DNA of 64,000 nt from Candidatus Izemoplasmatales bacterium (GTDB taxonomy: Bacteria; Bacillota_I; Bacilli_A; Izemoplasmatales; Hujiaoplasmataceae), in assembly GCA_028698875.1 (NCBI GenBank), contig JAQVVR010000004.1, positions 1 through 64,000 of the forward strand. Reading direction: 5' to 3'. Numbering within the stretch: the stretch's first letter is position 1; each line of letters begins with the position of its first letter. The notes below the pieces were generated by a model, which saw only the letters and a program-made list of their open reading frames with translations, ran no database searches and had not been told where the DNA came from. Shown here piece after piece: positions 1 to 64,000 of this stretch. The translations under genes and the position numbers were made by a program.

Positions 1-3
1 ATT

Positions 4-58
4 AAAAGACAAACTTGAATTCTAAAAGATGATTTTAGAACTGCAGTTTGTCTTTTTT
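4..58. terminator. Strong bidirectional intrinsic terminator
   Basis: A 12-base arm (4-15) pairs perfectly with 45-56. Inside it, a second perfect 8-bp stem (20-27 with 33-40) closes a 5-base loop. The right arm runs into six T residues on the plus strand, and the left arm gives a T-run on the minus strand. It most likely ends a gene lying left of the window. Confidence 0.85.
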
Positions 59-552
59 CGTTTGATGAGATATATTACTTAACCGATCTTTATTTAGGTA
101 TACAACCGGATTCGTGATTATTATAGGATTATCCCCTTTTTAAAATCGATATCCGGAACATTATTTTTAATATTATTAAATGTATCTTACGATTCAATAT
201 ACATTTGAACTTGCTAACAAAATAGCGACAAGACTAGTTAAAATTTTAAGAAATTCGCAAAAATGATTAGGTGATGTAAAAAAAGCAAGATCCATTGGTT
301 TAAAAGGAGAAAATTATGTCGAAAAAATATGTATTTTGCATCAATAATATTACATCAAGAAAATATTAATACTTCAAGTTTTTTTTACTGAGAATAGGCA
401 TGCGAGTAGAAAACATGCACTTTTTTCTTTATACTAAAAATACATTTATTTCTTCTTGCCTTGAAAACATCAATTGTTAGCAATATTTTAGAACTTTTCG
501 TTTTTACGGATGTTACAATATAGGTGTTGATCAACAATCGGGGAGAATCCAT
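59..552. other. Non-coding stretch upstream of the AraC-type gene
   Basis: I see no long coding region. A 17-codon reading frame at 316-369 starts with ATG preceded by AAAAGGAG at proper spacing, and could be a leader peptide or a decayed gene. A weak hairpin with arms GCATG and CATGC around 399-419 is followed by a T-run. A possible -10 (TACAAT) lies about 30 bases before the AraC-type gene, without a convincing -35. Confidence 0.4.
316..369 (+). CDS. Possible 17-aa small ORF (leader peptide or remnant)
   Basis: The frame starts with MSKKYVF and ends with TAA at 367-369. The only support is its ribosome binding site (AAAAGGAG ending at 310, five bases before ATG) and the weak terminator-like hairpin that follows. 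It is too short for homology-based assignment and I do not recognise it. It could be a chance ORF in AT-rich DNA. Confidence 0.2.
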   Translation: MSKKYVFCINNITSRKY

Positions 553-1092
553 ATGTATGAAGAAGTTAATTTAATCTTAGATTTTATTGAAAAGCATTTG
601 TACGAAGACATCAAACTAGATGACATTTGTCGTTTAGTAAACTATTCAAAGTCTCACATCAGTAGAATGTTTAATAAGTATATCGGTCTTTCATTGCCAA
701 AATATGTCACTAAAAGGCGATTATCTAATGCTGCAATCATGATATATAACACTGATAAGCCCATTGGTTACATCGCTGATGTCCATGGCTTTGGAACTGA
801 CAAATATTTTAGCACTTTGTTTAAAAAAGAGTTAGGTATCTCCCCACTAAATTATCGCAAACGCAATGGATATATCTATTTGTTTCCAAAAAGAATATTG
901 AAAGGAGGAAGCGTCGAACTTATGAAAAATCTAGAAGATATCGTTTGCCAAATCAACATAAACAGTGATTCTAATGGCGAAGTTAAAGCCGAATTGACCA
1001 ATATTCAACGCACTAATGATGGTGTTGAATTAGCGGTGTCAGTTAGCAAAGAGATGGATGGAAAAGCGACTGTAGAAGTTACTTTAGAATAG
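553..1092 (+). CDS. AraC-family helix-turn-helix protein
   Basis: This 179-residue protein carries an AraC-type DNA-binding domain at its extreme N-terminus, residues 1-105. The first helix-turn-helix includes LDDICRLVNYSKSHISRMF and the second follows the signature GFGTDKYFSTLFKKELG, closing with SPLNYRKR. AraC regulators usually carry a sensor domain before the HTH. Here the order is reversed, with about 70 C-terminal residues of unknown fold (rich in E, N, V) after it. The start is set by GGGGAG seven to eight bases upstream of ATG. It is expected to be a transcription factor acting in the cytosol; the target and ligand are unknown. It stands alone, with a terminator-like hairpin downstream. 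Confidence 0.8.
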   Translation: MYEEVNLILDFIEKHLYEDIKLDDICRLVNYSKSHISRMFNKYIGLSLPKYVTKRRLSNAAIMIYNTDKPIGYIADVHGFGTDKYFSTLFKKELGISPLNYRKRNGYIYLFPKRILKGGSVELMKNLEDIVCQININSDSNGEVKAELTNIQRTNDGVELAVSVSKEMDGKATVEVTLE

Positions 1093-1159
1093 TAATAAAC
1101 ATTAAACTACATCTATCCGGCAGATAAACAATAATAATCAGTTCAACTGATAAATATCC

Positions 1160-1214
1160 TGCACCCGATTATTTTGACATAGGCGACTATGAAAAAGAAA
1201 AGGTGCATTTTTTT
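1160..1214 (+). terminator. Intrinsic terminator after the AraC-type gene
   Basis: TGCACC at 1160-1165 pairs with GGTGCA at 1202-1207, enclosing a second small stem CATAG/CTATG with a 4-base loop. Seven T residues follow directly. Confidence 0.6.
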
Positions 1215-1330
1215 ATTGTCTAAAGGTACTATCTAAAAAAAGTATATGCCATTTTTTTCGGCTTTTATTTGTTTATTACTCATGATTTTGATACAATAAA
1301 TATATAATATGCTGATTGGTGCTGGTAGTT

Positions 1331-1681
1331 ATGGATATATGTAGCTTATCTTTGCTAGTTAATATGAGTAAGGCTTTATTGCTGACAATTGTAATTGAAA
1401 TCACCGTCTTATTCCTCATGAAAGAAAAGAACAAAAAGATATACCTTGCCTCGATTATTATCAATATTTTCACGAACATTTCTTTGAATTTGATTATCCC
1501 CATAATTCCCGCAAATTATTATGACATTATCGTTTTGGGGCTTGAAATTGTTGTCGTTATTATTGAGTTCTTTTTATATTTATTACTGTTTAAGAATCCC
1601 AAGCAAGCAATCAAGATTTCTTTCTTTTGTAATTTTTTCAGTTATGTTTTGGGCTTAATATTTATGTCCTTTATATATTGA
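1331..1681 (+). CDS. Small hydrophobic membrane protein
   Basis: This product of about 116 residues is almost entirely hydrophobic, with roughly four predicted transmembrane helices separated by short basic loops (KEKNKK, FKNPKQ). The ATG at 1331 is preferred over upstream TTG/GTG codons, though its ribosome binding site (GGTGCTGG) is poor. A TATAAT at about 1300 could be the -10. It sits 10 bases before a lipoprotein gene in the same direction, so the two are probably co-transcribed. I recognise no family. Possible roles such as membrane anchoring or partner of the lipoprotein are inference from position only. Confidence 0.6.
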   Translation: MDICSLSLLVNMSKALLLTIVIEITVLFLMKEKNKKIYLASIIINIFTNISLNLIIPIIPANYYDIIVLGLEIVVVIIEFFLYLLLFKNPKQAIKISFFCNFFSYVLGLIFMSFIY

Positions 1682-1691
1682 GGGGGAAGAT

Positions 1692-2297
1692 ATGAAAAAG
1701 AGTTTATTATTATTAATAATGGTCATTATTATTGGTTTATTGGTCGGTTGTTATAATTATAGTGTTGGATCCAATTATGGCAAACTTGAGAGCATCACTT
1801 TTTTTAATTCTGACAACGAAGAAATCGTTGGCGAGTACAAAAATTATTATGAAATAAGTAATTATTATGATGGAACCAAGGGATTGCCCAACAAATATCG
1901 AGTCCAAGCCCTAAACTCTCCGGCCCCAGTCGAAAATTACTACTGTGCCGATATTCTTGGGGGAACTGATGTTACAGTAAGATTTAAGATTCTCTTTGGA
2001 GCCGGTTACGAATTTTATAGCCTGGAAATAAATAACTTAGTTATTAATGCCACCGATTTCAGTAATATCGAAATTATAGATAATTATGTTTATGTAGATT
2101 ACTTATGCACAAACATCAATATAAGTAAAAATGAATTTCAAATCGAAAACCTGAAGATGAAAAAAACCGTTAACGGTCAAGATAGTATTGTATCTGGATC
2201 GACGTGGGTGGAAGAAAGAACATACATCGCGGGGTTTTATTTTCATGTAGTAGATGAAATCAAGAGTGTTATCGATAAGAATCCATTAGTTATATAA
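1692..2297 (+). CDS. Predicted lipoprotein, unknown function
   Basis: This 201-residue protein has a lipoprotein signal peptide: basic MKK, a hydrophobic core, and the lipobox LVGC with the lipidated Cys near residue 20. It would be anchored to the outer face of the membrane. The mature part has no recognisable domain. It is rich in aromatic residues and Asn and contains two further Cys that might form a disulfide. The start has a strong site, GAGGGGGA, directly before ATG. It follows the small membrane protein gene closely and is followed by an intrinsic terminator, so the pair forms a short operon. Confidence 0.75.
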   Translation: MKKSLLLLIMVIIIGLLVGCYNYSVGSNYGKLESITFFNSDNEEIVGEYKNYYEISNYYDGTKGLPNKYRVQALNSPAPVENYYCADILGGTDVTVRFKILFGAGYEFYSLEINNLVINATDFSNIEIIDNYVYVDYLCTNINISKNEFQIENLKMKKTVNGQDSIVSGSTWVEERTYIAGFYFHVVDEIKSVIDKNPLVI

Positions 2298-2310
2298 TCA
2301 TACAAACAAG

Positions 2311-2336
2311 AACGCACATCGATTTGTGCGTTTTTA
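2311..2336 (+). terminator. Intrinsic terminator of the lipoprotein operon
   Basis: AACGCACA (2311-2318) pairs with TGTGCGTT (2325-2332) around a 6-base loop, followed by T residues. Confidence 0.85.
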
Positions 2337-2408
2337 TATATGCAAACACTAGAATCAAATATGATATTTGAACCATTGAGGATTGTATTCTCAATTCTTC
2401 TTTATCTT

Positions 2409-3497
2409 TTACTTAGAATGATTTTTAATCACATCAATTTCAGATAGCCTTATCCAGTACGGATTATATCCCAAGTCACCGCTTTTTGTGGTTGTAAAAA
2501 ACAGGTATATACCATCGGCAGATATATTTGCGGAAGCATCTTCGCCACTTGTATTGACTTGAGCTCCCAAATTGATTGGTTCGGAAAACTCACCGTTTGT
2601 GGTTTGAAAGCTGATATACAGGTCGTGTTGGCCATACCCTGAGTTGCGAATCGAATCAAATATGATAAAACTTTCGTCCGGTGAGATGATTGGCCCGCCA
2701 CTGCCGGAAGGTTCTGTATTGAGAATAGCGATTTCTTCAGGTGTCTGGTATATGCCGTCTGTGTAGATGCAGCGGTATATTTTGGACCATTCAGAACCAT
2801 CAAGTGACCATAAAGAAAAATAAATGTTCTTATTATTTGCAATTGAGAAATTCCATCCCAACAGCTTTCCCGAAGGGATATTTAGATTGATTGCTTCTGG
2901 GACTTCCCATCCCGAAGATGACTGCGTGACAAAATAGATTATAAAATCAGTACCATCAAAGTTCAATAAATATAAGCCATCATCACCGGGAACAAAAACC
3001 GGAGAATTTGTTGACCCTTCAATGCCGTCAATAATCAATTTTTTTCCCGCAGACCAAATTCCATCTTCTTTTTGTGTATACCAGATTTCAACTTGACTTT
3101 GACTGATGTTAAATTTGGACCAATACATCGCCTTTCCATCGGGGGAAAACACGGGAGATCCATGCCAAAACCAAGTTGAGTTTGCCAAATATCCGTCTGG
3201 TTCAAAGCGAATTGCTTGATTAAATGGTTGAATTTGATCTAAATAGTCGAATTCGATGTCAATGATACCTTGTGTAGTAACTGTAACATTGGTCGTCATA
3301 ATTGAGGTAGTTGTATCCAAGTTACTTGTAAATGAAGATGTGATAGTATCGGTCTCACCGGAAGTAAAGAGCCAATTACTTGTGGTCGAACTATCCGATA
3401 TGGTAGTTGTGCTTTGCTGACAGCCGATAATGATTATGCTTAAAAAAACAATGGCAGCTATAATAGAAAATCGTCTAATTATTACGAGGCTTTTCAT
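2409..3497 (-). CDS. Lipoprotein with a PD40/WD40-like beta-propeller
   Basis: Start at 3497 is chosen because GGAG lies nine bases before this ATG; an upstream in-frame TTG overlaps that site. The 362-residue protein has a lipoprotein signal peptide ending in IIIIGC, then a Ser/Thr-rich linker of about 45 residues typical of surface lipoproteins. After this come repeated blades with PD40-type cores: GSPVFSPDGKAMYWS, NSPVFVPGDDGLYLL, GPIISPDESFIIFDS and SANISADGIYLFFTT. These are the TolB-like beta-propeller repeats, which mediate protein or ligand binding outside the cell. No catalytic motif is visible. It faces the preceding plus-strand lipoprotein gene tail to tail and has its own promoter at about 3595-3622. 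Confidence 0.75.
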   Translation of the reverse strand: MKSLVIIRRFSIIAAIVFLSIIIIGCQQSTTTISDSSTTSNWLFTSGETDTITSSFTSNLDTTTSIMTTNVTVTTQGIIDIEFDYLDQIQPFNQAIRFEPDGYLANSTWFWHGSPVFSPDGKAMYWSKFNISQSQVEIWYTQKEDGIWSAGKKLIIDGIEGSTNSPVFVPGDDGLYLLNFDGTDFIIYFVTQSSSGWEVPEAINLNIPSGKLLGWNFSIANNKNIYFSLWSLDGSEWSKIYRCIYTDGIYQTPEEIAILNTEPSGSGGPIISPDESFIIFDSIRNSGYGQHDLYISFQTTNGEFSEPINLGAQVNTSGEDASANISADGIYLFFTTTKSGDLGYNPYWIRLSEIDVIKNHSK

Positions 3498-3594
3498 CTT
3501 TTTACACTCCAATTAATTTTTACTAACAACGTTATTCTTTTTGTTAGATATTATTTGCACAAGTAAAACGTCTACTGCTGTAAACGATATTTTT

Positions 3595-3622
3595 ATTATA
3601 CATCATTTTTTTGCCATGTCAA
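3595..3622 (-). promoter_or_regulatory. Promoter of the PD40 lipoprotein gene
   Basis: On the minus strand, TTGACA (3622-3617) and TATAAT (3600-3595) are separated by 16 bases, both exact consensus hexamers. The resulting leader is about 90 bases and contains two potential hairpins: CGTTTAC/GTAGACG with an AGCA loop, and CTAACA/TGTTAG. Confidence 0.8.
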
Positions 3623-3880
3623 GAAAAAAAGCCATTTATAAAAGATAGCCAAACCAATATATTTTTGACACAAGATTGGATATATTCGCAAATGAGATCA
3701 CATCAAAATTGACTGGTGATTTTTATAATACAACGATACTATAAACAAATTGATGAAAACGACATATGGTGGATATTTCATTGAAATCATGAAAATATAT
3801 TCACGGAATAGATGAAAAAAACATCCATATATGGTATATTTAATGAGAACAAAAACATGTACTTCTTGGAGGCACCTTTT
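3623..3880. other. Intergenic region before the SIS-domain gene
   Basis: Together with the minus-strand promoter and leader (3498-3622) this makes about 380 bases without a gene. It is very AT-rich. I find isolated promoter hexamers (TTGACA at about 3667, TATAAT at about 3726) but no properly spaced pair for the downstream gene. The strong GGAGG at 3868-3872 belongs to that gene. Confidence 0.4.
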
Positions 3881-4909
3881 ATGACTTTGATGGAAAAAGA
3901 AATTCGCGAAGAACCAAGTCGATTAAACGATACGGATATCGAAAATCAGGATAAGATTGCTGAAATTAGTAAAACAATCCACAATCGTGCGATTAAACAG
4001 ATTATAATTGCCGCACGTGGTTCTTCTGATAATGCCGGTAATTATTTTAAATATCTATGCGAGACCGTGGCAGGAATCCCAGTCGGGTTTGCCGCCCCGA
4101 GTATTATAACTTTGTATAATGGCAAACTTGATTTATCTCAAGCACTTACAATTGCCATTTCCCAAAGTGGCCAAGCGATGGATGCTTTGGCCGTTGTTGA
4201 ACAAGCGAAGCGCCAAGGTGGCATGACGATTGCAATTACTAATGATACGCAATCACCGTTAGCTAAAACTGCCGATTATCATTTGTATTTAAATGTGGGT
4301 CAAGAAAAAAGCATTGCAGCGACCAAATCATTCATCGCCCAAATGTATATTTTGGCAATGCTTGTGGAAGGGATCTCTCAAGATGAAACTTTGAATCATG
4401 AAATAAAAAAAATCGGTGGATTAATTCAAGACACGATTAATATGAGCGAAACCATTGCAATTCAATCTCTAGCATTACTTGATGCTAAAGATTGCTTTGT
4501 TTTGGGCCGTGGATTCAATAATGCCATCGCTCATGAATTTGCCCTCAAATTACAGGAGACCACTTATATCAAAGCTCTTGGTTATGCGACTAGTGATTTT
4601 TATCACGGGCCATTTGCCATGATCGAACAACAATCAAAGGTTATTATTTTAATGCCAAAAGATAATACTATGCCAGGAAGTTTAGAAATGATAAAAAAAT
4701 TGGAAGCAATCGGGGCCCAAATAATCATCTTTACCGACGATTCCTCTTTAAAATACAAAAACCAGGTTGTATTACCCAAGGCTCATGAATATCTTTCGCC
4801 GTTTGTTTTTGTTGTAGCTGCCCAGATTTTTGTGTGCAACTTATCACAAAAACGGGGTGTAAACCCCGATCAACCACGGGGATTAAAAAAAATTACTATC
4901 ACAAAATAA
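3881..4909 (+). CDS. SIS-domain sugar-phosphate isomerase/aminotransferase-like
   Basis: The start at 3881 is supported by GGAGG eight bases upstream. An in-frame ATG at 3812 would add 23 residues but lacks a binding site. The 342-residue product has two SIS domains in tandem, as in the isomerase half of GlmS and in AgaS/FrlB-type enzymes, without a glutaminase domain. Visible motifs are AARGSSDNAGNYFKYL, ISQSGQAMDAL, IAATKSFIAQ, YHGPFAMI and the C-terminal NPDQPRGLKKITITK typical of GlmS-like SIS proteins. It likely isomerises or deaminates an amino-sugar phosphate such as glucosamine-6-phosphate; the exact substrate cannot be read. The adjacent galE suggests hexose and hexosamine interconversion. 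Confidence 0.8.
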   Translation: MTLMEKEIREEPSRLNDTDIENQDKIAEISKTIHNRAIKQIIIAARGSSDNAGNYFKYLCETVAGIPVGFAAPSIITLYNGKLDLSQALTIAISQSGQAMDALAVVEQAKRQGGMTIAITNDTQSPLAKTADYHLYLNVGQEKSIAATKSFIAQMYILAMLVEGISQDETLNHEIKKIGGLIQDTINMSETIAIQSLALLDAKDCFVLGRGFNNAIAHEFALKLQETTYIKALGYATSDFYHGPFAMIEQQSKVIILMPKDNTMPGSLEMIKKLEAIGAQIIIFTDDSSLKYKNQVVLPKAHEYLSPFVFVVAAQIFVCNLSQKRGVNPDQPRGLKKITITK

Positions 4910-4927
4910 GAAAGAAGCGTGATCCAG

Positions 4928-5953
4928 ATGTCTATTCCTAAAAAACATGTTCTGGTGACCGGCGGAGCCGGTTATATCGGATCGCACACTGTTGTTGAAA
5001 TGCTGGAAACCGGGTATGAAGTAATCATAGTTGATAATTTAGTAAACTCAAGTAAAGAAGCAATCAGACGAATTGAACGAATTACCGGAAAATCGTTTAA
5101 ATTCTATGAAGTTGATATTCGTTGTAAAAAAGCGCTTGAACCGATCTTTATCGAAAACAAGATTGATGCAATCATTCATTTCGCTGGGTTAAAAGCGGTC
5201 GGTGAATCAGTCGAAAAACCGATTGAATACTATGATAACAACGTTGGTGGAACTTTGTCACTTATCGAAATGGCAATCAAGTACCATATAAAAAACATCA
5301 TTTTTTCATCATCGGCGACAGTGTATGGCAATCCGGATAAACTGCCAATTGATGAGACTAGCCCTTTGAAAACAACTAACCCATATGGCTCAACCAAATT
5401 GATGATTGAGCAAATACTTACCGATGTGGGAGTAGCACATCCGGAGTTTATTATAGTGTTATTACGATATTTCAATCCCGTTGGTGCGCATCCATCAGGT
5501 TTAATTGGTGAAAACCCAACAGGTATTCCCAATAACCTTACACCTTATCTAGCCATGGTGGCGGCAGGGAAATTGCCATTAGTTCATATATATGGAAATG
5601 ATTATCATACCATCGACGGAACCGGAGTTCGCGACTATATTCATGTTCTTGATCTTTCGCACGGTCACATCTTGGCTTTAGAGAAGGTAAACAAACCAGG
5701 TGTTTATATTTACAATCTGGGAACCGGAAGAGGATACAGTGTTTTTGAAGTATTGCATGCTTTTGAAGAAGCCTGCGGAAAAACACTTCCTTACGTTATT
5801 GACCCCAGACGCCCTGGAGATATCGATGCTAGCTTTGCCAATGTAAATAAAGCCAAGGATGAATTGGGTTTTCAAGCCAAACTTGGGATTAATGACATGT
5901 GCCAATCTTTATGGAAGTTCCAATGTCAAAACCCAAATGGATATAGTAAATAA
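4928..5953 (+). CDS. galE: UDP-glucose 4-epimerase
   Basis: GalE interconverts UDP-glucose and UDP-galactose in the cytosol using bound NAD. The 341-residue length is that of the family. The N-terminal Rossmann motif is VLVTGGAGYIGSHT. The short-chain dehydrogenase triad is present: the serine in SSSATVYG, then Tyr and Lys in NPYGSTKLMIEQ. Other GalE signatures are LRYFNPVGAHPSG, GTGVRDYIHVLDL and LGTGRGYSVFEV. ATG at 4928 is chosen over GTG at 4919 because the homologous start lies just before the glycine-rich loop. It lies 18 bases after the SIS gene and is followed by a terminator, so the two form an operon. Confidence 0.95.
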   Translation: MSIPKKHVLVTGGAGYIGSHTVVEMLETGYEVIIVDNLVNSSKEAIRRIERITGKSFKFYEVDIRCKKALEPIFIENKIDAIIHFAGLKAVGESVEKPIEYYDNNVGGTLSLIEMAIKYHIKNIIFSSSATVYGNPDKLPIDETSPLKTTNPYGSTKLMIEQILTDVGVAHPEFIIVLLRYFNPVGAHPSGLIGENPTGIPNNLTPYLAMVAAGKLPLVHIYGNDYHTIDGTGVRDYIHVLDLSHGHILALEKVNKPGVYIYNLGTGRGYSVFEVLHAFEEACGKTLPYVIDPRRPGDIDASFANVNKAKDELGFQAKLGINDMCQSLWKFQCQNPNGYSK

Positions 5954-5956
5954 TCT

Positions 5957-5997
5957 AAAAAAAACGACTTCATTCAATTCGATGGAGTCGTTTTTTA
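5957..5997. terminator. Bidirectional terminator between galE and def
   Basis: AAAAAACGACT (5959-5969) pairs with AGTCGTTTTTT (5986-5996), serving both converging genes. Confidence 0.85.
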
Positions 5998-6014
5998 TAA
6001 ATCGGAAATATCAG

Positions 6015-6590
6015 TTATTTTTCTTCATCAACAGAAAAAACGATCGGGTTGATTCCCGGTAAAACCGGTTGCACCTTATCGACAAATAGAATGCCTTGAA
6101 GATGATCATATTCATGTTGAAAAACCACAGCGACATATCCGGATAATTTAAGTGTCACATCGGTTTCTTCGCCCGTATCAATATTAAACAGATGGGCTTT
6201 TGCTTTAATACGTTTTGATCGGGCAACCAAACCATTACGAGACTCATCGACGGAAAGACATCCTTCGCCGCCATTAAGATATGTTTTTTCTTCCGATGCG
6301 GAAATGATTTTCGGATTAGCAACGGCCAAACAATAGCATTTTTTCCCACTCTCATCAAAAGTATTGATGGCGAACAATCGTTTACTAACACCGATTTGTG
6401 GAGCTGCTAAACCCACGGCCGGACGTAGGGCATATTGTTCTACTAACAATGGATTTTGGCTGTTAATGATGTACTCCATCATTTGAGATAAAACCGTTTT
6501 ATCTTCGTCGGTAAGGGGAAGGCTGACATCGATCGACCGTTTTCTTAATGTAGGGTTTCCTTCTTGCAAAATATCTTTCATCAAAATCAT
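6015..6590 (-). CDS. def: Peptide deformylase
   Basis: Peptide deformylase removes the N-formyl group from nascent proteins. All three metal-site motifs are present: AVGLAAPQIG, EGCLS with the metal-binding Cys, and QHEYDHLQG, where two His and the catalytic Glu form HEXXH. The 191-residue length fits the Gram-positive (type 2) enzymes, which carry insertions relative to E. coli Def. Start at 6590 is supported by GGTGAT six bases upstream. Longer readings would add a hydrophobic non-homologous stretch. It converges with galE and is divergent from the RsuA-family gene. Confidence 0.95.
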   Translation of the reverse strand: MILMKDILQEGNPTLRKRSIDVSLPLTDEDKTVLSQMMEYIINSQNPLLVEQYALRPAVGLAAPQIGVSKRLFAINTFDESGKKCYCLAVANPKIISASEEKTYLNGGEGCLSVDESRNGLVARSKRIKAKAHLFNIDTGEETDVTLKLSGYVAVVFQHEYDHLQGILFVDKVQPVLPGINPIVFSVDEEK

Positions 6591-6707
6591 ATTGATCACC
6601 AAAAATATTATAGCATAAAATTGTGTTTTTGTTACTGGATTGCTTTTGAATGGGAAAATATGATACAATAAACATCAAAGAATCATTGGTAGAAAAGAGA
6701 AACATAA

Positions 6708-7412
6708 ATGCGAATTGATAAATTTCTGGCTAATTTAAAGTATGGAACTCGTTCCGAAATCAAAGAGATGATATCGGAAAAAAAAGTGATGAAAACAGGC
6801 GTCATTATCACCGATCCCGCAACCATAATTAATCCTGAAGACGATGTTATATCGGTTGACAATCACATCGTTTTTTATGAAAAAACTATTTATATAATGA
6901 TGAATAAACCAAAAGGTGTCGTTTGCGCCAACAAAGACGCTCGTTACCAAACTGTAATTGATTTAGTCAAGGAACCATATTCACGGTTCGATTTAGATAT
7001 TTGTGGGCGACTTGACATCGATACCGAGGGGTTGCTTATATTGACTAATGATGGGAATATGTTACATCAAATTATCAGTCCTAAAAAAAGCATATCTAAA
7101 GTATATGAAGTCACTTTAGCTAAACCTTTATTTGAGTATTCAAAATTAGAAAAAGGAATAAAAATAAAAGACGGAAAAGATCAGCTTTATATTACAAAAC
7201 CGGCAACAATTACAAAACTAACGGATACAGTATGCCAAATAGCTATCACTGAAGGAAAGTTCCATCAAGTTAAGCGGATGTTCGAAGCCATTGGAAATCA
7301 AGTTATCAATTTAAAAAGAGTTGCTATTGGCGGATTGAAAATAGAGCCAAGTTTAGTTTCGGGCGAATATAAAAAACTATCATTTGCCGACATTCAAGCA
7401 GTCTTCCAATAA
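6708..7412 (+). CDS. RsuA/RluB-family rRNA pseudouridine synthase
   Basis: This 234-residue enzyme converts a uridine in rRNA to pseudouridine. An N-terminal S4-type RNA-binding domain (MRIDKFLANLKYGTRSEIK) is followed by the catalytic domain with GRLDIDTEGLLILTNDG, where the first Asp after GRL is the nucleophile. The late motif EGKFHQVKRMFEAIGN is also typical. The RsuA family (16S position 516) and RluB (23S) are hard to separate by eye. The short length and NLKRVAIGGLKI pattern favour RsuA. The ribosome binding site is weak. Confidence 0.9.
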   Translation: MRIDKFLANLKYGTRSEIKEMISEKKVMKTGVIITDPATIINPEDDVISVDNHIVFYEKTIYIMMNKPKGVVCANKDARYQTVIDLVKEPYSRFDLDICGRLDIDTEGLLILTNDGNMLHQIISPKKSISKVYEVTLAKPLFEYSKLEKGIKIKDGKDQLYITKPATITKLTDTVCQIAITEGKFHQVKRMFEAIGNQVINLKRVAIGGLKIEPSLVSGEYKKLSFADIQAVFQ

Positions 7413-7444
7413 ATACCACAATATATAAAAATATGTGGTATAAT
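7413..7444 (+). promoter_or_regulatory. Inverted repeat overlapping a -10 element before ylbF
   Basis: ATACCACA (7413-7420) pairs with TGTGGTAT (7434-7441), and the right arm overlaps TATAAT (7439-7444). It lacks a T-run, so it is a poor terminator; it could be an operator or chance. No good -35 is seen. Confidence 0.35.
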
Positions 7445-7459
7445 AAAAAAGGTGAGAAA

Positions 7460-7837
7460 ATGGACCGACAGGCAATTATAGATAAGGCGTGGGAAACCGT
7501 CGATGAAATCCGCGAATGCGCTTTGTATCGCAAATATATAGCCAGCCTTAACAAACTAAATGAGGATTCAAATATTCATCCACTAGTGGAAAACTTCAAT
7601 TACCGAAAAGCGGTATATGATGATCTTAAGTCTCAAGGAACTTTAAGCACCGCTCTTTCCGATGCGGCAAAAGAACTTGCCATTGCGAAGGACACACTCT
7701 TTTCACTTCCGGAATATCAAGAATATTTGGCTAACTTAAAAGACCTTAATGAATATTTGCATTCCATAAGTTCCTCATTGCAACAAATACTCGATGAATG
7801 CTCAGTGGGCAAAAAACAAAAATGTCCAAGAAGGTGA
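7460..7837 (+). CDS. ylbF: YlbF-family protein
   Basis: This is a 125-residue, mostly helical protein of the YlbF/YmcA (Com_YlbF) family. In Bacillus subtilis, YlbF forms the Y-complex with YmcA and YaaT, which affects RNase Y-dependent mRNA maturation, competence and biofilm formation. The family pattern is seen in the N-terminal helices (IDKAWETVDEIRECALYRKY), the segment NIHPLVENFNYRKAVYDDL and the C-terminal YQEYLANLKDLNEYLHSI. Start at 7460 follows AAAGGTGA. It is directly followed by ylbG, four bases later, the conserved Bacilli gene order. No YmcA or YaaT gene lies in the window. Confidence 0.8.
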   Translation: MDRQAIIDKAWETVDEIRECALYRKYIASLNKLNEDSNIHPLVENFNYRKAVYDDLKSQGTLSTALSDAAKELAIAKDTLFSLPEYQEYLANLKDLNEYLHSISSSLQQILDECSVGKKQKCPRR

Positions 7838-7841
7838 AGCT

Positions 7842-8072
7842 ATGGTTTCAAGAAAAGGAATAACCATTTACTATGTAACCCCTAAAGTCCGTCAAGAAAT
7901 TGAACGACAAGGAGTAAATATTGTTTATCAAAACGATAAGCGTAATTATTTAACAGGTTATATTGACACCAATCAGTATGATCGCATTAAGAAGCAATTA
8001 GAAGCGATGAAAAACATTAAAAAAGTCGAGGAATCGCTTGTCGACATGGATGTCCTAGCTTTCACGGAGTAA
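7842..8072 (+). CDS. ylbG: YlbG-family protein (DUF2129)
   Basis: This 76-residue protein of the DUF2129 family is found next to ylbF in Bacilli; its function is not established. The start at 7842 is preceded by AAGGTGA, which itself overlaps the ylbF stop, indicating translational coupling. Recognisable features are the opening [19 protein letters not shown] and the motif [14 protein letters not shown]. It is likely co-transcribed with ylbF and followed by a separate promoter for rpsP. Confidence 0.8.
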
Positions 8073-8097
8073 TACAACATGTGTCAAGAGAAAACAC

Positions 8098-8126
8098 TTG
8101 ACAGACATTGATAATTATGGTAAGAT
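8098..8126 (+). promoter_or_regulatory. Promoter of the rpsP operon
   Basis: TTGACA (8098-8103), 17-base spacer, TAAGAT (8121-8126), placed about 32 bases before the rpsP start. Confidence 0.85.
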
Positions 8127-8157
8127 ACTCGTGATTTTCAAAACACAGGAGGATATC

Positions 8158-8430
8158 ATGGTAAAAATCAGATTGCAAAGATTCGGAACGACAAAACGTC
8201 CGTTCTATCGTATCGTTGCGGCCGATTCACACAAGAAACGCGATGGAAGATATTTGGAGATTGTCGGTCTATATGACCCAACCAAAGAACCAGCATTTGT
8301 CGAAATCGATAAAACACTTGCAATGAAGTGGCTCCAATTCGGTGCTCAACCTACCGATACTGTTAAGAATCTATTTTCTAAAAGTGGGATTATCGCCGAT
8401 TTTGTTGAATCCAAAAAAAGTAAAAAGTAG
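8158..8430 (+). CDS. rpsP: 30S ribosomal protein S16
   Basis: S16 binds 16S rRNA early in assembly of the small subunit. The 90-residue protein starts with the family signature [19 protein letters not shown] and ends in a lysine-rich tail. The start is fixed by AGGAGG seven bases upstream of ATG at 8158 and by homology; upstream in-frame codons lie within the promoter. The next gene, khpA, follows after 12 bases, the usual rpsP-khpA order in Firmicutes. Confidence 0.97.
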
Positions 8431-8442
8431 TAGGTGCGTACA

Positions 8443-8691
8443 ATGGCTGTAAACTTTGAAAAATTGATCATGGATCTAGTGGCGCCATTGGTCGTGCACC
8501 CTGAGGATCTATTAGTAAAAAAGTTCTCCGAAGATGAAGAATCGATTACTATTCAGGTTATTGTTCATAAAGATGATCTGGGTCGCGTCATCGGCAAAGG
8601 TGGAAAGATTGCCAATGCGATTCGAACAATCTCTTATGCCGCCGCTTCACGAATCGGAAAAAAAATAAATATCGATATTGATTCATTCTAA
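8443..8691 (+). CDS. khpA: KH-domain RNA-binding protein KhpA
   Basis: KhpA (YlqC) is a single KH-domain RNA-binding protein that, with KhpB, binds many transcripts and influences cell division in Firmicutes. This 82-residue protein has the KH GXXG loop in GRVIGKGGKIANAIRTI and the flanking strand ITIQVIVHKDDLG. ATG at 8443 is preferred over the GTG at 8434 because AGGTG sits just upstream. It is co-transcribed with rpsP and followed by a terminator. Confidence 0.92.
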   Translation: MAVNFEKLIMDLVAPLVVHPEDLLVKKFSEDEESITIQVIVHKDDLGRVIGKGGKIANAIRTISYAAASRIGKKINIDIDSF

Positions 8692-8713
8692 AAAAGACGA
8701 CACGTCTTTTTTG
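8690..8713 (+). terminator. Terminator of the rpsP-khpA operon
   Basis: AAAAAAGACG (8690-8699) and CGTCTTTTTT (8703-8712) form a 10-bp stem with a 3-base loop; the first bases overlap the khpA stop. Confidence 0.85.
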
Positions 8714-8732
8714 TTTCTCAGAAGGGATGTCA

Positions 8733-9167
8733 ATGAAAAAGACCATAGCGGTTAGTGCATGCCTTCTTGGATGCGACTGTAAGTACAATGGTGGATCTAA
8801 TCTTGATGAAGATGTAGTTAAATTTGTCAAAGGTTATAAAGTGGTTTCGGTATGCCCAGAAGTTTTAGGCGGAATGTCGACTCCGCGAATACCATCAGAA
8901 ATTCAACCCAACGGAAAAGTAATGAATAAAGCCGGAGAAGATGTCAGTGCGTTTTTTGAACGCGGAAAAGTGGCAACTCTAGCTATTTTAAAAGCACAAC
9001 AATGCACAGAAATAGTTTTGATGGATGGAAGTCCTTCTTGTGGTTATACCCAAGTTTACGATGGGACATTTACCCGCCATTATATACCTGGCATCGGAAT
9101 CACAGCAAAATTTTTAACAGATAACGGTATTTCCATTGTGGATCCCCACAAAAATGGTCAGCGTTAA
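8733..9167 (+). CDS. DUF523 (TudS-like) iron-sulfur protein
   Basis: This 144-residue member of DUF523 belongs to the family that includes TudS, a [4Fe-4S]-dependent 2-thiouracil desulfurase. The three conserved cysteine sites of the family are visible: SACLLGCDCKYNG, VCPEVLGGMSTPR and MDGSPSCGYTQVYDG. Whether this copy acts on thiouracil is not known. The start at 8733 follows GAAGGGATG. The stop codon lies inside the stem of a terminator. Confidence 0.8.
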   Translation: MKKTIAVSACLLGCDCKYNGGSNLDEDVVKFVKGYKVVSVCPEVLGGMSTPRIPSEIQPNGKVMNKAGEDVSAFFERGKVATLAILKAQQCTEIVLMDGSPSCGYTQVYDGTFTRHYIPGIGITAKFLTDNGISIVDPHKNGQR

Positions 9168-9180
9168 GCTGACCTTTTCT
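9156..9180 (+). terminator. Terminator overlapping the end of the DUF523 gene
   Basis: GGTCAGC (9156-9162) pairs with GCTGACC (9168-9174), followed by TTTTCTTT. Confidence 0.8.
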
Positions 9181-9282
9181 TTGCTTATACATCAAAAAAT
9201 ATCAAAAAAAATTATGGCTGAATGGAATGACACTATCAGTCGTGTTATAATATCTTGTCACAATAAGAAATGAGTGATATTT

Positions 9283-10917
9283 ATGGAAATGGAATTTGAA
9301 ATGAAAAAAGAGTTACAAATGGGAATTGAAGAAATGGGATTTGTAGAATTGACTGACATCCAGAAGGTAACCATGCCCTTATTACTTGAAGGCAAGGACG
9401 TTATCGGTCATTCACACACGGGAACGGGGAAAACAGCGGCATACGCGATTCCAATTTTAGAAAAAATCGATTTTGAATCCGATGCCATTCAATCGTTAAT
9501 TATTTGTCCGACTCGTGAGTTATCCTTACAGATTCGCGACGAGATATTGCGAATTTCTAAGTATCTTCCCAAGGTTAAAGTGGTTACTGTATATGGTGGT
9601 GATCCCATAACCAATCAGATTTATGCCTTGAAGAAAAAGCCACAGATTATTGTTGGTACTCCCGGAAGAACAATTGATCACCTTGAACGTCACACGATCA
9701 AACTGGACCAATTGACTTTTATGGTTATGGATGAAGCTGATGAAATGCTCAAAATGGGCTTTCAGGAAGATATTGAAAAAATATTTAGTTTTATTCCGGA
9801 AAAGCGCCAAACAATGATGTTTTCGGCTACGATGCCGCGAACAGTTCTTGCCTTAGCCAAAAGCTATATGAATAATCCGGAGATAATAAAAATCATTGGT
9901 AAAGAAGAAACCAACGAAGATGTTGTCCAATACTATTATAAAGTTAAACGGGAGAACAAGACCGAAGCTATCTATCGATTACTTAATGTATATCGACCAA
10001 AGTTAGCATTGATTTTTTGCAATACGAAGGCTAAAGTTGATGAATTAACACAACAGTTAATCGAGCGAGGAATCAACTGCGATAAAATTCATGGTGATTT
10101 ACCGCAATCCACCCGATTAGATGTTTTAAAGAAGTTTCATAATGGCGTCATTGAAGTTATGGTTGCGACTGATGTTGCCGCCCGAGGACTTGATATAAAA
10201 GCTGTAGAAGCAGTTTTCAATTACGATGTTCCGGAAAAAGCAGATTACTATGTTCACCGAATTGGTCGAACTGGCCGAATCGGTAATATCGGTTATTCTT
10301 TTACATTGGTATCCAAAGGGGAAATGAAACAAATCGAAGAAATCGAACGATTGTTAAAAACTAAAATCAAAAAACGGAGTATTCCGACTTATGATAAGGT
10401 TCTTGACGTTAAAAACGAAAAACTCATCGCTCGAATTGTTGAACTTGCCGACTCGGAAAATTGTGATAAAGAGTATGAAATTCTTAACAAAGCGATTGCA
10501 ACTCCATTAACCGAGGATAAGATTATTGTCGCACTTTTAAAAATGCTTGCCAAAGAAAGTTCAGTGGAAGTAAATCAAGAAGACATCAATGAGGAATTTG
10601 AAATTCGTCGTGATTTTAACCGGGGAGCAGCGTCAAATGATAAAACCGCGCGATTCCATCTTAACATCGGTAAGATTGACGATTTAACCGTCTCCGACAT
10701 TCTTGATTTTGTTTGCTCGAAAATCCAAGTTCAACGTCGGGAAGTTCAAGACATCGCCATTTTGACGGAGTTTTCATTTTTTACGGTTCCTTCACAGTTC
10801 GCCGATGGGGTTATGATCAAACTTAATGGATCTAAATTAAAAGGAAAAACAGCAAAACTTTCCGCATCTAAACCAATGAATTCGGAACGAAAACGTTTTG
10901 ATAATTATCGTCACTAG
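9283..10917 (+). CDS. DEAD-box RNA helicase with DbpA-type RNA-binding domain
   Basis: This 544-residue ATP-dependent RNA helicase remodels structured RNA, probably in ribosome assembly or mRNA turnover. Motifs in order: the Q motif TDIQKVTMPLLLEG, Walker A HTGTGKTAAYA, PTRELSLQ, VGTPGR, DEAD in VMDEADEMLKMGF, SAT in MFSATMP, then helicase C-domain motifs VATDVAARGLDI and HRIGRTGR. The last 75 residues (DDLTVSDILDF to KLKGKTAKLSA) match the DbpA/DeaD C-terminal RNA-binding fold. It is closest in layout to DeaD/CsdA or DbpA; I do not assign one. The start at 9283 is preferred over GTG at 9274. Confidence 0.92.
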   Translation: MEMEFEMKKELQMGIEEMGFVELTDIQKVTMPLLLEGKDVIGHSHTGTGKTAAYAIPILEKIDFESDAIQSLIICPTRELSLQIRDEILRISKYLPKVKVVTVYGGDPITNQIYALKKKPQIIVGTPGRTIDHLERHTIKLDQLTFMVMDEADEMLKMGFQEDIEKIFSFIPEKRQTMMFSATMPRTVLALAKSYMNNPEIIKIIGKEETNEDVVQYYYKVKRENKTEAIYRLLNVYRPKLALIFCNTKAKVDELTQQLIERGINCDKIHGDLPQSTRLDVLKKFHNGVIEVMVATDVAARGLDIKAVEAVFNYDVPEKADYYVHRIGRTGRIGNIGYSFTLVSKGEMKQIEEIERLLKTKIKKRSIPTYDKVLDVKNEKLIARIVELADSENCDKEYEILNKAIATPLTEDKIIVALLKMLAKESSVEVNQEDINEEFEIRRDFNRGAASNDKTARFHLNIGKIDDLTVSDILDFVCSKIQVQRREVQDIAILTEFSFFTVPSQFADGVMIKLNGSKLKGKTAKLSASKPMNSERKRFDNYRH

Positions 10918-11002
10918 ATAAAAACCTCAACAAACCATCATTGCACTATCGGATTTGATGGGCTATAATAGTAATAAGTATTATTGAAAGGGAGAGATGA
11001 AG

Positions 11003-11857
11003 ATGAAAAAACTAGGTGTTTTAGTTTGTACAAACTCAGCAATTGACTATATCCCGCACAAGTACGATATCCGCATTATTCGATCAACGATTTTAATGGG
11101 TGGAAAAGAATACATTGATTTTGAAGAACTTACAGCTGAACAATTCTACCATATGCTAGAAGCAGATCCAGAATTATTTCCGCGGACGGCGATGGCTTCA
11201 ACCGGTACAATGCTTGAAGCTTATGAAAAATATCGTGATGAAGGGTGTGATGAAGTTCTTTTCATCACCATCTCAAGCAAAATGAGTGGTATCAATGAAA
11301 ATGCCATGATTGCCGCAAAGATGGTTGAAGGGGTCCATGTGACTGTTTTTGATTCTAAGACCGTCGGTTATCTCCAATGCAAAATGGCATTTACAGCTTG
11401 TGAGATGGCTGAAAAAGGGGCTTCAATGGCAGAAATCATGAAAGAATTAGAATTCATTCGTGATAACAATAAAATTTATTTTGCTGTCGATAATCTAAAA
11501 TATTTAGTAAAAAACGGTCGGTTATCAAATGCTGCCGGATTCTTTGCAGAAGTCCTAAAAATCAAACCATTACTTGAAATTGACAAAGCTGGTGCCGTTG
11601 TTTCCATCGAAAAGATTCGCACTTTCCGTAAAGCTTTAGAACGAGTAGTGGAAAAATTCTTAGAAGAAACCGAAGGCAAAGAATACGAGCCATTTATCAT
11701 TCACGCCAATAATCCCGAAGGTGTCAAGTTTGTTCGTGATACCGTCTTAGCTGCTCGTCCTCAATCAGGCGAAATTAAAGATTATTTCTTAACTCCTGCT
11801 GTGGGAGCTCATTGCGGACCAAAAGCTATGACAATTGGGTACGTTTTAAAGAAATAA
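11003..11857 (+). CDS. DegV-family fatty-acid-binding protein
   Basis: DegV (FakB-type) proteins bind a fatty acid and, in Firmicutes, present it to the kinase FakA for phosphorylation. The 284-residue length is normal. Visible family features are the TMASTGTMLEAYEK region, ITISSKMSGINENA (the Ser-containing lipid head-group site), VTVFDSKTVGYLQ and the C-terminal GAHCGPKAMTIGYV. FakA is not in this window. The start at 11003 has GGGAG at proper spacing; the ATG at 10997 is too close to it. Confidence 0.9.
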   Translation: MKKLGVLVCTNSAIDYIPHKYDIRIIRSTILMGGKEYIDFEELTAEQFYHMLEADPELFPRTAMASTGTMLEAYEKYRDEGCDEVLFITISSKMSGINENAMIAAKMVEGVHVTVFDSKTVGYLQCKMAFTACEMAEKGASMAEIMKELEFIRDNNKIYFAVDNLKYLVKNGRLSNAAGFFAEVLKIKPLLEIDKAGAVVSIEKIRTFRKALERVVEKFLEETEGKEYEPFIIHANNPEGVKFVRDTVLAARPQSGEIKDYFLTPAVGAHCGPKAMTIGYVLKK

Positions 11858-11870
11858 AAGAGGTGGGTTC

Positions 11871-12203
11871 ATGATCAATAGCGATATCATCCGTGGCAAT
11901 GTCGATGCGATAATATTGAAATTGCTAATGGAACAAGACATGTACGGTTATGAATTAGCCAATGTCATCAAGACCCGAACTAAAGATAAATTTAGTATTA
12001 AAGAAGCTACTCTATATTCGGCTGTCACTAGACTGGAATCCCGTGAGCTGATATCTTCATATATTGGTGAAAAAACACGGGGTGGAAAACGTCGGTATTA
12101 TCGGATTACGTCGTTTGGGAAAGCTTACTATGCCGAAATCATCAAGGATTGGCAATTTATGAAGGAAATTATGGTCGCAATCATCGGGAGTGACATCGGA
12201 TGA
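11871..12203 (+). CDS. PadR-family transcriptional regulator
   Basis: This 110-residue winged-helix regulator of the PadR type acts as a small cytosolic DNA-binding repressor. The family pattern is clear: ILKLLMEQDMYGYELANVI, then FSIKEATLYSAVTRLE, then GGKRRYYRITSFGKAYYAE. AGAGGTGGG precedes the ATG. Its stop overlaps the start of the next gene by four bases. This PadR plus small membrane protein pair is common in Firmicutes, where the PadR usually represses its own operon. Confidence 0.9.
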   Translation: MINSDIIRGNVDAIILKLLMEQDMYGYELANVIKTRTKDKFSIKEATLYSAVTRLESRELISSYIGEKTRGGKRRYYRITSFGKAYYAEIIKDWQFMKEIMVAIIGSDIG

Positions 12204-12622
12204 ATAAAATTAAGAAATTTGTTTCTAACCTTTTAAAAGATTATTTTTCTGAGCAAGATAAAAAAGAACTAATCACAATCTTGACTACAAGTCTAGAAGA
12301 AAAAGTCGAAGATCTTGTGGAACAAGGAACTCCCGTTGATAAAGCAATTGAGCAGTCAATTAATGAATTTGGTTCCGCCGATGACGTTTTGGATGCCTTT
12401 CCAAAGAAAGATGTTGATCATAAACAAAAATTGATAATGACCCGGAAACATCAATTTTGGTATGCGGTTTTAGGATATATCTTGATTGTTGGGTTAGCGG
12501 TCTTTTTCAATTTAACCTTTCTGGCTTTTTTCCATAATGTATATTGGTTTATTGTAGTAGCCATCGGGATGGTATTTTGGCCGGGAACCATGTTTTTTCA
12601 TTATCGAGAAGCAAAAAAATAG
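12200..12622 (+). CDS. Membrane protein with DUF1700/permease-prefix-like N-terminus
   Basis: This 140-residue protein has a charged helical N-terminal half (residues 1-80) resembling the permease prefix or DUF1700 domain: KKELITILTTSLEEKVEDLVEQG followed by AIEQSINEFGSADDVLDAF. Two transmembrane helices follow at about 88-108 and 113-133. It is translationally coupled to the PadR gene through an ATGA overlap. Such partners are thought to sense or mediate envelope stress, but the function is not established. A terminator follows at once. Confidence 0.8.
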   Translation: MNKIKKFVSNLLKDYFSEQDKKELITILTTSLEEKVEDLVEQGTPVDKAIEQSINEFGSADDVLDAFPKKDVDHKQKLIMTRKHQFWYAVLGYILIVGLAVFFNLTFLAFFHNVYWFIVVAIGMVFWPGTMFFHYREAKK

Positions 12623-12644
12623 ACTTCGTATGAAGTCTTTTTTG
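12621..12644 (+). terminator. Terminator of the padR operon
   Basis: AGACTTC (12621-12627) pairs with GAAGTCT (12632-12638), followed by six T residues; the stop codon overlaps the stem. Confidence 0.85.
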
Positions 12645-12690
12645 TTAGAAATGGATTCACGAAGATGATATAATAATGCTAGGTGAAACG

Positions 12691-13200
12691 ATGAAATTAC
12701 GAAAAATCATTATTTTAGGTATTATGGTAGCGATTAGTATCGTTGTATCGATAGTCGAAGCGCAAATCTCGACTTTTTTATTCATAATTCCTGGTGTCAA
12801 ATTGGGACTAGCTAATATCGTTACTTTGGTAGTATTATATGTATTCGGGTGGAAAGATGCTTTGATTGTTCTGGTGCTGAGAATCGCCCTTGTTGCTCTT
12901 TTATACTCGGCTATGCCGGCCCCTTTATTAAGCTTTGCTGGTGGCATATTGGCATTTGTCATGATGGTTGTCTTTAAAAAGATTAATCGTTTTTCAATTC
13001 TATCAGTTTCTGTTGTTGGAGCTCTATTTCATATGGTTGGGCAGATTGTGATGGCAATCTTTATTTTAGGAACGGAAGAATTACTTTATTATTTGCCTTA
13101 CATGATGATTATCAGCGTTCCCACTGGAATTATTACCGGGCTAGTGGCTAAACGATTAACACTTGTATGTGATAATATGATCAATTCTGATAAAAAATAA
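12691..13200 (+). CDS. Gx-transporter family membrane protein
   Basis: This 169-residue polytopic membrane protein with five to six helices belongs to the Gx_transp family (Pfam PF07456), often annotated as heptaprenyl diphosphate synthase component I. The hallmark is FIIPGVKLGLANIVTLVVLY near residues 36-55. The family resembles ECF-type substrate-binding subunits. In many Firmicutes it neighbours NusG_II, ApbE or FMN-binding proteins, all present nearby here except the last, so a role in flavin or quinone handling is possible. The start at 12691 follows AGGTGA. A shared terminator separates it from apbE. Confidence 0.8.
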   Translation: MKLRKIIILGIMVAISIVVSIVEAQISTFLFIIPGVKLGLANIVTLVVLYVFGWKDALIVLVLRIALVALLYSAMPAPLLSFAGGILAFVMMVVFKKINRFSILSVSVVGALFHMVGQIVMAIFILGTEELLYYLPYMMIISVPTGIITGLVAKRLTLVCDNMINSDKK

Positions 13201-13237
13201 AGAAAACGGGTTTCGTAGGAGAAACTCGTTTTCTTTA
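13201..13237. terminator. Bidirectional terminator between Gx transporter and apbE
   Basis: AGAAAACGGGTTTC (13201-13214) pairs with 13221-13234 over 14 bp with one G-U pair. T-rich sequence flanks both sides. Confidence 0.85.
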
Positions 13238-14512
13238 TTCAATCGTAATTAAAGGTTTATATACACCAGAACTTACTTCAATTTGTGATTCGTTTAGTCC
13301 CGAAGACTGATAAAAACTTCCATCAGCGCAGTACCAGATAGCTTCTAATCCTCCCGTAGCTTCGACAAAAGCCAAACCATCTTGATAAGACATTAAAAAT
13401 AACGCAGTGGAATAGATATCACCCATTGCCCCATTTTCGCAGATGATTGTGACCGATAAAAGCGCATTAGAAGGAGTGATGATGATATTATTTTCATCAT
13501 CAATACTCAGAGTGATTTGATTTCCACCAGGGCGATGGGTTGTGGGATTGATGATGTGATGATAGACAATATTGTCTGTTTGACCAATGAAGAAATTCTG
13601 ATATGAGCCACTGGTTACAACTGACATTCCAGCCATTATTTTCAGATATGCGTAATATGAAGAGAAGTACGAAGATGTCAAAGAGGGCTTAGTCAAAGCG
13701 ATATAGAAACTACCATCTTGACGGTTGGGGTTAATTCCCCCAGCTTTAATATTCGAATTTCCTGAATTGAGAATATAGATAATATTTTGCGCATCAAGCA
13801 AATCGGAAATGACCTCAGCAGTGTACCCTTTGCCAAATCCGCCCAGATCTAAACCCATTCCGGGTTTAGCAAAACGGATAGACAAATTCGTTTCGTCAAG
13901 TATAATATCATCGGGATCAATATTATATGATGCATCAAGCACAACCTCTGAAGGCAAGGGACAAACCGAGTAATTATATTCCGATGTCGTGCACGCAAAA
14001 CTTTCTCTAGCATCATGCCAAAGTGATGAGATTGGAGAGATTGCAATATTAAAAAGCAAACCGTTACTAGATACAATATCCGATTCAACATCCAATGCGT
14101 ATTGAAGCGCTGTAAACAAATCTTCATCAATAGTCTTAGTACCATAATAATTATCGCTAGGAATGTTGGAATCGCGATTAATCGTGAAAACATTTTCGAT
14201 ATTAGCGTATGCATTATATTTATCAAATAAATCATGATAATGTTGTAAAGTATTTTCGACCGTATCATAAACTGCTAAAACATCATATGCTGGGGTTTGG
14301 GGATAATATAGAGTTAATGATATCGTAGTATTAAAATATGATATCCACGATTTTGTACAGACATAAACCCCTGTAGAACTGTTTAACGAACAGTATTCGT
14401 CATTTGGGTTCGTCAAGGATGACGTGACTTCAGATGTCGTAGTTAATCCATTACAGCCAATCAAACCCCATATTAGCAAGCTCAACAAAACCACGAAAAA
14501 CCGTTTTTTCAT
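13235..14512 (-). CDS. ApbE-type FAD:protein FMN transferase lipoprotein
   Basis: ApbE enzymes attach FMN covalently to Thr or Ser of extracytosolic redox proteins. This 425-residue copy has a lipoprotein signal ending in LIGC, so it works on the outer membrane face. Family motifs: MGLDLGGFGKGYTAEV (FAD binding and Mg site), YILNSGNSNIKAGG, SVVTSGSYQNFF, HIINPTTHRPGG and GDIYSTALFLMS. The family's usual ADALST is replaced by GDIYST, which keeps the metal-binding Asp. It is longer than typical (about 330) because of an extended N-terminal segment. No obvious FMN-bearing partner with the DxxTGAT-type motif is visible in the window. Confidence 0.88.
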   Translation of the reverse strand: MKKRFFVVLLSLLIWGLIGCNGLTTTSEVTSSLTNPNDEYCSLNSSTGVYVCTKSWISYFNTTISLTLYYPQTPAYDVLAVYDTVENTLQHYHDLFDKYNAYANIENVFTINRDSNIPSDNYYGTKTIDEDLFTALQYALDVESDIVSSNGLLFNIAISPISSLWHDARESFACTTSEYNYSVCPLPSEVVLDASYNIDPDDIILDETNLSIRFAKPGMGLDLGGFGKGYTAEVISDLLDAQNIIYILNSGNSNIKAGGINPNRQDGSFYIALTKPSLTSSYFSSYYAYLKIMAGMSVVTSGSYQNFFIGQTDNIVYHHIINPTTHRPGGNQITLSIDDENNIIITPSNALLSVTIICENGAMGDIYSTALFLMSYQDGLAFVEATGGLEAIWYCADGSFYQSSGLNESQIEVSSGVYKPLITIE

Positions 14513-14579
14513 ATTATCACCTGGAAATTATTATATCAAATTTTGGCAAGTAGACAACAAAATTGTCTCGATAGGAAGA

Positions 14580-14608
14580 TTGAATATATAACTAAAATCG
14601 AGTATAAT
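14580..14608 (+). promoter_or_regulatory. Promoter before the NusG_II gene
   Basis: TTGAAT (14580-14585), 17-base spacer, TATAAT (14603-14608). Confidence 0.8.
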
Positions 14609-14625
14609 GAATACGAGTTATCGCT

Positions 14626-15135
14626 GTGAAAGGTGGTCTTACCATAAAAAAAATCGATTTCATCTTCATCGGTGGTCTGTTAATACTTGGCATTGGCCTT
14701 TTACTGGGTATCAAGTTGATGGAAGATGCGAATTCATCGGAAACAGCATATGCAAGAGTGTTTTATAAAGATGAGCTAATTCTCATGATTGATTTACACG
14801 ATCCATCTCAATATATCGTCTATGAGACTCAATATCATGATGATATCATCATTACTTTTGCTGCCAGTGGATATTTTTATGTTCCCGGCACGACGACGGT
14901 AAATACAGATCCACTCGATAGTAATGTCAATGTTCCGCGTGTCAAATTATATGTCAATCGCAATCAAGCGACAATTGAAGTCTTGTATCAAGAAAGCCCG
15001 CGTGATATCTGTGAATTACAAGGCTCAACCAATTCCAGTTTAAAACCGTTGGTATGTCTTCCTAATGAACTAGTAATTACTGTTATTACCGAAATTTCAG
15101 AAACTGATTTTATTCCGGATGGAGTGTTATCATAA
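14626..15135 (+). CDS. NusG domain II (NusG_II) membrane-anchored protein
   Basis: This protein of about 165 residues has one N-terminal transmembrane helix (FIFIGGLLILGIGLLLGIKL) and an extracytosolic NusG_II domain. The domain shows RVFYKDELILMIDL and, near the C-terminus, ESPRDICELQG followed by LVCLPNELVITVI, the paired-Cys pattern of the family. NusG_II proteins often cluster with ApbE and Gx transporters in extracytosolic flavin electron-transfer loci. The start is unusual: the GTG at 14626 has no upstream site and lies only about 12 bases after the predicted transcription start. The only good site, AAAGGTGG (14629-14636), is spaced for an ATA codon at 14644. Confidence 0.8.
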   Translation: MKGGLTIKKIDFIFIGGLLILGIGLLLGIKLMEDANSSETAYARVFYKDELILMIDLHDPSQYIVYETQYHDDIIITFAASGYFYVPGTTTVNTDPLDSNVNVPRVKLYVNRNQATIEVLYQESPRDICELQGSTNSSLKPLVCLPNELVITVITEISETDFIPDGVLS

Positions 15136-15353
15136 TGAACGATTATGTTTTTTCGGTTTTAAGGATTGTTTTGTTTTTTATTGCCACGCCGTTTGTTTTT
15201 AAGGCTTTGCAGGCAGTTGATTTTTCTCGGCTGTTTAAAGCCAATTCAAGCAATCAAATTCGCTTGATTATTATATTTTTATCGGTGATTATTGGATATT
15301 TTTTCATTGATGTTCTGGTTTCGCTTTTTGAATATGTCAATAGTTTGGTATAA
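15135..15353 (+). CDS. DUF1146 family small membrane protein (YwzB-like)
   Basis: This 72-residue protein has two transmembrane helices (YVFSVLRIVLFFIATPFVF and LIIIFLSVIIGYFFIDVLVS) separated by the conserved linker AVDFSRLFKANSSNQIR. The layout and linker match DUF1146/YwzB, a family of unknown function in Bacilli. Its ATG overlaps the stop codon of the NusG_II gene, so the two are translationally coupled. A terminator lies just downstream. Confidence 0.75.
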   Translation: MNDYVFSVLRIVLFFIATPFVFKALQAVDFSRLFKANSSNQIRLIIIFLSVIIGYFFIDVLVSLFEYVNSLV

Positions 15354-15354
15354 T

Positions 15355-15966
15355 CTAAAGAAAGCGGCGATACGAACGGACAATTTCGACCTGATGGTCG
15401 GAAGCTGTCCGTTTTTTTATTTCTTCTGTGATTCGTTTGGTTTTATCTTGAGCGCAGGAAAAAAAGAATACCGCGCTTTCACCATAGGACTCGTTTGTTA
15501 GTTCTGCCACCAAACGCAAATATGATCCAATCGCTCCAGATGATTCGATATCAGTTTCTAAGCGACATTCATCGTATTCGACTGGGAAGGTTAAGATAGC
15601 ATTATCAGTGCAGCACCGAATTGTTTTGGCATAAGCGCGAATCAAACCACCGGCGCCGAGTTTGATGCCTCCAAAATAACGAACGACTACCGCGACCACG
15701 TCGGTCAGATGCTTTTTTTTCAGAATTTCCAGCATCGGAAAGCCTGCTGTTTTTTGCGGCTCACCATCATCAAAGGCTTTTTCCGCTACGATTACTGAGG
15801 AAAGGATATAGGCATAACAGACATGAGTTGCTTGCGGATGGTTTGTCTGGCACCAATTTAGAAACGCTGTGACTTCAGTAATTGTTTGAACGGGCGCTAA
15901 AAACCCGATAAACCGGGACTTGTTAATTTGCCATTCATATTGAAGAGTTTCTCGGATTGAGTTCAT
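15355..15966 (-). CDS. YigZ/IMPACT family protein
   Basis: This 203-residue protein of the UPF0029/IMPACT family is cytosolic and linked to translation regulation or nucleic-acid binding, but not biochemically settled. Core motifs are NKSRFIGFLAPV, the stretch HPQATHVCYAYIL, EKAFDDGEPQKTAGFPML and VVRYFGGIKLGAGGLIRAYA. The C-terminal DUF1949 half follows. The start at 15966 is supported by GGTGAT six bases upstream. A longer reading would run into the divergent promoter region shared with cca. Its 3' end encodes the terminator of the opposite operon. Confidence 0.9.
   Translation of the reverse strand: MNSIRETLQYEWQINKSRFIGFLAPVQTITEVTAFLNWCQTNHPQATHVCYAYILSSVIVAEKAFDDGEPQKTAGFPMLEILKKKHLTDVVAVVVRYFGGIKLGAGGLIRAYAKTIRCCTDNAILTFPVEYDECRLETDIESSGAIGSYLRLVAELTNESYGESAVFFFSCAQDKTKRITEEIKKRTASDHQVEIVRSYRRFL
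15376..15419 (+). terminator. Terminator of the NusG_II operon, inside the yigZ coding end
   Basis: ACGGACA (15376-15382) pairs with TGTCCGT (15406-15412), with a nested stem CGACC/GGTCG and seven T residues after it. It lies within the last codons of the oppositely oriented YigZ gene. Confidence 0.8.
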
Positions 15967-16053
15967 AAAATCACCGCATTCATTATAGCATGTTACCGAT
16001 AATTTTAATAGAAATAATGATGAGTCCATGATATAATATGAACGGTGATTTTG

Positions 16054-17250
16054 ATGAAAGACTACGCATCTTTGGGAAAAGAAATCCTAAAAATATTTAA
16101 CGATCATGGATATGAAGCTTATTTTGTCGGCGGATATGTTCGTGATTTTTTGCTAGGAATTGCATCTAAAGATATTGATATTGCGACATCCGCCACTCCA
16201 GATCAGGTTGCATCATTATTTGAAAACACGAAGGAAACTGGTTTAAAATTTGGCACGGTGACTGTCATCCATCATAATTTTGCCTTTGAGGTAACCACGT
16301 TTCGCGCTGATGGAAAATATGCCGATAGTCGACATCCGGTTAGTGTTAAGTTTTCACAAACATTAGCGGATGATTTAGTCCGTCGTGATTTTACCATCAA
16401 TGCTTTGGCGATGGATATAAACGGAAAAATATATGATTTTTGTGATGGATTATCCGATCTCAAGAATAAACAAATACGCGCGGTTGGTGATCCTAATATT
16501 CGCTTTAAAGAAGATGCATTAAGAATTTTACGGGCCTTCCGATTTGTTGCCAAATTGGATTTTCAGATTGAAGAGAATACCTGGAATCAGCTTGTCAGAA
16601 ATTTTGATTTGCTAAAGAACATTTCGATTGAACGAATTATGCAAGAAATCAAAGCCATCAATGGTAACCCTTTTTCAACCAAGGCTTTTAAGTTGTTAGA
16701 AAAAGCGAATATTATTACCATTTTTCCTGATTTGGCCAAAGGCATTGCTTTAATTGGTTCTTTGCCCTCTAATCCATTCAATTACTATCAGTTCTATGCT
16801 CTTTGTTTTTATCTTAATGGCGGCGAAATTGCCGATAAATGGCGTTTTTCCAATAAAGAACGCACGGTAATATCTCAACTAATTGATATCGTTTCCGTTA
16901 CTGAAAATGACCATTTCCAAGTGGAATTAGTCTATGCTTATGGAGCGGATATGTGTCGGTATGCTAATGGTATTCTCAGCGTTATTCGGGTTGGATTTGA
17001 TGAAGATGCATTAATCCAAGATATTGATATGAAATTACCGATTCATAAAGTATGCGATCTGAAATTCAAGGGTCAAGACATCATTGCTATTGCCAAAATA
17101 AATGATGCTAGTATAATTGGAGAAATTATCAGTGATTTGGTTTTGATGGTCATCACTAACCAATTACCAAACGAATATCAAGCACTACGAACATACGCTC
17201 TTAATCGTATTGCCAATCTCGACTGTAAGGAAGTGAATCATGATCAATGA
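16054..17250 (+). CDS. cca: CCA-adding tRNA nucleotidyltransferase
   Basis: This enzyme builds or repairs the 3'-CCA end of tRNAs from CTP and ATP. The 398-residue class II nucleotidyltransferase shows the polymerase motif YFVGGYVRDFLLG followed by KDIDIAT (two catalytic Asp), the nucleotide-selection motif RRDFTINALAMD and the RFKEDALRILRAFRF neck helix. The length fits a Firmicute CCA-adding enzyme. The start at 16054 follows GGTGAT, and TATAAT at about 16032 is a likely -10. Its 3' end overlaps the pullulanase gene by 11 bases. Confidence 0.93.
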   Translation: MKDYASLGKEILKIFNDHGYEAYFVGGYVRDFLLGIASKDIDIATSATPDQVASLFENTKETGLKFGTVTVIHHNFAFEVTTFRADGKYADSRHPVSVKFSQTLADDLVRRDFTINALAMDINGKIYDFCDGLSDLKNKQIRAVGDPNIRFKEDALRILRAFRFVAKLDFQIEENTWNQLVRNFDLLKNISIERIMQEIKAINGNPFSTKAFKLLEKANIITIFPDLAKGIALIGSLPSNPFNYYQFYALCFYLNGGEIADKWRFSNKERTVISQLIDIVSVTENDHFQVELVYAYGADMCRYANGILSVIRVGFDEDALIQDIDMKLPIHKVCDLKFKGQDIIAIAKINDASIIGEIISDLVLMVITNQLPNEYQALRTYALNRIANLDCKEVNHDQ

Positions 17251-19327
17251 TTATTTTTACCCATACTTAGATGATTTCGATGAATTGACTATCATCGTTC
17301 CTCTTTCTAATTATCGCGACGATAACACCTACTGGTTGATGGAAAAAGACGAAAAGATTGCACTTACAATCAGGGAAAAGGACACTTTATCCGCTGAAAT
17401 CAAACTTGTTTGCTCATTTTCGGCTTTAGTATATTTAGAGAATAATTATTTTGTGGTTGACTCATATGGCAACCAAGGTGAAGTAAAAACCGGAAAAATT
17501 GTCCGAACGGACATGTTTGACCGGTTGTATGCATATGAAAGAAATGATTTGGGTGTCAGTTACTCGCAAAACAATACGATTTTTAAGATATGGTCACCCG
17601 CAGCGAAGCACATCGAACTAGAAATTACCGATAAGAACAATGAAATAATTCTTTCTGAAATGACATATCAAAGTCAAGGGGTATGGAAAGCAACGATTAA
17701 TGGCGATCTCGAAGGAAAAAGATACCGTTACTTTGTCAAAACCAACGGTAAAGAACAGATGCTTGTTGACCCATACGCTATTGCCTGTTCTGCCAATGCA
17801 GAATACGGGTATATTGTTGATCAGACCAAATTTATGCCGATGATTCACAAGACCACTTTTTCGGGAAACCCGCTGGAAGCGATCATATATGAAGTAAGTG
17901 TTCGTGATTTTACCAGTGATAGCAGTATCGCAGTTAATAACCCGTGTAAATATAAGGGGTTTGTTGAAAAAGGCATTACCACACCAAAAGGGCATTTGGC
18001 GGGTATTGATTATCTAAAGCAACTGGGAATTACTCACGTTCAACTGATGCCAATCTTTGATTATGCTGGTATAGATGAAAATAATCCCCAGTTTGGATAT
18101 AACTGGGGATATAATCCCCGACAATTGCTCATTCCATCTGGAGCCTATGCTCAAGATCCTAATGATCCCTATTCGCGAATCAACGAACTACGCATTTTAA
18201 TTGATGAGTTACATCGGGAAAACATCAATATCGTCATGGATATCGTGTTTAATCATTTATTTGATCGGACCACGAGCAATTTAGAAAAATTAGTTCCCGG
18301 ATATGCTTTCCGGGTTGATAATCAAGGAATAGGCACCAATTTTTCGGGATGTTTCAATGATCTTGCTACAGAAAGAAGAATGGTTCATAAATTAATCATC
18401 GATACCGTATTATGGTGGGCAAAAACCTATAAAATTGATGGTTTTCGTTTCGATCTCATGGGTTTGATTGACGTTGATACAATGAATGAAGTTAGGCAAA
18501 AACTATCCGAATATGATCCCCATATTATCATATATGGTGAAGGGTGGAAAATGCATCCTGGTACACTTTCCAATCAGTTGGCAAGTTATGACAATGACCG
18601 AGTTGCTGATTCTATCGGCTTCTTTAATGACACGTTCCGCGACACTATTAAAGGTAATGTCTTTGAACCAATGAGCAAAGGATTTTCAATGGGAAATTGT
18701 ACCGATATCAATACAATCAGGGAATTATTGCTTGGCAGTTGGCGAAACCATTTTAAGTTCGCTAATTCTTCCCAGTCGGTAAACTTTGTTGAATGCCATG
18801 ATAATCAAACGTTTTTTGATCAAGCGATGGCAATCAGTAATGATGAAAAACTGGTTAAAAAACAACAGAAACTAGCCACTTCAATTACCATACTGGCTCA
18901 GGGAATTCCGTTTTTACATTCGGGTCAAGAGTTTTACCGCACTAAACATGGAGTTCGCGATTCATATCGTTGTGGTGATATTGTTAACCATTTTGATTGG
19001 ACTAGACTTGACGAAAACTACGATGATATTATTTATTTACACCACTTGATTACCATTAGAAAATCAAATCCGGGGTTTAATATTAAAACGGTCTCAGTTC
19101 TGAATCAAGGCATTGAAGTCATGCCAACGGCTACGAAAACAGTGATATATTGGCTGAAATCAGATCGTTTATATATCATTTTCAAGCCAGAAATGGAAGC
19201 GGAAACGTTAGTTATCCCTGAAGGTTATTTATTAGTTTTGGCATCCACCAATTGTTTCAGCACTTCCAATAATAGCATTTATATTTTACAAGATATCGGC
19301 ACATATGTCTTTCAAAACAAAGGATGA
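17240..19327 (+). CDS. Type I pullulanase (alpha-1,6-debranching enzyme)
   Basis: This 695-residue glycoside hydrolase family 13 enzyme hydrolyses alpha-1,6 branches of pullulan, glycogen or starch products. It has no signal peptide, so it acts in the cytosol. An N-terminal region of about 110 residues precedes a CBM48-like domain (IFKIWSPAAKHIELEI). The catalytic barrel carries the pullulanase signature YNWGYNP, DIVFNH, the nucleophile Asp in GFRFDLMG, the acid Glu in IYGEGW and the third carboxylate in VECHDNQ. It overlaps cca by 11 bases and yhaM by 4, an odd setting for a carbohydrate enzyme. Coupling with RNA genes may be only positional. Confidence 0.93.
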   Translation: MINDYFYPYLDDFDELTIIVPLSNYRDDNTYWLMEKDEKIALTIREKDTLSAEIKLVCSFSALVYLENNYFVVDSYGNQGEVKTGKIVRTDMFDRLYAYERNDLGVSYSQNNTIFKIWSPAAKHIELEITDKNNEIILSEMTYQSQGVWKATINGDLEGKRYRYFVKTNGKEQMLVDPYAIACSANAEYGYIVDQTKFMPMIHKTTFSGNPLEAIIYEVSVRDFTSDSSIAVNNPCKYKGFVEKGITTPKGHLAGIDYLKQLGITHVQLMPIFDYAGIDENNPQFGYNWGYNPRQLLIPSGAYAQDPNDPYSRINELRILIDELHRENINIVMDIVFNHLFDRTTSNLEKLVPGYAFRVDNQGIGTNFSGCFNDLATERRMVHKLIIDTVLWWAKTYKIDGFRFDLMGLIDVDTMNEVRQKLSEYDPHIIIYGEGWKMHPGTLSNQLASYDNDRVADSIGFFNDTFRDTIKGNVFEPMSKGFSMGNCTDINTIRELLLGSWRNHFKFANSSQSVNFVECHDNQTFFDQAMAISNDEKLVKKQQKLATSITILAQGIPFLHSGQEFYRTKHGVRDSYRCGDIVNHFDWTRLDENYDDIIYLHHLITIRKSNPGFNIKTVSVLNQGIEVMPTATKTVIYWLKSDRLYIIFKPEMEAETLVIPEGYLLVLASTNCFSTSNNSIYILQDIGTYVFQNKG

Positions 19328-20259
19328 TTATAGTGAATTTCGAAGTCAATCAAGAAGTTAATTTTTTCGGTAGGATCGACCAAGTGAATGCCTCTTCTTA
19401 TGATTCATATGCATGCAATGTTACTTGTGAGGATCAGGACAAAGTAATTGTCAGAATTCCTGAAAATGACGAAGTATCCCTCAATAAAATCTATTATTTT
19501 GAAACCATCGCCGTCAATTTTAAGGATCGAATTCATCTTCAAGCTTCCAAATATGAGCCTATAAGTACCATGGAACTTCCGGAAGTGATCAAGGTAAGAC
19601 TCATGCATGCATTTTACGAGTATGCCCCTTTTGATGTCACCGAAGCCCGGAAATTTATTGAAACCAAAATTGCTAACCTTCAAGCCGCTGATATAAAAAA
19701 AATCACAGAAACAATTTACCAAAAATTTCAAGTTGATTTCTATTTATACCCAGCAGCGACAAAATTTCATCATGCATACATATCTGGATTAGCATACCAT
19801 ACTTTTTCTATGCTAAAACTAGCAGAAGGATTTATCAATGTTTATCCATTCTTAAACGAAGATCTCATCTATGCCGGTATCATTTTGCACGATGTTACTA
19901 AGATCATCGAGTTCGATTCTTATGAAGGCAGTGAATACACAGTAAAAGGGCGATTGATTGGACATATTACGTTGGGATCATATGAAATCGCTTTAGCTGC
20001 TCGCGATTTAGGATTAGAATCCTCCGAGGCGGCCTTGATGTTAGAACATATCGTCTTGTCTCACCATTATTATGGTAATTTTGGCAGTCCCAAAAAGCCA
20101 AACACTGCTGAGGCCTTGGTTATCCATTTCATTGACGATATCGACTCTAAGGTTTGTGTTTTAGGTGAGGAATTGAATAAGATAAAAATCGGCGATTTCA
20201 CCACCTCGATTTCGATTCTTGACAAAGAAAGATACTATAAGCATAAATTCTCAAAATAA
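19324..20259 (+). CDS. yhaM: YhaM-like 3'-5' exoribonuclease
   Basis: YhaM degrades RNA from the 3' end. This protein of about 311 residues has an N-terminal OB-fold (residues 1-85) and an HD phosphohydrolase domain. Its metal ligands appear in HHAYISGLAYHTFSML, ILHDVTKIIEF, and later GHITLGSYE and LSHHYYGNFGSPKKP. Two starts are possible: ATG at 19324, overlapping the pullulanase stop as ATGA, and GTG at 19333, which has better spacing from AAAGG. It ends the cca-pullulanase-yhaM operon, followed by a terminator. Confidence 0.88.
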   Translation: MIIVNFEVNQEVNFFGRIDQVNASSYDSYACNVTCEDQDKVIVRIPENDEVSLNKIYYFETIAVNFKDRIHLQASKYEPISTMELPEVIKVRLMHAFYEYAPFDVTEARKFIETKIANLQAADIKKITETIYQKFQVDFYLYPAATKFHHAYISGLAYHTFSMLKLAEGFINVYPFLNEDLIYAGIILHDVTKIIEFDSYEGSEYTVKGRLIGHITLGSYEIALAARDLGLESSEAALMLEHIVLSHHYYGNFGSPKKPNTAEALVIHFIDDIDSKVCVLGEELNKIKIGDFTTSISILDKERYYKHKFSK

Positions 20260-20266
20260 TTATAAG

Positions 20267-20290
20267 CACTCCATAGGGAGTGTTTTTTTT
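20267..20290 (+). terminator. Terminator of the cca-yhaM operon
   Basis: CACTCC (20267-20272) pairs with GGAGTG (20277-20282), followed by eight T residues. Confidence 0.85.
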
Positions 20291-20296
20291 ACAAAA

Positions 20297-20320
20297 AAAA
20301 GACCGCAGGTTAGCGGTCTT
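20297..20320 (-). terminator. Terminator of the 1151-aa foldase-like gene
   Basis: AAGACCGC (20299-20306) pairs with GCGGTCTT (20313-20320); on the minus strand a run of eight T follows. Confidence 0.8.
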
Positions 20321-20330
20321 GGATGATTTA

Positions 20331-23300
20331 TTAATCTAAATTGTATTTACCGAATAAAGCATTGTAATAGGTGTTTTTTACTTCAATTAATAAAGCTTGT
20401 AACTGAGCTGATGTTTTTTCATTATAATCGCTAGTAAAGAATGTCCCTGATGCTAAGCGATTAGCCATCTGAACGTTGATGGTTCCAACAACATAGGCTT
20501 CCGAGATTATATCATCAATATAGAAAGCTAAAGCAGTAGATAGAGTTGCTGGAATTTCAGGAACAACGATTCCGTTGTCTGCTAAGGATGCTAAAACACT
20601 TTCATCGGTTAAATCGTATGCGGATTTCAAAAAGAAGTATAAAGCATATTGCGCCATCTGATTGTCAGTAGGCATACCATTTGTATTATACAGCAAATTG
20701 GAGGCATCGACAGTTGTACAGATTGCTGAATACTGATCGTAATAATCACCCTTAGTAGCCAATATCAGGTGCAATCCATATACAGTTGGAACCAATGGAC
20801 TATATAATTGGGTCTTATCAGCGTTTTGAGCCAGGTGGTATGTGTCATAAAGAGCCGATAAGGCTTCTACAAATGCTGGGACATAAGTGTCTTTTACACC
20901 ATAATCGCCAGTATATTCAAGAGAATGAGTGATAGTGGTACTGTCATCGCCCTCCTCTTCAGTATTCAAATCTTCAGTCATTAAACAAAAACCGTATTGC
21001 TTGAAGCGTCCCCAAGTCGCATCGTCACGAGTAGCATTGTTATATTCAGCAATCAGAGTAGTAAATGTATTATCTTCATTTTCGGCTAAGTAAGCATTAA
21101 TTTGGGTTTCAAAATCCGCAATCCGAGGATAGAAGACATTGGTTTTGTCATCGGCAGACATAGAAGCAAGGTACGCATCATAATCATCGGGAGAACCGTT
21201 TTCATCACGATCAATATAGATGATCATGTGAGTTACAAAAAGACTAAAATAGTTATCGTAGTAATCTTGAACGGTTTCCTTAATCATTGTAAGGAAATCG
21301 TATTGAGTGAGAAATTCGTCAATGATATATGGTTGAATTTCGCCTTCGACGAAATATTTAAGTAATTCTTCTTCGTTCCGAGCCCCGTATTGAGCGAAGG
21401 AATATTTACCAAATGAATCATAGAAATTATACGATGGATAATATGTATCATAAAAGGCTTTGTAATTAGTATAAAGGGTTTTGGCACTGGAAACAGATTC
21501 ATACATTTCATCCATACGGGAGGAATTATTGTTAAGAAGATTGGTTTCAGTTCCGAAAATCGGTTCAAAATATTCAGAATAAATCAGTTCTTTAAATTGA
21601 GAAGCATATAAAACATATAAAGCTGCATTCTTATCAACACAATATGTAAAGAGCATATCGGCTGATACTACATAATCTTCAGTAACTCCATCGGCGCCAT
21701 TTCTAACTGGATAACCAGTAATGCTACCAACGGATGTCCGATGGCCTTTGGCCTCTGATTGAAAGTCGGAATATAGATCGTTTGTGTCAAGCGAAGACAA
21801 AGTCGATTCGTAGCCCAAGCCAAGATAGTAATCATATATTTTGAAATTGTAAGTAGCTCGAAGAATGGCTAATTTCGTATTAATTGTTTTTGCTGAATTA
21901 GTCGTATCGGTCAAGAATGCTTCAATTAATGCGTTGTATAAATTATTATAAATAGTGTCATTGAGTAATATTGATTGGAAAGTTGGCTGATCATCAGCCG
22001 GAAGGGTTACCGAACTAGTTGAACCTGAATTGATGATACTGACAATAACACTGCCGTTTCTGGTAACACCGTTAGCAATAATCTTATAGGTTAAGGTAAC
22101 GTTTTCGGCAATAGCGCTTGGATAAACAGTAGCCACGTAAACGTTTTTGCCATCGACTTCGGTTTTGGCATCAGCAACAGTGATTCTTGCAGTTGTGCCC
22201 GATGTCCAAGTTATGGCTGCATCATACCAGCCGGTTGCCGGCAGATTGAAATCGGCCACAGCAACAGTAGGAATGGATTGAATTAAAGCATTTTCAATTT
22301 GATCGAGCATTAATTTGTAAGCATCGACTTTTGTCGGTTGCGTTAACTTGTAAACCAAATAACAACTGGTATCATTTGATCCGGTAAAAGATTTATACGT
22401 CGATGAATAAGGAACTGCATCTTCACCGGTGATATCTAAAGTCGAAAACATATAGGTTGCTAAATTGGTTTGAATTGCTTTCGTGGCAGTATAATTATGA
22501 TTAAGGAAAACGTTATCGCTAGCAATCAAATCAGCAGCACTACTGGTTTCAAGGATGTCATCGCGGAAATCGTCATATACATAATTGTACATTTGGATGA
22601 AATAATATAAAACTTCTTCATCGGATAAGGCAGTTGAATTATTAACGGTAGTAGTAGTGACATTTTTAATTTCGGTAAAAAGTTTATTAACAATTAAACC
22701 ACAGGTATCGGTAACATTGTTGCTATCAGCATCGAATATTTCGCCTTCTTCATCAATAGTGTAGATAATGGCATCGAGGCTATCTTTAACAATAATTTGA
22801 TCTAATTCGTTTTTTAAGACAGTGTAGTAAAACGTATTTGCCGTTTTATAATCTTCAGCAGCAGTTTTGGTTTCAAACAAAGCCGTAGCATCAATTACAA
22901 TCAGTGAACTTTCGGAGTTTATGAGATTACCAAATTCGTCAATTTCATATTCTGCCCCTTCAGTGTCAGTATATATGGAGTTGGTTCCAAGGGTATAAAC
23001 GATTTCGGCATCGAGATTTAGAATGTTGTCGGCATCATCAAAATAATATGTATCAATGGTTTTCATAGCTTCTACAATTGCTTCGTTAGAATCAAGCAAT
23101 GTTTCGGAAGTGAAGGTATATCCGTTATAGTGAACTAATTTGCCGGAAAGCGTGAGTAAACCAAATTTGCGCATAACATCAATAGCATCACTGGTACTAT
23201 AAAATCTGATTTTTATTGCTTTGATATCTTCAAAATAATTGGTTACATAATCACTGGCCACGTTCATATCAGTAACGGCTCCATCAACATCAAGCATATA

Positions 23301-23786
23301 ACGAGTATACGCTTCACGAGCTAACTGAATGATGACATAGGCCTCTTCATTACCAGCATAGCCGACTAAGATCATATTTTGTTCAAAACTAGCCTCAAAT
23401 GTCGTTTTGGTTTCTTCATCGAAATCGGCAATTTTTTGAGTATCTGTTGTGCCGTATTTCAACATGTTGATTTTATCCACAATCAGTTGATTATTTTCTG
23501 GCAAGGTAATAAAGGCGATATAGTCCTGAAGCAAATGAGAATCAATCATATACAGAAGCTGATCAATACCATCATTTCCAACGATTTCGTCATATAATTC
23601 CTTATTAGTAATTGTATATTTGACGGTTTCATCATCATTGAGTCGTTCGTAAAAGACACCGTTTGGATCGCTCAAGGCTGGCGTGTTCGTGTTGCCTGTA
23701 AGGACGGCAACCAATACGGCAGAGGCGATTACGACGAAGATGACGGAAAAAATAATCACGATTTTCTTTGTTAGCGGGTTTTTCAT
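20331..23786 (-). CDS. Large SurA/PrsA-like membrane-anchored foldase candidate with inserted modules
   Basis: This 1151-residue protein has one N-terminal membrane segment (about residues 8-29) and no lipobox Cys, so it is exported but anchored. Residues 45-110 (ITNKELYDEIVGNDGIDQLL) resemble the SurA/PrsA N-terminal chaperone fold, as does its lipoprotein paralogue at 54.3-56.9 kb. Compared with that paralogue it carries two insertions. One is a tandem pair of about 65-residue modules (residues 247-372) like those in the neighbouring 2903-aa surface protein. The other is an Ig-like segment at about 505-587 (AAITWTSGTTARITV) resembling atrophied bacterial Ig domains. A foldase role is inferred, not shown. 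AAGGAGTGG precedes the start. It is divergent from the riboswitch-controlled surface operon. Confidence 0.6.
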   Translation of the reverse strand: MKNPLTKKIVIIFSVIFVVIASAVLVAVLTGNTNTPALSDPNGVFYERLNDDETVKYTITNKELYDEIVGNDGIDQLLYMIDSHLLQDYIAFITLPENNQLIVDKINMLKYGTTDTQKIADFDEETKTTFEASFEQNMILVGYAGNEEAYVIIQLAREAYTRYMLDVDGAVTDMNVASDYVTNYFEDIKAIKIRFYSTSDAIDVMRKFGLLTLSGKLVHYNGYTFTSETLLDSNEAIVEAMKTIDTYYFDDADNILNLDAEIVYTLGTNSIYTDTEGAEYEIDEFGNLINSESSLIVIDATALFETKTAAEDYKTANTFYYTVLKNELDQIIVKDSLDAIIYTIDEEGEIFDADSNNVTDTCGLIVNKLFTEIKNVTTTTVNNSTALSDEEVLYYFIQMYNYVYDDFRDDILETSSAADLIASDNVFLNHNYTATKAIQTNLATYMFSTLDITGEDAVPYSSTYKSFTGSNDTSCYLVYKLTQPTKVDAYKLMLDQIENALIQSIPTVAVADFNLPATGWYDAAITWTSGTTARITVADAKTEVDGKNVYVATVYPSAIAENVTLTYKIIANGVTRNGSVIVSIINSGSTSSVTLPADDQPTFQSILLNDTIYNNLYNALIEAFLTDTTNSAKTINTKLAILRATYNFKIYDYYLGLGYESTLSSLDTNDLYSDFQSEAKGHRTSVGSITGYPVRNGADGVTEDYVVSADMLFTYCVDKNAALYVLYASQFKELIYSEYFEPIFGTETNLLNNNSSRMDEMYESVSSAKTLYTNYKAFYDTYYPSYNFYDSFGKYSFAQYGARNEEELLKYFVEGEIQPYIIDEFLTQYDFLTMIKETVQDYYDNYFSLFVTHMIIYIDRDENGSPDDYDAYLASMSADDKTNVFYPRIADFETQINAYLAENEDNTFTTLIAEYNNATRDDATWGRFKQYGFCLMTEDLNTEEEGDDSTTITHSLEYTGDYGVKDTYVPAFVEALSALYDTYHLAQNADKTQLYSPLVPTVYGLHLILATKGDYYDQYSAICTTVDASNLLYNTNGMPTDNQMAQYALYFFLKSAYDLTDESVLASLADNGIVVPEIPATLSTALAFYIDDIISEAYVVGTINVQMANRLASGTFFTSDYNEKTSAQLQALLIEVKNTYYNALFGKYNLD
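22671..23048 (-). repeat. Two tandem modules related to the giant surface protein's repeats
   Basis: Residues 247-304 and 305-372 each follow the same plan: YY or FYY, then an I-hyphobic N/D-L step, IVYT or IIYT, a Tyr/Ile strand with G(N/E), and LFET or LFTE at the end. The paralogue at 54.3 kb has neither. Similarity to the surface protein is at protein level only and judged by eye. Confidence 0.5.
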
Positions 23787-23981
23787 TCAATTCCACTCCT
23801 TATCAAATTTGCATTATCTATCATACCATTATTTCTTTTCAAAAACAACTAAAATATTGTGTATATTTGATGAAGTCAAAGGCTTCGTGGAGATAAAAAA
23901 TGGCTTTTCCATCAGTTTCCTAAAAAGATTTTTGATTGGACAATAATTCACACGGAGGATTAGGATTTTATATATACGTTA

Positions 23982-24010
23982 TTGACAAACAAGAAAAATG
24001 ATTATATAAT
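23982..24010 (+). promoter_or_regulatory. Consensus promoter of the first c-di-GMP riboswitch operon
   Basis: TTGACA (23982-23987), 17-base spacer, TATAAT (24005-24010): a perfect vegetative-type promoter placed directly before the aptamer. Confidence 0.92.
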
Positions 24011-24015
24011 AACCT

Positions 24016-24123
24016 CGTAAATAGCAAAACTAGTGAAAACTAGCGACGCAAAGCTATAGGGCCTTCGATAATCGATGGTAGCCAGTTGCCGTTATCTTGT
24101 ACGAGATGAGGGCGTTTTTTTAT
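24016..24123 (+). promoter_or_regulatory. c-di-GMP-I (GEMM-I) riboswitch with overlapping terminator
   Basis: The aptamer shows the GEMM-I hallmarks in order: AGCAAAA, a stem CTAGT/ACTAG capped by a GAAA tetraloop, GACGCAAAGC, GGGCC, a stem with the receptor side GATGGTAGCCAG, and TTGCC. Helix P1 would pair ATAGC (24021-24025) with GTTAT (24091-24095). The same GTTAT strand lies in the left arm of a terminator: GCCGTTATCT (24088-24097) pairs with AGATGAGGGC (24104-24113), followed by TTTTTTT. Ligand binding should stabilise P1 and block the terminator, so an ON switch is inferred. A second T-run at about 24180 could be a further terminator. The rest of the leader (to 24273) holds no ORF. Confidence 0.9.
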
Positions 24124-24273
24124 TTCTTGAGACAAAACTGTCAAGAAGAGAAAACGATCTTCCTTATAAAGATAAGGGCTTTTTTATTAATATTAACTGA
24201 TATCCGTTTGCTTGAATCCAACTTATTTTGTACAATAAAAGTATATAACTATCGGAAAGCGAGATGATTATAG

Positions 24274-24975
24274 ATGACGGTAAAAAAACGTTTCTTTCTG
24301 TCCTTGGGTATGTTAGTTTTTTCGTTGTCTTTACTCGTTATAACAACCGTCAGTTGGTTAACTCAAACACTTGAACATTCCGTAATCGTCGAAGTTGGAT
24401 TTGTCGACGTCAGTATCGAAGTTTTTTTCTTTGATGAAACAACGCAGGTAACAACATCCGCTTCCGAAGTTGTCGTAGGACCGGGAGTTACAAAACCAGG
24501 AGTTTATCTTGTCAATATCGTCGAAAATTCCAGTGTCGATTTCTTTGATGATTTCCGGGTTCATATTGAAGTTCTTAGCAATGTACCAACTTATTTACGC
24601 GTCAAGATTTATGAACAATTAACTCTAACATATACCAATTTGGAGGGTGTCGTTACCGAATTATCAATCATTAACGATGAATATATGCCTTTTAATTTCG
24701 AAACTGATAATTGGTATGATAATCGTTTAATTGATAACTATATCTACTACAAAGAACCAGTCCAAAGAGAAGATGCTTTGACGGCTATGATTTTGGATTT
24801 AATTGACAGCGCCCCAGCGCCTGGGGATTTCACAATCTACTCCCCGGGGTATTCGCTACAAATTGCTTTTGGTATCGAAGCTGTCCAAGCTTCTGGAGGC
24901 CCTCAAAACGTTTGGGGCTTGTCAGTTCCGCCATGGAATACAGTCTTAGTCCCCGCTTCATGGGAGGTGGAGTAA
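24274..24975 (+). CDS. SipW-type secreted protein, TasA/camelysin-like
   Basis: This 233-residue protein starts with a SipW-dependent-type signal peptide: basic MTVKKR, a hydrophobic core, then TTVSWLTQT where the usual pattern is A/SWFT. Cleavage would require a SipW-type peptidase, two of which are encoded at 42.3 and 48.0 kb. The mature part is beta-rich with short segments such as LRVKIYEQLTL as in TasA/camelysin-like fibre subunits; I see no catalytic motif. It is the first gene after the c-di-GMP riboswitch and ends four bases before the 2903-aa surface protein, so it may be a partner or anchor for it. Confidence 0.65.
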   Translation: MTVKKRFFLSLGMLVFSLSLLVITTVSWLTQTLEHSVIVEVGFVDVSIEVFFFDETTQVTTSASEVVVGPGVTKPGVYLVNIVENSSVDFFDDFRVHIEVLSNVPTYLRVKIYEQLTLTYTNLEGVVTELSIINDEYMPFNFETDNWYDNRLIDNYIYYKEPVQREDALTAMILDLIDSAPAPGDFTIYSPGYSLQIAFGIEAVQASGGPQNVWGLSVPPWNTVLVPASWEVE

Positions 24976-24978
24976 GTT

Positions 24979-27900
24979 ATGTACCGACAATATAGAATTA
25001 AAAATCATCATCTCATGCGTTCCGTTTGTGGAGCGATTTTGGTATTGGTACTGTTTGTATCATCACTATTTTTCTTTCCTTCAGTATATGCTTTTATGAA
25101 CAAAAATCCTGGACTAGGAGATGAGTTTGAATTCAACGGTGATTTTCCTAGCGAGGGTTGGTATGCTGGACTTGATACGATGACGGATAATAATACATAT
25201 ATTACCTATACTGATTATCGGGATGATATATGTACTTTTGCATCAACCCTCGCCGAATGTGATGTGAAAGATACAAATAACATCATTCGAATTGATACAG
25301 CGGAAGAATTATATCGATTTTCTATCGACGTTTCATTTCAAAGAAAGTATGCCAGCGAGACCGAAAAATTTTCTGAAGCCCAAATGACTGTCATTTTAAA
25401 TCAAGATTATGCTTTGGGTAATGATATTGATTTTTCTTCGATGAATGCAAAAACATTTGCACCCATCGGTTTTTGGTTCACTACTTTTGATGAAATTGAG
25501 CATAAACAGTACTTTACAGGTACTTTTAACGGACAGGGATTCGTTATATCCAATCTCTACGTTGGTGGCGAAGATGACATGATTTTTATCGATTATGAAG
25601 ATGATCTTCCCGTCGACCTTGCCGTAGCACCTTATTATGCGATTTTTACTATTAATGGGGGAACAATTGCAAATCTAGGATTAATCGACCCCACATTAGA
25701 AATGCTTGAAGCCAATCAAGGAATCACCAAAACCGCCAATCTTGTCGGAAGCAACCTAGCTAGTGGTTATATTGATCATGTCTATGTGATTGATACTCGG
25801 GAAAGTGAATATGAGGCGGGTATTCGGTATAAGGGCGGTTCGACTGCGGGTGGGTGTACCGCAGCGGGAATAGTCCATACCAATGATGGCACTATTACCA
25901 ATGCATATTACTCATCAATTATGGTTGTCAATGGCTCATATTATAATAAATTCATTTCTCAACCAGTTTTGTATGTTAACAACGCTGGGGCTACTATTGG
26001 CAACCTAGTCTATGATTCGACTGTATATGATTACCCAACAGTAACGGTCGGAACTTCGACTTTCAATGTTGCATTGCCAAATGGAAACGCAGTTGGTGAA
26101 GCAACAAATGTCATGAAATCTTCCAGTTCGAGTTTAAATACATTTACTGATCATTGGTACTTTTATCCAGATGATTGTTACCCACTATCACACGGATTGA
26201 TTTGGGATGATACTAATGATGTTTATCTCATTCAATCGGCTGTCGATATGGTTTTCTTTTCTCATATTATCGGTTTTGAGACTGTTGATAATGGGGTATC
26301 ATATGCATATGCCAGTTATTATATAAATCAGAATATTGACATGGGTGTATTGGCTTCAGGTTCATATATTACTCCAGAACACACTTTTTATGGAACCCTT
26401 TCGGGAGCAAATCCATCCGCTGTTGATAATAGCGACAATTATTACTTATACAATTTATCCTTTACTAAAGGTACGATTCGTGGAGTTGGTTATTATACCG
26501 GCCTTTTTAGCATCCTTTCGGGAACGGTTCAAGATCTAAATATTACCGATACGACAATAGACATAACTGATACAGAAACATATTATAGCGATACCTTCTA
26601 TATTGGTGTGATAGCCGGCAGATTATCCGCAGGATTAATCAAAGAAGTATTAATGGACGTTTCAATTGATTTAGGAACATCTGCCATCGGTAAAACATAC
26701 TTAGGGGCATTTGCAGGGATGGCTTCAGGAACCATCACAAAAGTGGCGGTTACTGGAACAATCAATGCCAACTCGCATACTTTTAATTCTGCGTATAGCA
26801 TTTTCCCCACATATTACATTGGTGGAATTGCTGGGGCTACGGGCGTTACAAAATTGTCAATCTCCAATGTGGTCAACAATACTTTGATTACCGGATTTGC
26901 GACAGCATCAACCTTTAATTTGGCTAGTGGATCAACCGCAATTACCATTAAAATTGGTGGTGTCATCGGTTATATTCTTAATACTTCAACCATCAAACAT
27001 AGTCTGGTCAATGTTGCCAATAATGGGAATATTACCGCTGGTAGTGTCATTAATACAGTTCAATTGCCTTCTAGTCAAAACGTCGGTGGTGTTTTCGGTG
27101 AACTTGCTGGTAATGCACCTGTACTTCAAACCGGGGATACATATCAATTTGCAAATTTATATAACAGCGGCAATATTTCAGCGACCTACGCATCGCAAAC
27201 CGCAATTATTAAAGCCGCCGGCATCGGTATTTCCAATGCATCGGAAATTGTTGAATATGCTCTGATGTTTAACCATGGATCATTTACATATGGTAGTGCC
27301 CCATCACCAACGACTAATCCATATCCCTTCCGATATACGGGAACAATATATGATGTTGGGTCATCAGCGGTCACGATTTCCCGGGCATATAATTACGGGG
27401 ATCAAGTTTATTCATCAGCTTACTATACCAATATTAGTCCTTTGTATTATTCGCAAAGTAATAATTCAACATTAATTAGATATTCAGCCAATTATGGCGA
27501 TATTTCTTTTTTGAACAGCAACGGTACTTCACAAATCAATTTAGGTATTGATACCGTCATTTCTGGGATAACATCTTCATCAAATATCAATTATCTCAAC
27601 GTGGCCAATTATGGTGATATTTCAGCTGTAAATCTCAATTTAGGCTCCACATCGACAGCGTACACCCTTTCAGTTGCCGGAATCACATCAGTTCTTTCTG
27701 CTGATAAATATATGAAAAATTGTTTAAATGAAGGAAAAATCACCGTCGCTAAAATTGTTGGAACTTCCACAATCAGCGGTGGATATGGCAACATCTACAT
27801 CGGCGGACTCGTAAATGTCAATTATTCCGGAAATTTGCATGAGGAAACACAGCCAACTTTAGAAGGAATTTATAATTCCGTAAATTCTGGAGAAATTACC

Positions 27901-30900
27901 ACTTCATATGGGTTGAAAACGGACAATTTATACGGAATCTCTGGTTCAGCAAACACTTTTGCGGGTGGAATTGCGACATTAAATTCCGGCTCGATTCAAG
28001 ACTGTGCCAATTTGGGAGCGATTCGATTATACAACTCCAGCACGGGGACATCATACTTTCCAACAATTGAATCTTATTCATGGTTTGCCGGATTAATCAC
28101 GGGTTACATGGCTGGTGTCAGTGCCGGTGGTGTCGTTTGCGTTACATTAAGTGGCAATGCTCGAATTTATGATAGTGCCAATAATGGAGAAATCACCACT
28201 AAAGCATACTATTATGCTCGTTCTGGTGGTGTTTTGTCAACTTGTCTTTATACAGAGGCAATCGCAGGAGGAATCACATATAACCGCTTTGGGACTGATA
28301 ATAGTATCGACTTATCAGTGTTACTAAATGGGCTTAATTTTGGTAACATTACCGCCTTGACTTATGACATCGGCGATTATAACACTTATTCTGGAGCGAT
28401 AAACACCCGGATTTACTATAACAGCCCATCAACCCAAACGAGAACAACTGGAGGATATCGCTATTTTTATTCTACAACCGGAACTGCGGATCGTCCTGCA
28501 GTTTATTCATCTGCCGGTGGTGTTATCGGCTATGGTCTCTGTATTATGGAATGCATGTTAAATCATGGAACAATTTCGGCTATGGATGTGGCTGGTGGCA
28601 TTGTTGGGGCAACTTATGTTATAGGTGCTGAAAGCGGCAATGCAACAACAACAGTCAATATTACTACCGCCATTAATTATGGGGAAATAAAAGCTATTAA
28701 TTATACAAATTTTAATAATATTGATTCATATTTGCTTGACTATGAAGATGATAGTTCGGAAACACCGGTCAGTGGATATGTTAATTACTATCACTTGGCT
28801 GACGGTGACACTTCTTATATATTTCCAACTGGTTACACTTCGGAAACCCCTGGAAAGAAACGGGGATTTGGCGGTGTCTTTGGTCGGCTCCAACGAGGTA
28901 CTAATGGATGGATGACATCTGAAGACGGAGCATTTGACTTTGTCGTTAATGCTAATCCCAATATTGATTTAATTGGTCGAATGGATCAAGTTCAAAACTG
29001 GACAAGTTCTGGCTCATTCTTCTGTTTTGAGACTGCCAATTACTATTACTCAGCAAAGGTAAACGATACTACTCAAGTAGTCTTCAGTGGATTTTATCTT
29101 TGTTATGGAAAAACCGGATCTTATACCGGGTCTACGCCCAGAATTTATAATCTCACACCGACAACAAGATATACACAAATTGGAATGACGTGTGCAAATG
29201 GTGCTAGTTTTACTGAGGTCTTCACTTTTCCCACAACGACCTCATATAATACGAATACATACATATATATGTACGATGAGAGAATCCCAATTCCGTGGAT
29301 AACCGAAGATATTTCCGAAACATCAAATCCTGATGATGAATATATGTATGATGAAGATTTTCCTATGCGAGCCGAAGAGACATTAACCGATTTTATCTAT
29401 TATATGGAATATAATTTGTTAGCCGATCGATTCCGTTTAGAAATAGATGGGGGAACAGAAATCAACCCCAGAGAAAACGGCATGTATGTTTTGTCATCAA
29501 CTGAAGGTTCGACGGTTGGTGCGGTTTTACCGGCCAACTTAAAACTTGATAAGATCAGCGGTATTGATGAAGATGCCATTACACAGTTATCGTTACTTGT
29601 GGACTATACAATGGTACCAACAGAAAATCTTTTGAGCATGGATTTAAAGAATCTAATAAAACAATCGGATTCCTCTGTCGTTGCTATTGAAGGCAAAGAT
29701 TTATATAACACCCAAGCCCAAGCTTTAGCAGATGCTCCGTATTTTTACTACTCAGGAACACTTCGAGCCAGCGATATTGTCAATTTGGCTGGAACCTTAA
29801 CTTATACATACCATGACGATGTAATCGACTACTGGACATATGATGATGTTAATTATATTTTGGTTGGCGGTGATTTAGTTGAGCAGAATACGCCTGCCAA
29901 TATAGAGATTTCCGATAGCATGTTGTTTACAACGCAAGCCTTGGCGTATGAAGCTGCACCATACTATTATTTTACTGGTACCGTTTTGGCAAGCAATATC
30001 GTTAATTTAGCCGGAACTATTACTTATGTATATACCGATAGCACGGTTGATTATTGGACAAATGATAGTATCAATTATGTGTTTGCGCCCAGTTTAGAAG
30101 AACAGTATAACAACATGAAACAAACTCGGTTTAATGAAAAAACCGCGCTTTTTAACGCGGCTGGAGAAACCATCATATTAAATGAAGATGATGGTGATCA
30201 AACGGTTTTGGATAATGGCACTTTGACACTAAACAATAACGGAACTGCCAGTAATCCTTATGATGATTTTTATGAATTACATTATTCCATCAGTATGGAA
30301 GCTTTTACTGATGGTTCGCATGCGGTTGATTATCTAGTGATATTCGCTAATACTTCGGCCAATGCTTTAATAGCCAAACAGGCAACAGATCAATATGATG
30401 ATGGCAATCCGTTTTATTATTACTATACAGGAACAGTTGGGTTAAGTAATATTGTTAATACTAGTGGCAGCGTTACTTATACTTTTCATGACGACACAGT
30501 TGATTATTGGACATATAATGACACAAATTATGTTTTAAATGGTGGTAATCTTGTTAAACAGAATACTCCATCTGACATTGCGATTACTGATGCCAATCTT
30601 TTTGATACTTTAGCCAAAGCAATGGCAGCGGGTTTATTTTTCTATTACTCTGGCACCGTCGCTTTAAGCGATATAACTGATTTGGCCGGCGATGTCACTT
30701 ATGTATTCCATGATGATACAATTGATTATTGGACATACAATAGCGTAAATTATATCTTGAGTGGTGGCAACCTTGTTGAACAGAGTACGCCAGCAAACAT
30801 TGCCATTTATGCAAGTAATCTGTTTAATGATGAAAATTATTGCACTGCTGGTTTTTTGAAAGAATATCACTCTTGGCTGTATGAAGCTCAAGAAACGGAT

Positions 30901-33690
30901 ATTTCGGAAATGTATCCATCATTATTGAATATTACTATTCCACTAAAAACCATCCCTGATGATGATGAAGATAATTTATTAGGTGTATTTACGATTTATT
31001 CCGAAGCTTTTGTAGGAAATGATCTGTTTGCATCAAATCATTATTATACAAATTGTTATGTATATATCACTTTTACTCCGACCATTGATCAAATTTCCAC
31101 TGGCTTTATCGGTATTTCCACGGTTCAATTCAATGGCGGGGCAACCCAAACAGTAACGGATCAGTCGACCGTTATTGGACTTGGAAATGTTAACCCTGCT
31201 GGATCAATTACTTTTAACTTTTCCGATACCAAAGGCGTTTTAACAACTGGTCAAGATTTATCAGCATATGTCACGCTTAAATATTCAGATGGAACCGTAG
31301 TCAATCCAGAATTCTACACTAAAACAGCAACACTCGTTACGATTTCTGCAGGTACTGGCACAGGTTCAGTAACCATTACCTTTTCTCCATCAACACGTGG
31401 GGGAAATTATTACATGTACTACCGATACTTCTCATCAAGTACACTCAAAAATGTCATCTTTAACAAAACAAAGTCTTCAAGTGTTGTCATCACCGATGTT
31501 GACCATTATTCAATCGATGAATCTTTGAACATTAATGGCACAAACATTACCTCTTCAATCAATCTGGGATATGAAATTACAATTGAAAACGCTCCTTATT
31601 ACTATTACACGGGAACAGTTGGTTTAAGTAATATTGTCAATCTTTCGCAAACAATAACCTACACATATCACGATGACACGGTTGATTATTGGACGTATAA
31701 TTCAGTTAATTATATACTAAGCGGGGGTAATCTAGTGGAACAAAATACTCCTGCTAATATTGCCATAACCGATGCGAATTTATTTGATACACGAGTATTG
31801 GCTTTGGGTGCCACTTTGGGTCTTGGGAATTTTTCCAGTGCAACTGACTCGGGAGTCCCCACCTACTTAGATAATAAAACTTATTCAATCATTTACGGAT
31901 CAAATTATGTCAATTCCTTAACAATATCACCATTTGCGGATGTAATTGGTGTTTATCTCAATGGGATTTCCTATAACAATGGCTACAAAATATATGATAT
32001 TCGAATTGTCATAACTGCGGAGAACGGCACGGAAGCTACATATATTCATACAATTACGGAACGGACTATTGATCTGACTTCGGTGCTTAAAAATGGCAAC
32101 GAGATAGGACTTGAAGAAGTTGACGCAGCACGAGAAGATGACGAAACCATTTTTACTATCGATCTTGGTTTGGATAGCAATTTGAATTTATATCGCATTG
32201 CAGAATCGGGATCATTAGCCTATTTTATGATTTCAGCGACATTGAATGGCAATTCAATCGATCCATTAGAACACGGTATCTCGTTCTCTGTGGATGAAGA
32301 TAATATTGTAATAAGTGAACGATATAAAAATTTAGATTTAATAATGTCATATGAAGCAGAACCGGGCGATTATGTATTCACTTTCATTCTCTATCGCGAT
32401 GATACAGAGACATATTATGTCACCGTAGCGACCACTTTGACAATCATCAAAAACAAAGGTGAAAGTTCCCATTTAACCGATATTAAGTTTTCAGAGTTAG
32501 CCAATGAGACCTCATATCCCGATATTTATATTACCAGTGATACGGGTTCTTTATTAACGACTTCATACAATCCCCAAGTTTACTTTGCCGGAATTGATTA
32601 TGATGGCGCTGATGCGATAAACACCTATCATTATCGGATTGATGGTAAGGTGTCTAATGTTCCGTTGAACGAATACGCTCCTTTTATGACCGATTACTTA
32701 CCATATGGTGCGACAATAGCACGGCATTACTACAATGTCTATCTCTACTATTATTCTGGAACAGCAGAATTAAGCAATATAGTGAATCTTAACAGCGCAA
32801 TTACATATACATATCACGATGATACTGTTGATTACTGGACATATAATGGAGTAAATTACATTTTAAGTGGTGGTAATCTTGTGGAACAAAATACACCAGC
32901 TAATATCGCAATTGCGGAGGCAGATTTATTTGATACTAAAGTCGAGGCGGAGGCAGAGGCTTGGACATGGACTGATCCAATCGGTGCTAACGCGACCGAT
33001 GAAGAAAAGCAATTATTGGTGACTGACTTCACTGTTGATCCGGCTACGGGTCAAGAAATCGGCGAAGATGTTATCATTCAATATCGGGTTGTTTCTGAGG
33101 ATGAAGCCATAACAACTTATTATTTTATCACTGTTACCGATGTAACATATAACGTTACTTTGACATTTGGTATTTACTACTGCACGGGACTTGGCGATGA
33201 AACATGCACTTTAGCATCGGAAAGTGTTGATTTTGCCAACCAATTGGTCATGGTAACCGTACGAAACTATGATACCGATGGTGATGAAGCAGCGATTAAC
33301 ATCTCTTTAGATCCATTGGAATATCCCACTTTCTCAGAGATTCAAGGCTTAAATAATCAAATGACTCAATTCTATTTGACTTATTCTGGTTATTATCAAT
33401 ATAGTTTTGGTCGAAACATTAGTGGATTTTATGTCATTAGTCTTGATTTGCCACAAGACCAATATATGAATGACATCTATGAGTATTCAGTTAAAATCAG
33501 TGATTACACTTTAATTGATGCTTCCGAATATGTCGATGGCTTAGAGGGTAAATACTTCTTTATTGAAGGTAGCACCAAAAATAGAACGCGTAAGTTCAGC
33601 GTTTATATTCGCGAAATCGCTACTCCCGCAACTGATTCCCCATGGGGATTATATGAATTCTTCCGTTCATGGTGGGATGATGAGGAATAA
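24979..33690 (+). CDS. Giant (2903-aa) secreted surface protein with GLUG-like and novel repeats
   Basis: The protein has a signal peptide (hydrophobic core CGAILVLVLFVSSLFFF, cleavage near VYAF). Residues of about 90-180 resemble the opening of GLUG-type surface proteins (RIDTAEELYRFS, then NQDYALGNDIDFS, then GTFNGQGFVISNLYVGG). Up to about residue 1450 there are many irregular repeats of the form GGVIG, ANYGDIS, NNGEITT, consistent with a beta-helix. Residues of about 1575-2650 contain six copies of a module of about 70 residues among beta-sandwich-like segments. No LPXTG or C-terminal helix is seen; the C-terminus is acidic and Trp-rich (EFFRSWWDDEE). A role as adhesin or matrix component is inference. 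GGGAGGTGGAG precedes the ATG. It is controlled by the c-di-GMP riboswitch. Confidence 0.8.
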   Translation: MYRQYRIKNHHLMRSVCGAILVLVLFVSSLFFFPSVYAFMNKNPGLGDEFEFNGDFPSEGWYAGLDTMTDNNTYITYTDYRDDICTFASTLAECDVKDTNNIIRIDTAEELYRFSIDVSFQRKYASETEKFSEAQMTVILNQDYALGNDIDFSSMNAKTFAPIGFWFTTFDEIEHKQYFTGTFNGQGFVISNLYVGGEDDMIFIDYEDDLPVDLAVAPYYAIFTINGGTIANLGLIDPTLEMLEANQGITKTANLVGSNLASGYIDHVYVIDTRESEYEAGIRYKGGSTAGGCTAAGIVHTNDGTITNAYYSSIMVVNGSYYNKFISQPVLYVNNAGATIGNLVYDSTVYDYPTVTVGTSTFNVALPNGNAVGEATNVMKSSSSSLNTFTDHWYFYPDDCYPLSHGLIWDDTNDVYLIQSAVDMVFFSHIIGFETVDNGVSYAYASYYINQNIDMGVLASGSYITPEHTFYGTLSGANPSAVDNSDNYYLYNLSFTKGTIRGVGYYTGLFSILSGTVQDLNITDTTIDITDTETYYSDTFYIGVIAGRLSAGLIKEVLMDVSIDLGTSAIGKTYLGAFAGMASGTITKVAVTGTINANSHTFNSAYSIFPTYYIGGIAGATGVTKLSISNVVNNTLITGFATASTFNLASGSTAITIKIGGVIGYILNTSTIKHSLVNVANNGNITAGSVINTVQLPSSQNVGGVFGELAGNAPVLQTGDTYQFANLYNSGNISATYASQTAIIKAAGIGISNASEIVEYALMFNHGSFTYGSAPSPTTNPYPFRYTGTIYDVGSSAVTISRAYNYGDQVYSSAYYTNISPLYYSQSNNSTLIRYSANYGDISFLNSNGTSQINLGIDTVISGITSSSNINYLNVANYGDISAVNLNLGSTSTAYTLSVAGITSVLSADKYMKNCLNEGKITVAKIVGTSTISGGYGNIYIGGLVNVNYSGNLHEETQPTLEGIYNSVNSGEITTSYGLKTDNLYGISGSANTFAGGIATLNSGSIQDCANLGAIRLYNSSTGTSYFPTIESYSWFAGLITGYMAGVSAGGVVCVTLSGNARIYDSANNGEITTKAYYYARSGGVLSTCLYTEAIAGGITYNRFGTDNSIDLSVLLNGLNFGNITALTYDIGDYNTYSGAINTRIYYNSPSTQTRTTGGYRYFYSTTGTADRPAVYSSAGGVIGYGLCIMECMLNHGTISAMDVAGGIVGATYVIGAESGNATTTVNITTAINYGEIKAINYTNFNNIDSYLLDYEDDSSETPVSGYVNYYHLADGDTSYIFPTGYTSETPGKKRGFGGVFGRLQRGTNGWMTSEDGAFDFVVNANPNIDLIGRMDQVQNWTSSGSFFCFETANYYYSAKVNDTTQVVFSGFYLCYGKTGSYTGSTPRIYNLTPTTRYTQIGMTCANGASFTEVFTFPTTTSYNTNTYIYMYDERIPIPWITEDISETSNPDDEYMYDEDFPMRAEETLTDFIYYMEYNLLADRFRLEIDGGTEINPRENGMYVLSSTEGSTVGAVLPANLKLDKISGIDEDAITQLSLLVDYTMVPTENLLSMDLKNLIKQSDSSVVAIEGKDLYNTQAQALADAPYFYYSGTLRASDIVNLAGTLTYTYHDDVIDYWTYDDVNYILVGGDLVEQNTPANIEISDSMLFTTQALAYEAAPYYYFTGTVLASNIVNLAGTITYVYTDSTVDYWTNDSINYVFAPSLEEQYNNMKQTRFNEKTALFNAAGETIILNEDDGDQTVLDNGTLTLNNNGTASNPYDDFYELHYSISMEAFTDGSHAVDYLVIFANTSANALIAKQATDQYDDGNPFYYYYTGTVGLSNIVNTSGSVTYTFHDDTVDYWTYNDTNYVLNGGNLVKQNTPSDIAITDANLFDTLAKAMAAGLFFYYSGTVALSDITDLAGDVTYVFHDDTIDYWTYNSVNYILSGGNLVEQSTPANIAIYASNLFNDENYCTAGFLKEYHSWLYEAQETDISEMYPSLLNITIPLKTIPDDDEDNLLGVFTIYSEAFVGNDLFASNHYYTNCYVYITFTPTIDQISTGFIGISTVQFNGGATQTVTDQSTVIGLGNVNPAGSITFNFSDTKGVLTTGQDLSAYVTLKYSDGTVVNPEFYTKTATLVTISAGTGTGSVTITFSPSTRGGNYYMYYRYFSSSTLKNVIFNKTKSSSVVITDVDHYSIDESLNINGTNITSSINLGYEITIENAPYYYYTGTVGLSNIVNLSQTITYTYHDDTVDYWTYNSVNYILSGGNLVEQNTPANIAITDANLFDTRVLALGATLGLGNFSSATDSGVPTYLDNKTYSIIYGSNYVNSLTISPFADVIGVYLNGISYNNGYKIYDIRIVITAENGTEATYIHTITERTIDLTSVLKNGNEIGLEEVDAAREDDETIFTIDLGLDSNLNLYRIAESGSLAYFMISATLNGNSIDPLEHGISFSVDEDNIVISERYKNLDLIMSYEAEPGDYVFTFILYRDDTETYYVTVATTLTIIKNKGESSHLTDIKFSELANETSYPDIYITSDTGSLLTTSYNPQVYFAGIDYDGADAINTYHYRIDGKVSNVPLNEYAPFMTDYLPYGATIARHYYNVYLYYYSGTAELSNIVNLNSAITYTYHDDTVDYWTYNGVNYILSGGNLVEQNTPANIAIAEADLFDTKVEAEAEAWTWTDPIGANATDEEKQLLVTDFTVDPATGQEIGEDVIIQYRVVSEDEAITTYYFITVTDVTYNVTLTFGIYYCTGLGDETCTLASESVDFANQLVMVTVRNYDTDGDEAAINISLDPLEYPTFSEIQGLNNQMTQFYLTYSGYYQYSFGRNISGFYVISLDLPQDQYMNDIYEYSVKISDYTLIDASEYVDGLEGKYFFIEGSTKNRTRKFSVYIREIATPATDSPWGLYEFFRSWWDDEE
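29701..32937 (+). repeat. Six copies of a ~70-residue module in the giant surface protein
   Basis: Copies begin at about 29701, 29923, 30367, 30598, 31564 and 32719; the second is shortened at its end. The consensus runs from an LF-x-T start with alternating Ala, through YYY(S/T)GT, then SNIVNL, TITYTYHDDTVDYWTYN, VNYILSGGNLVEQNTPANI to the next LF-x-T. Copies 1-2 and 3-4 are tandem pairs; 5 and 6 are isolated between other domains. The protein sequence is far better conserved than the DNA, where synonymous positions differ freely. Confidence 0.85.
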
Positions 33691-33717
33691 AAATCACTGG
33701 GAAATTTGGTGAACAAA

Positions 33718-36303
33718 ATGAAGAAAATTAAAAAACAAAAGAGTCAACATGGATTATCGAATCGTATTGTCAGCATGACAGTTCTTTTCGATGCCTTTTT
33801 CTTGATTATCATAATGGCGGTTTTAGCTTTTGTATATGTTGATACAATTAACACCGAACGCGAAAACAATGCGACTTTGGTATCGACAAATGCGGCCACC
33901 GCCTTGCAAGCTTTCGTTGACGAAACTCGACTGAAAGTTGAAACCTTAGCACAAAACAGCAATATCAAAGCGTATATCGGTTATTTAAACACTGATCCTG
34001 ACTTAGCAGCCATTCCAGGAAAAACGGATGCAAATTATGCCATGTATTCGCGCTTTCTTGCGACGTTTAATGCAGTATGGAGTACAAGTCCGGAAAATGT
34101 ATACGATTTTATTTTCATTGCCTCAGAAACCACATGCGCTGCCAGTGGTAGTGGCTGTTTTGTCGGAGTCAATGATGAAATAATGACTTCATTGGCAGAA
34201 TCAGAATGGATGATTACTGACCGACAATGGTACACTGATGCCCAAGCTGATGCCAGTGTTGTTACTGTTTCAGAACCATATATCGATGTTATTTCTGAAG
34301 AATACACAATCACATTTACTGCCAGAATCCTTGATGATGGCAATACGATTGGGTATATTGGCATTGACGTTAACTTACCATCATTTACGGCCATCTTAGA
34401 AAATTATGAGCATTATTCCGGTGAGAGCGACAAACAGATGATGATTTTTCAAACGGCTGACACTGGCGATTCGACGATTTTATTTTATTCTGATCCATTA
34501 CATGACGATTACACAATGCTTTCTGGTGAGGCAATTGCCACAAAGGATCGCAGTATTGGCTATGCCGACAACGGATTGGCATTTATCATTGATAATTACA
34601 CAGGCAACGGCACAATTTATGAAACCAGTATTTTTGATGATCCCTACTTTATTATATATCCGCAATTGAGTGATATAGGATGGCGAGTTGCGGTATTGGC
34701 AGATCGTCCAGCATCCATTGCGGTGGAGATTATGTTTGTTATACTGTTGGGTTCAGTTGTCATTCTCATGGTCTTTATATCGTTAATCTTGGGAAAACGC
34801 ATAAAAATGACATTATCGCCAATCAATGACATTCTTGATTCAATTGATCAAATTAAAAAAGGCAACTTTGACATTTCGGTTCAGGTCCAAGAAAATAACG
34901 AACTGAAAAATGTTGCGGATGCTATCAACATAATGTCCAAGGAAATTGGTTCACAGATGGATTTGGTATATAAAAGTTTCTTGTATGATAGTATTACGGG
35001 CCTTAAAAACCGACGGGCTTGTCATCAAGATATCGAAGATAATGTGCTTGTTGGCAAAGATAAAGCCGCTATCTGCTTGATTGATGTCGATAATCTTAAA
35101 AATATTAATGTTACTAAAGGTCAATCTGTCGGCGATGAGTTGTTACAGGAATTTGCTCATCAGTTGGCAGTTACGGTTAGTTCCCCAGACTATGTTTTCA
35201 GCAATGGTGGGAATGAATTTATCTTTATCATGCCCAAAGTGAAAACGTTGGATGTCGTTGAAAGAGAATTGCTTAAGATTTTTGAACGATTCCGTGATCC
35301 CGTAGCGATTAAGAATATCAAGGTCGAAGTTAAATGCAACATTGGTGTGGCGATTTATCCCTACGACGGTAAAGAAATGGATGATTTAATCAAAAAATGC
35401 GATACCGCCTTGTTTAAGGCAAAACAAGCCGGTAATGGAACTTTTGTCTTCTATAATGACCAAATTACACGTGAGGTCAATTATAAAGCACAAATCAATG
35501 AGCAATTAGCAGAAGCAATTCAAAAAGAAGAACTTTTCTTAAAGTATCAACCCTTGATTGATAATAAAAATGAAATCTACGGGTTTGAAGCGTTAGCGCG
35601 TTGGAATTCACCAACACTTGGTGAAATTGGGCCTCAAGTCTTCATTTCCAATGCGGAAGAATCCCATTTGATTATTCCAATTGGCACATGGATTCTTCGT
35701 GAAGCATGTGTGTCGCAAGTTGCATTGTATAAACGTTTCAACCGACAGTTTGTCATGTCGGTCAATGTCAGCCCTGTTCAGATTCTTCAAAAGGATTTTA
35801 TCGATATCCTTAAACAAGTCATCGTTGACACTGATATTGATCCTCACTTTCTGGTTTTGGAAATTACTGAAGGTATTTTAATTGACTCAACGATTTATTT
35901 GGAGGAAACAATTAACTTTATTCACGAAATTGGCGCGAGAATTGCCTTGGATGATTTCGGAACCGGTTACGCATCACTAACGTATTTAAGAAAATTACCT
36001 TTTGACAATTTAAAGATTGATAAATCCTTTGTTGACGGAATCTTTTCCAGCAAAAAGGATCATAGCATTATCGGAACAATTGTTCAGTTAGTTCATAACT
36101 TAAACATGATTGTCATCGCTGAAGGCGTCGAAACTCGCAAACAATATGAGTTCTTAAAGCAGATTACTACTGACGTCTTCCAAGGTTTTTTGTTTTCAAA
36201 AGCACTTAATCTGGAAGAAACGATTAAGTACGTCGACCAATTTTACAAAGTAAACAAAACAAAACGAATTGACGTTTTTGCTAATAAAGATTATACTGAA
36301 TAG
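33718..36303 (+). CDS. Membrane dCache-HAMP-GGDEF-EAL protein (c-di-GMP phosphodiesterase)
   Basis: This protein of about 861 residues has TM1 at about 20-40, an extracellular Cache-like sensor of about 270 residues, TM2 (IMFVILLGSVVILMVFISLI), a HAMP-like linker, GGDEF, then EAL. The GGDEF site reads NGGNEF, so Asp/Glu is replaced by Asn and cyclase activity is doubtful. The EAL site looks intact: FEALARW, SVNVSP, LEITEG, LDDFGTGYASL, LKIDKSFV, AEGVE. It should hydrolyse c-di-GMP to pGpG in response to an outside signal. It lies 28 bases after the giant surface gene, in the operon of the first c-di-GMP riboswitch. The start at 33718 follows GGTGA; TTG/GTG codons lie just upstream. Confidence 0.88.
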   Translation: MKKIKKQKSQHGLSNRIVSMTVLFDAFFLIIIMAVLAFVYVDTINTERENNATLVSTNAATALQAFVDETRLKVETLAQNSNIKAYIGYLNTDPDLAAIPGKTDANYAMYSRFLATFNAVWSTSPENVYDFIFIASETTCAASGSGCFVGVNDEIMTSLAESEWMITDRQWYTDAQADASVVTVSEPYIDVISEEYTITFTARILDDGNTIGYIGIDVNLPSFTAILENYEHYSGESDKQMMIFQTADTGDSTILFYSDPLHDDYTMLSGEAIATKDRSIGYADNGLAFIIDNYTGNGTIYETSIFDDPYFIIYPQLSDIGWRVAVLADRPASIAVEIMFVILLGSVVILMVFISLILGKRIKMTLSPINDILDSIDQIKKGNFDISVQVQENNELKNVADAINIMSKEIGSQMDLVYKSFLYDSITGLKNRRACHQDIEDNVLVGKDKAAICLIDVDNLKNINVTKGQSVGDELLQEFAHQLAVTVSSPDYVFSNGGNEFIFIMPKVKTLDVVERELLKIFERFRDPVAIKNIKVEVKCNIGVAIYPYDGKEMDDLIKKCDTALFKAKQAGNGTFVFYNDQITREVNYKAQINEQLAEAIQKEELFLKYQPLIDNKNEIYGFEALARWNSPTLGEIGPQVFISNAEESHLIIPIGTWILREACVSQVALYKRFNRQFVMSVNVSPVQILQKDFIDILKQVIVDTDIDPHFLVLEITEGILIDSTIYLEETINFIHEIGARIALDDFGTGYASLTYLRKLPFDNLKIDKSFVDGIFSSKKDHSIIGTIVQLVHNLNMIVIAEGVETRKQYEFLKQITTDVFQGFLFSKALNLEETIKYVDQFYKVNKTKRIDVFANKDYTE

Positions 36304-36317
36304 AAAGGAGAATCGCC

Positions 36318-37844
36318 ATGAGCCGATATCTACCATTTTTTCTAACTACATATGGATCAGATGCCTTAGCAATTGTTGTTGCAGTCATAATTGTTGTTGT
36401 CACGATAGTTGTAATAATTTTTCTTGGCCGCGATGTAATTAAAGACATCAAAACCGATCTTGAGGATCGTCGTTTTCTGCGTGAACAGAAACAAGCGGAG
36501 AATGATACGAATGACGCAGACAAATCGGGTTTGGTTGCCGAACGTAAAGTCATCAGTCGTCGTAGCAAGGATTTGCTGGCTTTGATTGATCAGGATATCT
36601 ATCGGTCCAAAGAAGGCAATATCAGCGTCCTCTTTTATATGAACCTTGATAATTTCCGCGCCATCAGTGAGCGCTTTGGAACTGCCAAAGCCGGTAAAGT
36701 AATTGAGGAAATTGCAGCCAAAATCAAAAAGGTTGGCGATAATAAAAAAGCAATTTCTGGGGCACATGAAAGTGACATTTTGATATATTACCTTCCCGGC
36801 CCAGTTGATAATGAAGTTATCGAAAAATATGCAAATGATTTATTGACGGCTGTCAATTCGCCGATGAAAGCCATTGAAGAGCAAGTTACTACTTCAATAG
36901 GTATTGCCATCTTTCCTTTTGATGGCATTACGATTCAACAATTAATTAAGAATGCTGAAATTGCGCTTTATGTGGCTAAAAAACAAGGTAAAAACCAATT
37001 TGCGCTTTATTCAAGTGATTTGATTGAAAAGGAACAATTTAACATCAATTATTACCATGAAATTAAGAAATCGATTTCCAATGATGAGTTTTTACTTTAT
37101 TATCAACCGATTGTTGATATTAAAACGGGAAAGTTAATCGGATTGGAATCGTTACTACGATGGAATCACCCCACGATGGGAATTCTCTCCCCAGGAAAAT
37201 TCTTAAATGTTATGGACTTAACTGGCGATATAACTTGGTTTGGTACTTGGGGGTTTGAAAAAATTGTGCAACAATATGTTGCTTGGAAAAAAACTTTTCG
37301 TTTAAAAGATATGTTTATCTCTACTAACCTATCACCAAAACAACTGATGACGGAGAACCTGGCAAAAGCGTTTTTTGATATTGTCAAGAAATATCACTTT
37401 GATTCCGAATCATTCTGTTTGGAAATCATTGATTACTATACGGTCATAAAAAATCAGACAGCAGTAAATAATCTCTCAGAATTTCGCCGCTATGGATTCC
37501 GTGTCGCAATTGATGATCTTGGTGATCAATATGAACTTGCTCAAGATATCGAACGTGTTCACGGAAATATCATAAAGATTTGTCGAGAAGATGTCATGAA
37601 GATTGTCAACGACTTCGATGAAGCATCAAAGATCGATCGTGTTATCTCAGCCGCTCTTAAAATGCAAAAAGTTGTAATCGCCGAAGGCATTGAAGATGAG
37701 TCAATGATTCAGCTGATGAATGCCAAAGGAGTTCGCTTTTTGCAAGGGTATTATTTTAGTCAACCGAAATCCGCCGATGAAACAGCGCAACTATTTAAGA
37801 AAACACCATGGTCTTTTGAACATTTAGCAGAAATCACGAAATAA
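36318..37844 (+). CDS. Membrane protein with degenerate GGDEF and EAL domains
   Basis: This 508-residue protein has one N-terminal transmembrane helix (about 15-38) and no large extracellular sensor, then a GGDEF-like and an EAL-like domain. The GGDEF site is replaced by AHESDIL, so no cyclase activity is expected. The EAL site is also altered: LESLLRW for EAL, LEIIDYY for the LEITE Glu, and DDLGDQYEL for DDFGTGY, while NLSPKQL, IIKI and AEGIEDE remain. It is probably a c-di-GMP receptor or a regulator of its neighbour rather than an enzyme. AGAAAGGAG precedes the start, 14 bases after the previous gene. A terminator follows. Confidence 0.82.
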   Translation: MSRYLPFFLTTYGSDALAIVVAVIIVVVTIVVIIFLGRDVIKDIKTDLEDRRFLREQKQAENDTNDADKSGLVAERKVISRRSKDLLALIDQDIYRSKEGNISVLFYMNLDNFRAISERFGTAKAGKVIEEIAAKIKKVGDNKKAISGAHESDILIYYLPGPVDNEVIEKYANDLLTAVNSPMKAIEEQVTTSIGIAIFPFDGITIQQLIKNAEIALYVAKKQGKNQFALYSSDLIEKEQFNINYYHEIKKSISNDEFLLYYQPIVDIKTGKLIGLESLLRWNHPTMGILSPGKFLNVMDLTGDITWFGTWGFEKIVQQYVAWKKTFRLKDMFISTNLSPKQLMTENLAKAFFDIVKKYHFDSESFCLEIIDYYTVIKNQTAVNNLSEFRRYGFRVAIDDLGDQYELAQDIERVHGNIIKICREDVMKIVNDFDEASKIDRVISAALKMQKVVIAEGIEDESMIQLMNAKGVRFLQGYYFSQPKSADETAQLFKKTPWSFEHLAEITK

Positions 37845-37845
37845 G

Positions 37846-37873
37846 CACGTACTAAGTACGTGGGTTTTATTTT
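37846..37873 (+). terminator. Terminator of the first c-di-GMP operon
   Basis: CACGTAC (37846-37852) pairs with GTACGTG (37856-37862) around a 3-base loop, followed by TTTTATTTT. Confidence 0.8.
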
Positions 37874-37915
37874 GCACAAAACACCACAAAAACAAAAAAA
37901 ATTGTATAATATCCC

Positions 37916-37944
37916 TTGACAAGAGGAAACGCATATAATATAAT
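37916..37944 (+). promoter_or_regulatory. Consensus promoter of the second c-di-GMP riboswitch operon
   Basis: TTGACA (37916-37921), 17-base spacer, TATAAT (37939-37944), the same exact hexamers and spacing as the promoter at 23982. Confidence 0.92.
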
Positions 37945-37950
37945 GAATGC

Positions 37951-38058
37951 GTAAATAGCAAAACTAGTGAAAGCTAGTGACGCAAAGCTAAAGGGCCTTC
38001 GATAATCGATGGTAGCCAGTTGCCGTTATCTTGTTTAAGATGAGGGCGTTTTTTTATT
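37951..38058 (+). promoter_or_regulatory. Second c-di-GMP-I (GEMM-I) riboswitch with overlapping terminator
   Basis: Nearly identical to the element at 24.0 kb over about 85 bases. The GAAA-capped stem is CTAGT/GCTAG here, keeping pairing through G-U. P1 pairs ATAGC (37955-37959) with GTTAT (38025-38029). The terminator is longer and better: GCCGTTATCTT (38022-38032) with AAGATGAGGGC (38037-38047), followed by seven T. Again the P1 strand is shared, so ligand-induced antitermination is inferred. A second T-run (TTTTTTATTT at about 38120) follows a weak hairpin. The remainder of the leader to 38184 has no ORF. Confidence 0.9.
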
Positions 38059-38184
38059 TCAAGGGAGATTAATATTTCTTTGAAACGAAAAACGACCAAG
38101 TCGAAAATCGGGTAGTGGCTTTTTTATTTCTTAAGCCGACCCGAAACTAGGACAAAGGGGGAACGGAGGGGATCAACTGACGAT

Positions 38185-38994
38185 ATGGGCCAAAAAGCTA
38201 AATTAGCCGAACAGATCTTACATGCATCACGGGTTGCGAAGATCGCCAAAGCCAGTCGTTTAGGAATCGCCATCAGTGCCATCATGTCCTTCATGATATT
38301 TGCAATTTCGTATTATGGCGAAGAAGTTGGAAATTTTACATTTACCGTCAATGAGATGGCTTTCAAAGCTGGAATTCAGCTCTATGAGACGCTTTCTGAT
38401 ACTGATGGTAATACAAGGCTTAACGCTCCTCAAATCGACAGTGCTGACGGAATGACTTCGTTGTGTGGAACAATCTATTCTTCCAAACCAATTGGCAATG
38501 AAGTTTGTCTTCCCAGCGATGAAATACTTAGTTCAGTAGATGGTTCCAATAGTGGCGATTCTTACTTGGTTTATACCTTCTATATTCGCAATGGTGGAAC
38601 AATCCCCGTTGATTTAAGCACTACTATCGATGTAATATCAGCAACAAGAGGAGCAGAAGAGGCGGTACGACTCCGAGTTATATTTGATGGAGTTGGTGAT
38701 GATTATTCCGCCACAACTTACGCCAGGGTTCAAACAACAAGAAATGATAATCCAAACGCCGGGCTCCCTGAGCCGGAAACCACTCCGTTCTTCAGTGAAA
38801 CACAAGTTTTAAATCATGAGTTCATCAATGAAGCACGAAACGGGTATCTTCAACCGGGAGAAACAATTCGGATAACCGTAATTCTCTGGTATGAAGGCGA
38901 AGATGCCGATCACAATTTAAATATTGTGGGCGGTGGTGTAAAACTTTCCATGGAATTTACTGTACCAAATCCGAACAAGTATGCCCCGTATTAA
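38185..38994 (+). CDS. TasA/camelysin-like exported protein, first gene of the fibre operon
   Basis: This 269-residue protein has an unusually long basic and amphipathic N-terminus (KAKLAEQILHASRVAKIAKA) before a hydrophobic segment (LGIAISAIMSFMIFAIS), as in some SipW substrates. The mature part is beta-rich. The pattern YLVYTFYIRNGGTIPVDLS and the C-terminal LQPGETIRITVILWYEGED resemble TasA-type domains (Peptidase_M73/TasA family). A pair of Cys about 12 residues apart (LCGTIYSS and EVCLPSDE) might form a disulfide. GGAGGGG lies 13 bases before the ATG, wider than usual, and no better in-frame start exists. It could be a fibre anchor or minor subunit. Confidence 0.65.
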   Translation: MGQKAKLAEQILHASRVAKIAKASRLGIAISAIMSFMIFAISYYGEEVGNFTFTVNEMAFKAGIQLYETLSDTDGNTRLNAPQIDSADGMTSLCGTIYSSKPIGNEVCLPSDEILSSVDGSNSGDSYLVYTFYIRNGGTIPVDLSTTIDVISATRGAEEAVRLRVIFDGVGDDYSATTYARVQTTRNDNPNAGLPEPETTPFFSETQVLNHEFINEARNGYLQPGETIRITVILWYEGEDADHNLNIVGGGVKLSMEFTVPNPNKYAPY

Positions 38995-39054
38995 ACTAAC
39001 ACAGTCTACAAAAAAACAAAAAATAGAGGAAAAATAGAAAAGGAGAATTTAATT

Positions 39055-40035
39055 ATGAAATCTTTACAAACCAAAGTTATTTTATCAGCAATTGTTTTAA
39101 TGTTTGCCTTGGTCGCCACAATTGGCTCGACCTATGCATGGTTTACCGTATCAAACACAGTAACTGTCAGTGAAATTCAAATGAATGTTCAGTCCAGTGA
39201 ATCATTATTAATCCGCGCCTATAATGGCGAAGATGGCGATGAGGCCTTCTTACTGGATGCGACAAGTTATGTTGCTAATCTTACTTTAGCTGACATTCTT
39301 ACCCCATCTACTAGTGCGGCAATGATTGCTGGTGGGTATGTTGATAATAACACATATGATAATCTTTCCGCATGGAGACTTAGCCCAGTTACAGCTACCT
39401 CTGCACTTAATGGAACAACAATTGATGGTTATAATCTGAGCATAATGAATATTGATACTAAAGCTTACACCGCAATTGACCCTTCACTTCCTTCTGCAGA
39501 TGTCAACAGCGCAACCGGAAAAGTAATCGACATCAGTTTTTGGCTATTATCACAAGGAACAACTGGCTTACCAATCGTACTTGAAGATTTGACGATTTCC
39601 GCTTCCAACGTCCTTGGAGCTCAAGATGCCGTTGTCAACGCTGTTAAATTGGCTGTTTGGAAAGCAGCAAATGCAGATACACCAGTAACACCTGCTGCTG
39701 TTACTTTCGGATTAGACAATGATTATGATTTCGCATTTACTCTTGGTATGAGAGGCTATGATTCAGTAACCGCTGCCAACAACTCGATTTTAACCGCAAG
39801 CAAAACCAGTTTATTGGCTGCTCAAGAAGAATATTATAAAACAGGCGAAACTGCTGATACCGCTGATGTATTTTCATATACTTTAGCTGGTGCTGATGCC
39901 ATCACCACTTTAACAAAGAACGTTCCAACCTTAGTTACTGTTAGAATCTATATTGAAGGTTGGGATGCACAATGCACAAACTCAGTCTTAGCTGCTATTT
40001 TCACACTCAATTTCAAATTCACACTCCAACAATAA
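39055..40035 (+). CDS. SipW-type secreted fibre-subunit candidate, paralogue 1
   Basis: This 326-residue protein has a classic SipW-dependent signal: MKSLQTK, hydrophobic core, then GSTYAWFTVSN with cleavage expected near TYA-WF. It has two close paralogues just downstream. Shared features are IQMNVQSSESLLIR after the signal, an internal IDISFWLLSQG, and the C-terminal block VTVRIYIEGWDAQCTNS ending in a hydrophobic beta strand (FTLNFKFTL). Ala, Thr, Asn and Ser are abundant, fitting an extracellular structural subunit. AAAAGGAG before ATG is the best ribosome binding site in the operon, hinting at high expression. TasA-like by signal type and composition; direct homology cannot be claimed by eye. 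Confidence 0.75.
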   Translation: MKSLQTKVILSAIVLMFALVATIGSTYAWFTVSNTVTVSEIQMNVQSSESLLIRAYNGEDGDEAFLLDATSYVANLTLADILTPSTSAAMIAGGYVDNNTYDNLSAWRLSPVTATSALNGTTIDGYNLSIMNIDTKAYTAIDPSLPSADVNSATGKVIDISFWLLSQGTTGLPIVLEDLTISASNVLGAQDAVVNAVKLAVWKAANADTPVTPAAVTFGLDNDYDFAFTLGMRGYDSVTAANNSILTASKTSLLAAQEEYYKTGETADTADVFSYTLAGADAITTLTKNVPTLVTVRIYIEGWDAQCTNSVLAAIFTLNFKFTLQQ

Positions 40036-40099
40036 AAATTCATCAATTAAAATCATGCTTTGCAAAAACTATCATCTGCTAAGTAAGGGGGAAAACGGA

Positions 40100-41086
40100 A
40101 TGAAAAGTTTAAAGATTAAAGTATTATTGTCAGGGTTAGTCCTCATGTTTGCAATCGCTGCTTCATTTGGAACGACCTATGCCTGGTTCACCATCTCCAA
40201 TACAGTAAATATTGACTCGATGACTATTAATGTTCAATCTGGAGAGTCATTATTAATTCGCGTATATAAAGGCGAGTATTTGGGAGAAGATCCTGTCAAA
40301 CTGGCCGCTGATGAAGCGGGCTTGCTCGATGCTTCCACTTACAAAAATTCCCTTTCCATTGATGATATTCTTGCTTCAACAAGTTATGTTGAAGATACTG
40401 TCGTCTTATTTCCGGGATATCAGCATTTACTTGATTGGAGACTTGGTCCCGTCACCGCTGCTGAATCTGGATATATGGCCTTAAATGGAAAATCATTGAA
40501 GACGATGAACATTCTGACAAAAACCCTTACTGAAACGACCAACAGCAATGATGATGAAGGCGACTTCATTGAATTAAAGTTTTGGCTGATGGCACAAGTC
40601 ACTGCGGAAAATGTTGTTTTATCTGATTTATCGATCACATATGACGAAGAAGATAATCTACTTGCTTCGCAAGACAATGTCATATATGCTGTCAATGTTG
40701 CCGCATGGCGCTCACAAGTTAAGGATGTTCCAACTGCTGATGTGGCAAAAATATATAGTATTGATCCTGATTATGGTTTTGTTTTCACAAATGGGATGAA
40801 TGGCGGCGAAGATGATCCTGATGCGTTTGCACCGTTTGCCTTGACAACCACTCAGATCAATTCATTACTTGATGATCATGCCTTGTTTGATTCAGTGACG
40901 GATGTTGATTACGTTTCGGTTGCTGACAAAACAACGGCGACTACTTTGGCAGCTTTATCAGCTGATACTCCGACTCTCATCACGGTCCGGATTTATATTG
41001 AAGGCTGGGATGCTCAAATGAATAATGCTATTTTGGCTTCTAAATTTGACATTTCCTTCGCTTTTGTAATCAAAAACGCTGCTTAA
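40100..41086 (+). CDS. SipW-type secreted fibre-subunit candidate, paralogue 2
   Basis: This 328-residue paralogue of the preceding gene has the signal MKSLKIK plus hydrophobic core and GTTYAWFTISN. It shares the post-signal block MTINVQSGESLLIRVY, the internal FIELKFWLMAQ and the C-terminal VRIYIEGWDAQMNNAIL. It is more acidic than paralogue 1 in the middle. The start at 40100 is fixed by AAGGGGG and by alignment with the paralogues. It lies 64 bases after paralogue 1, with no terminator between. Confidence 0.75.
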   Translation: MKSLKIKVLLSGLVLMFAIAASFGTTYAWFTISNTVNIDSMTINVQSGESLLIRVYKGEYLGEDPVKLAADEAGLLDASTYKNSLSIDDILASTSYVEDTVVLFPGYQHLLDWRLGPVTAAESGYMALNGKSLKTMNILTKTLTETTNSNDDEGDFIELKFWLMAQVTAENVVLSDLSITYDEEDNLLASQDNVIYAVNVAAWRSQVKDVPTADVAKIYSIDPDYGFVFTNGMNGGEDDPDAFAPFALTTTQINSLLDDHALFDSVTDVDYVSVADKTTATTLAALSADTPTLITVRIYIEGWDAQMNNAILASKFDISFAFVIKNAA

Positions 41087-41159
41087 CAAGGAGTTTCATT
41101 TTCTTCAAAAGCAAATACTTTCACGAATACAAAATTATATGCAAAGAAGGTAATATTTG

Positions 41160-42035
41160 GTGAAAACATTTAAAACAAAAATTCTGTTAGCCGGTATCAT
41201 CACAGTGTTCGCATTTATTGTGACGATCGGGACTACATATGCATGGTTCACCGTTGGTCAGAATTCGGCAATTAGTGCTATTCAGCTACGAGTTGAATCA
41301 GATACATCCTTATTGATTTTACTAGATAATGGATATATCTATGATGCTGAGCACGATAAAGTCATGCTGGATAATCCTTCGTCCTATTCATCAATTCTAA
41401 ATAACAGTGATTTTACTGGAATTTATGATTTTGGGAATATCACCATGCTTCCGGTTACGACTTTAGATGGAAAAGCCTTCCTTAAAAGTGACCGTGTAAC
41501 ATCAGCCTCTTACTCAGATAATATCGCTACGCCAGGACAATACCTACAATTCAGCATGTGGCTGCTTTCGCAAGATAATACAGTTACTGTCGCTTTAAAG
41601 GATTTGACTGTCACGGCGACTACCGGTTCATTTTGGCAAAACACTGTCACAGATGCCGTTAGACTTTCTACTACTGTGGGTGCTAACGATGCTCAAATTT
41701 ATGGGTTCGATAAGGATTACGATTTCGAATTTCTACCTGGGCAAACCGGATATGATAGTGTCACAGCAGCAAATAATATCATCAATTCTGGTTATGAGAC
41801 CGCTTTGACTGCTTTACATGAATTATCATACCAGTCCTCGGGAACTCCCGATGAAGTTGAATCTACAGCAACGCTTGCCTCGGCTGCAACCGTTGTCCAA
41901 TTGACAACTAATATCCCGCAAATGGTTACTGTTCGAATTTGGATTGAAGGATGGGACTTTGACTGCACAAATAACATTCTAGGAGCTACATTCTCATTCG
42001 CATTTGATTTTACTGTGAAGGCAGTAGTCGTTTAA
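41160..42035 (+). CDS. SipW-type secreted fibre-subunit candidate, paralogue 3
   Basis: This 291-residue third paralogue, with signal VKTFKTK and GTTYAWFTVGQ, is the shortest and least similar. It keeps LRVESDTSLLI after the signal, YLQFSMWLLSQ in the middle and VRIWIEGWDFDCTNN near the end. By alignment it starts with GTG at 41160, after AAGAAGG; a TTG directly before it is the alternative. A perfect 18-bp hairpin follows the gene, without a proper T-run, before the signal peptidase gene. Confidence 0.75.
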   Translation: MKTFKTKILLAGIITVFAFIVTIGTTYAWFTVGQNSAISAIQLRVESDTSLLILLDNGYIYDAEHDKVMLDNPSSYSSILNNSDFTGIYDFGNITMLPVTTLDGKAFLKSDRVTSASYSDNIATPGQYLQFSMWLLSQDNTVTVALKDLTVTATTGSFWQNTVTDAVRLSTTVGANDAQIYGFDKDYDFEFLPGQTGYDSVTAANNIINSGYETALTALHELSYQSSGTPDEVESTATLASAATVVQLTTNIPQMVTVRIWIEGWDFDCTNNILGATFSFAFDFTVKAVVV

Positions 42036-42062
42036 TTACTTTGGAATAACTAAAACCCAAAT

Positions 42063-42105
42063 ATACTAACACAACTTAGGGTTAAAGCCTAAGTTGTGTT
42101 AGTAT
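42063..42105 (+). other. Perfect 18-bp inverted repeat between fibre genes and sipW1
   Basis: The arm at 42063-42080 pairs without mismatch with 42088-42105 around a 7-base loop. It is followed by AAGGGGTTGTTTTT, so the T-run begins about 10 bases late. It may be a leaky terminator or a 3'-end stabilising hairpin. The remaining intergenic sequence to 42295 contains a TATAAT at about 42245 without a well-placed -35. Confidence 0.8.
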
Positions 42106-42295
42106 AAGGGGTTGTTTTTCCCAAAATCGTCCTTTTTTTCTTGACGGCTTTGGGAAAGCCAATCGCTAAATCGGGGAAAATCCCATAAAATCACTTCGAT
42201 AGTCGATTATTTCTTAAAAAATTGATGAAATAATTTCCAACATACTATATAATATAGTGTAATGGAAAATATTGTACTTTTAAGGAGCGTGTTTT

Positions 42296-43009
42296 ATGGA
42301 ATCCACTAATAATAAGAAAAAAACAACCATAAAAACAATTGGAAACATTGTTTTTTGGGTTGTGTTAGCGATTGTGGCTCTTTATGCCGTTATATCTCTT
42401 TCTTCAAAACGTAACGACCAAGTTACTGAAATATTTGGACAAACGGGTTTAAATGTTGTTACTGGATCAATGGAACCAACCTTCTCGATTGATGATATTA
42501 TTTTTATCGATGTCATCGATTATAAGACTTTTGATTTCAGCACACTAGAAGCGGGAGATATCATTACTTTTATGTTTGATAATGATAATGACCCAGATAC
42601 TCCTTCGATCTTGAATTCCCATAGAATAACAAGATATGTTATTGATGACAATGGTTACTATCATTTCTATACTCAAGGCGATGCAAATAATAGTGAAGAT
42701 CTGGAGCCGATTTCTGAAAGTGCTGTTTTAGGAGTTTGGAATGGAGCCATATGGGCGGGAGCAGGAAAGGTAGTTAATTTCCTAATTGGTCCATGGGGAT
42801 TCTTCATTTTCATTGTAATTCCCTGCTTTGCATTCTTAGTATATGAAATTTTCCGATTTGTAAAAATCGTCTCTGAATACAATGTTCAAAAAGCCGTCGG
42901 TAATCGGGAAACCATCCAACAAGAAGCGTTGGCTATGGCTAGAGCCCAGTTGGAAGCGGAAATGAAAGCTAAGACTGAGGCCAAAGAAGCAGAGGAACCG
43001 CAAGAATAA
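42296..43009 (+). CDS. sipW: SipW-type (ER/archaeal-like) signal peptidase I, copy 1
   Basis: This 237-residue membrane peptidase cleaves SipW-type signal peptides on the outer face. TM1 spans about 16-36. The catalytic Ser58 is in VVTGSMEPTF. His109 in LNSHRITRY replaces the Lys of classical bacterial signal peptidases, the mark of the S26B/SipW type. Asp129 in YTQGDANNSED is the third conserved site. TM2 spans about 160-185, followed by a charged cytosolic tail (KTEAKEAEEP). AAGGAG precedes the start. It lies directly downstream of three candidate substrates. Confidence 0.9.
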   Translation: MESTNNKKKTTIKTIGNIVFWVVLAIVALYAVISLSSKRNDQVTEIFGQTGLNVVTGSMEPTFSIDDIIFIDVIDYKTFDFSTLEAGDIITFMFDNDNDPDTPSILNSHRITRYVIDDNGYYHFYTQGDANNSEDLEPISESAVLGVWNGAIWAGAGKVVNFLIGPWGFFIFIVIPCFAFLVYEIFRFVKIVSEYNVQKAVGNRETIQQEALAMARAQLEAEMKAKTEAKEAEEPQE

Positions 43010-43060
43010 CCCTGTCTAAAGCTTAAGTCATGCCGAACATGGAGAGGGGGGACTGTCGAA

Positions 43061-44731
43061 ATGTTAGAATTCTCAAAATACTATGTTGAATTTTTTCAGT
43101 GGTTATGGCAAGATATCAAAGATTTTTTTGTTGCCATTTGGAATGACTTTTTCGTTGCCCTCTATACAAATATAAAAGATTACATCTCCTTATTGATTAC
43201 ATATCAAGGACATTTCGATGTGGTTGCTTGGATTATGGTTGCGGTCACAGCGCTTCTTAATACTTCTTTAGTTGTGTTTGTTATTGCTAAAATTATTATA
43301 TGGTTTCGCAAATATGCCTCGTTTCGACGAGTTGAAATAGAAAAAAACGAGTTAATTGAAGAGATTGCGACCCTAAACGACAAAGTCGTTTCTTTAGTCG
43401 AAGAAAAGAACCAAATTATGGCGATGAAAGTATCGCAACTTGGTATCAACGCTGCCACTGGGCAGCATGCCGATCAAGTTGTTGCTGCTGGAGCTGCTTT
43501 GCCGGGAAGAGCCTTTGTTCAGCCAGCTATAGGCATGGTTGGTGGCAACACTACTGTTATGATGGCACCAGGACAATCTCTTGGTCGTGTGGATGGTTCT
43601 GGTCAACCAACCGATTCACCCGCGCCTAATGTGCCTGTTGGACCTTCACGATTCGTTAAATTGATCCAAGTCGATAAAGAATATGCGGGTAAGGATACCC
43701 ATATTTATATGGAAGAATCAGATTTCGTAACACTTCCGGAAATGGTCACGCGGTTTGTTAATTACTCGGCAGCTGCTTTGAAATTATATTATAAACCGAA
43801 AATGATATCACTATTCTTTGCGGGTATGGCGGCTTCTAAAGTCATGATCCTTCAAGGTATCTCTGGTACAGGTAAAACATCTTTGCCTTATGCTATGGCT
43901 AAGTTTTTTTCAAATTCTGCTTCGATGATCTCTGTTCAGCCTTCTTGGCGTGACCGAGCGGAAATTTTGGGATATCTAAATGAGTTTACAAAACGGTTTA
44001 ACGAAACTGATTTTTTGAAGGCTTTATATGAAGCTTCATATCGTAAAGATGTCAATTTCATCGTTCTTGATGAAATGAACCTAGCACGGATTGAATATTA
44101 TTTTGCTGAATTCTTGTCTATCATGGAAATGCCTGACCCCTCGGAATGGAAGATTGACTTAGTTCCCGATTCCAAGCCGTCAGACCCGTTAAAAGTTTTA
44201 AATGGCAAAATCAATGTTCCCCTTAATGTTTGGTTTATTGGAACCGCCAATAAGGATGACTCCACATTTACAATTACTGATAAAGTATATGACCGGGCGA
44301 TTGCCTTGGAATTTGAATCTAAGGGCGAGTTCTTCCAAGCACCGGAAACCGATCCACTCCATATGAATTACTCATATTTACAAGAACTGTTTGATGAAGC
44401 TTATTACAAATATCCGGTTTCTCAGGTGCTTTTGGATAAATTTGCTATTCTTGACAAATACGTACAAAACAACTTTAAAATTGCTTTTGGTAACCGTATT
44501 ATGGTCCAACTTCATAAATTCATCCCAGTGTATGTTGCTTGCGGCGGCACTGAAGAAGATGGCCTTGACTACATTTTCGCCAATAAGATTCTACGCAAAT
44601 TTGAAAGTTTGAATTTATCGTTTCTGAGAAATGAAATGGACGATTTAATCACCCAAATTACGAAGATTTTCGGAAAGAATAATTTTGCGGAATCTATTAA
44701 GTTCGTCAAGAATCTTCAAAAGCAGATTTAG
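43061..44731 (+). CDS. Membrane-anchored McrB-like AAA+ ATPase
   Basis: This 556-residue protein has an amphipathic, aromatic N-terminus, a transmembrane helix at about 54-82, a coiled coil at about 90-125 and a Gly/Pro/Ala-rich linker at 130-195. The AAA+ module follows: Walker A GISGTGKTS (266-274), Walker B FIVLDEMNLAR (333-343), sensor GTANKDD (394-400), and a later DRAIALEFESKGEF. DEMNLAR-type Walker B segments are typical of the McrB-like branch. The partner McrC and any methyl-DNA-binding domain are absent; instead a DUF2357-like gene follows. Membrane anchoring and its place among SipW substrates suggest an envelope role rather than restriction. A strong site, GGAGAGGGGGG, precedes the start. 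Confidence 0.75.
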   Translation: MLEFSKYYVEFFQWLWQDIKDFFVAIWNDFFVALYTNIKDYISLLITYQGHFDVVAWIMVAVTALLNTSLVVFVIAKIIIWFRKYASFRRVEIEKNELIEEIATLNDKVVSLVEEKNQIMAMKVSQLGINAATGQHADQVVAAGAALPGRAFVQPAIGMVGGNTTVMMAPGQSLGRVDGSGQPTDSPAPNVPVGPSRFVKLIQVDKEYAGKDTHIYMEESDFVTLPEMVTRFVNYSAAALKLYYKPKMISLFFAGMAASKVMILQGISGTGKTSLPYAMAKFFSNSASMISVQPSWRDRAEILGYLNEFTKRFNETDFLKALYEASYRKDVNFIVLDEMNLARIEYYFAEFLSIMEMPDPSEWKIDLVPDSKPSDPLKVLNGKINVPLNVWFIGTANKDDSTFTITDKVYDRAIALEFESKGEFFQAPETDPLHMNYSYLQELFDEAYYKYPVSQVLLDKFAILDKYVQNNFKIAFGNRIMVQLHKFIPVYVACGGTEEDGLDYIFANKILRKFESLNLSFLRNEMDDLITQITKIFGKNNFAESIKFVKNLQKQI

Positions 44732-44751
44732 CGGGGGGGTCTTGATAAATT

Positions 44752-46575
44752 ATGGGAGACACTAACGCAAAACGTTATTATAAGAAACTGAACACCACTT
44801 TCACTGGTGTCAATAAGCAAGATGAGTTTGCTAAAGTATTTATGAATATTCTTAAGAGCGGGAATACGTCTTTGTATCAGAAAGAGCGTCGTGAGCGTCG
44901 GGTTTTCGATGATGCCTGGATGACTTCTGTTGAAGCTGCGATTCCCGTCCTTGATAAAGTGACCAGAAATCCTCGGGAAAATCTTAAAGTCGTCCAACAA
45001 GTTGTGCCAGTTGAACGCGCTAAAAAGATTGACAAGGATACGATTCGTCACTTAGCTTCTAACACCCAGTTCATTAAACAAGTCGATGCAGCTGGAAACG
45101 TTACACCGTCAAAAGTACTAACATCATACTATGAATCCGACTTGGGGACTTATGAAAACCGTTTCTTAAAAACCTTAGTTGATAAATTGTTTATTTTCAT
45201 TGAAAAACGTTATGACCTGATGGTCAAAAAAATGCATACCGAGTATGTCAATTATTTCACAGTGAAATCGGAATTAAACTGGGAAAATGCCAATATTGAT
45301 TATGACATCACCCTTAAAATAAATCAGACCCTGCCGGAAGATGAAATCGACCGAAAAAATCAGGATCTTTTTGACCGTATGACAACTTTAAGAACATCAA
45401 TAACGAACTTCAAAATGTCAAATTTTATGAACCAAATGAAGGAATTTAACCCCATTTCTCCTCCCATCATGAAAACTAATGTCATAATGAAAAATCCTGA
45501 TTTTCGGACCTGTTATGATTTATGGCTATTAATGGATTCAATTGACCAAATCGGTTTTGATATCGAAGTCTTTGAACGTGATATTGATTTTGATCCAACA
45601 TATCTTGACCAAGTTTACAATGCTTTGATGGTCCTTTATGCGACAATTGGCAATAGTCAAAAAGAGGAATTCATCATGAATCAGGACAATCCTTTTGAAT
45701 TTCGGCAAGAACGACGACCGAAAGTTGCGAAAACATTCGCCGCTGATATTCACATGGAACCCGGTCAATTTGAAATGCAAAATAATAATCTAAATCAATA
45801 TTATCTTGACCAGATTAAGAAGTCCAATTACTCACGTTTTAAGACCTTAAAAGAAGCAGGAATCTCGGTACAAGAATCCATCGATATCGTATTTAAACAA
45901 ATTAATAATATTACCAATGCGGTATATGAAGATTACATTCAAACAACTTATGATCCGCAAAGCGGAAAAACACTGGAAGAAAACATCAAAATCCGGGAAG
46001 ATATTTTAGCGGTTTATCGTTTAATTGAAGAAATTAAACGCAATGACATTCGTGAGGTTTCTACTAATAAGGCGATTGCATTATTAGAACTTCGTAATTT
46101 ACAGGATCAAAAGAAAGTTCAAATTGAAGCAGAACGTCAAGAACAAGCACGAATTAAAGCCGAGTTGAAGGAACAAGCAGAACAAGAACAAAAAGCCAAA
46201 GAAAAGGCAAAACTCAATAAATTAAAACAGATTGAAAGAGCCAAAAAAGTACTTGAAAATGCTGAAAAAGCGCGACAAGAAAAAGCTATTCGCGATAAGG
46301 AAAAGGCACGTCTCAAAGCCATTGAAAAAAAGGAAAAAGAGAAACAAGCTGCTCTTGAGGCCAAAGCAAAAAAACGCCAAAAAGAGTTGGATGCTAAAAA
46401 AGCCGCTAAAGCTCGCGAACAAGAGCTTCGCGATCAAGCTAAACGCGAACTTGACGAGAAATTACGCGAACATCGACTTATGGAGAAACAATTAAAGGAT
46501 CAAGTAAAAGCGGAGCTTAAAGCTCGCCTTGCTCAGGAAAAAGCCGAACAAAAGGCTAAAACTTCGACTAAATAA
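44752..46575 (+). CDS. DUF2357-like protein with long charged C-terminal coiled coil
   Basis: This is a 607-residue protein without signal peptide or membrane helix. Residues of about 50-330 resemble DUF2357-type partners of McrB-like ATPases, best seen in YENRFLKTLVDKLFIFIEKR (from residue 134) and YDLWLLMDSIDQIGF. From about residue 430 it becomes an almost pure Lys/Glu/Ala/Arg coiled coil (repeats such as EKARLKAIEKKEKEKQ). I find no PD-(D/E)XK nuclease motif, which DUF2357 restriction partners normally carry nearby. It lies 20 bases after the AAA+ gene, so the two likely work together. The assignment to DUF2357 is by eye and needs a profile search. Confidence 0.6.
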   Translation: MGDTNAKRYYKKLNTTFTGVNKQDEFAKVFMNILKSGNTSLYQKERRERRVFDDAWMTSVEAAIPVLDKVTRNPRENLKVVQQVVPVERAKKIDKDTIRHLASNTQFIKQVDAAGNVTPSKVLTSYYESDLGTYENRFLKTLVDKLFIFIEKRYDLMVKKMHTEYVNYFTVKSELNWENANIDYDITLKINQTLPEDEIDRKNQDLFDRMTTLRTSITNFKMSNFMNQMKEFNPISPPIMKTNVIMKNPDFRTCYDLWLLMDSIDQIGFDIEVFERDIDFDPTYLDQVYNALMVLYATIGNSQKEEFIMNQDNPFEFRQERRPKVAKTFAADIHMEPGQFEMQNNNLNQYYLDQIKKSNYSRFKTLKEAGISVQESIDIVFKQINNITNAVYEDYIQTTYDPQSGKTLEENIKIREDILAVYRLIEEIKRNDIREVSTNKAIALLELRNLQDQKKVQIEAERQEQARIKAELKEQAEQEQKAKEKAKLNKLKQIERAKKVLENAEKARQEKAIRDKEKARLKAIEKKEKEKQAALEAKAKKRQKELDAKKAAKAREQELRDQAKRELDEKLREHRLMEKQLKDQVKAELKARLAQEKAEQKAKTSTK

Positions 46576-46643
46576 CCATAGTAATATGTTCGAAAGAGCA
46601 ATGTTTTCGATAAAAAGGAGAAGTTGACAAAAGAGGTGATACC

Positions 46644-47270
46644 ATGCTAAAAAAACAAATGGTTTTGTCATTGACGGTTTTAATTACCGCTGCCGTTTTG
46701 TTTATCGTTGTCACTTTTGCATGGCTAACCGTCTCAGAAATCGTCAATATTGATGGTGCCTTCATCACCCTTGAAGATGTCGACGCAACCGTACAACTTC
46801 AAGTTTCAACGGATGTTGATCATATAGAGTATACCTTGGTAGAAGGCGGAATATCGTTAGAAAATGCTGTCCCAGGAGACGTCTTTTATTATCGTTTATT
46901 GATTACTAATACGGGATTAAAGCCAATCTTGTCCCGGGTCGTATTTAACGGATTTATCGATGAACCGGCCAACGATTTGATTGCCTATGATGAAGAACAA
47001 TCGTTAATCAACTGTATAGTTCTTAATTCATATAACACCGCTAACGCCTCTACTATCGAAAATGATTTGATATCCACCCGAATTGGAGAATTATCGGGAG
47101 GATTAACATACGCTAATGCAAGTTTTATCTTGGTCTCGGATGTGGATATCGCCGTTGGCGAAGATGAATATGTCTATTTTACCTTCACTGTCGCTGAAGA
47201 TGCCGGAAATGAGTATCAAAACCTAAAATTGACCATTTCCAGCATTCTGATTCAGTCGGCAGCTGATTAG
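46644..47270 (+). CDS. SipW-type secreted protein (TasA/camelysin-like minor subunit)
   Basis: This 208-residue protein has the signal MLKKQMV, hydrophobic core, VVTFAWLTVSE, a SipW-type variant with AWLT. The mature part includes AVPGDVFYYRLLITNTGLKPILSRVVF and EYVYFTFTVAEDAGNEYQN, a pattern seen in TasA/camelysin proteins where a transition between strands carries the PGD motif. No catalytic residues are seen. AGAGGTGAT precedes the start. It is followed after 11 bases by another secreted protein. Confidence 0.7.
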   Translation: MLKKQMVLSLTVLITAAVLFIVVTFAWLTVSEIVNIDGAFITLEDVDATVQLQVSTDVDHIEYTLVEGGISLENAVPGDVFYYRLLITNTGLKPILSRVVFNGFIDEPANDLIAYDEEQSLINCIVLNSYNTANASTIENDLISTRIGELSGGLTYANASFILVSDVDIAVGEDEYVYFTFTVAEDAGNEYQNLKLTISSILIQSAAD

Positions 47271-47281
47271 GGGATGAAACG

Positions 47282-47941
47282 ATGAAACGGATGACGGTAT
47301 TATTCAGTATCATTGCCTTGTTGTTGACAATCGCTTCGTTCCTACTTATCGGATTCACGCTTGGGTGGTTTGCGCCATCGGTGATCATTACTACTAACGA
47401 GGTTGCCGTAGGGGATCTTCGCTATTCTTTATCGGGCGAATTTATCACTAGTAACCCCTTAGATCCAACTGTAATCGTTCCTGGCGATGAGCTGTTGACG
47501 TCCACGATTGGAATTACCAACAATTCACCGATTGAATCTCAACTACGAATTAAAATTGAATATACTGCATATCATAATAATGAAGGCGAAATCACCGGCT
47601 CAACAGAAACATATGGAGCCGCAGTTGGGGAGCCACTTGTGGCTGTCTTTGCATTTGATGATAACGATACTCCCGATAATTATACTGATGATATCAATTT
47701 TATCTATTCAGATAATTGGTGGTATTGGGATAACACCGGTTATATTTATTCCATCAATTCGGGATCGCAAGAAATCATCACTTCTATTTTCTATGATGGC
47801 AATTATACTGGAATCGACTATAGTAGTTTTGATGTTAGTCACCCAGTAACGGTTTCTATCACTATTGAAGTCAAACAGGCCGATAATGTCACATGGTCGG
47901 GTCTGACAACGTTTATTTTCACTACTCAAACAACAAAATAA
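47282..47941 (+). CDS. SipW-type secreted protein, second minor subunit candidate
   Basis: This 219-residue protein has the signal MKRMTV, hydrophobic core, then TLGWFAPSVI, a variant of the YAWF junction. The mature part shows IVPGDELLTSTIGITNNSPIESQLRIKI, again the PGD-then-beta-strand pattern of TasA-like proteins, and acidic, aromatic segments (NWWYWDNTGYIYS). GGGGATG precedes the start. A perfect 11-bp palindrome separates it from the second signal peptidase gene. Confidence 0.68.
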   Translation: MKRMTVLFSIIALLLTIASFLLIGFTLGWFAPSVIITTNEVAVGDLRYSLSGEFITSNPLDPTVIVPGDELLTSTIGITNNSPIESQLRIKIEYTAYHNNEGEITGSTETYGAAVGEPLVAVFAFDDNDTPDNYTDDINFIYSDNWWYWDNTGYIYSINSGSQEIITSIFYDGNYTGIDYSSFDVSHPVTVSITIEVKQADNVTWSGLTTFIFTTQTTK

Positions 47942-47954
47942 ACCGAGCACCATT

Positions 47955-47977
47955 ACGGAGTCAAATTTTGACTCCGT
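47955..47977 (+). other. Perfect 11-bp inverted repeat between secreted-protein gene and sipW2
   Basis: ACGGAGTCAAA (47955-47965) pairs with TTTGACTCCGT (47967-47977). No T-run follows, so it is not a standard terminator. Its position mirrors that of the hairpin before the first signal peptidase gene. Confidence 0.75.
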
Positions 47978-47997
47978 TGCTTTAGAAGAGGATTATC

Positions 47998-48672
47998 ATG
48001 AAGAAAGTTAAAAAAATCGCGAAAATTATCGCTCAAATCATCCCATATCTGTTCTTTTTGTTGGCGGTTTTAATCGTTGTTGATATTGTGTCGGCGTTAC
48101 GTAACGATGAAACACCCAGCATTTTTGGCTATGGTGCTGCTATCGTCGTCTCACCATCGATGGAAGACACCATTTTAGAAGGCGACTTAATTGTCTATCG
48201 ATCAGTAAATCCTGATACTTTAGATGTTGGTGATATTATTATTTTTTGGCGCCCCGATATGACAAATCCGGTTACTGTTACTCATCGAATTGTCGCGATT
48301 ACTCCCGATACGGGGAATGGGCGTTTATTCACCACTGCTGGTGATAATAATAATAGTTCTTTGGATTGGGAAATTGAATTTTCAGAAGCCATGATAATTG
48401 GTGAATATATTGGCCGTTCAACTGTAATTGGAGCCATATATTCGGCGTTATTTGGCTACTTAGCTTCGGTAGTCGCATCCGGTAATATCTATATCTTATA
48501 TCCATTTTTAGCAATTTTGTTTTTATTGTTTGCAGTTATCGAAACCAAGAAGATCGTAAGTGAGATGTCAAAGGCAAAACAAAAACAATTAGACTTGGAA
48601 AAAGCGCAAATGGTCGCTGATGAAGTTAAGCGATTGCGAAAGGAAATTGAAGATGCAAAAACAAAAGAGTAA
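47998..48672 (+). CDS. SipW-type signal peptidase I, copy 2
   Basis: This 224-residue protein of the same S26B/SipW type as the copy at 42.3 kb shares little sequence outside the active site. TM1 spans about 13-33. Ser54 is in VVSPSMEDTI, His96 in VTVTHRIVA and Asp116 in TTAGDNNNS. A C-terminal helix (YPFLAILFLLFAVI) and a Lys/Glu-rich cytosolic tail follow. It directly follows two SipW-type secreted proteins, suggesting each peptidase serves its own substrate group. AGAGGAT precedes the start. Confidence 0.9.
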   Translation: MKKVKKIAKIIAQIIPYLFFLLAVLIVVDIVSALRNDETPSIFGYGAAIVVSPSMEDTILEGDLIVYRSVNPDTLDVGDIIIFWRPDMTNPVTVTHRIVAITPDTGNGRLFTTAGDNNNSSLDWEIEFSEAMIIGEYIGRSTVIGAIYSALFGYLASVVASGNIYILYPFLAILFLLFAVIETKKIVSEMSKAKQKQLDLEKAQMVADEVKRLRKEIEDAKTKE

Positions 48673-48710
48673 AGACCCGATTTATTATAAACGGTGTTCA
48701 ACTCTTTTTT
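48663..48710 (+). terminator. Probable terminator at the end of the SipW locus
   Basis: AAAAGAGT at the gene end can pair with ACTCTTTT at about 48700-48707 followed by T residues, with a large loop. An alternative stem ACTCTTTTT/AAAAAGAGT lies just downstream. Confidence 0.45.
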
Positions 48711-48754
48711 CTTTCAAAAAGAGTCGATTTGTACTATAATACTGTATGGATGTG

Positions 48755-49549
48755 ATGCCCTTGAAATTTATTATTTTAGCAAGCGGTTCCAAAGGAAACG
48801 CTACATATCTAGAAATTGGAACTAAAAAAATATTGATAGATTCCGGCATCTCCCTTCGTCAAATTCAGTCTCGACTAAATGCCAGAAATATTGCCCTAGA
48901 CCGAGTAGATGCCATATTTATCACTCACGAGCATATTGATCACGTTTCTGGCCTTATAGCTGTAGTTCGTAAATATAAATCCACAATTTATATGACTGAA
49001 GGTACATACCATAATTTAGCTCGTATAATCAAAGAAAATCTTGAGCAAGCAAACATCCAACTTCTAAAATATGATTCACCAGTTACTTTTTCTGATTTTT
49101 CCGTTGAGCCACTAGTAACTTATCATGACGCTTTGGAACCTTGCGGTTATAAATTTCTAGAAAATGAAAAAGCTTTGGTCTACATAACCGATACCGGTTA
49201 TTACCCGCAAGTTGCCTTTAATGCGATTCGAAATGCACAATCCTATATTATTGAGGCCAATCATGATCCGGAGATGTTACTAGACTCGAACCGGCCTTGG
49301 CAACTCAAACGACGAATTTTAGATGATGAAGGTCATTTATCAAATGAAGATTCAGCATTTCTTATGGCCAATATCATCGGCGATAAAACACATAAAATCG
49401 TTTTGGCACATCTTTCGCAAGAATGCAATACCAAAGCAAAAGCGTTGGAAATATATCAAGAAGTATTTCAAAAACAAGGCTTGATCTTTGCGGATTACCA
49501 CATTGAATGCGCTGATCAAGACCAACCATTGAAGGAGATTGAAATATGA
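48755..49549 (+). CDS. walJ: WalJ/YycJ-like metallo-beta-lactamase-fold hydrolase
   Basis: This protein of about 264 residues belongs to the MBL-fold family and resembles WalJ (YycJ), a nuclease linked to DNA repair and to the WalRK region in Firmicutes. The opening LASGSKGNATYLEIG is typical, and metal ligands appear as FITHEHIDHVSGL, YITDTGYY and LAHLSQECNT. TATAAT at 48735 leaves almost no room for the ATG at 48746, so ATG at 48755 or TTG at 48761 is the likely start. WalRK itself is not nearby. The next gene overlaps by four bases. Confidence 0.85.
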   Translation: MPLKFIILASGSKGNATYLEIGTKKILIDSGISLRQIQSRLNARNIALDRVDAIFITHEHIDHVSGLIAVVRKYKSTIYMTEGTYHNLARIIKENLEQANIQLLKYDSPVTFSDFSVEPLVTYHDALEPCGYKFLENEKALVYITDTGYYPQVAFNAIRNAQSYIIEANHDPEMLLDSNRPWQLKRRILDDEGHLSNEDSAFLMANIIGDKTHKIVLAHLSQECNTKAKALEIYQEVFQKQGLIFADYHIECADQDQPLKEIEI

Positions 49550-50433
49550 ATCACGAAGAGGTCGTTATCAATTATTTGTCTGAATATTTGCATCTGGACA
49601 AAGAATCGATCCGAATTGTCGATCGTTTAAAGGGAGGAATGTCTAATTCTAACTATGTTGTCAAAGCCGGTGGAAAATTCTATACCTTTCGCATCCCTGG
49701 AAAAAACGCCTTTGTCTTTGTCAATCGCAGCGTTGAAGATGAGATTTTGACTTTGATTTCTCCTTTAGGAATTGATGGTAATTTATTACTACAGTTGAAT
49801 CAAGAGACCGGATACAAAATTAGCAAGTATGTTGCTGGAACACCGCTAATGATTGATAATCCCGCTGCCTATTATGAAGAAGTGTCAGAAATCTTGCATA
49901 CGCTTCACGGCTCGGGACTAATTGCCAAAAATGATTACGCTCCCTTCATTCGCCTGAAATACTTTGAAGAATTAGTCGAAAAGGCTGGCATAGTTCACTT
50001 TGATACCTACTATGATATTCGAGATCGATTCCTAAAATTTAAGCCGTTTTTAGCAAATTGGCCTTTGATGCTTTGTCATAATGATTCCCAACCATCCAAT
50101 TTCATCATTACCCCCGAAGGACGATTATTGCTAGTGGACTGGGAGTTTGGTGGCAATAATGATCCGTTATATGACATTGCCTGTTATGGCAACAATGATT
50201 TCCAATATGCTATTGGATTATTGCCAATCTACCTGCATCGAGAGCCACGAAAAGAAGAATGGCAGCGGCTATATTTATGGCGTGTTTTCCAATGCTTACA
50301 ATGGCATAACGTTGCCTTATACAAAGAAGCTATCGGGCTATCAGAAGAATTGCATCTTAATTTCCAATTGATTGCCGAAGCGTATATCGATAAGGCAAAT
50401 TTCTTGTTCAATGAAGCAAAAAAGTGGCAGTGA
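49546..50433 (+). CDS. LicA-like choline/ethanolamine kinase family protein
   Basis: This 295-residue protein is of the aminoglycoside/choline kinase superfamily. The N-terminal SNSNYVVKAGGKFYTFRIPG acts as the nucleotide-binding loop with a Lys/Arg pair. Brenner's motif is LCHNDSQPSNFI, with the catalytic Asp, and LLVDWEFGGNNDPLYDIACY carries the metal-binding Asp. This matches LicA-type choline kinases that feed phosphocholine decoration of surface glycans or lipids. Substrate is not certain; ethanolamine or another sugar/amine is possible. It is translationally coupled to walJ (ATGA overlap). Confidence 0.85.
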   Translation: MNHEEVVINYLSEYLHLDKESIRIVDRLKGGMSNSNYVVKAGGKFYTFRIPGKNAFVFVNRSVEDEILTLISPLGIDGNLLLQLNQETGYKISKYVAGTPLMIDNPAAYYEEVSEILHTLHGSGLIAKNDYAPFIRLKYFEELVEKAGIVHFDTYYDIRDRFLKFKPFLANWPLMLCHNDSQPSNFIITPEGRLLLVDWEFGGNNDPLYDIACYGNNDFQYAIGLLPIYLHREPRKEEWQRLYLWRVFQCLQWHNVALYKEAIGLSEELHLNFQLIAEAYIDKANFLFNEAKKWQ

Positions 50434-50455
50434 AAGCGTTCACATGGGGAATTGT

Positions 50456-50484
50456 TTGTCATTACCTTGGGTTTGCAGTATAAT
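50456..50484 (+). promoter_or_regulatory. Promoter of the pyruvate:ferredoxin oxidoreductase gene
   Basis: TTGTCA (50456-50461), 17-base spacer, TATAAT (50479-50484). Confidence 0.85.
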
Positions 50485-50541
50485 ACTAAATTGGATAAAT
50501 ACTTATTGTTAATTTAATATATCTTTAAGGAGGTTGTTACT

Positions 50542-53500
50542 ATGACAACGAAGAAAACATATCAATCAATGGATGGTAACCAAGCAGCGGCCTATTGCGC
50601 TTATGCGTTTACCGAAGTGGCGGGTATCTATCCGATTACGCCATCAACACCAATGCCTGAGTATACTGATGCTTGGGCCGCACAAGGCAAAAAAAATCTG
50701 TTTGGAATGCCAGTCAAACTAGTGGAAATGCAATCTGAGGCAGGAGCTGCTGGAACTGTGCATGGATCATTAGTGTCCGGTGCTTTAACAACGACATTTA
50801 CTGCTTCGCAAGGTTTATTGCTGAAAATTCCGAACATGTATAAAATCGCCGGCGAATTGTTGCCAGGAGTTATCCATGTAGCTGCCCGATCGATTGCTTC
50901 GCATGCACTATCGATTTTTGGTGACCATCAAGATGTCATGGCCGTTAGACAAACTGGTTTTGCAATACTAGCAAGCGGATCAGTTCAGGAAACGATGGAC
51001 TTAGCCGGAATTGCTCATTTGGCAGCTATCAAGTCAAGCGTACCGTTTTTGCATTTTTTTGACGGATTCCGTACTAGCTCTGAAGTGGCAAAAGTCGAAG
51101 TCATGGACTATGCCGTTTTTGACCGTCTTTTAGATCGAAATGCCATCAAAGAATTCCGGGCTCGAGCCTTGAATTCAGGCACGCCTGTAACTAAGGGAAC
51201 CGCTCAAAACGATGATGTTTATTTTCAAGCTAAAGAAGTATCACAAAAGTTTTATACCGCCGTTCCCGACATCGTTGCTAACTATATGGCTGAGATTTCT
51301 AAAGCGACAGGTCGCCAATATCATCCCTTCTCATATTATGGTGCTAAAGATGCGGAAAATGTTATCGTTGCCATGGGATCCTTCACTGAGGCAATCCGTG
51401 AGGTCATTGATTATAAATTATCTTTGGGTGAGAAAGTTGGATTATTAGCAGTTCACCTTTATCGGCCCTTTTCAGAAAAATATTTCTTAGAAGCAATGCC
51501 AAAAACAGTCAAGCATATCGCCGTCCTAGATCGCACCATTGAATTGGGATCATTAGGAGAGCCTCTATATCTCGATGTCAAATCCATTTATTACAACAAA
51601 GAAAACGCACCGATTATCGTTGGGGGACGGTATGGTCTTTCCAGCAAAGACTCCACTCCATCTCAAGTTTTTGCCGTATTTGACAATTTAATGGGTCCGT
51701 TGAAAGATCACTTTACCATTGGAATTGTTGACGATGTCAATTTTAGTTCTTTACCAGTGAAAGAGTATCCCGATGTTGCTGATCCGAATACTACTGAGTT
51801 ATTATTCTTTGGTTTGGGTTCTGATGGCACTGTGGGTGCGGTAAAGAATATTTCCAAAATTATCGGCGATTATACTGATTTATATGGGCAGGCTTATGCT
51901 TCATATGATTCAAAAAAATCCGGCGGTGTTACAAGAATGCATCTCCGGTTTGGGAAAAACCCGATTCGTTCCACCTATTTGGTTAACAACCCACACTTTG
52001 TTTCTTGTTCTCAAGAATCATATTTAACCAAATTCAATTTAATTGGTGGCATTAGAAAAAACGGTATCTTCTTGCTGAATACGACCGTTGATGCCAATCA
52101 AATTGAGGCAATTCTTCCCAATGAAGTGAAGCGCGTTTTAGCTTCACAAAAAGTTCGTTTCTATATAATCGAAGGTTCAAGACTAGCTAAAGAAATCGGT
52201 AACCCCAAATTAATTTCAACGATTATGCAATCAGCCTTCTTTAAACTTAACGAGCAAATCATGGCTTATGATCACGCTCGTGAAGTGATGAAGAAATTTG
52301 CATTAAAGTCATTTGCTCGCAAAGGGCAAGATATTGTCGATATGAATTATAAAGCTGTTGATCTTGGCGCCGAAGGTTTAATAAAGATTAATGTCAACCC
52401 AGAATGGGCTAATTTGGAAAATGAAGTTTTAGATGATCCTAAACGACCAGCATTTGTCAAAAATGTTGCGGATGTGGTTAACTCAATTCGCGGATATGAA
52501 CTTCCTGTTTCAGCATTTGTTGGATATGAAGATGGCCATATGCCTGCAGGAACGGCTGCATATGAAAAACGGGGTGTCGCTGAAGAAGTTTCGACTTGGA
52601 TTTCTGAAAACTGTATTCAGTGCAATCAATGCTCGTTTGCTTGTCCTCATGCTTGTATTCGGCCAATTCTTGCAACTCAAGAAGAGGCAAACAATGCCCC
52701 AGATAAAACGGTATGGAAAGATGCTGTTGGTCGGGGACTAGAAGGGTTAAAGTACAAAATTCAGGTTTCTCCACTTGATTGCACGGGCTGTGGTGTTTGT
52801 GTAGTAACTTGTCCGGCAAAAACGAAAGCGTTAACTTTAAAGCCTATCGCTGAAGCGATTGAAAATAACGAACATCTAAAAGCTGATTACTGCTATAACA
52901 AAGTAACCAATAAAGTCAATCTCGTTGGGAAGACCAATTTAAAGAACTCGCAATTCGCCCAACCATTGTTTGAATTTTCTGGTGCTTGCGGTGGCTGTGG
53001 TGAGACTCCTTATATCAAGATGGTGACCCAATTATTCGGTGAACGGATGGTTGTTGCCAATGCCACAGGCTGTTCATCCATTTATGGTGCTTCTTTCCCA
53101 GCATCACCATATACGAAGAACTCCGAAGGTCGTGGACCGGCTTGGGCAAATTCGTTGTTTGAAGATAATGCTGAGTTTGGCTTTGGTATGAAAATTGCTG
53201 CTGAAACCTTACGCGACAGGCTTCAAAACACAATTATCGCCAAGCTTCCCGATATCAAAAACGCTGAAACAAAAGGATTATTGACTGAATGGATAGAAAA
53301 TCGGACCAATGGTGATAAAACACTAGAACTTTCGCGGAAACTTATACCTTTACTTGAAGCGGAAAATAATGATGCGACCCAAGCGATTTTGGAATTAAAA
53401 GCTTATCTTGTCAAACAGTCAAACTGGATTTTTGGTGGTGACGGTTGGGCATATGATATTGGTTATGGTGGCTTGGATCATGTCATTGCGAACAATGAAG

Positions 53501-54084
53501 ATATCAATATTCTTGTTTTGGACACAGAAGTATATTCTAATACCGGTGGTCAATCATCGAAATCGGCACGAACAGGATCAATTGCCAAATTTACGGCATC
53601 AGGGAAACCCGGCAAAAAGAAAGATTTAGCTGCGATTGCTATGAGTTATGGCCATGTTTATGTGGCCACAATCGCTCACGGTGCCAGTGGGGCGCAAGTT
53701 CTAAAAGCATTGACTGAGGCAGAAAATTATCCAGGTCCAGCAATTGTAATTGCCTATTCACCGTGTATTTCGCATGGTATTCACAACGGAATGGGAACCT
53801 CCAATCTTCAAGCCAAACTAGCTGTCGAATGTGGTTATTGGCCAACATTTAGATTTGATCCGCGCTTAGAAGAACAAGGTAAGAACCCTTTCCAAATGGA
53901 TTCTAAAGAGCCTGATTGGTCAAAATATCACGACTACTTGATGTCAGAAACCCGCTATGCACAATTGTCACAAATTAACCCAGAACACGCGGTTGAACTA
54001 TTAAATCTTAATCTTAAAGATGCACAACGTCGTTACGCGATGTACAAACGTTATCAGGCAATGGATTATTCAAAAACTGAGTAA
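50542..54084 (+). CDS. nifJ: Pyruvate:ferredoxin (flavodoxin) oxidoreductase
   Basis: This oxygen-sensitive enzyme converts pyruvate and CoA to acetyl-CoA, CO2 and reduced ferredoxin, a mark of anaerobic metabolism. The 1180-residue chain is the single-subunit form. Domain I starts at about residue 10 (AGIYPITPSTPMPEY). Two ferredoxin-type clusters are bound by CIQCNQCSFACPHACIRP and CTGCGVCVVTCPAK. The TPP domain has GACGGCGETPYIK with the third cluster ligands, GGDGWAYDIGYGGLDH for TPP/Mg, and LDTEVYSNTGGQSSKS. A strong AAGGAGG precedes the ATG, and the gene has its own promoter and terminator. It is monocistronic. Confidence 0.97.
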   Translation: MTTKKTYQSMDGNQAAAYCAYAFTEVAGIYPITPSTPMPEYTDAWAAQGKKNLFGMPVKLVEMQSEAGAAGTVHGSLVSGALTTTFTASQGLLLKIPNMYKIAGELLPGVIHVAARSIASHALSIFGDHQDVMAVRQTGFAILASGSVQETMDLAGIAHLAAIKSSVPFLHFFDGFRTSSEVAKVEVMDYAVFDRLLDRNAIKEFRARALNSGTPVTKGTAQNDDVYFQAKEVSQKFYTAVPDIVANYMAEISKATGRQYHPFSYYGAKDAENVIVAMGSFTEAIREVIDYKLSLGEKVGLLAVHLYRPFSEKYFLEAMPKTVKHIAVLDRTIELGSLGEPLYLDVKSIYYNKENAPIIVGGRYGLSSKDSTPSQVFAVFDNLMGPLKDHFTIGIVDDVNFSSLPVKEYPDVADPNTTELLFFGLGSDGTVGAVKNISKIIGDYTDLYGQAYASYDSKKSGGVTRMHLRFGKNPIRSTYLVNNPHFVSCSQESYLTKFNLIGGIRKNGIFLLNTTVDANQIEAILPNEVKRVLASQKVRFYIIEGSRLAKEIGNPKLISTIMQSAFFKLNEQIMAYDHAREVMKKFALKSFARKGQDIVDMNYKAVDLGAEGLIKINVNPEWANLENEVLDDPKRPAFVKNVADVVNSIRGYELPVSAFVGYEDGHMPAGTAAYEKRGVAEEVSTWISENCIQCNQCSFACPHACIRPILATQEEANNAPDKTVWKDAVGRGLEGLKYKIQVSPLDCTGCGVCVVTCPAKTKALTLKPIAEAIENNEHLKADYCYNKVTNKVNLVGKTNLKNSQFAQPLFEFSGACGGCGETPYIKMVTQLFGERMVVANATGCSSIYGASFPASPYTKNSEGRGPAWANSLFEDNAEFGFGMKIAAETLRDRLQNTIIAKLPDIKNAETKGLLTEWIENRTNGDKTLELSRKLIPLLEAENNDATQAILELKAYLVKQSNWIFGGDGWAYDIGYGGLDHVIANNEDINILVLDTEVYSNTGGQSSKSARTGSIAKFTASGKPGKKKDLAAIAMSYGHVYVATIAHGASGAQVLKALTEAENYPGPAIVIAYSPCISHGIHNGMGTSNLQAKLAVECGYWPTFRFDPRLEEQGKNPFQMDSKEPDWSKYHDYLMSETRYAQLSQINPEHAVELLNLNLKDAQRRYAMYKRYQAMDYSKTE

Positions 54085-54095
54085 ACAGATATTAT

Positions 54096-54129
54096 TAACG
54101 GCGATCTAATAAATCGCCGTTATTTTTTT
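54096..54129 (+). terminator. Terminator of nifJ
   Basis: TAACGGCGAT (54096-54105) pairs with ATCGCCGTTA (54113-54122), followed by seven T residues. Confidence 0.9.
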
Positions 54130-54281
54130 CGATAATTCTTCACATGATTCACACTAGTGTTTAGTATAATAGCCTTAATCGGTTTTTGGTTATGATGTTT
54201 TTTGTAAAAAAAGATTAAAAAAAACGAGGGTTTGGGTTATAATATACAATAGCGCACGATACAATTAAAGGAGTTTGAATC

Positions 54282-56921
54282 ATGATGAAAACGATCTGGA
54301 AAAAAGCTTCGATATTAATGATGATTCTATCAGCATCGGTTATTGTTGTTGGCTGTACAACAACTACGGACACGACAACTACCTCAGGTACGGAAGTAGT
54401 GAAAGCTATTGACCCCACATTGACTGATCCTGATGCGATTTTTTACCAAGGCGATGGATTTTCTGTCACATATGGTGAAATTTATGAACAATTTAAAATC
54501 AACGATGGAATGACACAATTATTATACATGGTTGATTTTGATTTATTTACCGATTATATGGATGATGTGACTCAAGTTGAAATAGATGATAAAATCAAGG
54601 TTTTGACTTATGGTTCCTCTGATAATGAATACATTGCTGAACTTGGTGACAAAAAAGCTGAACTAGAAGCCGATTATGACCAAACATTGTATTTACTCGG
54701 TCATACCGATGATGAACAAGATTATGTTCGATTAGTTGTAGCCAAGGAGAATTATACCCGTGAGGCGATGGTTGATTCGGCAAATGCGGACCAATCATGG
54801 TATATTGGTGATGATGCAGTAGCGGAATACTATACGAGTAGTTATTTTTCCGACATGACAACCATTAAAATCCGGTTCTTGACTCAAGAAGATGCCATTA
54901 AGGTCATGCGAAATTTCAACGGTGGGGTAACCCCGCTTGTTACTGTGAATAATCAACTTCGTTTATACACAGGCTCAACGCCAATCAATTTAGTTCCCAG
55001 TTTTGGCTTTGACGATACAAATACTAGAGTCTTGACAAACGAAGAACTGTTGCTCTTTTTCATCCAAATGTATAATTTTGTCTATCAAGAATATCGCACC
55101 CCTATTGCTGAAAATGCAACCGTTGCGGACTTAAAACAGAACCCTGATTTACAGGTTTCTTATGACACGCTTTATGAAGCAAATACCCAACTGGCAACAT
55201 TAGTATACCAGACGCTTTCTGGATATGAAGAATACATCACGGGTGAAGGTGATTTGTGCTATACCGTCGCACCTAGTTATCTGCCTGGAAAATTTGACTC
55301 TTCATATTACTTAGTTCTTAATATCAACGAGTTTGAAAAAATCGATTTGACAGACTATGAAGCTACAGTCGATGGATCATTAGCCAATATTATTACTGCT
55401 AATCTTTATGCTGATTTAGTTGCGGAAATGATTGAAGCGAATCTAAGTACAACTAGTTTTGTAAATAACCGAGTCGGAGAATTCCGGGCATCTCATGGGT
55501 TTGAAATATACGATCAATATTTATGCCTTGACTACCGTTCTATTTATGCTGTATTTGATCCGGAAACAGAGGGTCACGCGTCAATTGTTGCATCGTATGA
55601 CGATGTCGATATTACCGCTGACCAACTGTTAACTTTTGCAATGAATTTAAATGGAGCCTTATACGCTCTTTACGCTAGCCAACTTAATGCCTTGATGGAT
55701 TTATACTTTCAAGAAGTTTACTGTGATGGTGACGTCACTTGTACTTTTGAATCGGCTTTGACTGATTCGATTCTATTTACCGAACACGAAGAGGCATTAG
55801 CAACCGTTAAATCCGATTTTGAAGCTAGTTATTGGTCTGTCTATTATAAATACGCAGAATTTTTATATGTGGCATACGGCGCCAAATCGGAAACAGATAT
55901 GATTCAGAATTATTATCTTAAATCCCGGTTACAACCGTATTTAATTTTTGATCGTCTTAAAGCAAATGATTGGGCAATGTTAACGAATTACCTGATGGAC
56001 CAATTGCAAACAAATTACGATAATTATTTCAGCCTAGATGTCTTGAGTCTTACTATTTATCTTGATCGTGACGAAAATGGTGCCGCTGATGATTACCAAG
56101 ATTTTGTCGCTGATCTTGAAGACGCAGGGGCATACGCCACGCTTATAGCGAACTTTCAGACGGCCATCAGAAATTATTTGGCCGCATCGGACACAAATAC
56201 TTTCTTAACTTTGATTCGCGATTACAATAAAGCTTCAAGGACGGAAGGAACTTGGGCACCGTTTAAACAATTCGGATTATGTTTAAAACGTTCGAGTTTT
56301 TCTGATGAGGAATCAATTGATTATGCCACGGCAGTTGCTACATATGAAGAAGCAATTGTCAATGGATTGATTGCGGCATATGCGGAATATCAACTAGAAA
56401 CTAACATTGATAAAACTTCACTTTATTATAGTGGAATTGTGGAAACTGCAGAAGGCATAAGCATATTTCAATGTGAGAAGGGTGATAATTTCACTAAGCC
56501 AACCGCTCATTTTGAAATGACGTATACTGGCCATGAACCAAATTATTCACTAGGTTCCGAAAATAGCGGTGACTTTCCGACACTTGAACAAGTCAAGTTA
56601 TACTGCGAATATCGTTTTTACCAACTGGTTTTCGATGATGTATCTGATGAGACTGAACACACCTATGGAGTCGAGATTCCCGATTTGCCAACAAGTTTTA
56701 TAACAACGATGGAAACTTATTTTCTCGATATTGTTGATGGGGTTTATGTCATCGGAGTTTTAAACGGTGCTATTGCTGATATTATGAATACGGGTACATT
56801 TGTCAATGCAGTTCCAGCATATTGTTCTTTCGATGATGCAACCTTGAAAATAGCCTTATTGAGGATACAGAATTATTATTATCACGATGTGTTTGAAGGC
56901 TATACTGATATTGACGAATAA
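54282..56921 (+). CDS. SurA/PrsA-like foldase candidate lipoprotein
   Basis: This 879-residue lipoprotein has a lipobox VVGC near residue 25 and a Thr-rich linker. Residues of about 58-120 (VTYGEIYEQFKINDGMTQLL) resemble the N-terminal chaperone domain of SurA/PrsA-type foldases. It is a full-length paralogue of the minus-strand protein at 20.3-23.8 kb. Matching blocks include TIKIRFLTQEDAIKVMRNF, LLFFIQMYNFVYQEYR, LLTFAMNLNGALYALYASQL, LTIYLDRDENGAADDY and FKQFGLCLKRS. It lacks that protein's two tandem modules and Ig-like insertion. A parvulin catalytic domain is not clear. It may help fold exported proteins such as the giant surface protein; this is inference. AAAGGAG precedes the start. 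Confidence 0.65.
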   Translation: MMKTIWKKASILMMILSASVIVVGCTTTTDTTTTSGTEVVKAIDPTLTDPDAIFYQGDGFSVTYGEIYEQFKINDGMTQLLYMVDFDLFTDYMDDVTQVEIDDKIKVLTYGSSDNEYIAELGDKKAELEADYDQTLYLLGHTDDEQDYVRLVVAKENYTREAMVDSANADQSWYIGDDAVAEYYTSSYFSDMTTIKIRFLTQEDAIKVMRNFNGGVTPLVTVNNQLRLYTGSTPINLVPSFGFDDTNTRVLTNEELLLFFIQMYNFVYQEYRTPIAENATVADLKQNPDLQVSYDTLYEANTQLATLVYQTLSGYEEYITGEGDLCYTVAPSYLPGKFDSSYYLVLNINEFEKIDLTDYEATVDGSLANIITANLYADLVAEMIEANLSTTSFVNNRVGEFRASHGFEIYDQYLCLDYRSIYAVFDPETEGHASIVASYDDVDITADQLLTFAMNLNGALYALYASQLNALMDLYFQEVYCDGDVTCTFESALTDSILFTEHEEALATVKSDFEASYWSVYYKYAEFLYVAYGAKSETDMIQNYYLKSRLQPYLIFDRLKANDWAMLTNYLMDQLQTNYDNYFSLDVLSLTIYLDRDENGAADDYQDFVADLEDAGAYATLIANFQTAIRNYLAASDTNTFLTLIRDYNKASRTEGTWAPFKQFGLCLKRSSFSDEESIDYATAVATYEEAIVNGLIAAYAEYQLETNIDKTSLYYSGIVETAEGISIFQCEKGDNFTKPTAHFEMTYTGHEPNYSLGSENSGDFPTLEQVKLYCEYRFYQLVFDDVSDETEHTYGVEIPDLPTSFITTMETYFLDIVDGVYVIGVLNGAIADIMNTGTFVNAVPAYCSFDDATLKIALLRIQNYYYHDVFEGYTDIDE

Positions 56922-56925
56922 CCGC

Positions 56926-56954
56926 TTGACAAAAATCATAAACTTCAATATAAT
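56926..56954 (+). promoter_or_regulatory. Consensus promoter of the CDF transporter gene
   Basis: TTGACA (56926-56931), 17-base spacer, TATAAT (56949-56954). Confidence 0.88.
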
Positions 56955-56969
56955 TATGTAATATAATAA

Positions 56970-57047
56970 ATTACTTTTGTACAGGGGAAACCCGGGTCAT
57001 TTGACAGCATCCAAAAATGCGGGACACTAACAATGCCTCGCTTTTTA
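56970..57047 (+). promoter_or_regulatory. Candidate NiCo (Co2+/Ni2+) riboswitch with terminator
   Basis: Between the promoter and the CDF gene lies a structured leader. The junction-like elements ACAGG (56981-56985), CGGG (56993-56996), ACAG (57004-57007) and GGGACA (57021-57026) occur in the order known from NiCo RNAs, separated by short stems GTCA/TGAC and GCAT/ATGC. A terminator GCGGG (57019-57023) with CCTCGC (57036-57041), one bulge, then TTTTT, overlaps GGGACA. Metal binding would therefore prevent termination and switch the exporter on, as reported for NiCo riboswitches upstream of czcD-type genes. The first stem is very short here, so a variant or a different metal-sensing RNA is possible. 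Confidence 0.55.
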
Positions 57048-57067
57048 TTACCAAAGGTGGATATAAT

Positions 57068-57988
57068 ATGGAATCTATTGAACATCGCAATGCTTCAGAA
57101 CAAAAAATAATCACTAAAGTATCAATTTGGACGATGATTTTAAATTTCATCTTAGCCTCCATGAAAATCATCATGGGGATTATTGGCCGATCAAGTGCCA
57201 TCATTTCTGATGCTGTCAATTCAATTTCCGATGTTGTGACGGCTTTAGCGGTGATGATAATGGGTCGTTTTTCGCGCAAGGAAAAAGATGTTGATCACCA
57301 ATATGGACACGAGAAATACGAAAGTATGGTTTCGGTTTTTATAGGCATCGCTTTGTTACTGACGGCTTTTGAAATTGGCAGAACCGCTTGTGAAAACATT
57401 TACTATTATTTCGCCGAGAATCGCGATATCGTTCCGCCAACCTACATCGCTTTAATTGCCGGATTTGCAACGATTGCGATCAAAGAAGGAATGTATCATT
57501 ATACTAAATTTAATGCCAAGAAAGCCCATTCGCCTTCTTTGGAAGCGATGGCGTTAGATCATCGCTCGGATGAATTCAGCGCTTTAGCCGCTATTATTGG
57601 TATTGTTGGATCAATGTTGGAAATCCATATCCTCGAACCGATTGCTTCAATTATAATATGTTTATTTATTGTTAAGCTTGGGTTGGGCATTATTAAGACG
57701 GGTTTCAGTCAAGTTGTCGATCAGGCTGCTGATCAAGCGACCATTGATAAGATTAAGATGATTGTTGCCAATCAAGCCGGAATTATTCAACTTGATGATT
57801 TGAAAACACGAATCTTTGGTATGCGGCTGTTTGTTGACATGGAAATTGCTGTTGATCAGAAATTGTCAATAACTGAAGCTCACAACATTGCTCATGTTTT
57901 ACACGATGAGATTGAATCTTCAATTCCCAATGTTAAGCATTGTATGATTCATGTCAATCCATACATGACAACGGATATTGATTTATAG
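57068..57988 (+). CDS. Cation diffusion facilitator (CDF) metal exporter
   Basis: This 306-residue CDF-family efflux protein exchanges a divalent metal (Zn, Co, Ni, Mn or Fe) for protons. Six transmembrane helices are visible. Metal-site Asp/His pairs appear in IISDAVNSISDVV (TM2) and in MALDHRSDEFSALAA (TM5), and DHQYGHEKYES is the conserved cytosolic loop. A C-terminal cytosolic ferredoxin-like domain follows (VKHCMIHVNPY). Asp in both TM2 and TM5 does not by itself fix the metal. The NiCo-like leader argues for Co2+ or Ni2+ export. ATG at 57068 has AAAGGTGG seven bases upstream. Confidence 0.92.
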   Translation: MESIEHRNASEQKIITKVSIWTMILNFILASMKIIMGIIGRSSAIISDAVNSISDVVTALAVMIMGRFSRKEKDVDHQYGHEKYESMVSVFIGIALLLTAFEIGRTACENIYYYFAENRDIVPPTYIALIAGFATIAIKEGMYHYTKFNAKKAHSPSLEAMALDHRSDEFSALAAIIGIVGSMLEIHILEPIASIIICLFIVKLGLGIIKTGFSQVVDQAADQATIDKIKMIVANQAGIIQLDDLKTRIFGMRLFVDMEIAVDQKLSITEAHNIAHVLHDEIESSIPNVKHCMIHVNPYMTTDIDL

Positions 57989-58011
57989 TATTAGTAATGA
58001 CGTTTTCCTTT

Positions 58012-58040
58012 AAAAAACACCGATATTTTGGGTGTTTTTC
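58012..58040 (+). terminator. Terminator of the CDF gene
   Basis: AAAAAACACC (58012-58021) pairs with GGTGTTTTT (58031-58039). Confidence 0.8.
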
Positions 58041-58067
58041 GGAATAATTTATTTGTAAAGATATATA

Positions 58068-58096
58068 TTGAATTACAAAATGATATCTGTTATAAT
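58068..58096 (+). promoter_or_regulatory. Promoter of the MgtC-family gene
   Basis: TTGAAT (58068-58073), 17-base spacer, TATAAT (58091-58096). The leader of about 50 bases shows no riboswitch-like structure. Confidence 0.82.
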
Positions 58097-58154
58097 AATA
58101 ATTCAACTAGTTAAGCGCTTACAAAAGCATATCCATTAAGAAAAGGTGATTTTT

Positions 58155-58700
58155 ATGTTTTCATTGTTAACCATCGATTTTAGTGCATTGAATCCTTCTC
58201 TTGGCGAGATTCTGTTGCGAATTGGATTAACTGCTCTATTTGTGGGTATAATTGGTTTTGAAAGACAAATGCGACATAAAATAGCAGGAGTGACCACCCA
58301 TTTGATGGTTGCTTTTGGTGCTTGTGGAATTGCCTTGTTACAAGAATACTTGTACAATGATGCACTTGCATCAGCTCAGGAACTAATTGCGGCGGGAATT
58401 ACCGTCACTTTGGAACGCCAAAGAATAATTGCTCAAGTCATTGTTGGGGTTGGGTTTCTCGGATCAGGAACGATTTTAAAATCCTCCAGTGGCATTTATG
58501 GACTGACCACCGCAGCCACACTTTGGCTAGGTGCCATGATTGGTTTGTGCTTTGGTATGGGTGCCTACGTAATCGGTGTTGTATTAAGTGTTTTGTCGTT
58601 CTTCATTCTCACAGTAATTCGCAAACTACTGGAACACACGAACGCAAAACATGTTAAGAGTCCCGAAATGTTGGGCTCAGGTGAAATCATCGAAAAGTAG
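58155..58700 (+). CDS. MgtC/SapB family membrane protein
   Basis: This 181-residue membrane protein has about four to five helices. The family signature is clear: RIGLTALFVGIIGFERQ, then KIAGVTTHLMVAFGACGIAL, IIAQVIVGVGFLGSGTI and GLTTAATLWLGAMIGLCFGMG. MgtC-like proteins are linked to Mg2+ homeostasis and inhibition of the F-type ATPase in pathogens; the role in free-living bacteria is unclear. The start at 58155 is the ATG after AAAAGGTGAT; a GTG inside that binding site is rejected. No soluble C-terminal MgtC domain is present, so it is the short SapB-like form. Confidence 0.9.
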   Translation: MFSLLTIDFSALNPSLGEILLRIGLTALFVGIIGFERQMRHKIAGVTTHLMVAFGACGIALLQEYLYNDALASAQELIAAGITVTLERQRIIAQVIVGVGFLGSGTILKSSSGIYGLTTAATLWLGAMIGLCFGMGAYVIGVVLSVLSFFILTVIRKLLEHTNAKHVKSPEMLGSGEIIEK

Positions 58701-58701
58701 T

Positions 58702-58729
58702 AAAGAATCGATATTCGATTCTTTTTTTT
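58702..58729 (+). terminator. Terminator of the MgtC-family gene
   Basis: AAAGAATCG (58702-58710) pairs with CGATTCTTT (58716-58724), followed by T residues. Confidence 0.85.
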
Positions 58730-58747
58730 GAATAAAAGACATATTTT

Positions 58748-58776
58748 TTGCATAAAAGCGGGAAATATTGTACAAT
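58748..58776 (+). promoter_or_regulatory. Promoter of the suf operon
   Basis: TTGCAT (58748-58753), 17-base spacer, TACAAT (58771-58776). No riboswitch-like structure lies between it and sufC. Confidence 0.75.
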
Positions 58777-58804
58777 TAAGACGATTGATTTGGAGGTTTA
58801 TTTT

Positions 58805-59620
58805 ATGGCGATTTTAGAAATTAAAAATCTTATTGTATCTGTTGAGGATCAAGTGATTCTTGATGGAATTAATCTTGTTGTGCGCGGGGGAGAAACCCAC
58901 GCTATTATGGGACCAAATGGAACAGGTAAGTCAACCTTGGCGCAAGTAATTATGGGACATCCAAAATATCATATTGATTGTGGGGAAATCTTACTTGATG
59001 GCATACGCTTAAATGAGATGTCTGTTGATGAACGTAGTCGTGCTGGACTTTTTTTAGCAATGCAAAATCCAACTGAAGTTCCAGGAGTGACTAATTTTGA
59101 CTTTGTAAAAACGGCAGTCCAAGCTCATCTCTTAAGTGGTCAACACTTGCGGATTGGGAAATTCATACTTGCTTTAGAAGATGCAGCTAAGGAATTGAAA
59201 ATGGGTTCTGGCTTAGCGCATCGATATGTTAATGAAGGTTTTTCTGGTGGCGAGAAAAAGCGCAATGAAATTTTACAGATGAAGTTGATAAAACCATCGA
59301 TAGCCTTCCTTGATGAGATTGACTCCGGCCTTGATGTTGATGCATTGCGGATTGTTGGTGAAAACGTTACCGCAATGAAATCACCTGATTTAGGGTTGAT
59401 TCTTATTACTCACTATCAAAGATTGCTTGATTCAATCGTCCCTGATTTTGTTCATATCATGATTCGAGGTAAAATCGTCAAAACCGGGGGTCGAGAATTA
59501 ATTGCCAAAATCGACGCTGAAGGCTATGACTGGCTCAAAGTTGAACTTGGTATCGATGAGTTTGTTGAAAAGAAAAAACCGGTATCTTTGGGAACCTGCG
59601 CCACAAAATCGCTTAAGTGA
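58805..59620 (+). CDS. sufC: Fe-S cluster assembly ATPase SufC
   Basis: SufC is the ABC-type ATPase of the SufBCD scaffold that builds Fe-S clusters in the cytosol. The 271-residue protein has Walker A GPNGTGKST (36-44), the SufC-type Q-loop region AMQNPTEVPGV, the signature FSGGEKKRNE, Walker B IAFLDEIDSGLD and the H-loop LITHYQR. The start at 58805 is fixed by GGAGG eight bases upstream; the longer reading begins within the promoter. It is first in a five-gene operon. Confidence 0.96.
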   Translation: MAILEIKNLIVSVEDQVILDGINLVVRGGETHAIMGPNGTGKSTLAQVIMGHPKYHIDCGEILLDGIRLNEMSVDERSRAGLFLAMQNPTEVPGVTNFDFVKTAVQAHLLSGQHLRIGKFILALEDAAKELKMGSGLAHRYVNEGFSGGEKKRNEILQMKLIKPSIAFLDEIDSGLDVDALRIVGENVTAMKSPDLGLILITHYQRLLDSIVPDFVHIMIRGKIVKTGGRELIAKIDAEGYDWLKVELGIDEFVEKKKPVSLGTCATKSLK

Positions 59621-59634
59621 CGGGGGGACTGTAT

Positions 59635-60570
59635 ATGAAAATACCTCAGTGTTTTGTTGACAAAAATGCGACAATTGTATTTGGAAAGAAATCCGTTGAA
59701 TATCAAGGAAACTATCCGGGAATAAGAATAACCAATGACGGCTGGTCTATTCAAGTCGCAAACCAAAAGCAATGGAAAAATCCGATTACCATGGTTATGA
59801 AAGGGCAAAAAACCCCTGCTAATTTATATATTCATTTAAAAACTGGAATTTCAGCTTCATTTAGTATCTACTACCTTGTCAATCCCGATTGGGCCAACGT
59901 TGGACTTTTCGTGAAATTGGATGCAGGCGCAAAACTGACACTTAATAATGTGTTTATTGGCAAGTATAATTCGAATTTCATGGTTAACCGAGTCATTACC
60001 CAAGCGGATACTAGTGAAGTTGATCTTTCATCGGGTATTGTTGTGAGTGGTAACACCAAAATAGTTGATCACTACGAACTAAATGGTGAAAAAAGTCGTT
60101 TGTCAGCGGTATTATTGGCCATATCTGGGCAAAAAGAAATCTTCTCGTCAATTCAAGAAGTGTTTCATAATCGTCCGGTTTCGCAATCCAATGTGACTAA
60201 TTTACTCGTTTCCGCCGGAAAATCACAAATGCATGTCGATGTTACTGAGACAATTGGGAAAGGCAATTTTCAGTCAATTTGTCATCAAAACAATCGCGGA
60301 ATCATCCTCGAAGAAAAGGGCTCAATCACTGTTGAACCCAAATTGATTATTGATGAATACGATGTTGATGCTGGGCATGGTTGTGCTATCGGCCAAATTA
60401 ATGCTAATGAATTATATTATCTTTTAAGTCGGGGCATTGATGAGACAACTGCAAAACGACTCATCATTTCCGGATATCTGACACCGCTTTACAAACGGAT
60501 CGACAATCCCGGATTTCTTAAGATCTTATCAAGAACAATCGAACTTCAAATGAAAGGAAATGATTGCTAA
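59635..60570 (+). CDS. sufD: Fe-S cluster assembly protein SufD
   Basis: SufD pairs with SufB and SufC in the scaffold. At 311 residues it is shorter than typical SufD (about 430), with a reduced N-terminal helical part. The beta-helix core is present, and the C-terminus has the diagnostic EYDVDAGHGCAIGQINANELYYLLSRG, here in part DAGHGCAIGQ with the conserved His. GGGGGG precedes the ATG at 59635, 14 bases after sufC. Its stop overlaps the sufS start by one base. Confidence 0.9.
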   Translation: MKIPQCFVDKNATIVFGKKSVEYQGNYPGIRITNDGWSIQVANQKQWKNPITMVMKGQKTPANLYIHLKTGISASFSIYYLVNPDWANVGLFVKLDAGAKLTLNNVFIGKYNSNFMVNRVITQADTSEVDLSSGIVVSGNTKIVDHYELNGEKSRLSAVLLAISGQKEIFSSIQEVFHNRPVSQSNVTNLLVSAGKSQMHVDVTETIGKGNFQSICHQNNRGIILEEKGSITVEPKLIIDEYDVDAGHGCAIGQINANELYYLLSRGIDETTAKRLIISGYLTPLYKRIDNPGFLKILSRTIELQMKGNDC

Positions 60571-61778
60571 TGGAACAAAACATTTGGCGAGCTGATTTCC
60601 CGCAGATAACTGAGAAAGACATGATTTACTTAGATAGTGCCGCCAGCAGTTTAAAACCGAATTCGGTTATTATGGCTGTTACTCATTATGACCACGATTT
60701 ATCAGCCAACATTCATCGTGGTGTCTATAAGGAAGCATATGAAGCGACTTTTCTGTACGAAGAAACTCGGGAAAAAGTAGCTAGATTTATCAATGCAATC
60801 CCAGAGGAGATTGTTTTTACCCGTGGAGCGACAGCGGCCTTAAACCTTGTGGCATTAAGTTATGGATTAAAAAATATCCATCCAGGCGATGAAATTATCG
60901 TCTCGGAATTAGAGCATCATTCATCATTACTTCCTTGGCAGAATGTTGCGTTGAAAACCGGTGCCAAATTAGTTTATGTTCCCCTTGATTCCGAAGGGAG
61001 AATCACGATTGCTAATTTTGAATCAGTACTTTCCGATCATACAAAAGTTGTGGCATTAACCTACATATCTAATGTTCTTGGATATATTACCCCGATTGCC
61101 GAAATCATCACTTTAGCTCACGCAAAAAAAGCAATCACAGTGATCGATGCCGCACAGGCCATTGAGCATATGCCGGTGGATGTAAAAACGCTAAAATGCG
61201 ATTTTCTAGCCTTCTCTGGGCATAAAATGTTGGGACCAACAGGCATAGGGATTCTCTATGGTAAACAAGAATATCTTGAAATTATGGAGCCAATTGAAGT
61301 CGGCGGGGACATGAATGATAATGTCAATAAATATGATGCCGAGTGGAAGGATTCTCCCTATAAATTTGAGGCGGGAACAATGCCGATTGCATCGGCAATC
61401 GGATTGGGAACAGCCATTGATTACTGGCAAGAACACAACATCATGGCGATGGAGGATCATGTCCGTCGTTTGCGCAAATACACGTATACTCAAATTAAGA
61501 AAATCCCGGGAATTACGATCTACAATCCAACATCAGAAACGGGTTTGATTGCATTCAATATTGATGGCGTCCATGCCCATGATGCTTCATCGTATTTTGC
61601 CGAACACAACGTTTGCCTACGGGCTGGCCATCATTGTGCGCAACTTGTTATGAAATGGCTCAATATTGAAGCGTGTTTGCGGGCATCCTTATTCTTTTAT
61701 AATACTTTTGCGGATTGCGATCGTTTTATTGATGCCACTAAAAACGCCGTGAAGTTTTTTCATAAGATGGGATTTTAG
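60570..61778 (+). CDS. sufS: Cysteine desulfurase SufS
   Basis: SufS is a PLP enzyme that releases sulfur from cysteine and passes it to SufU. The 402-residue chain has the PLP Lys219 in FSGHKMLGPTG, the aldimine-stabilising His in LEHHSSLLPW, the PLP-binding Asp/Gln in TVIDAAQA and the catalytic Cys356 in LRAGHHCAQ. This matches the SufS/CsdA group (type II). The ATG at 60570 overlaps the sufD stop codon, so translation is coupled. Confidence 0.95.
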   Translation: MEQNIWRADFPQITEKDMIYLDSAASSLKPNSVIMAVTHYDHDLSANIHRGVYKEAYEATFLYEETREKVARFINAIPEEIVFTRGATAALNLVALSYGLKNIHPGDEIIVSELEHHSSLLPWQNVALKTGAKLVYVPLDSEGRITIANFESVLSDHTKVVALTYISNVLGYITPIAEIITLAHAKKAITVIDAAQAIEHMPVDVKTLKCDFLAFSGHKMLGPTGIGILYGKQEYLEIMEPIEVGGDMNDNVNKYDAEWKDSPYKFEAGTMPIASAIGLGTAIDYWQEHNIMAMEDHVRRLRKYTYTQIKKIPGITIYNPTSETGLIAFNIDGVHAHDASSYFAEHNVCLRAGHHCAQLVMKWLNIEACLRASLFFYNTFADCDRFIDATKNAVKFFHKMGF

Positions 61779-61790
61779 GGGGACGCGGGA

Positions 61791-62219
61791 ATGGAAAATT
61801 TAGAAAACTTGTATCGAGAAGTCATTCTTGAGCACTATAAGAATCCACGAAACAAAGGACTTTTGCCTGATCCATCATACGTCACCGTTCATATTAAGAA
61901 CCCATCTTGTGGCGATGACATAACTATTCAAACGAAAATAAAAGATAATCAAATCGTGGATTGTCGTCACGAAGGCAAAGGCTGCTCAATCTGTTGTTCA
62001 TCAGCCTCGGTGTTAACTGAAACCATGATTGGTAAATCTACAGATAAAGCAAAAATCATCGCTGATAATTATTTGAAAATGGTTGCCAACAAAATATATG
62101 ATGAAAAAATCGATCTTGAAGAGGCCGAAGTGTACATCGGAGTCAGACAGTTTCCGGCTCGCGTAAAGTGTGCCTCGATTGCTTGGCAAGCTTTTATGCA
62201 GGCATTGGCAAAGAAGTAG
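61791..62219 (+). CDS. sufU: Sulfur-transfer protein SufU
   Basis: SufU is the zinc-dependent sulfur acceptor of SufS in Gram-positive bacteria. The 142-residue protein shows the conserved ligands: Cys and Asp in NPSCGDDI, Cys in GKGCSICCSSASVL and Cys in VKCASIAWQAF. The insertion between the second and third Cys sites separates SufU from IscU. GGGGGACG precedes the start, 12 bases after sufS. Confidence 0.94.
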   Translation: MENLENLYREVILEHYKNPRNKGLLPDPSYVTVHIKNPSCGDDITIQTKIKDNQIVDCRHEGKGCSICCSSASVLTETMIGKSTDKAKIIADNYLKMVANKIYDEKIDLEEAEVYIGVRQFPARVKCASIAWQAFMQALAKK

Positions 62220-62229
62220 GTGATGTTCT

Positions 62230-63642
62230 ATGGTCAAAAACGATAAAGTCAATCTTGAGACTATCGATGAAGAATATAAATACGGTTTTCAAACGGAAAC
62301 AAAAACCGTTTTTTCGACAAAAAGAGGATTAACCAAAGCGACAGTTATGGAAATATCAAAAATCAAGGGCGAACCCGAATGGATGCTTGATATCCGTCTC
62401 AAAGCTTATGCCGCTTTTCTCACACTTAACAACCCAAAATGGGGACCGGATTTATCAATGATTGATTTTGATGACATCGTTTATTTTATTAAATCCTCCG
62501 ACCGGGTCGAAAATAATTGGAACGATGTTCCCGAAGCAATCAAGACAACATTTGATCGCTTAGGTATTCCCGAAGCTGAACAGAAATACCTTTCTGGGGT
62601 TACTACTCAATTTGAGTCGGAAGCGGTTTACCACAGCACGATTCAAGAATTGGAAGATCAGGGAGTTGTTTTCTTAGATACTGATTCAGCACTGAAAGCC
62701 TATCCTGAATTATTCAAAGCCTATTTTGGCAAAGCTGTATCATATAATGATAATAAATATGCGGCTTTAAATACGGCTGTGTGGAGTGGCGGATCATTTA
62801 TCCACATTCCCAAAAATGTTAAAATCGATAAACCACTTCAATCATATTTCCGAATCAATTCGGAGCGGATGGGACAGTTTGAGCGAACATTGATAATTGT
62901 TGATTCGTATGCATCGCTTAATTATGTTGAAGGCTGCACAGCCCCCATTTATTCAAATGATTCTTTGCATGCGGCGGTGGTGGAAATATTTATTGCCGAT
63001 CATGGATACTGCCGATATTCAACAATTCAGAATTGGTCAAACAATATTATCAATCTGGTGACAAAACGGGCCATAGTTGAATCATATGGTCATATGGAGT
63101 GGATTGATGGTAATATCGGCTCGGGGCTGAATATGAAGTATCCTTCGTGCGTTCTCAAAGGCGATCATGCCAAAGGGACAACAATCTCAATTGCACTTGC
63201 AAGTAAAGGACAATATCAGGATACTGGGGCCAAAATGATTCATTTAGGAGAATATACAACATCCAAAATTATATCCAAGTCAATCGCGACCAAAGGTGGA
63301 AGAGTAAACTATCGCGGACTTGTTAGTGAAGGGCCTAATGCCAAACACTCCAAAAGCAAGATTGAATGCGACACGATTATCATTGATCGGGAATCGGCAT
63401 CAGATACGTTACCAACTAACATCGTCAAAAATTTCCAAGGAGAAATCGAACACGAGGCTACCGTTTCCAAAGTAAGCGATGAACAGCTGTTCTACTTGAT
63501 GAGTAGAGGATTAACGGTTGACCAAGCCACAGAAATGATCGTCATGGGCTTCATTGAGCCGTTTGCCAAAGAGTTACCCATGGAGTATGCCGTTGAACTA
63601 AATCAACTGATTAAAATGGAAATGACTGGATCCATTGGATAA
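62230..63642 (+). CDS. sufB: Fe-S cluster assembly protein SufB
   Basis: SufB is the main scaffold subunit where the Fe-S cluster forms. The 470-residue length is normal. Characteristic blocks are [51 protein letters not shown] and the C-terminal [23 protein letters not shown]. Possible cluster and sulfur ligands are the Cys in VEGCTAP and YPSCVL. AGGTGATG precedes the start. It closes the sufCDSUB operon in the order usual for Bacilli. Confidence 0.96.
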
Positions 63643-63713
63643 TATTGAGCCAAAGCGAGAGATAGGCATGAAAATCCGTGATAACGAAGGCAATATCAGC
63701 TATTTTTTGTGGT

Positions 63714-63740
63714 AATCCTATTTTCATTTAGGATTTCTTG
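63714..63740 (+). terminator. Weak terminator-like hairpin after sufB
   Basis: AATCCTA (63714-63720) can pair with TAGGATT (63729-63735), followed by TCTTG. The T-run is poor. Confidence 0.4.
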
Positions 63741-63773
63741 TGATAGAATACTTCAAAAAGGTGGTGGTGCGAT

Positions 63774-64000
63774 ATGAAACTGGTTTTGGCGATTGTCTCC
63801 AATGAAGATGCTAGTAAAGTCATCAAAACATTAATTAAAGAAAACTTTTTCGTGACCAAACTGGCAACGACAGGTGGCTTTTTAATGAGTGGAAATACCA
63901 CCATTTTAATTGGGGTTCAAAATGAGGTCTTAGATAAATGCATCCAAATAATAAGTGATACATCAAAGCGACGGACTAAACTTGTACCTAACGCCATCTC
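63774..64000 (+). CDS. darA: DarA/PstA-type c-di-AMP receptor, cut by window end
   Basis: The first 75 codons of a PII-like protein of the DarA (YaaQ, DUF970) family are present. Family members are about 109 residues and bind cyclic di-AMP. The opening KLVLAIVSNEDASKVIKTL and the ligand-loop signature ATTGGFLMSGNTTILIGV are diagnostic. AAAAGGTGGTGG precedes the ATG. The gene continues beyond the window, so the C-terminal part is not seen. Confidence 0.9.
   Translation, partial: MKLVLAIVSNEDASKVIKTLIKENFFVTKLATTGGFLMSGNTTILIGVQNEVLDKCIQIISDTSKRRTKLVPNAI

Follow-up and report, generated by a model that had tools for sequence, protein, structure and literature searches.

A stretch of 64,000 nucleotides from a Candidatus Izemoplasmatales bacterium (the window in what follows) contains an operon that, judged from its sequence, is probably switched on by c-di-GMP and carries its own c-di-GMP phosphodiesterase, so that its induction would lead to negative feedback, and both of the riboswitch leaders found there would be ON switches with two terminators; we give this reading a probability of roughly 60%. 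A literature search found no paper treating both Izemoplasma and c-di-GMP.

Two riboswitch operons and the EAL pair

The first-pass annotation had read two GEMM-I aptamers in the window, each behind a perfect promoter, and had called for an Rfam search, which agreed: cmscan matched c-di-GMP-I (RF01051) at 24013-24093 (63.5 bits, E 4.4e-10) and at 37947-38027 (65.3 bits, E 1.6e-10), both above the gathering cut-off of 35 bits. The two aptamers are near-identical and each follows a TTGACA-17-TATAAT promoter with 12/12 consensus positions (23982-24010 and 37916-37944; all features given here lie on the plus strand), while the aptamers of relatives are also preceded by TTGACA and a TATAAT-like box. 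A genome-wide search revealed no third GEMM-I aptamer in the organism's own genome, which is 88% complete.

Aptamer 1 heads a tight operon of four open reading frames spaced by a few to 16 bases. The first, SP1 (24274-24975), encodes a small, probably secreted protein that is conserved in the family, with a SipW/TasA-like N-terminal signal and no Pfam match, and the second, GIANT (24979-33690), a predicted secreted, repeat-bearing surface protein of 2903 aa that is 41-53% identical to relatives' proteins over the aligned part; neither GIANT nor the fibre proteins of operon 2 could be assigned to a Pfam or NCBIfam family. The last two genes had been described as coding for an EAL protein with an intact active site and a degenerate GGDEF-EAL protein, which the Pfam matches and the residues bear out. 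PDE (33706-36303), with the architecture dCache-HAMP-GGNEF-EAL, is predicted to be an active EAL phosphodiesterase of c-di-GMP, having the EAL, N, E, DDFGTG, K, E and Q of the catalytic site all present, and the EAL residues are intact in the 14 fully covered orthologous sequences, except that EAL reads ESL in one; its GGNEF motif departs from the GG[DE]EF of diguanylate cyclases. DEG (36318-37844) is a membrane protein whose GGDEF and EAL domains are both degenerate: the GGDEF motif, and with it the cyclase signature, is absent and loop 6 of the EAL domain is destroyed (AIDDLGDQYELA in place of a DDFGTGYSSL-type loop). Its orthologues in family f1 have likewise lost loop 6 and keep the ligand-contact residues E, N, E, K, E and Q, the combination that defines degenerate GGDEF-EAL receptors, and DEG is more likely a c-di-GMP binder than an enzyme. 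The terminator scan placed the end of operon 1 at 37846-37870. Operon 2 (38185-48672), delimited by open reading frames and domain matches and found in the same order in relatives, comprises F1, three TasA/CalY-like proteins, a SipW-type signal peptidase, an AAA ATPase, a DUF2357 protein, two further secreted proteins and a second SipW-type signal peptidase.

The coupling of riboswitch and EAL gene, claimed earlier for the window, is supported by gene order across the whole family, for which a complete genome exists in one member, strain zrk2 (CP076020.1). The PDE-DEG pair lies under a riboswitch in 15/15 family genomes with contigs extending that far, in 12 behind SP1-GIANT (in one of these, G017, the contig breaks off within PDE) and in three (G007, G022 and G028) directly behind the riboswitch; in two genomes of the sister family f2 (G036 and G038) the pair sits inside a riboswitch operon with AAA and signal peptidase genes. 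A delay imposed by transcription of the giant gene before PDE was considered as a conserved function and rejected, since PDE directly follows the riboswitch in three genomes. The description of the switch as pulse-like did not find support, a pulse being only one possible dynamic of negative feedback.

A different role for the pair would be that of a post-translational module for surface proteins, a receptor with a local phosphodiesterase, along the lines of LapD or of trigger phosphodiesterases, and not one of cell-wide feedback. In Pseudomonas, a giant surface protein, LapA, is likewise combined with a degenerate membrane GGDEF-EAL protein, LapD, although no riboswitch is involved and the periplasmic domain of LapD is missing from DEG, whose matches are limited to GGDEF and EAL after a short N-terminal membrane segment. 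DEG looks like a binder, keeping E, N, E, D, K, E and Q with loop 6 lost in the f1 orthologues, and accompanies surface or export genes, and active phosphodiesterases can themselves serve as effectors (PMC5052742). Against this stand the reduced architecture of DEG and the catalytic residues of PDE, intact throughout, and we consider such a module on balance less likely than not, although it is compatible with feedback and both can be true. Besides that of PDE, the genome encodes four EAL domains, DEG's among them, and other phosphodiesterases could swamp the feedback.

The ligand of the A20 aptamers

At nucleotide 20 the two window aptamers carry A, as do nearly all f1 sites, and G occurs in f2, f3 and a few f1 sites; by this position the window aptamers group with GEMM-Ib (A20) and not with GEMM-Ia, which has G. 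An A here is the hallmark of cGAMP-type GEMM-Ib (PMC6456294; PMC9481103), and in a cGAMP switch of Geobacter its replacement by G yields a switch for c-di-GMP (PMC6456294). The aptamers might therefore sense 3',3'-cGAMP, in which case the operons would be cGAMP-ON and the action of the EAL enzyme on c-di-GMP would be cross-talk with no feedback. The topology of the leaders is also like that of a cGAMP ON switch, the pilM riboswitch of Geobacter metallireducens (PMC9262584). However, Geobacter has Hypr cyclases, and the Hypr Ser-for-Asp substitution was not found among the GGDEF domains aligned from the organism's own genome (88% complete) and two complete relatives; the intact domains sampled there carry the canonical Asp, so that c-di-GMP is their expected product. 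A SMODS/DncV-type cyclase had no match in the 88% complete genome and is present in only 3/34 family genomes, the conserved partner of the riboswitch is an EAL enzyme, and a Desulfobacca A-variant aptamer still bound c-di-GMP, with an affinity perhaps slightly weaker (PMC9481103). Sensing of cGAMP thus appears improbable, and c-di-GMP is the likelier ligand because no Hypr cyclase signature was seen, but the matter is not settled, given that A20 is a cGAMP-type nucleotide. Of the c-di-GMP circuit proposed by the first-pass annotation, the coupling and the ON topology stand, whereas the identity of the ligand is left at this lower confidence. In Geobacter, A20 is the cGAMP-selective nucleotide.

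A probable shared arm for two terminators

A terminator overlapping each aptamer had been reported, and in both leaders terminator 1 indeed overlaps the aptamer 3' end, with 5' arms that begin at 24088 and 38022. In leader 1 it spans 24088-24121, its 5' arm (GCCGUUAUCUU, 24088-24098) starting at the aptamer GCC and its 3' arm ending at 24113, followed by a U-tract to 24121; in leader 2 it spans 38022-38055, with the 3' arm ending at 38047. The 5' arm includes the ligand-pairing C after P3, which we take to correspond to C92 of Vc2 numbering, and the AGUUGCC that carries this C is kept in nearly all f1 sites; the terminator 1 pairs are preserved across relatives. The terminator and the ligand-bound aptamer would hence compete for the same strand, from which an ON switch is predicted for both leaders, in line with the earlier proposal that ligand turns the operon on. 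This polarity, which follows from the topology, is of the same type as in pilM, where the terminator also takes the ligand-pairing C and is mutually exclusive with an aptamer of the cGAMP type, as in the window leaders, although a single terminator is described for pilM and pilus genes, with no EAL gene, lie downstream (PMC9262584).

Further downstream, the 3' arm and U-tract of a second terminator (leader 1, AAGAUAAGGGC, 24169-24185; leader 2, GGUAGUGGC, 38109-38125) could pair with the same 5' arms (24088-24098 and 38022-38032), so that one aptamer would gate two successive terminators. This pairing reaches 8-9/9 positions in 49/49 leaders, compared with 1/1812 control positions, and the 3' arms of the two terminators are spaced 46-88 nt. 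Applied to the aligned leaders, RNAalifold recovered terminator 1 alone, as it can report just one of two exclusive folds, and terminator 2 was for that reason tested by naming its structure, which gave 92% of cells paired versus 37-58% in slid controls. The inner helix fits its own leader better than permuted leaders (0/5000) and the covariation score was reached by 3/500 shuffles, while pairs changed on both sides were not above shuffles (207/500) and covariation in the outer helix taken by itself is weak, U being able to pair with either A or G. Complementarity, slid controls and covariation score together support terminator 2. In computed energies, the terminator folds are favoured by 3.7-6.9 kcal/mol in the ligand-free state, and across family leaders the compound terminator 2 fold has -24.7 to -46.2 kcal/mol, the local fold often being weaker than -10 kcal/mol. 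We found no precedent for a shared-arm double terminator in the literature.

The closest likeness is the Bc1 c-di-GMP-I riboswitch of Bacillus thuringiensis, in which one GEMM-I aptamer is likewise followed by two intrinsic terminators, but as two separate palindromic hairpins 28 bp apart, the second of which remains folded in the presence of ligand, masking the response (PMC11218506). Were terminator 2 constitutive in the window as well, the riboswitch would hardly respond, as reported for Bc1, which has T1 and T2 and fails to respond to c-di-GMP (PMC11218506), and leader 1 does have a weak local 6-bp hairpin (CCUUAU/AUAAGG) before the second U-tract. Most family leaders, however, are without a good local 5' arm for terminator 2, and in all 49 its 3' arm is complementary to the aptamer strand, unlike the self-contained second hairpin of the Bc1 type, which is independent of the aptamer; this leaves a constitutive terminator 2 with a slim chance. 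The local hairpin of leader 1 might by itself act ligand-independently, like Bc1 T2 (PMC11218506).

A strong promoter uncoupling the EAL genes from the riboswitch, named by the first-pass annotation as one of the findings that would overturn the proposal, did not appear, strong or conserved, before these genes. Expression of PDE and DEG from an internal promoter has a slimmer chance still and was rejected, for although 10/12 promoter-like boxes occur at 33376 and 36269 and a candidate TTGCTT-17-TACAAT lies after terminator 2 in this genus (~24209-24237), the boxes are at chance frequency (23 found versus 18.1 expected), a comparison of 10 relatives shows none conserved ahead of PDE, and PDE is the first riboswitch gene in three genomes.

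A proposed feedback switch in RNA

We envisage that, at low ligand, terminator 1 would capture the aptamer 3' end GCCGUURUC with its ligand-pairing C, and that a polymerase escaping it would then encounter terminator 2, in which this strand is paired with a second 3' arm; bound ligand would keep the shared strand in the aptamer, relieving both stops and permitting read-through to the EAL genes. Operon 1 would then yield the giant surface protein and, from its last genes, the EAL phosphodiesterase and the degenerate GGDEF-EAL binder, operon 2 the TasA-like fibres and their SipW-type peptidases, and the phosphodiesterase would reduce c-di-GMP and so exert negative feedback on both operons. Bc2 of Bacillus thuringiensis is also a class I ON switch for a large surface protein, a collagen adhesion protein, with neither a phosphodiesterase nor a shared-arm second terminator mentioned in the account cited (PMC6366702). 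A mechanism of c-di-GMP homeostasis is likewise described in Vibrio cholerae, but it is based on VpsT, a protein transcription factor, and not on an RNA switch (PMC8754643).

More tentatively, and at somewhat less than even odds, one 5' arm shared by two mutually exclusive terminators may control the ligand-removing phosphodiesterase throughout the family, with the A20 pocket, in genomes whose cyclases are all canonical, as a c-di-GMP sensor that breaks the rule equating A20 with cGAMP. The A20 aptamers would be a natural test of how well nucleotide 20 predicts the ligand, and the shared-arm leaders would constitute a testable two-stage terminator, which, if the reading is true, would provide two decision points in RNA for one ligand. 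Across the family the phosphodiesterase shifts between operons yet remains riboswitch-controlled, and these wall-less bacteria would, if the reading is true, exert direct feedback on a second messenger at the level of RNA.

Riboswitch leaders and operon layout

As the first-pass annotation had described, two GEMM-I aptamers with perfect promoters lie in the window, and EAL genes belong to the first operon: the Rfam c-di-GMP-I model (RF01051) matches both on the forward strand, at 24013-24093 with 63.5 bits and at 37947-38027 with 65.3 bits (cut-off 35), and a perfect TTGACA-17-TATAAT promoter is found immediately 5' of each. No other GEMM-I RNA was found in this genome (1.42 Mb, 88% complete). 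Operon 1 encodes, with intergenic gaps of at most 16 bases, a small secreted protein (SP1, 233 aa), a giant surface protein (GIANT, 2903 aa), a dCache-HAMP-GGNEF-EAL protein (PDE, 865 aa) and a degenerate GGDEF-EAL protein (DEG, 508 aa), and is closed by a terminator at 37846-37870 (forward strand). Operon 2 begins with the gene F1 at 38185 and includes an AAA-type ATPase with a DUF2357 protein beside it and two signal peptidases of the SipW type, with TasA/CalY-like proteins, assigned by eye, also among its products. The nearest named relatives of the ATPase (43061-46575) are from Candidatus Izemoplasmatales and related Tenericutes/Bacillota assemblies, the best at 94% identity, and others occur far outside the family, in Acholeplasma, Anaeroplasma and Christensenellaceae assemblies. 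The two operons adjoin here (37844-37916), whereas in relatives they are separated by a block of several genes, by eye a TetR-like regulator and thiolase-like and acyl-type enzymes. The cultured Izemoplasma strain zrk13 lacks a distinct cell wall (PMC8397711).

The 5' arm of terminator 1 starts at the GCC of the conserved aptamer 3' end (24088 and 38022). In the pilM ON switch, too, the terminator captures the ligand-pairing C, and aptamer and terminator are mutually exclusive (PMC9262584). Because of this overlap, and because in both leaders the terminator folds are computed to be favored without ligand by 3.7-6.9 kcal/mol, a margin that a ligand bound with nanomolar affinity would be expected to overturn, both are predicted to be ON switches.

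A predicted second terminator on the same arm

Both leaders, and most of those preceding the two operon types in the window's family, carry a second stop 3' of terminator 1, with 46-88 bases from the end of one 3' arm to that of the other. Its 3' arms (GAUAAUGGC, GGUAGUGGC, GGUGAUGGC, GACAAUGGC and others), each followed by a U-tract, pair with the 5' arm of terminator 1 (GCCGUURUC) at 8 or all 9 of its positions in all 49 leaders in which terminator 2 was recognized by pattern, and only 1 of 1812 other positions in the same leaders pairs equally well; the pattern is missing at ten sites of the family, of which several lie at the end of a contig or precede other genes. The terminator 1 tail, including its U-tract, pairs with an A-rich stretch downstream, and the fit within a leader's own sequence beats all 5000 permutations. 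When the terminator 2 structure was specified for 22 leaders aligned without supervision, 92.4% of cells were paired, against 37-58% when it was slid. Three of 500 shuffles matched its covariation score, and the tally of pairs with both bases changed was not significant. Since the leader sequences are related, these pairing statistics do not count as independent tests. Most simply read, a single switching strand would serve two successive, mutually exclusive terminators. In Bc1, the closest published case, there are instead two separate hairpins, the second of which remains folded with ligand (PMC11218506). At the fourth pair of terminator 1 (24091 and 38025), a G-G mismatch is kept in 41/49 leaders, whereas the same pair in terminator 2 is G-U in 44/49, a difference that may tune relative terminator strength.

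The predicted phosphodiesterase gene across families

GEMM-I RNAs are present in 74 of 101 related genomes, and the surroundings of about 60 sites were retrieved and annotated. The order riboswitch, SP1, GIANT, PDE is shared by the window and 11 further genomes of its family, with DEG following except in G017, where the contig stops within PDE; in three others (G007, G022, G028) PDE and DEG lie directly behind the riboswitch. Overall, PDE is within a riboswitch operon in 15/15 genomes of the family whose contigs reach it. In the sister family (G036, G038), the riboswitch is followed by a signal peptidase, the AAA ATPase, the DUF2357 protein and a second signal peptidase, with PDE and DEG at the end; the giant genes of G036 are preceded by separate GEMM-I sites. 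PDE thus shifts between neighbors yet remains 3' of a riboswitch. A paralogous locus in G025 (L068) keeps GIANT and DEG and lacks PDE; there, second copies of the fibre and giant operons are merged into one run behind a G20 aptamer. A further class of sites in the window's family (L092, L097, L110, L123), lacking the shared-arm second terminator, precedes another gene set that in most cases includes a weak match to a SipW-type peptidase.

All fully covered PDE orthologues keep the catalytic N, E, DDFGTG, K, E and Q; their EAL motif is also kept, apart from one that reads ESL. Their degenerate GGDEF motif reads GGNEF in the window protein, and PDE is thus a predicted phosphodiesterase whose GGDEF domain would be regulatory. 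In DEG neither the GGDEF motif nor EAL loop 6 survives, but in the window's family the ligand-holding residues do, and it is therefore a predicted binder. In total, 14 GGDEF and 5 EAL domains are encoded in the genome.

In a further family of the order, a G20 aptamer precedes three consecutive MreB paralogues and a degenerate EAL protein (L133:910-5671, G035; identities confirmed by Pfam), an arrangement repeated, judging from gene sizes and order, at L135 (G045) and L137 (G039). Cyclic-dinucleotide control of an actin-like skeleton is thus possible in this order.

Likely ligand and proposed feedback

Aptamer position 20 in the Rfam alignment is A where the consensus is a ligand-contacting G, a risk to the c-di-GMP assignment that the first-pass annotation overlooked. 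A20 is common to nearly all sites of the window's family; the two other families have G. In Geobacter, A-to-G at this position converts a cGAMP switch to a c-di-GMP switch (PMC6456294), and in Desulfobacca the A variant acquired the ability to bind cGAMP while binding c-di-GMP perhaps slightly less well (PMC9481103). Nevertheless, c-di-GMP stays the likelier ligand, because in the intact GGDEF domains of this genome, and in the aligned ones of two complete relatives, the residue is the canonical Asp and not the Ser of Hypr cyclases, and a search of the genome (88% complete) found no SMODS cyclase; aptamer specificity is possibly relaxed. Elsewhere, three tandem GEMM-I aptamers, two with C at position 20, precede small secreted proteins on the minus strand of L084 (G015), and doublets occur at L096 (G007) and L079 (G027).

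High c-di-GMP would open operons 1 and 2, and one of their products, the EAL protein PDE, would remove it. A complementary, less likely reading has DEG and PDE exerting a local effect on the surface proteins. Of the self-limiting or pulse-like switch proposed earlier, the pulse would need particular rates and is unsupported. Negative feedback, in which operons turned on by c-di-GMP yield a product that removes it, is the best supported account, and such feedback could quicken, cap or stabilize the response.
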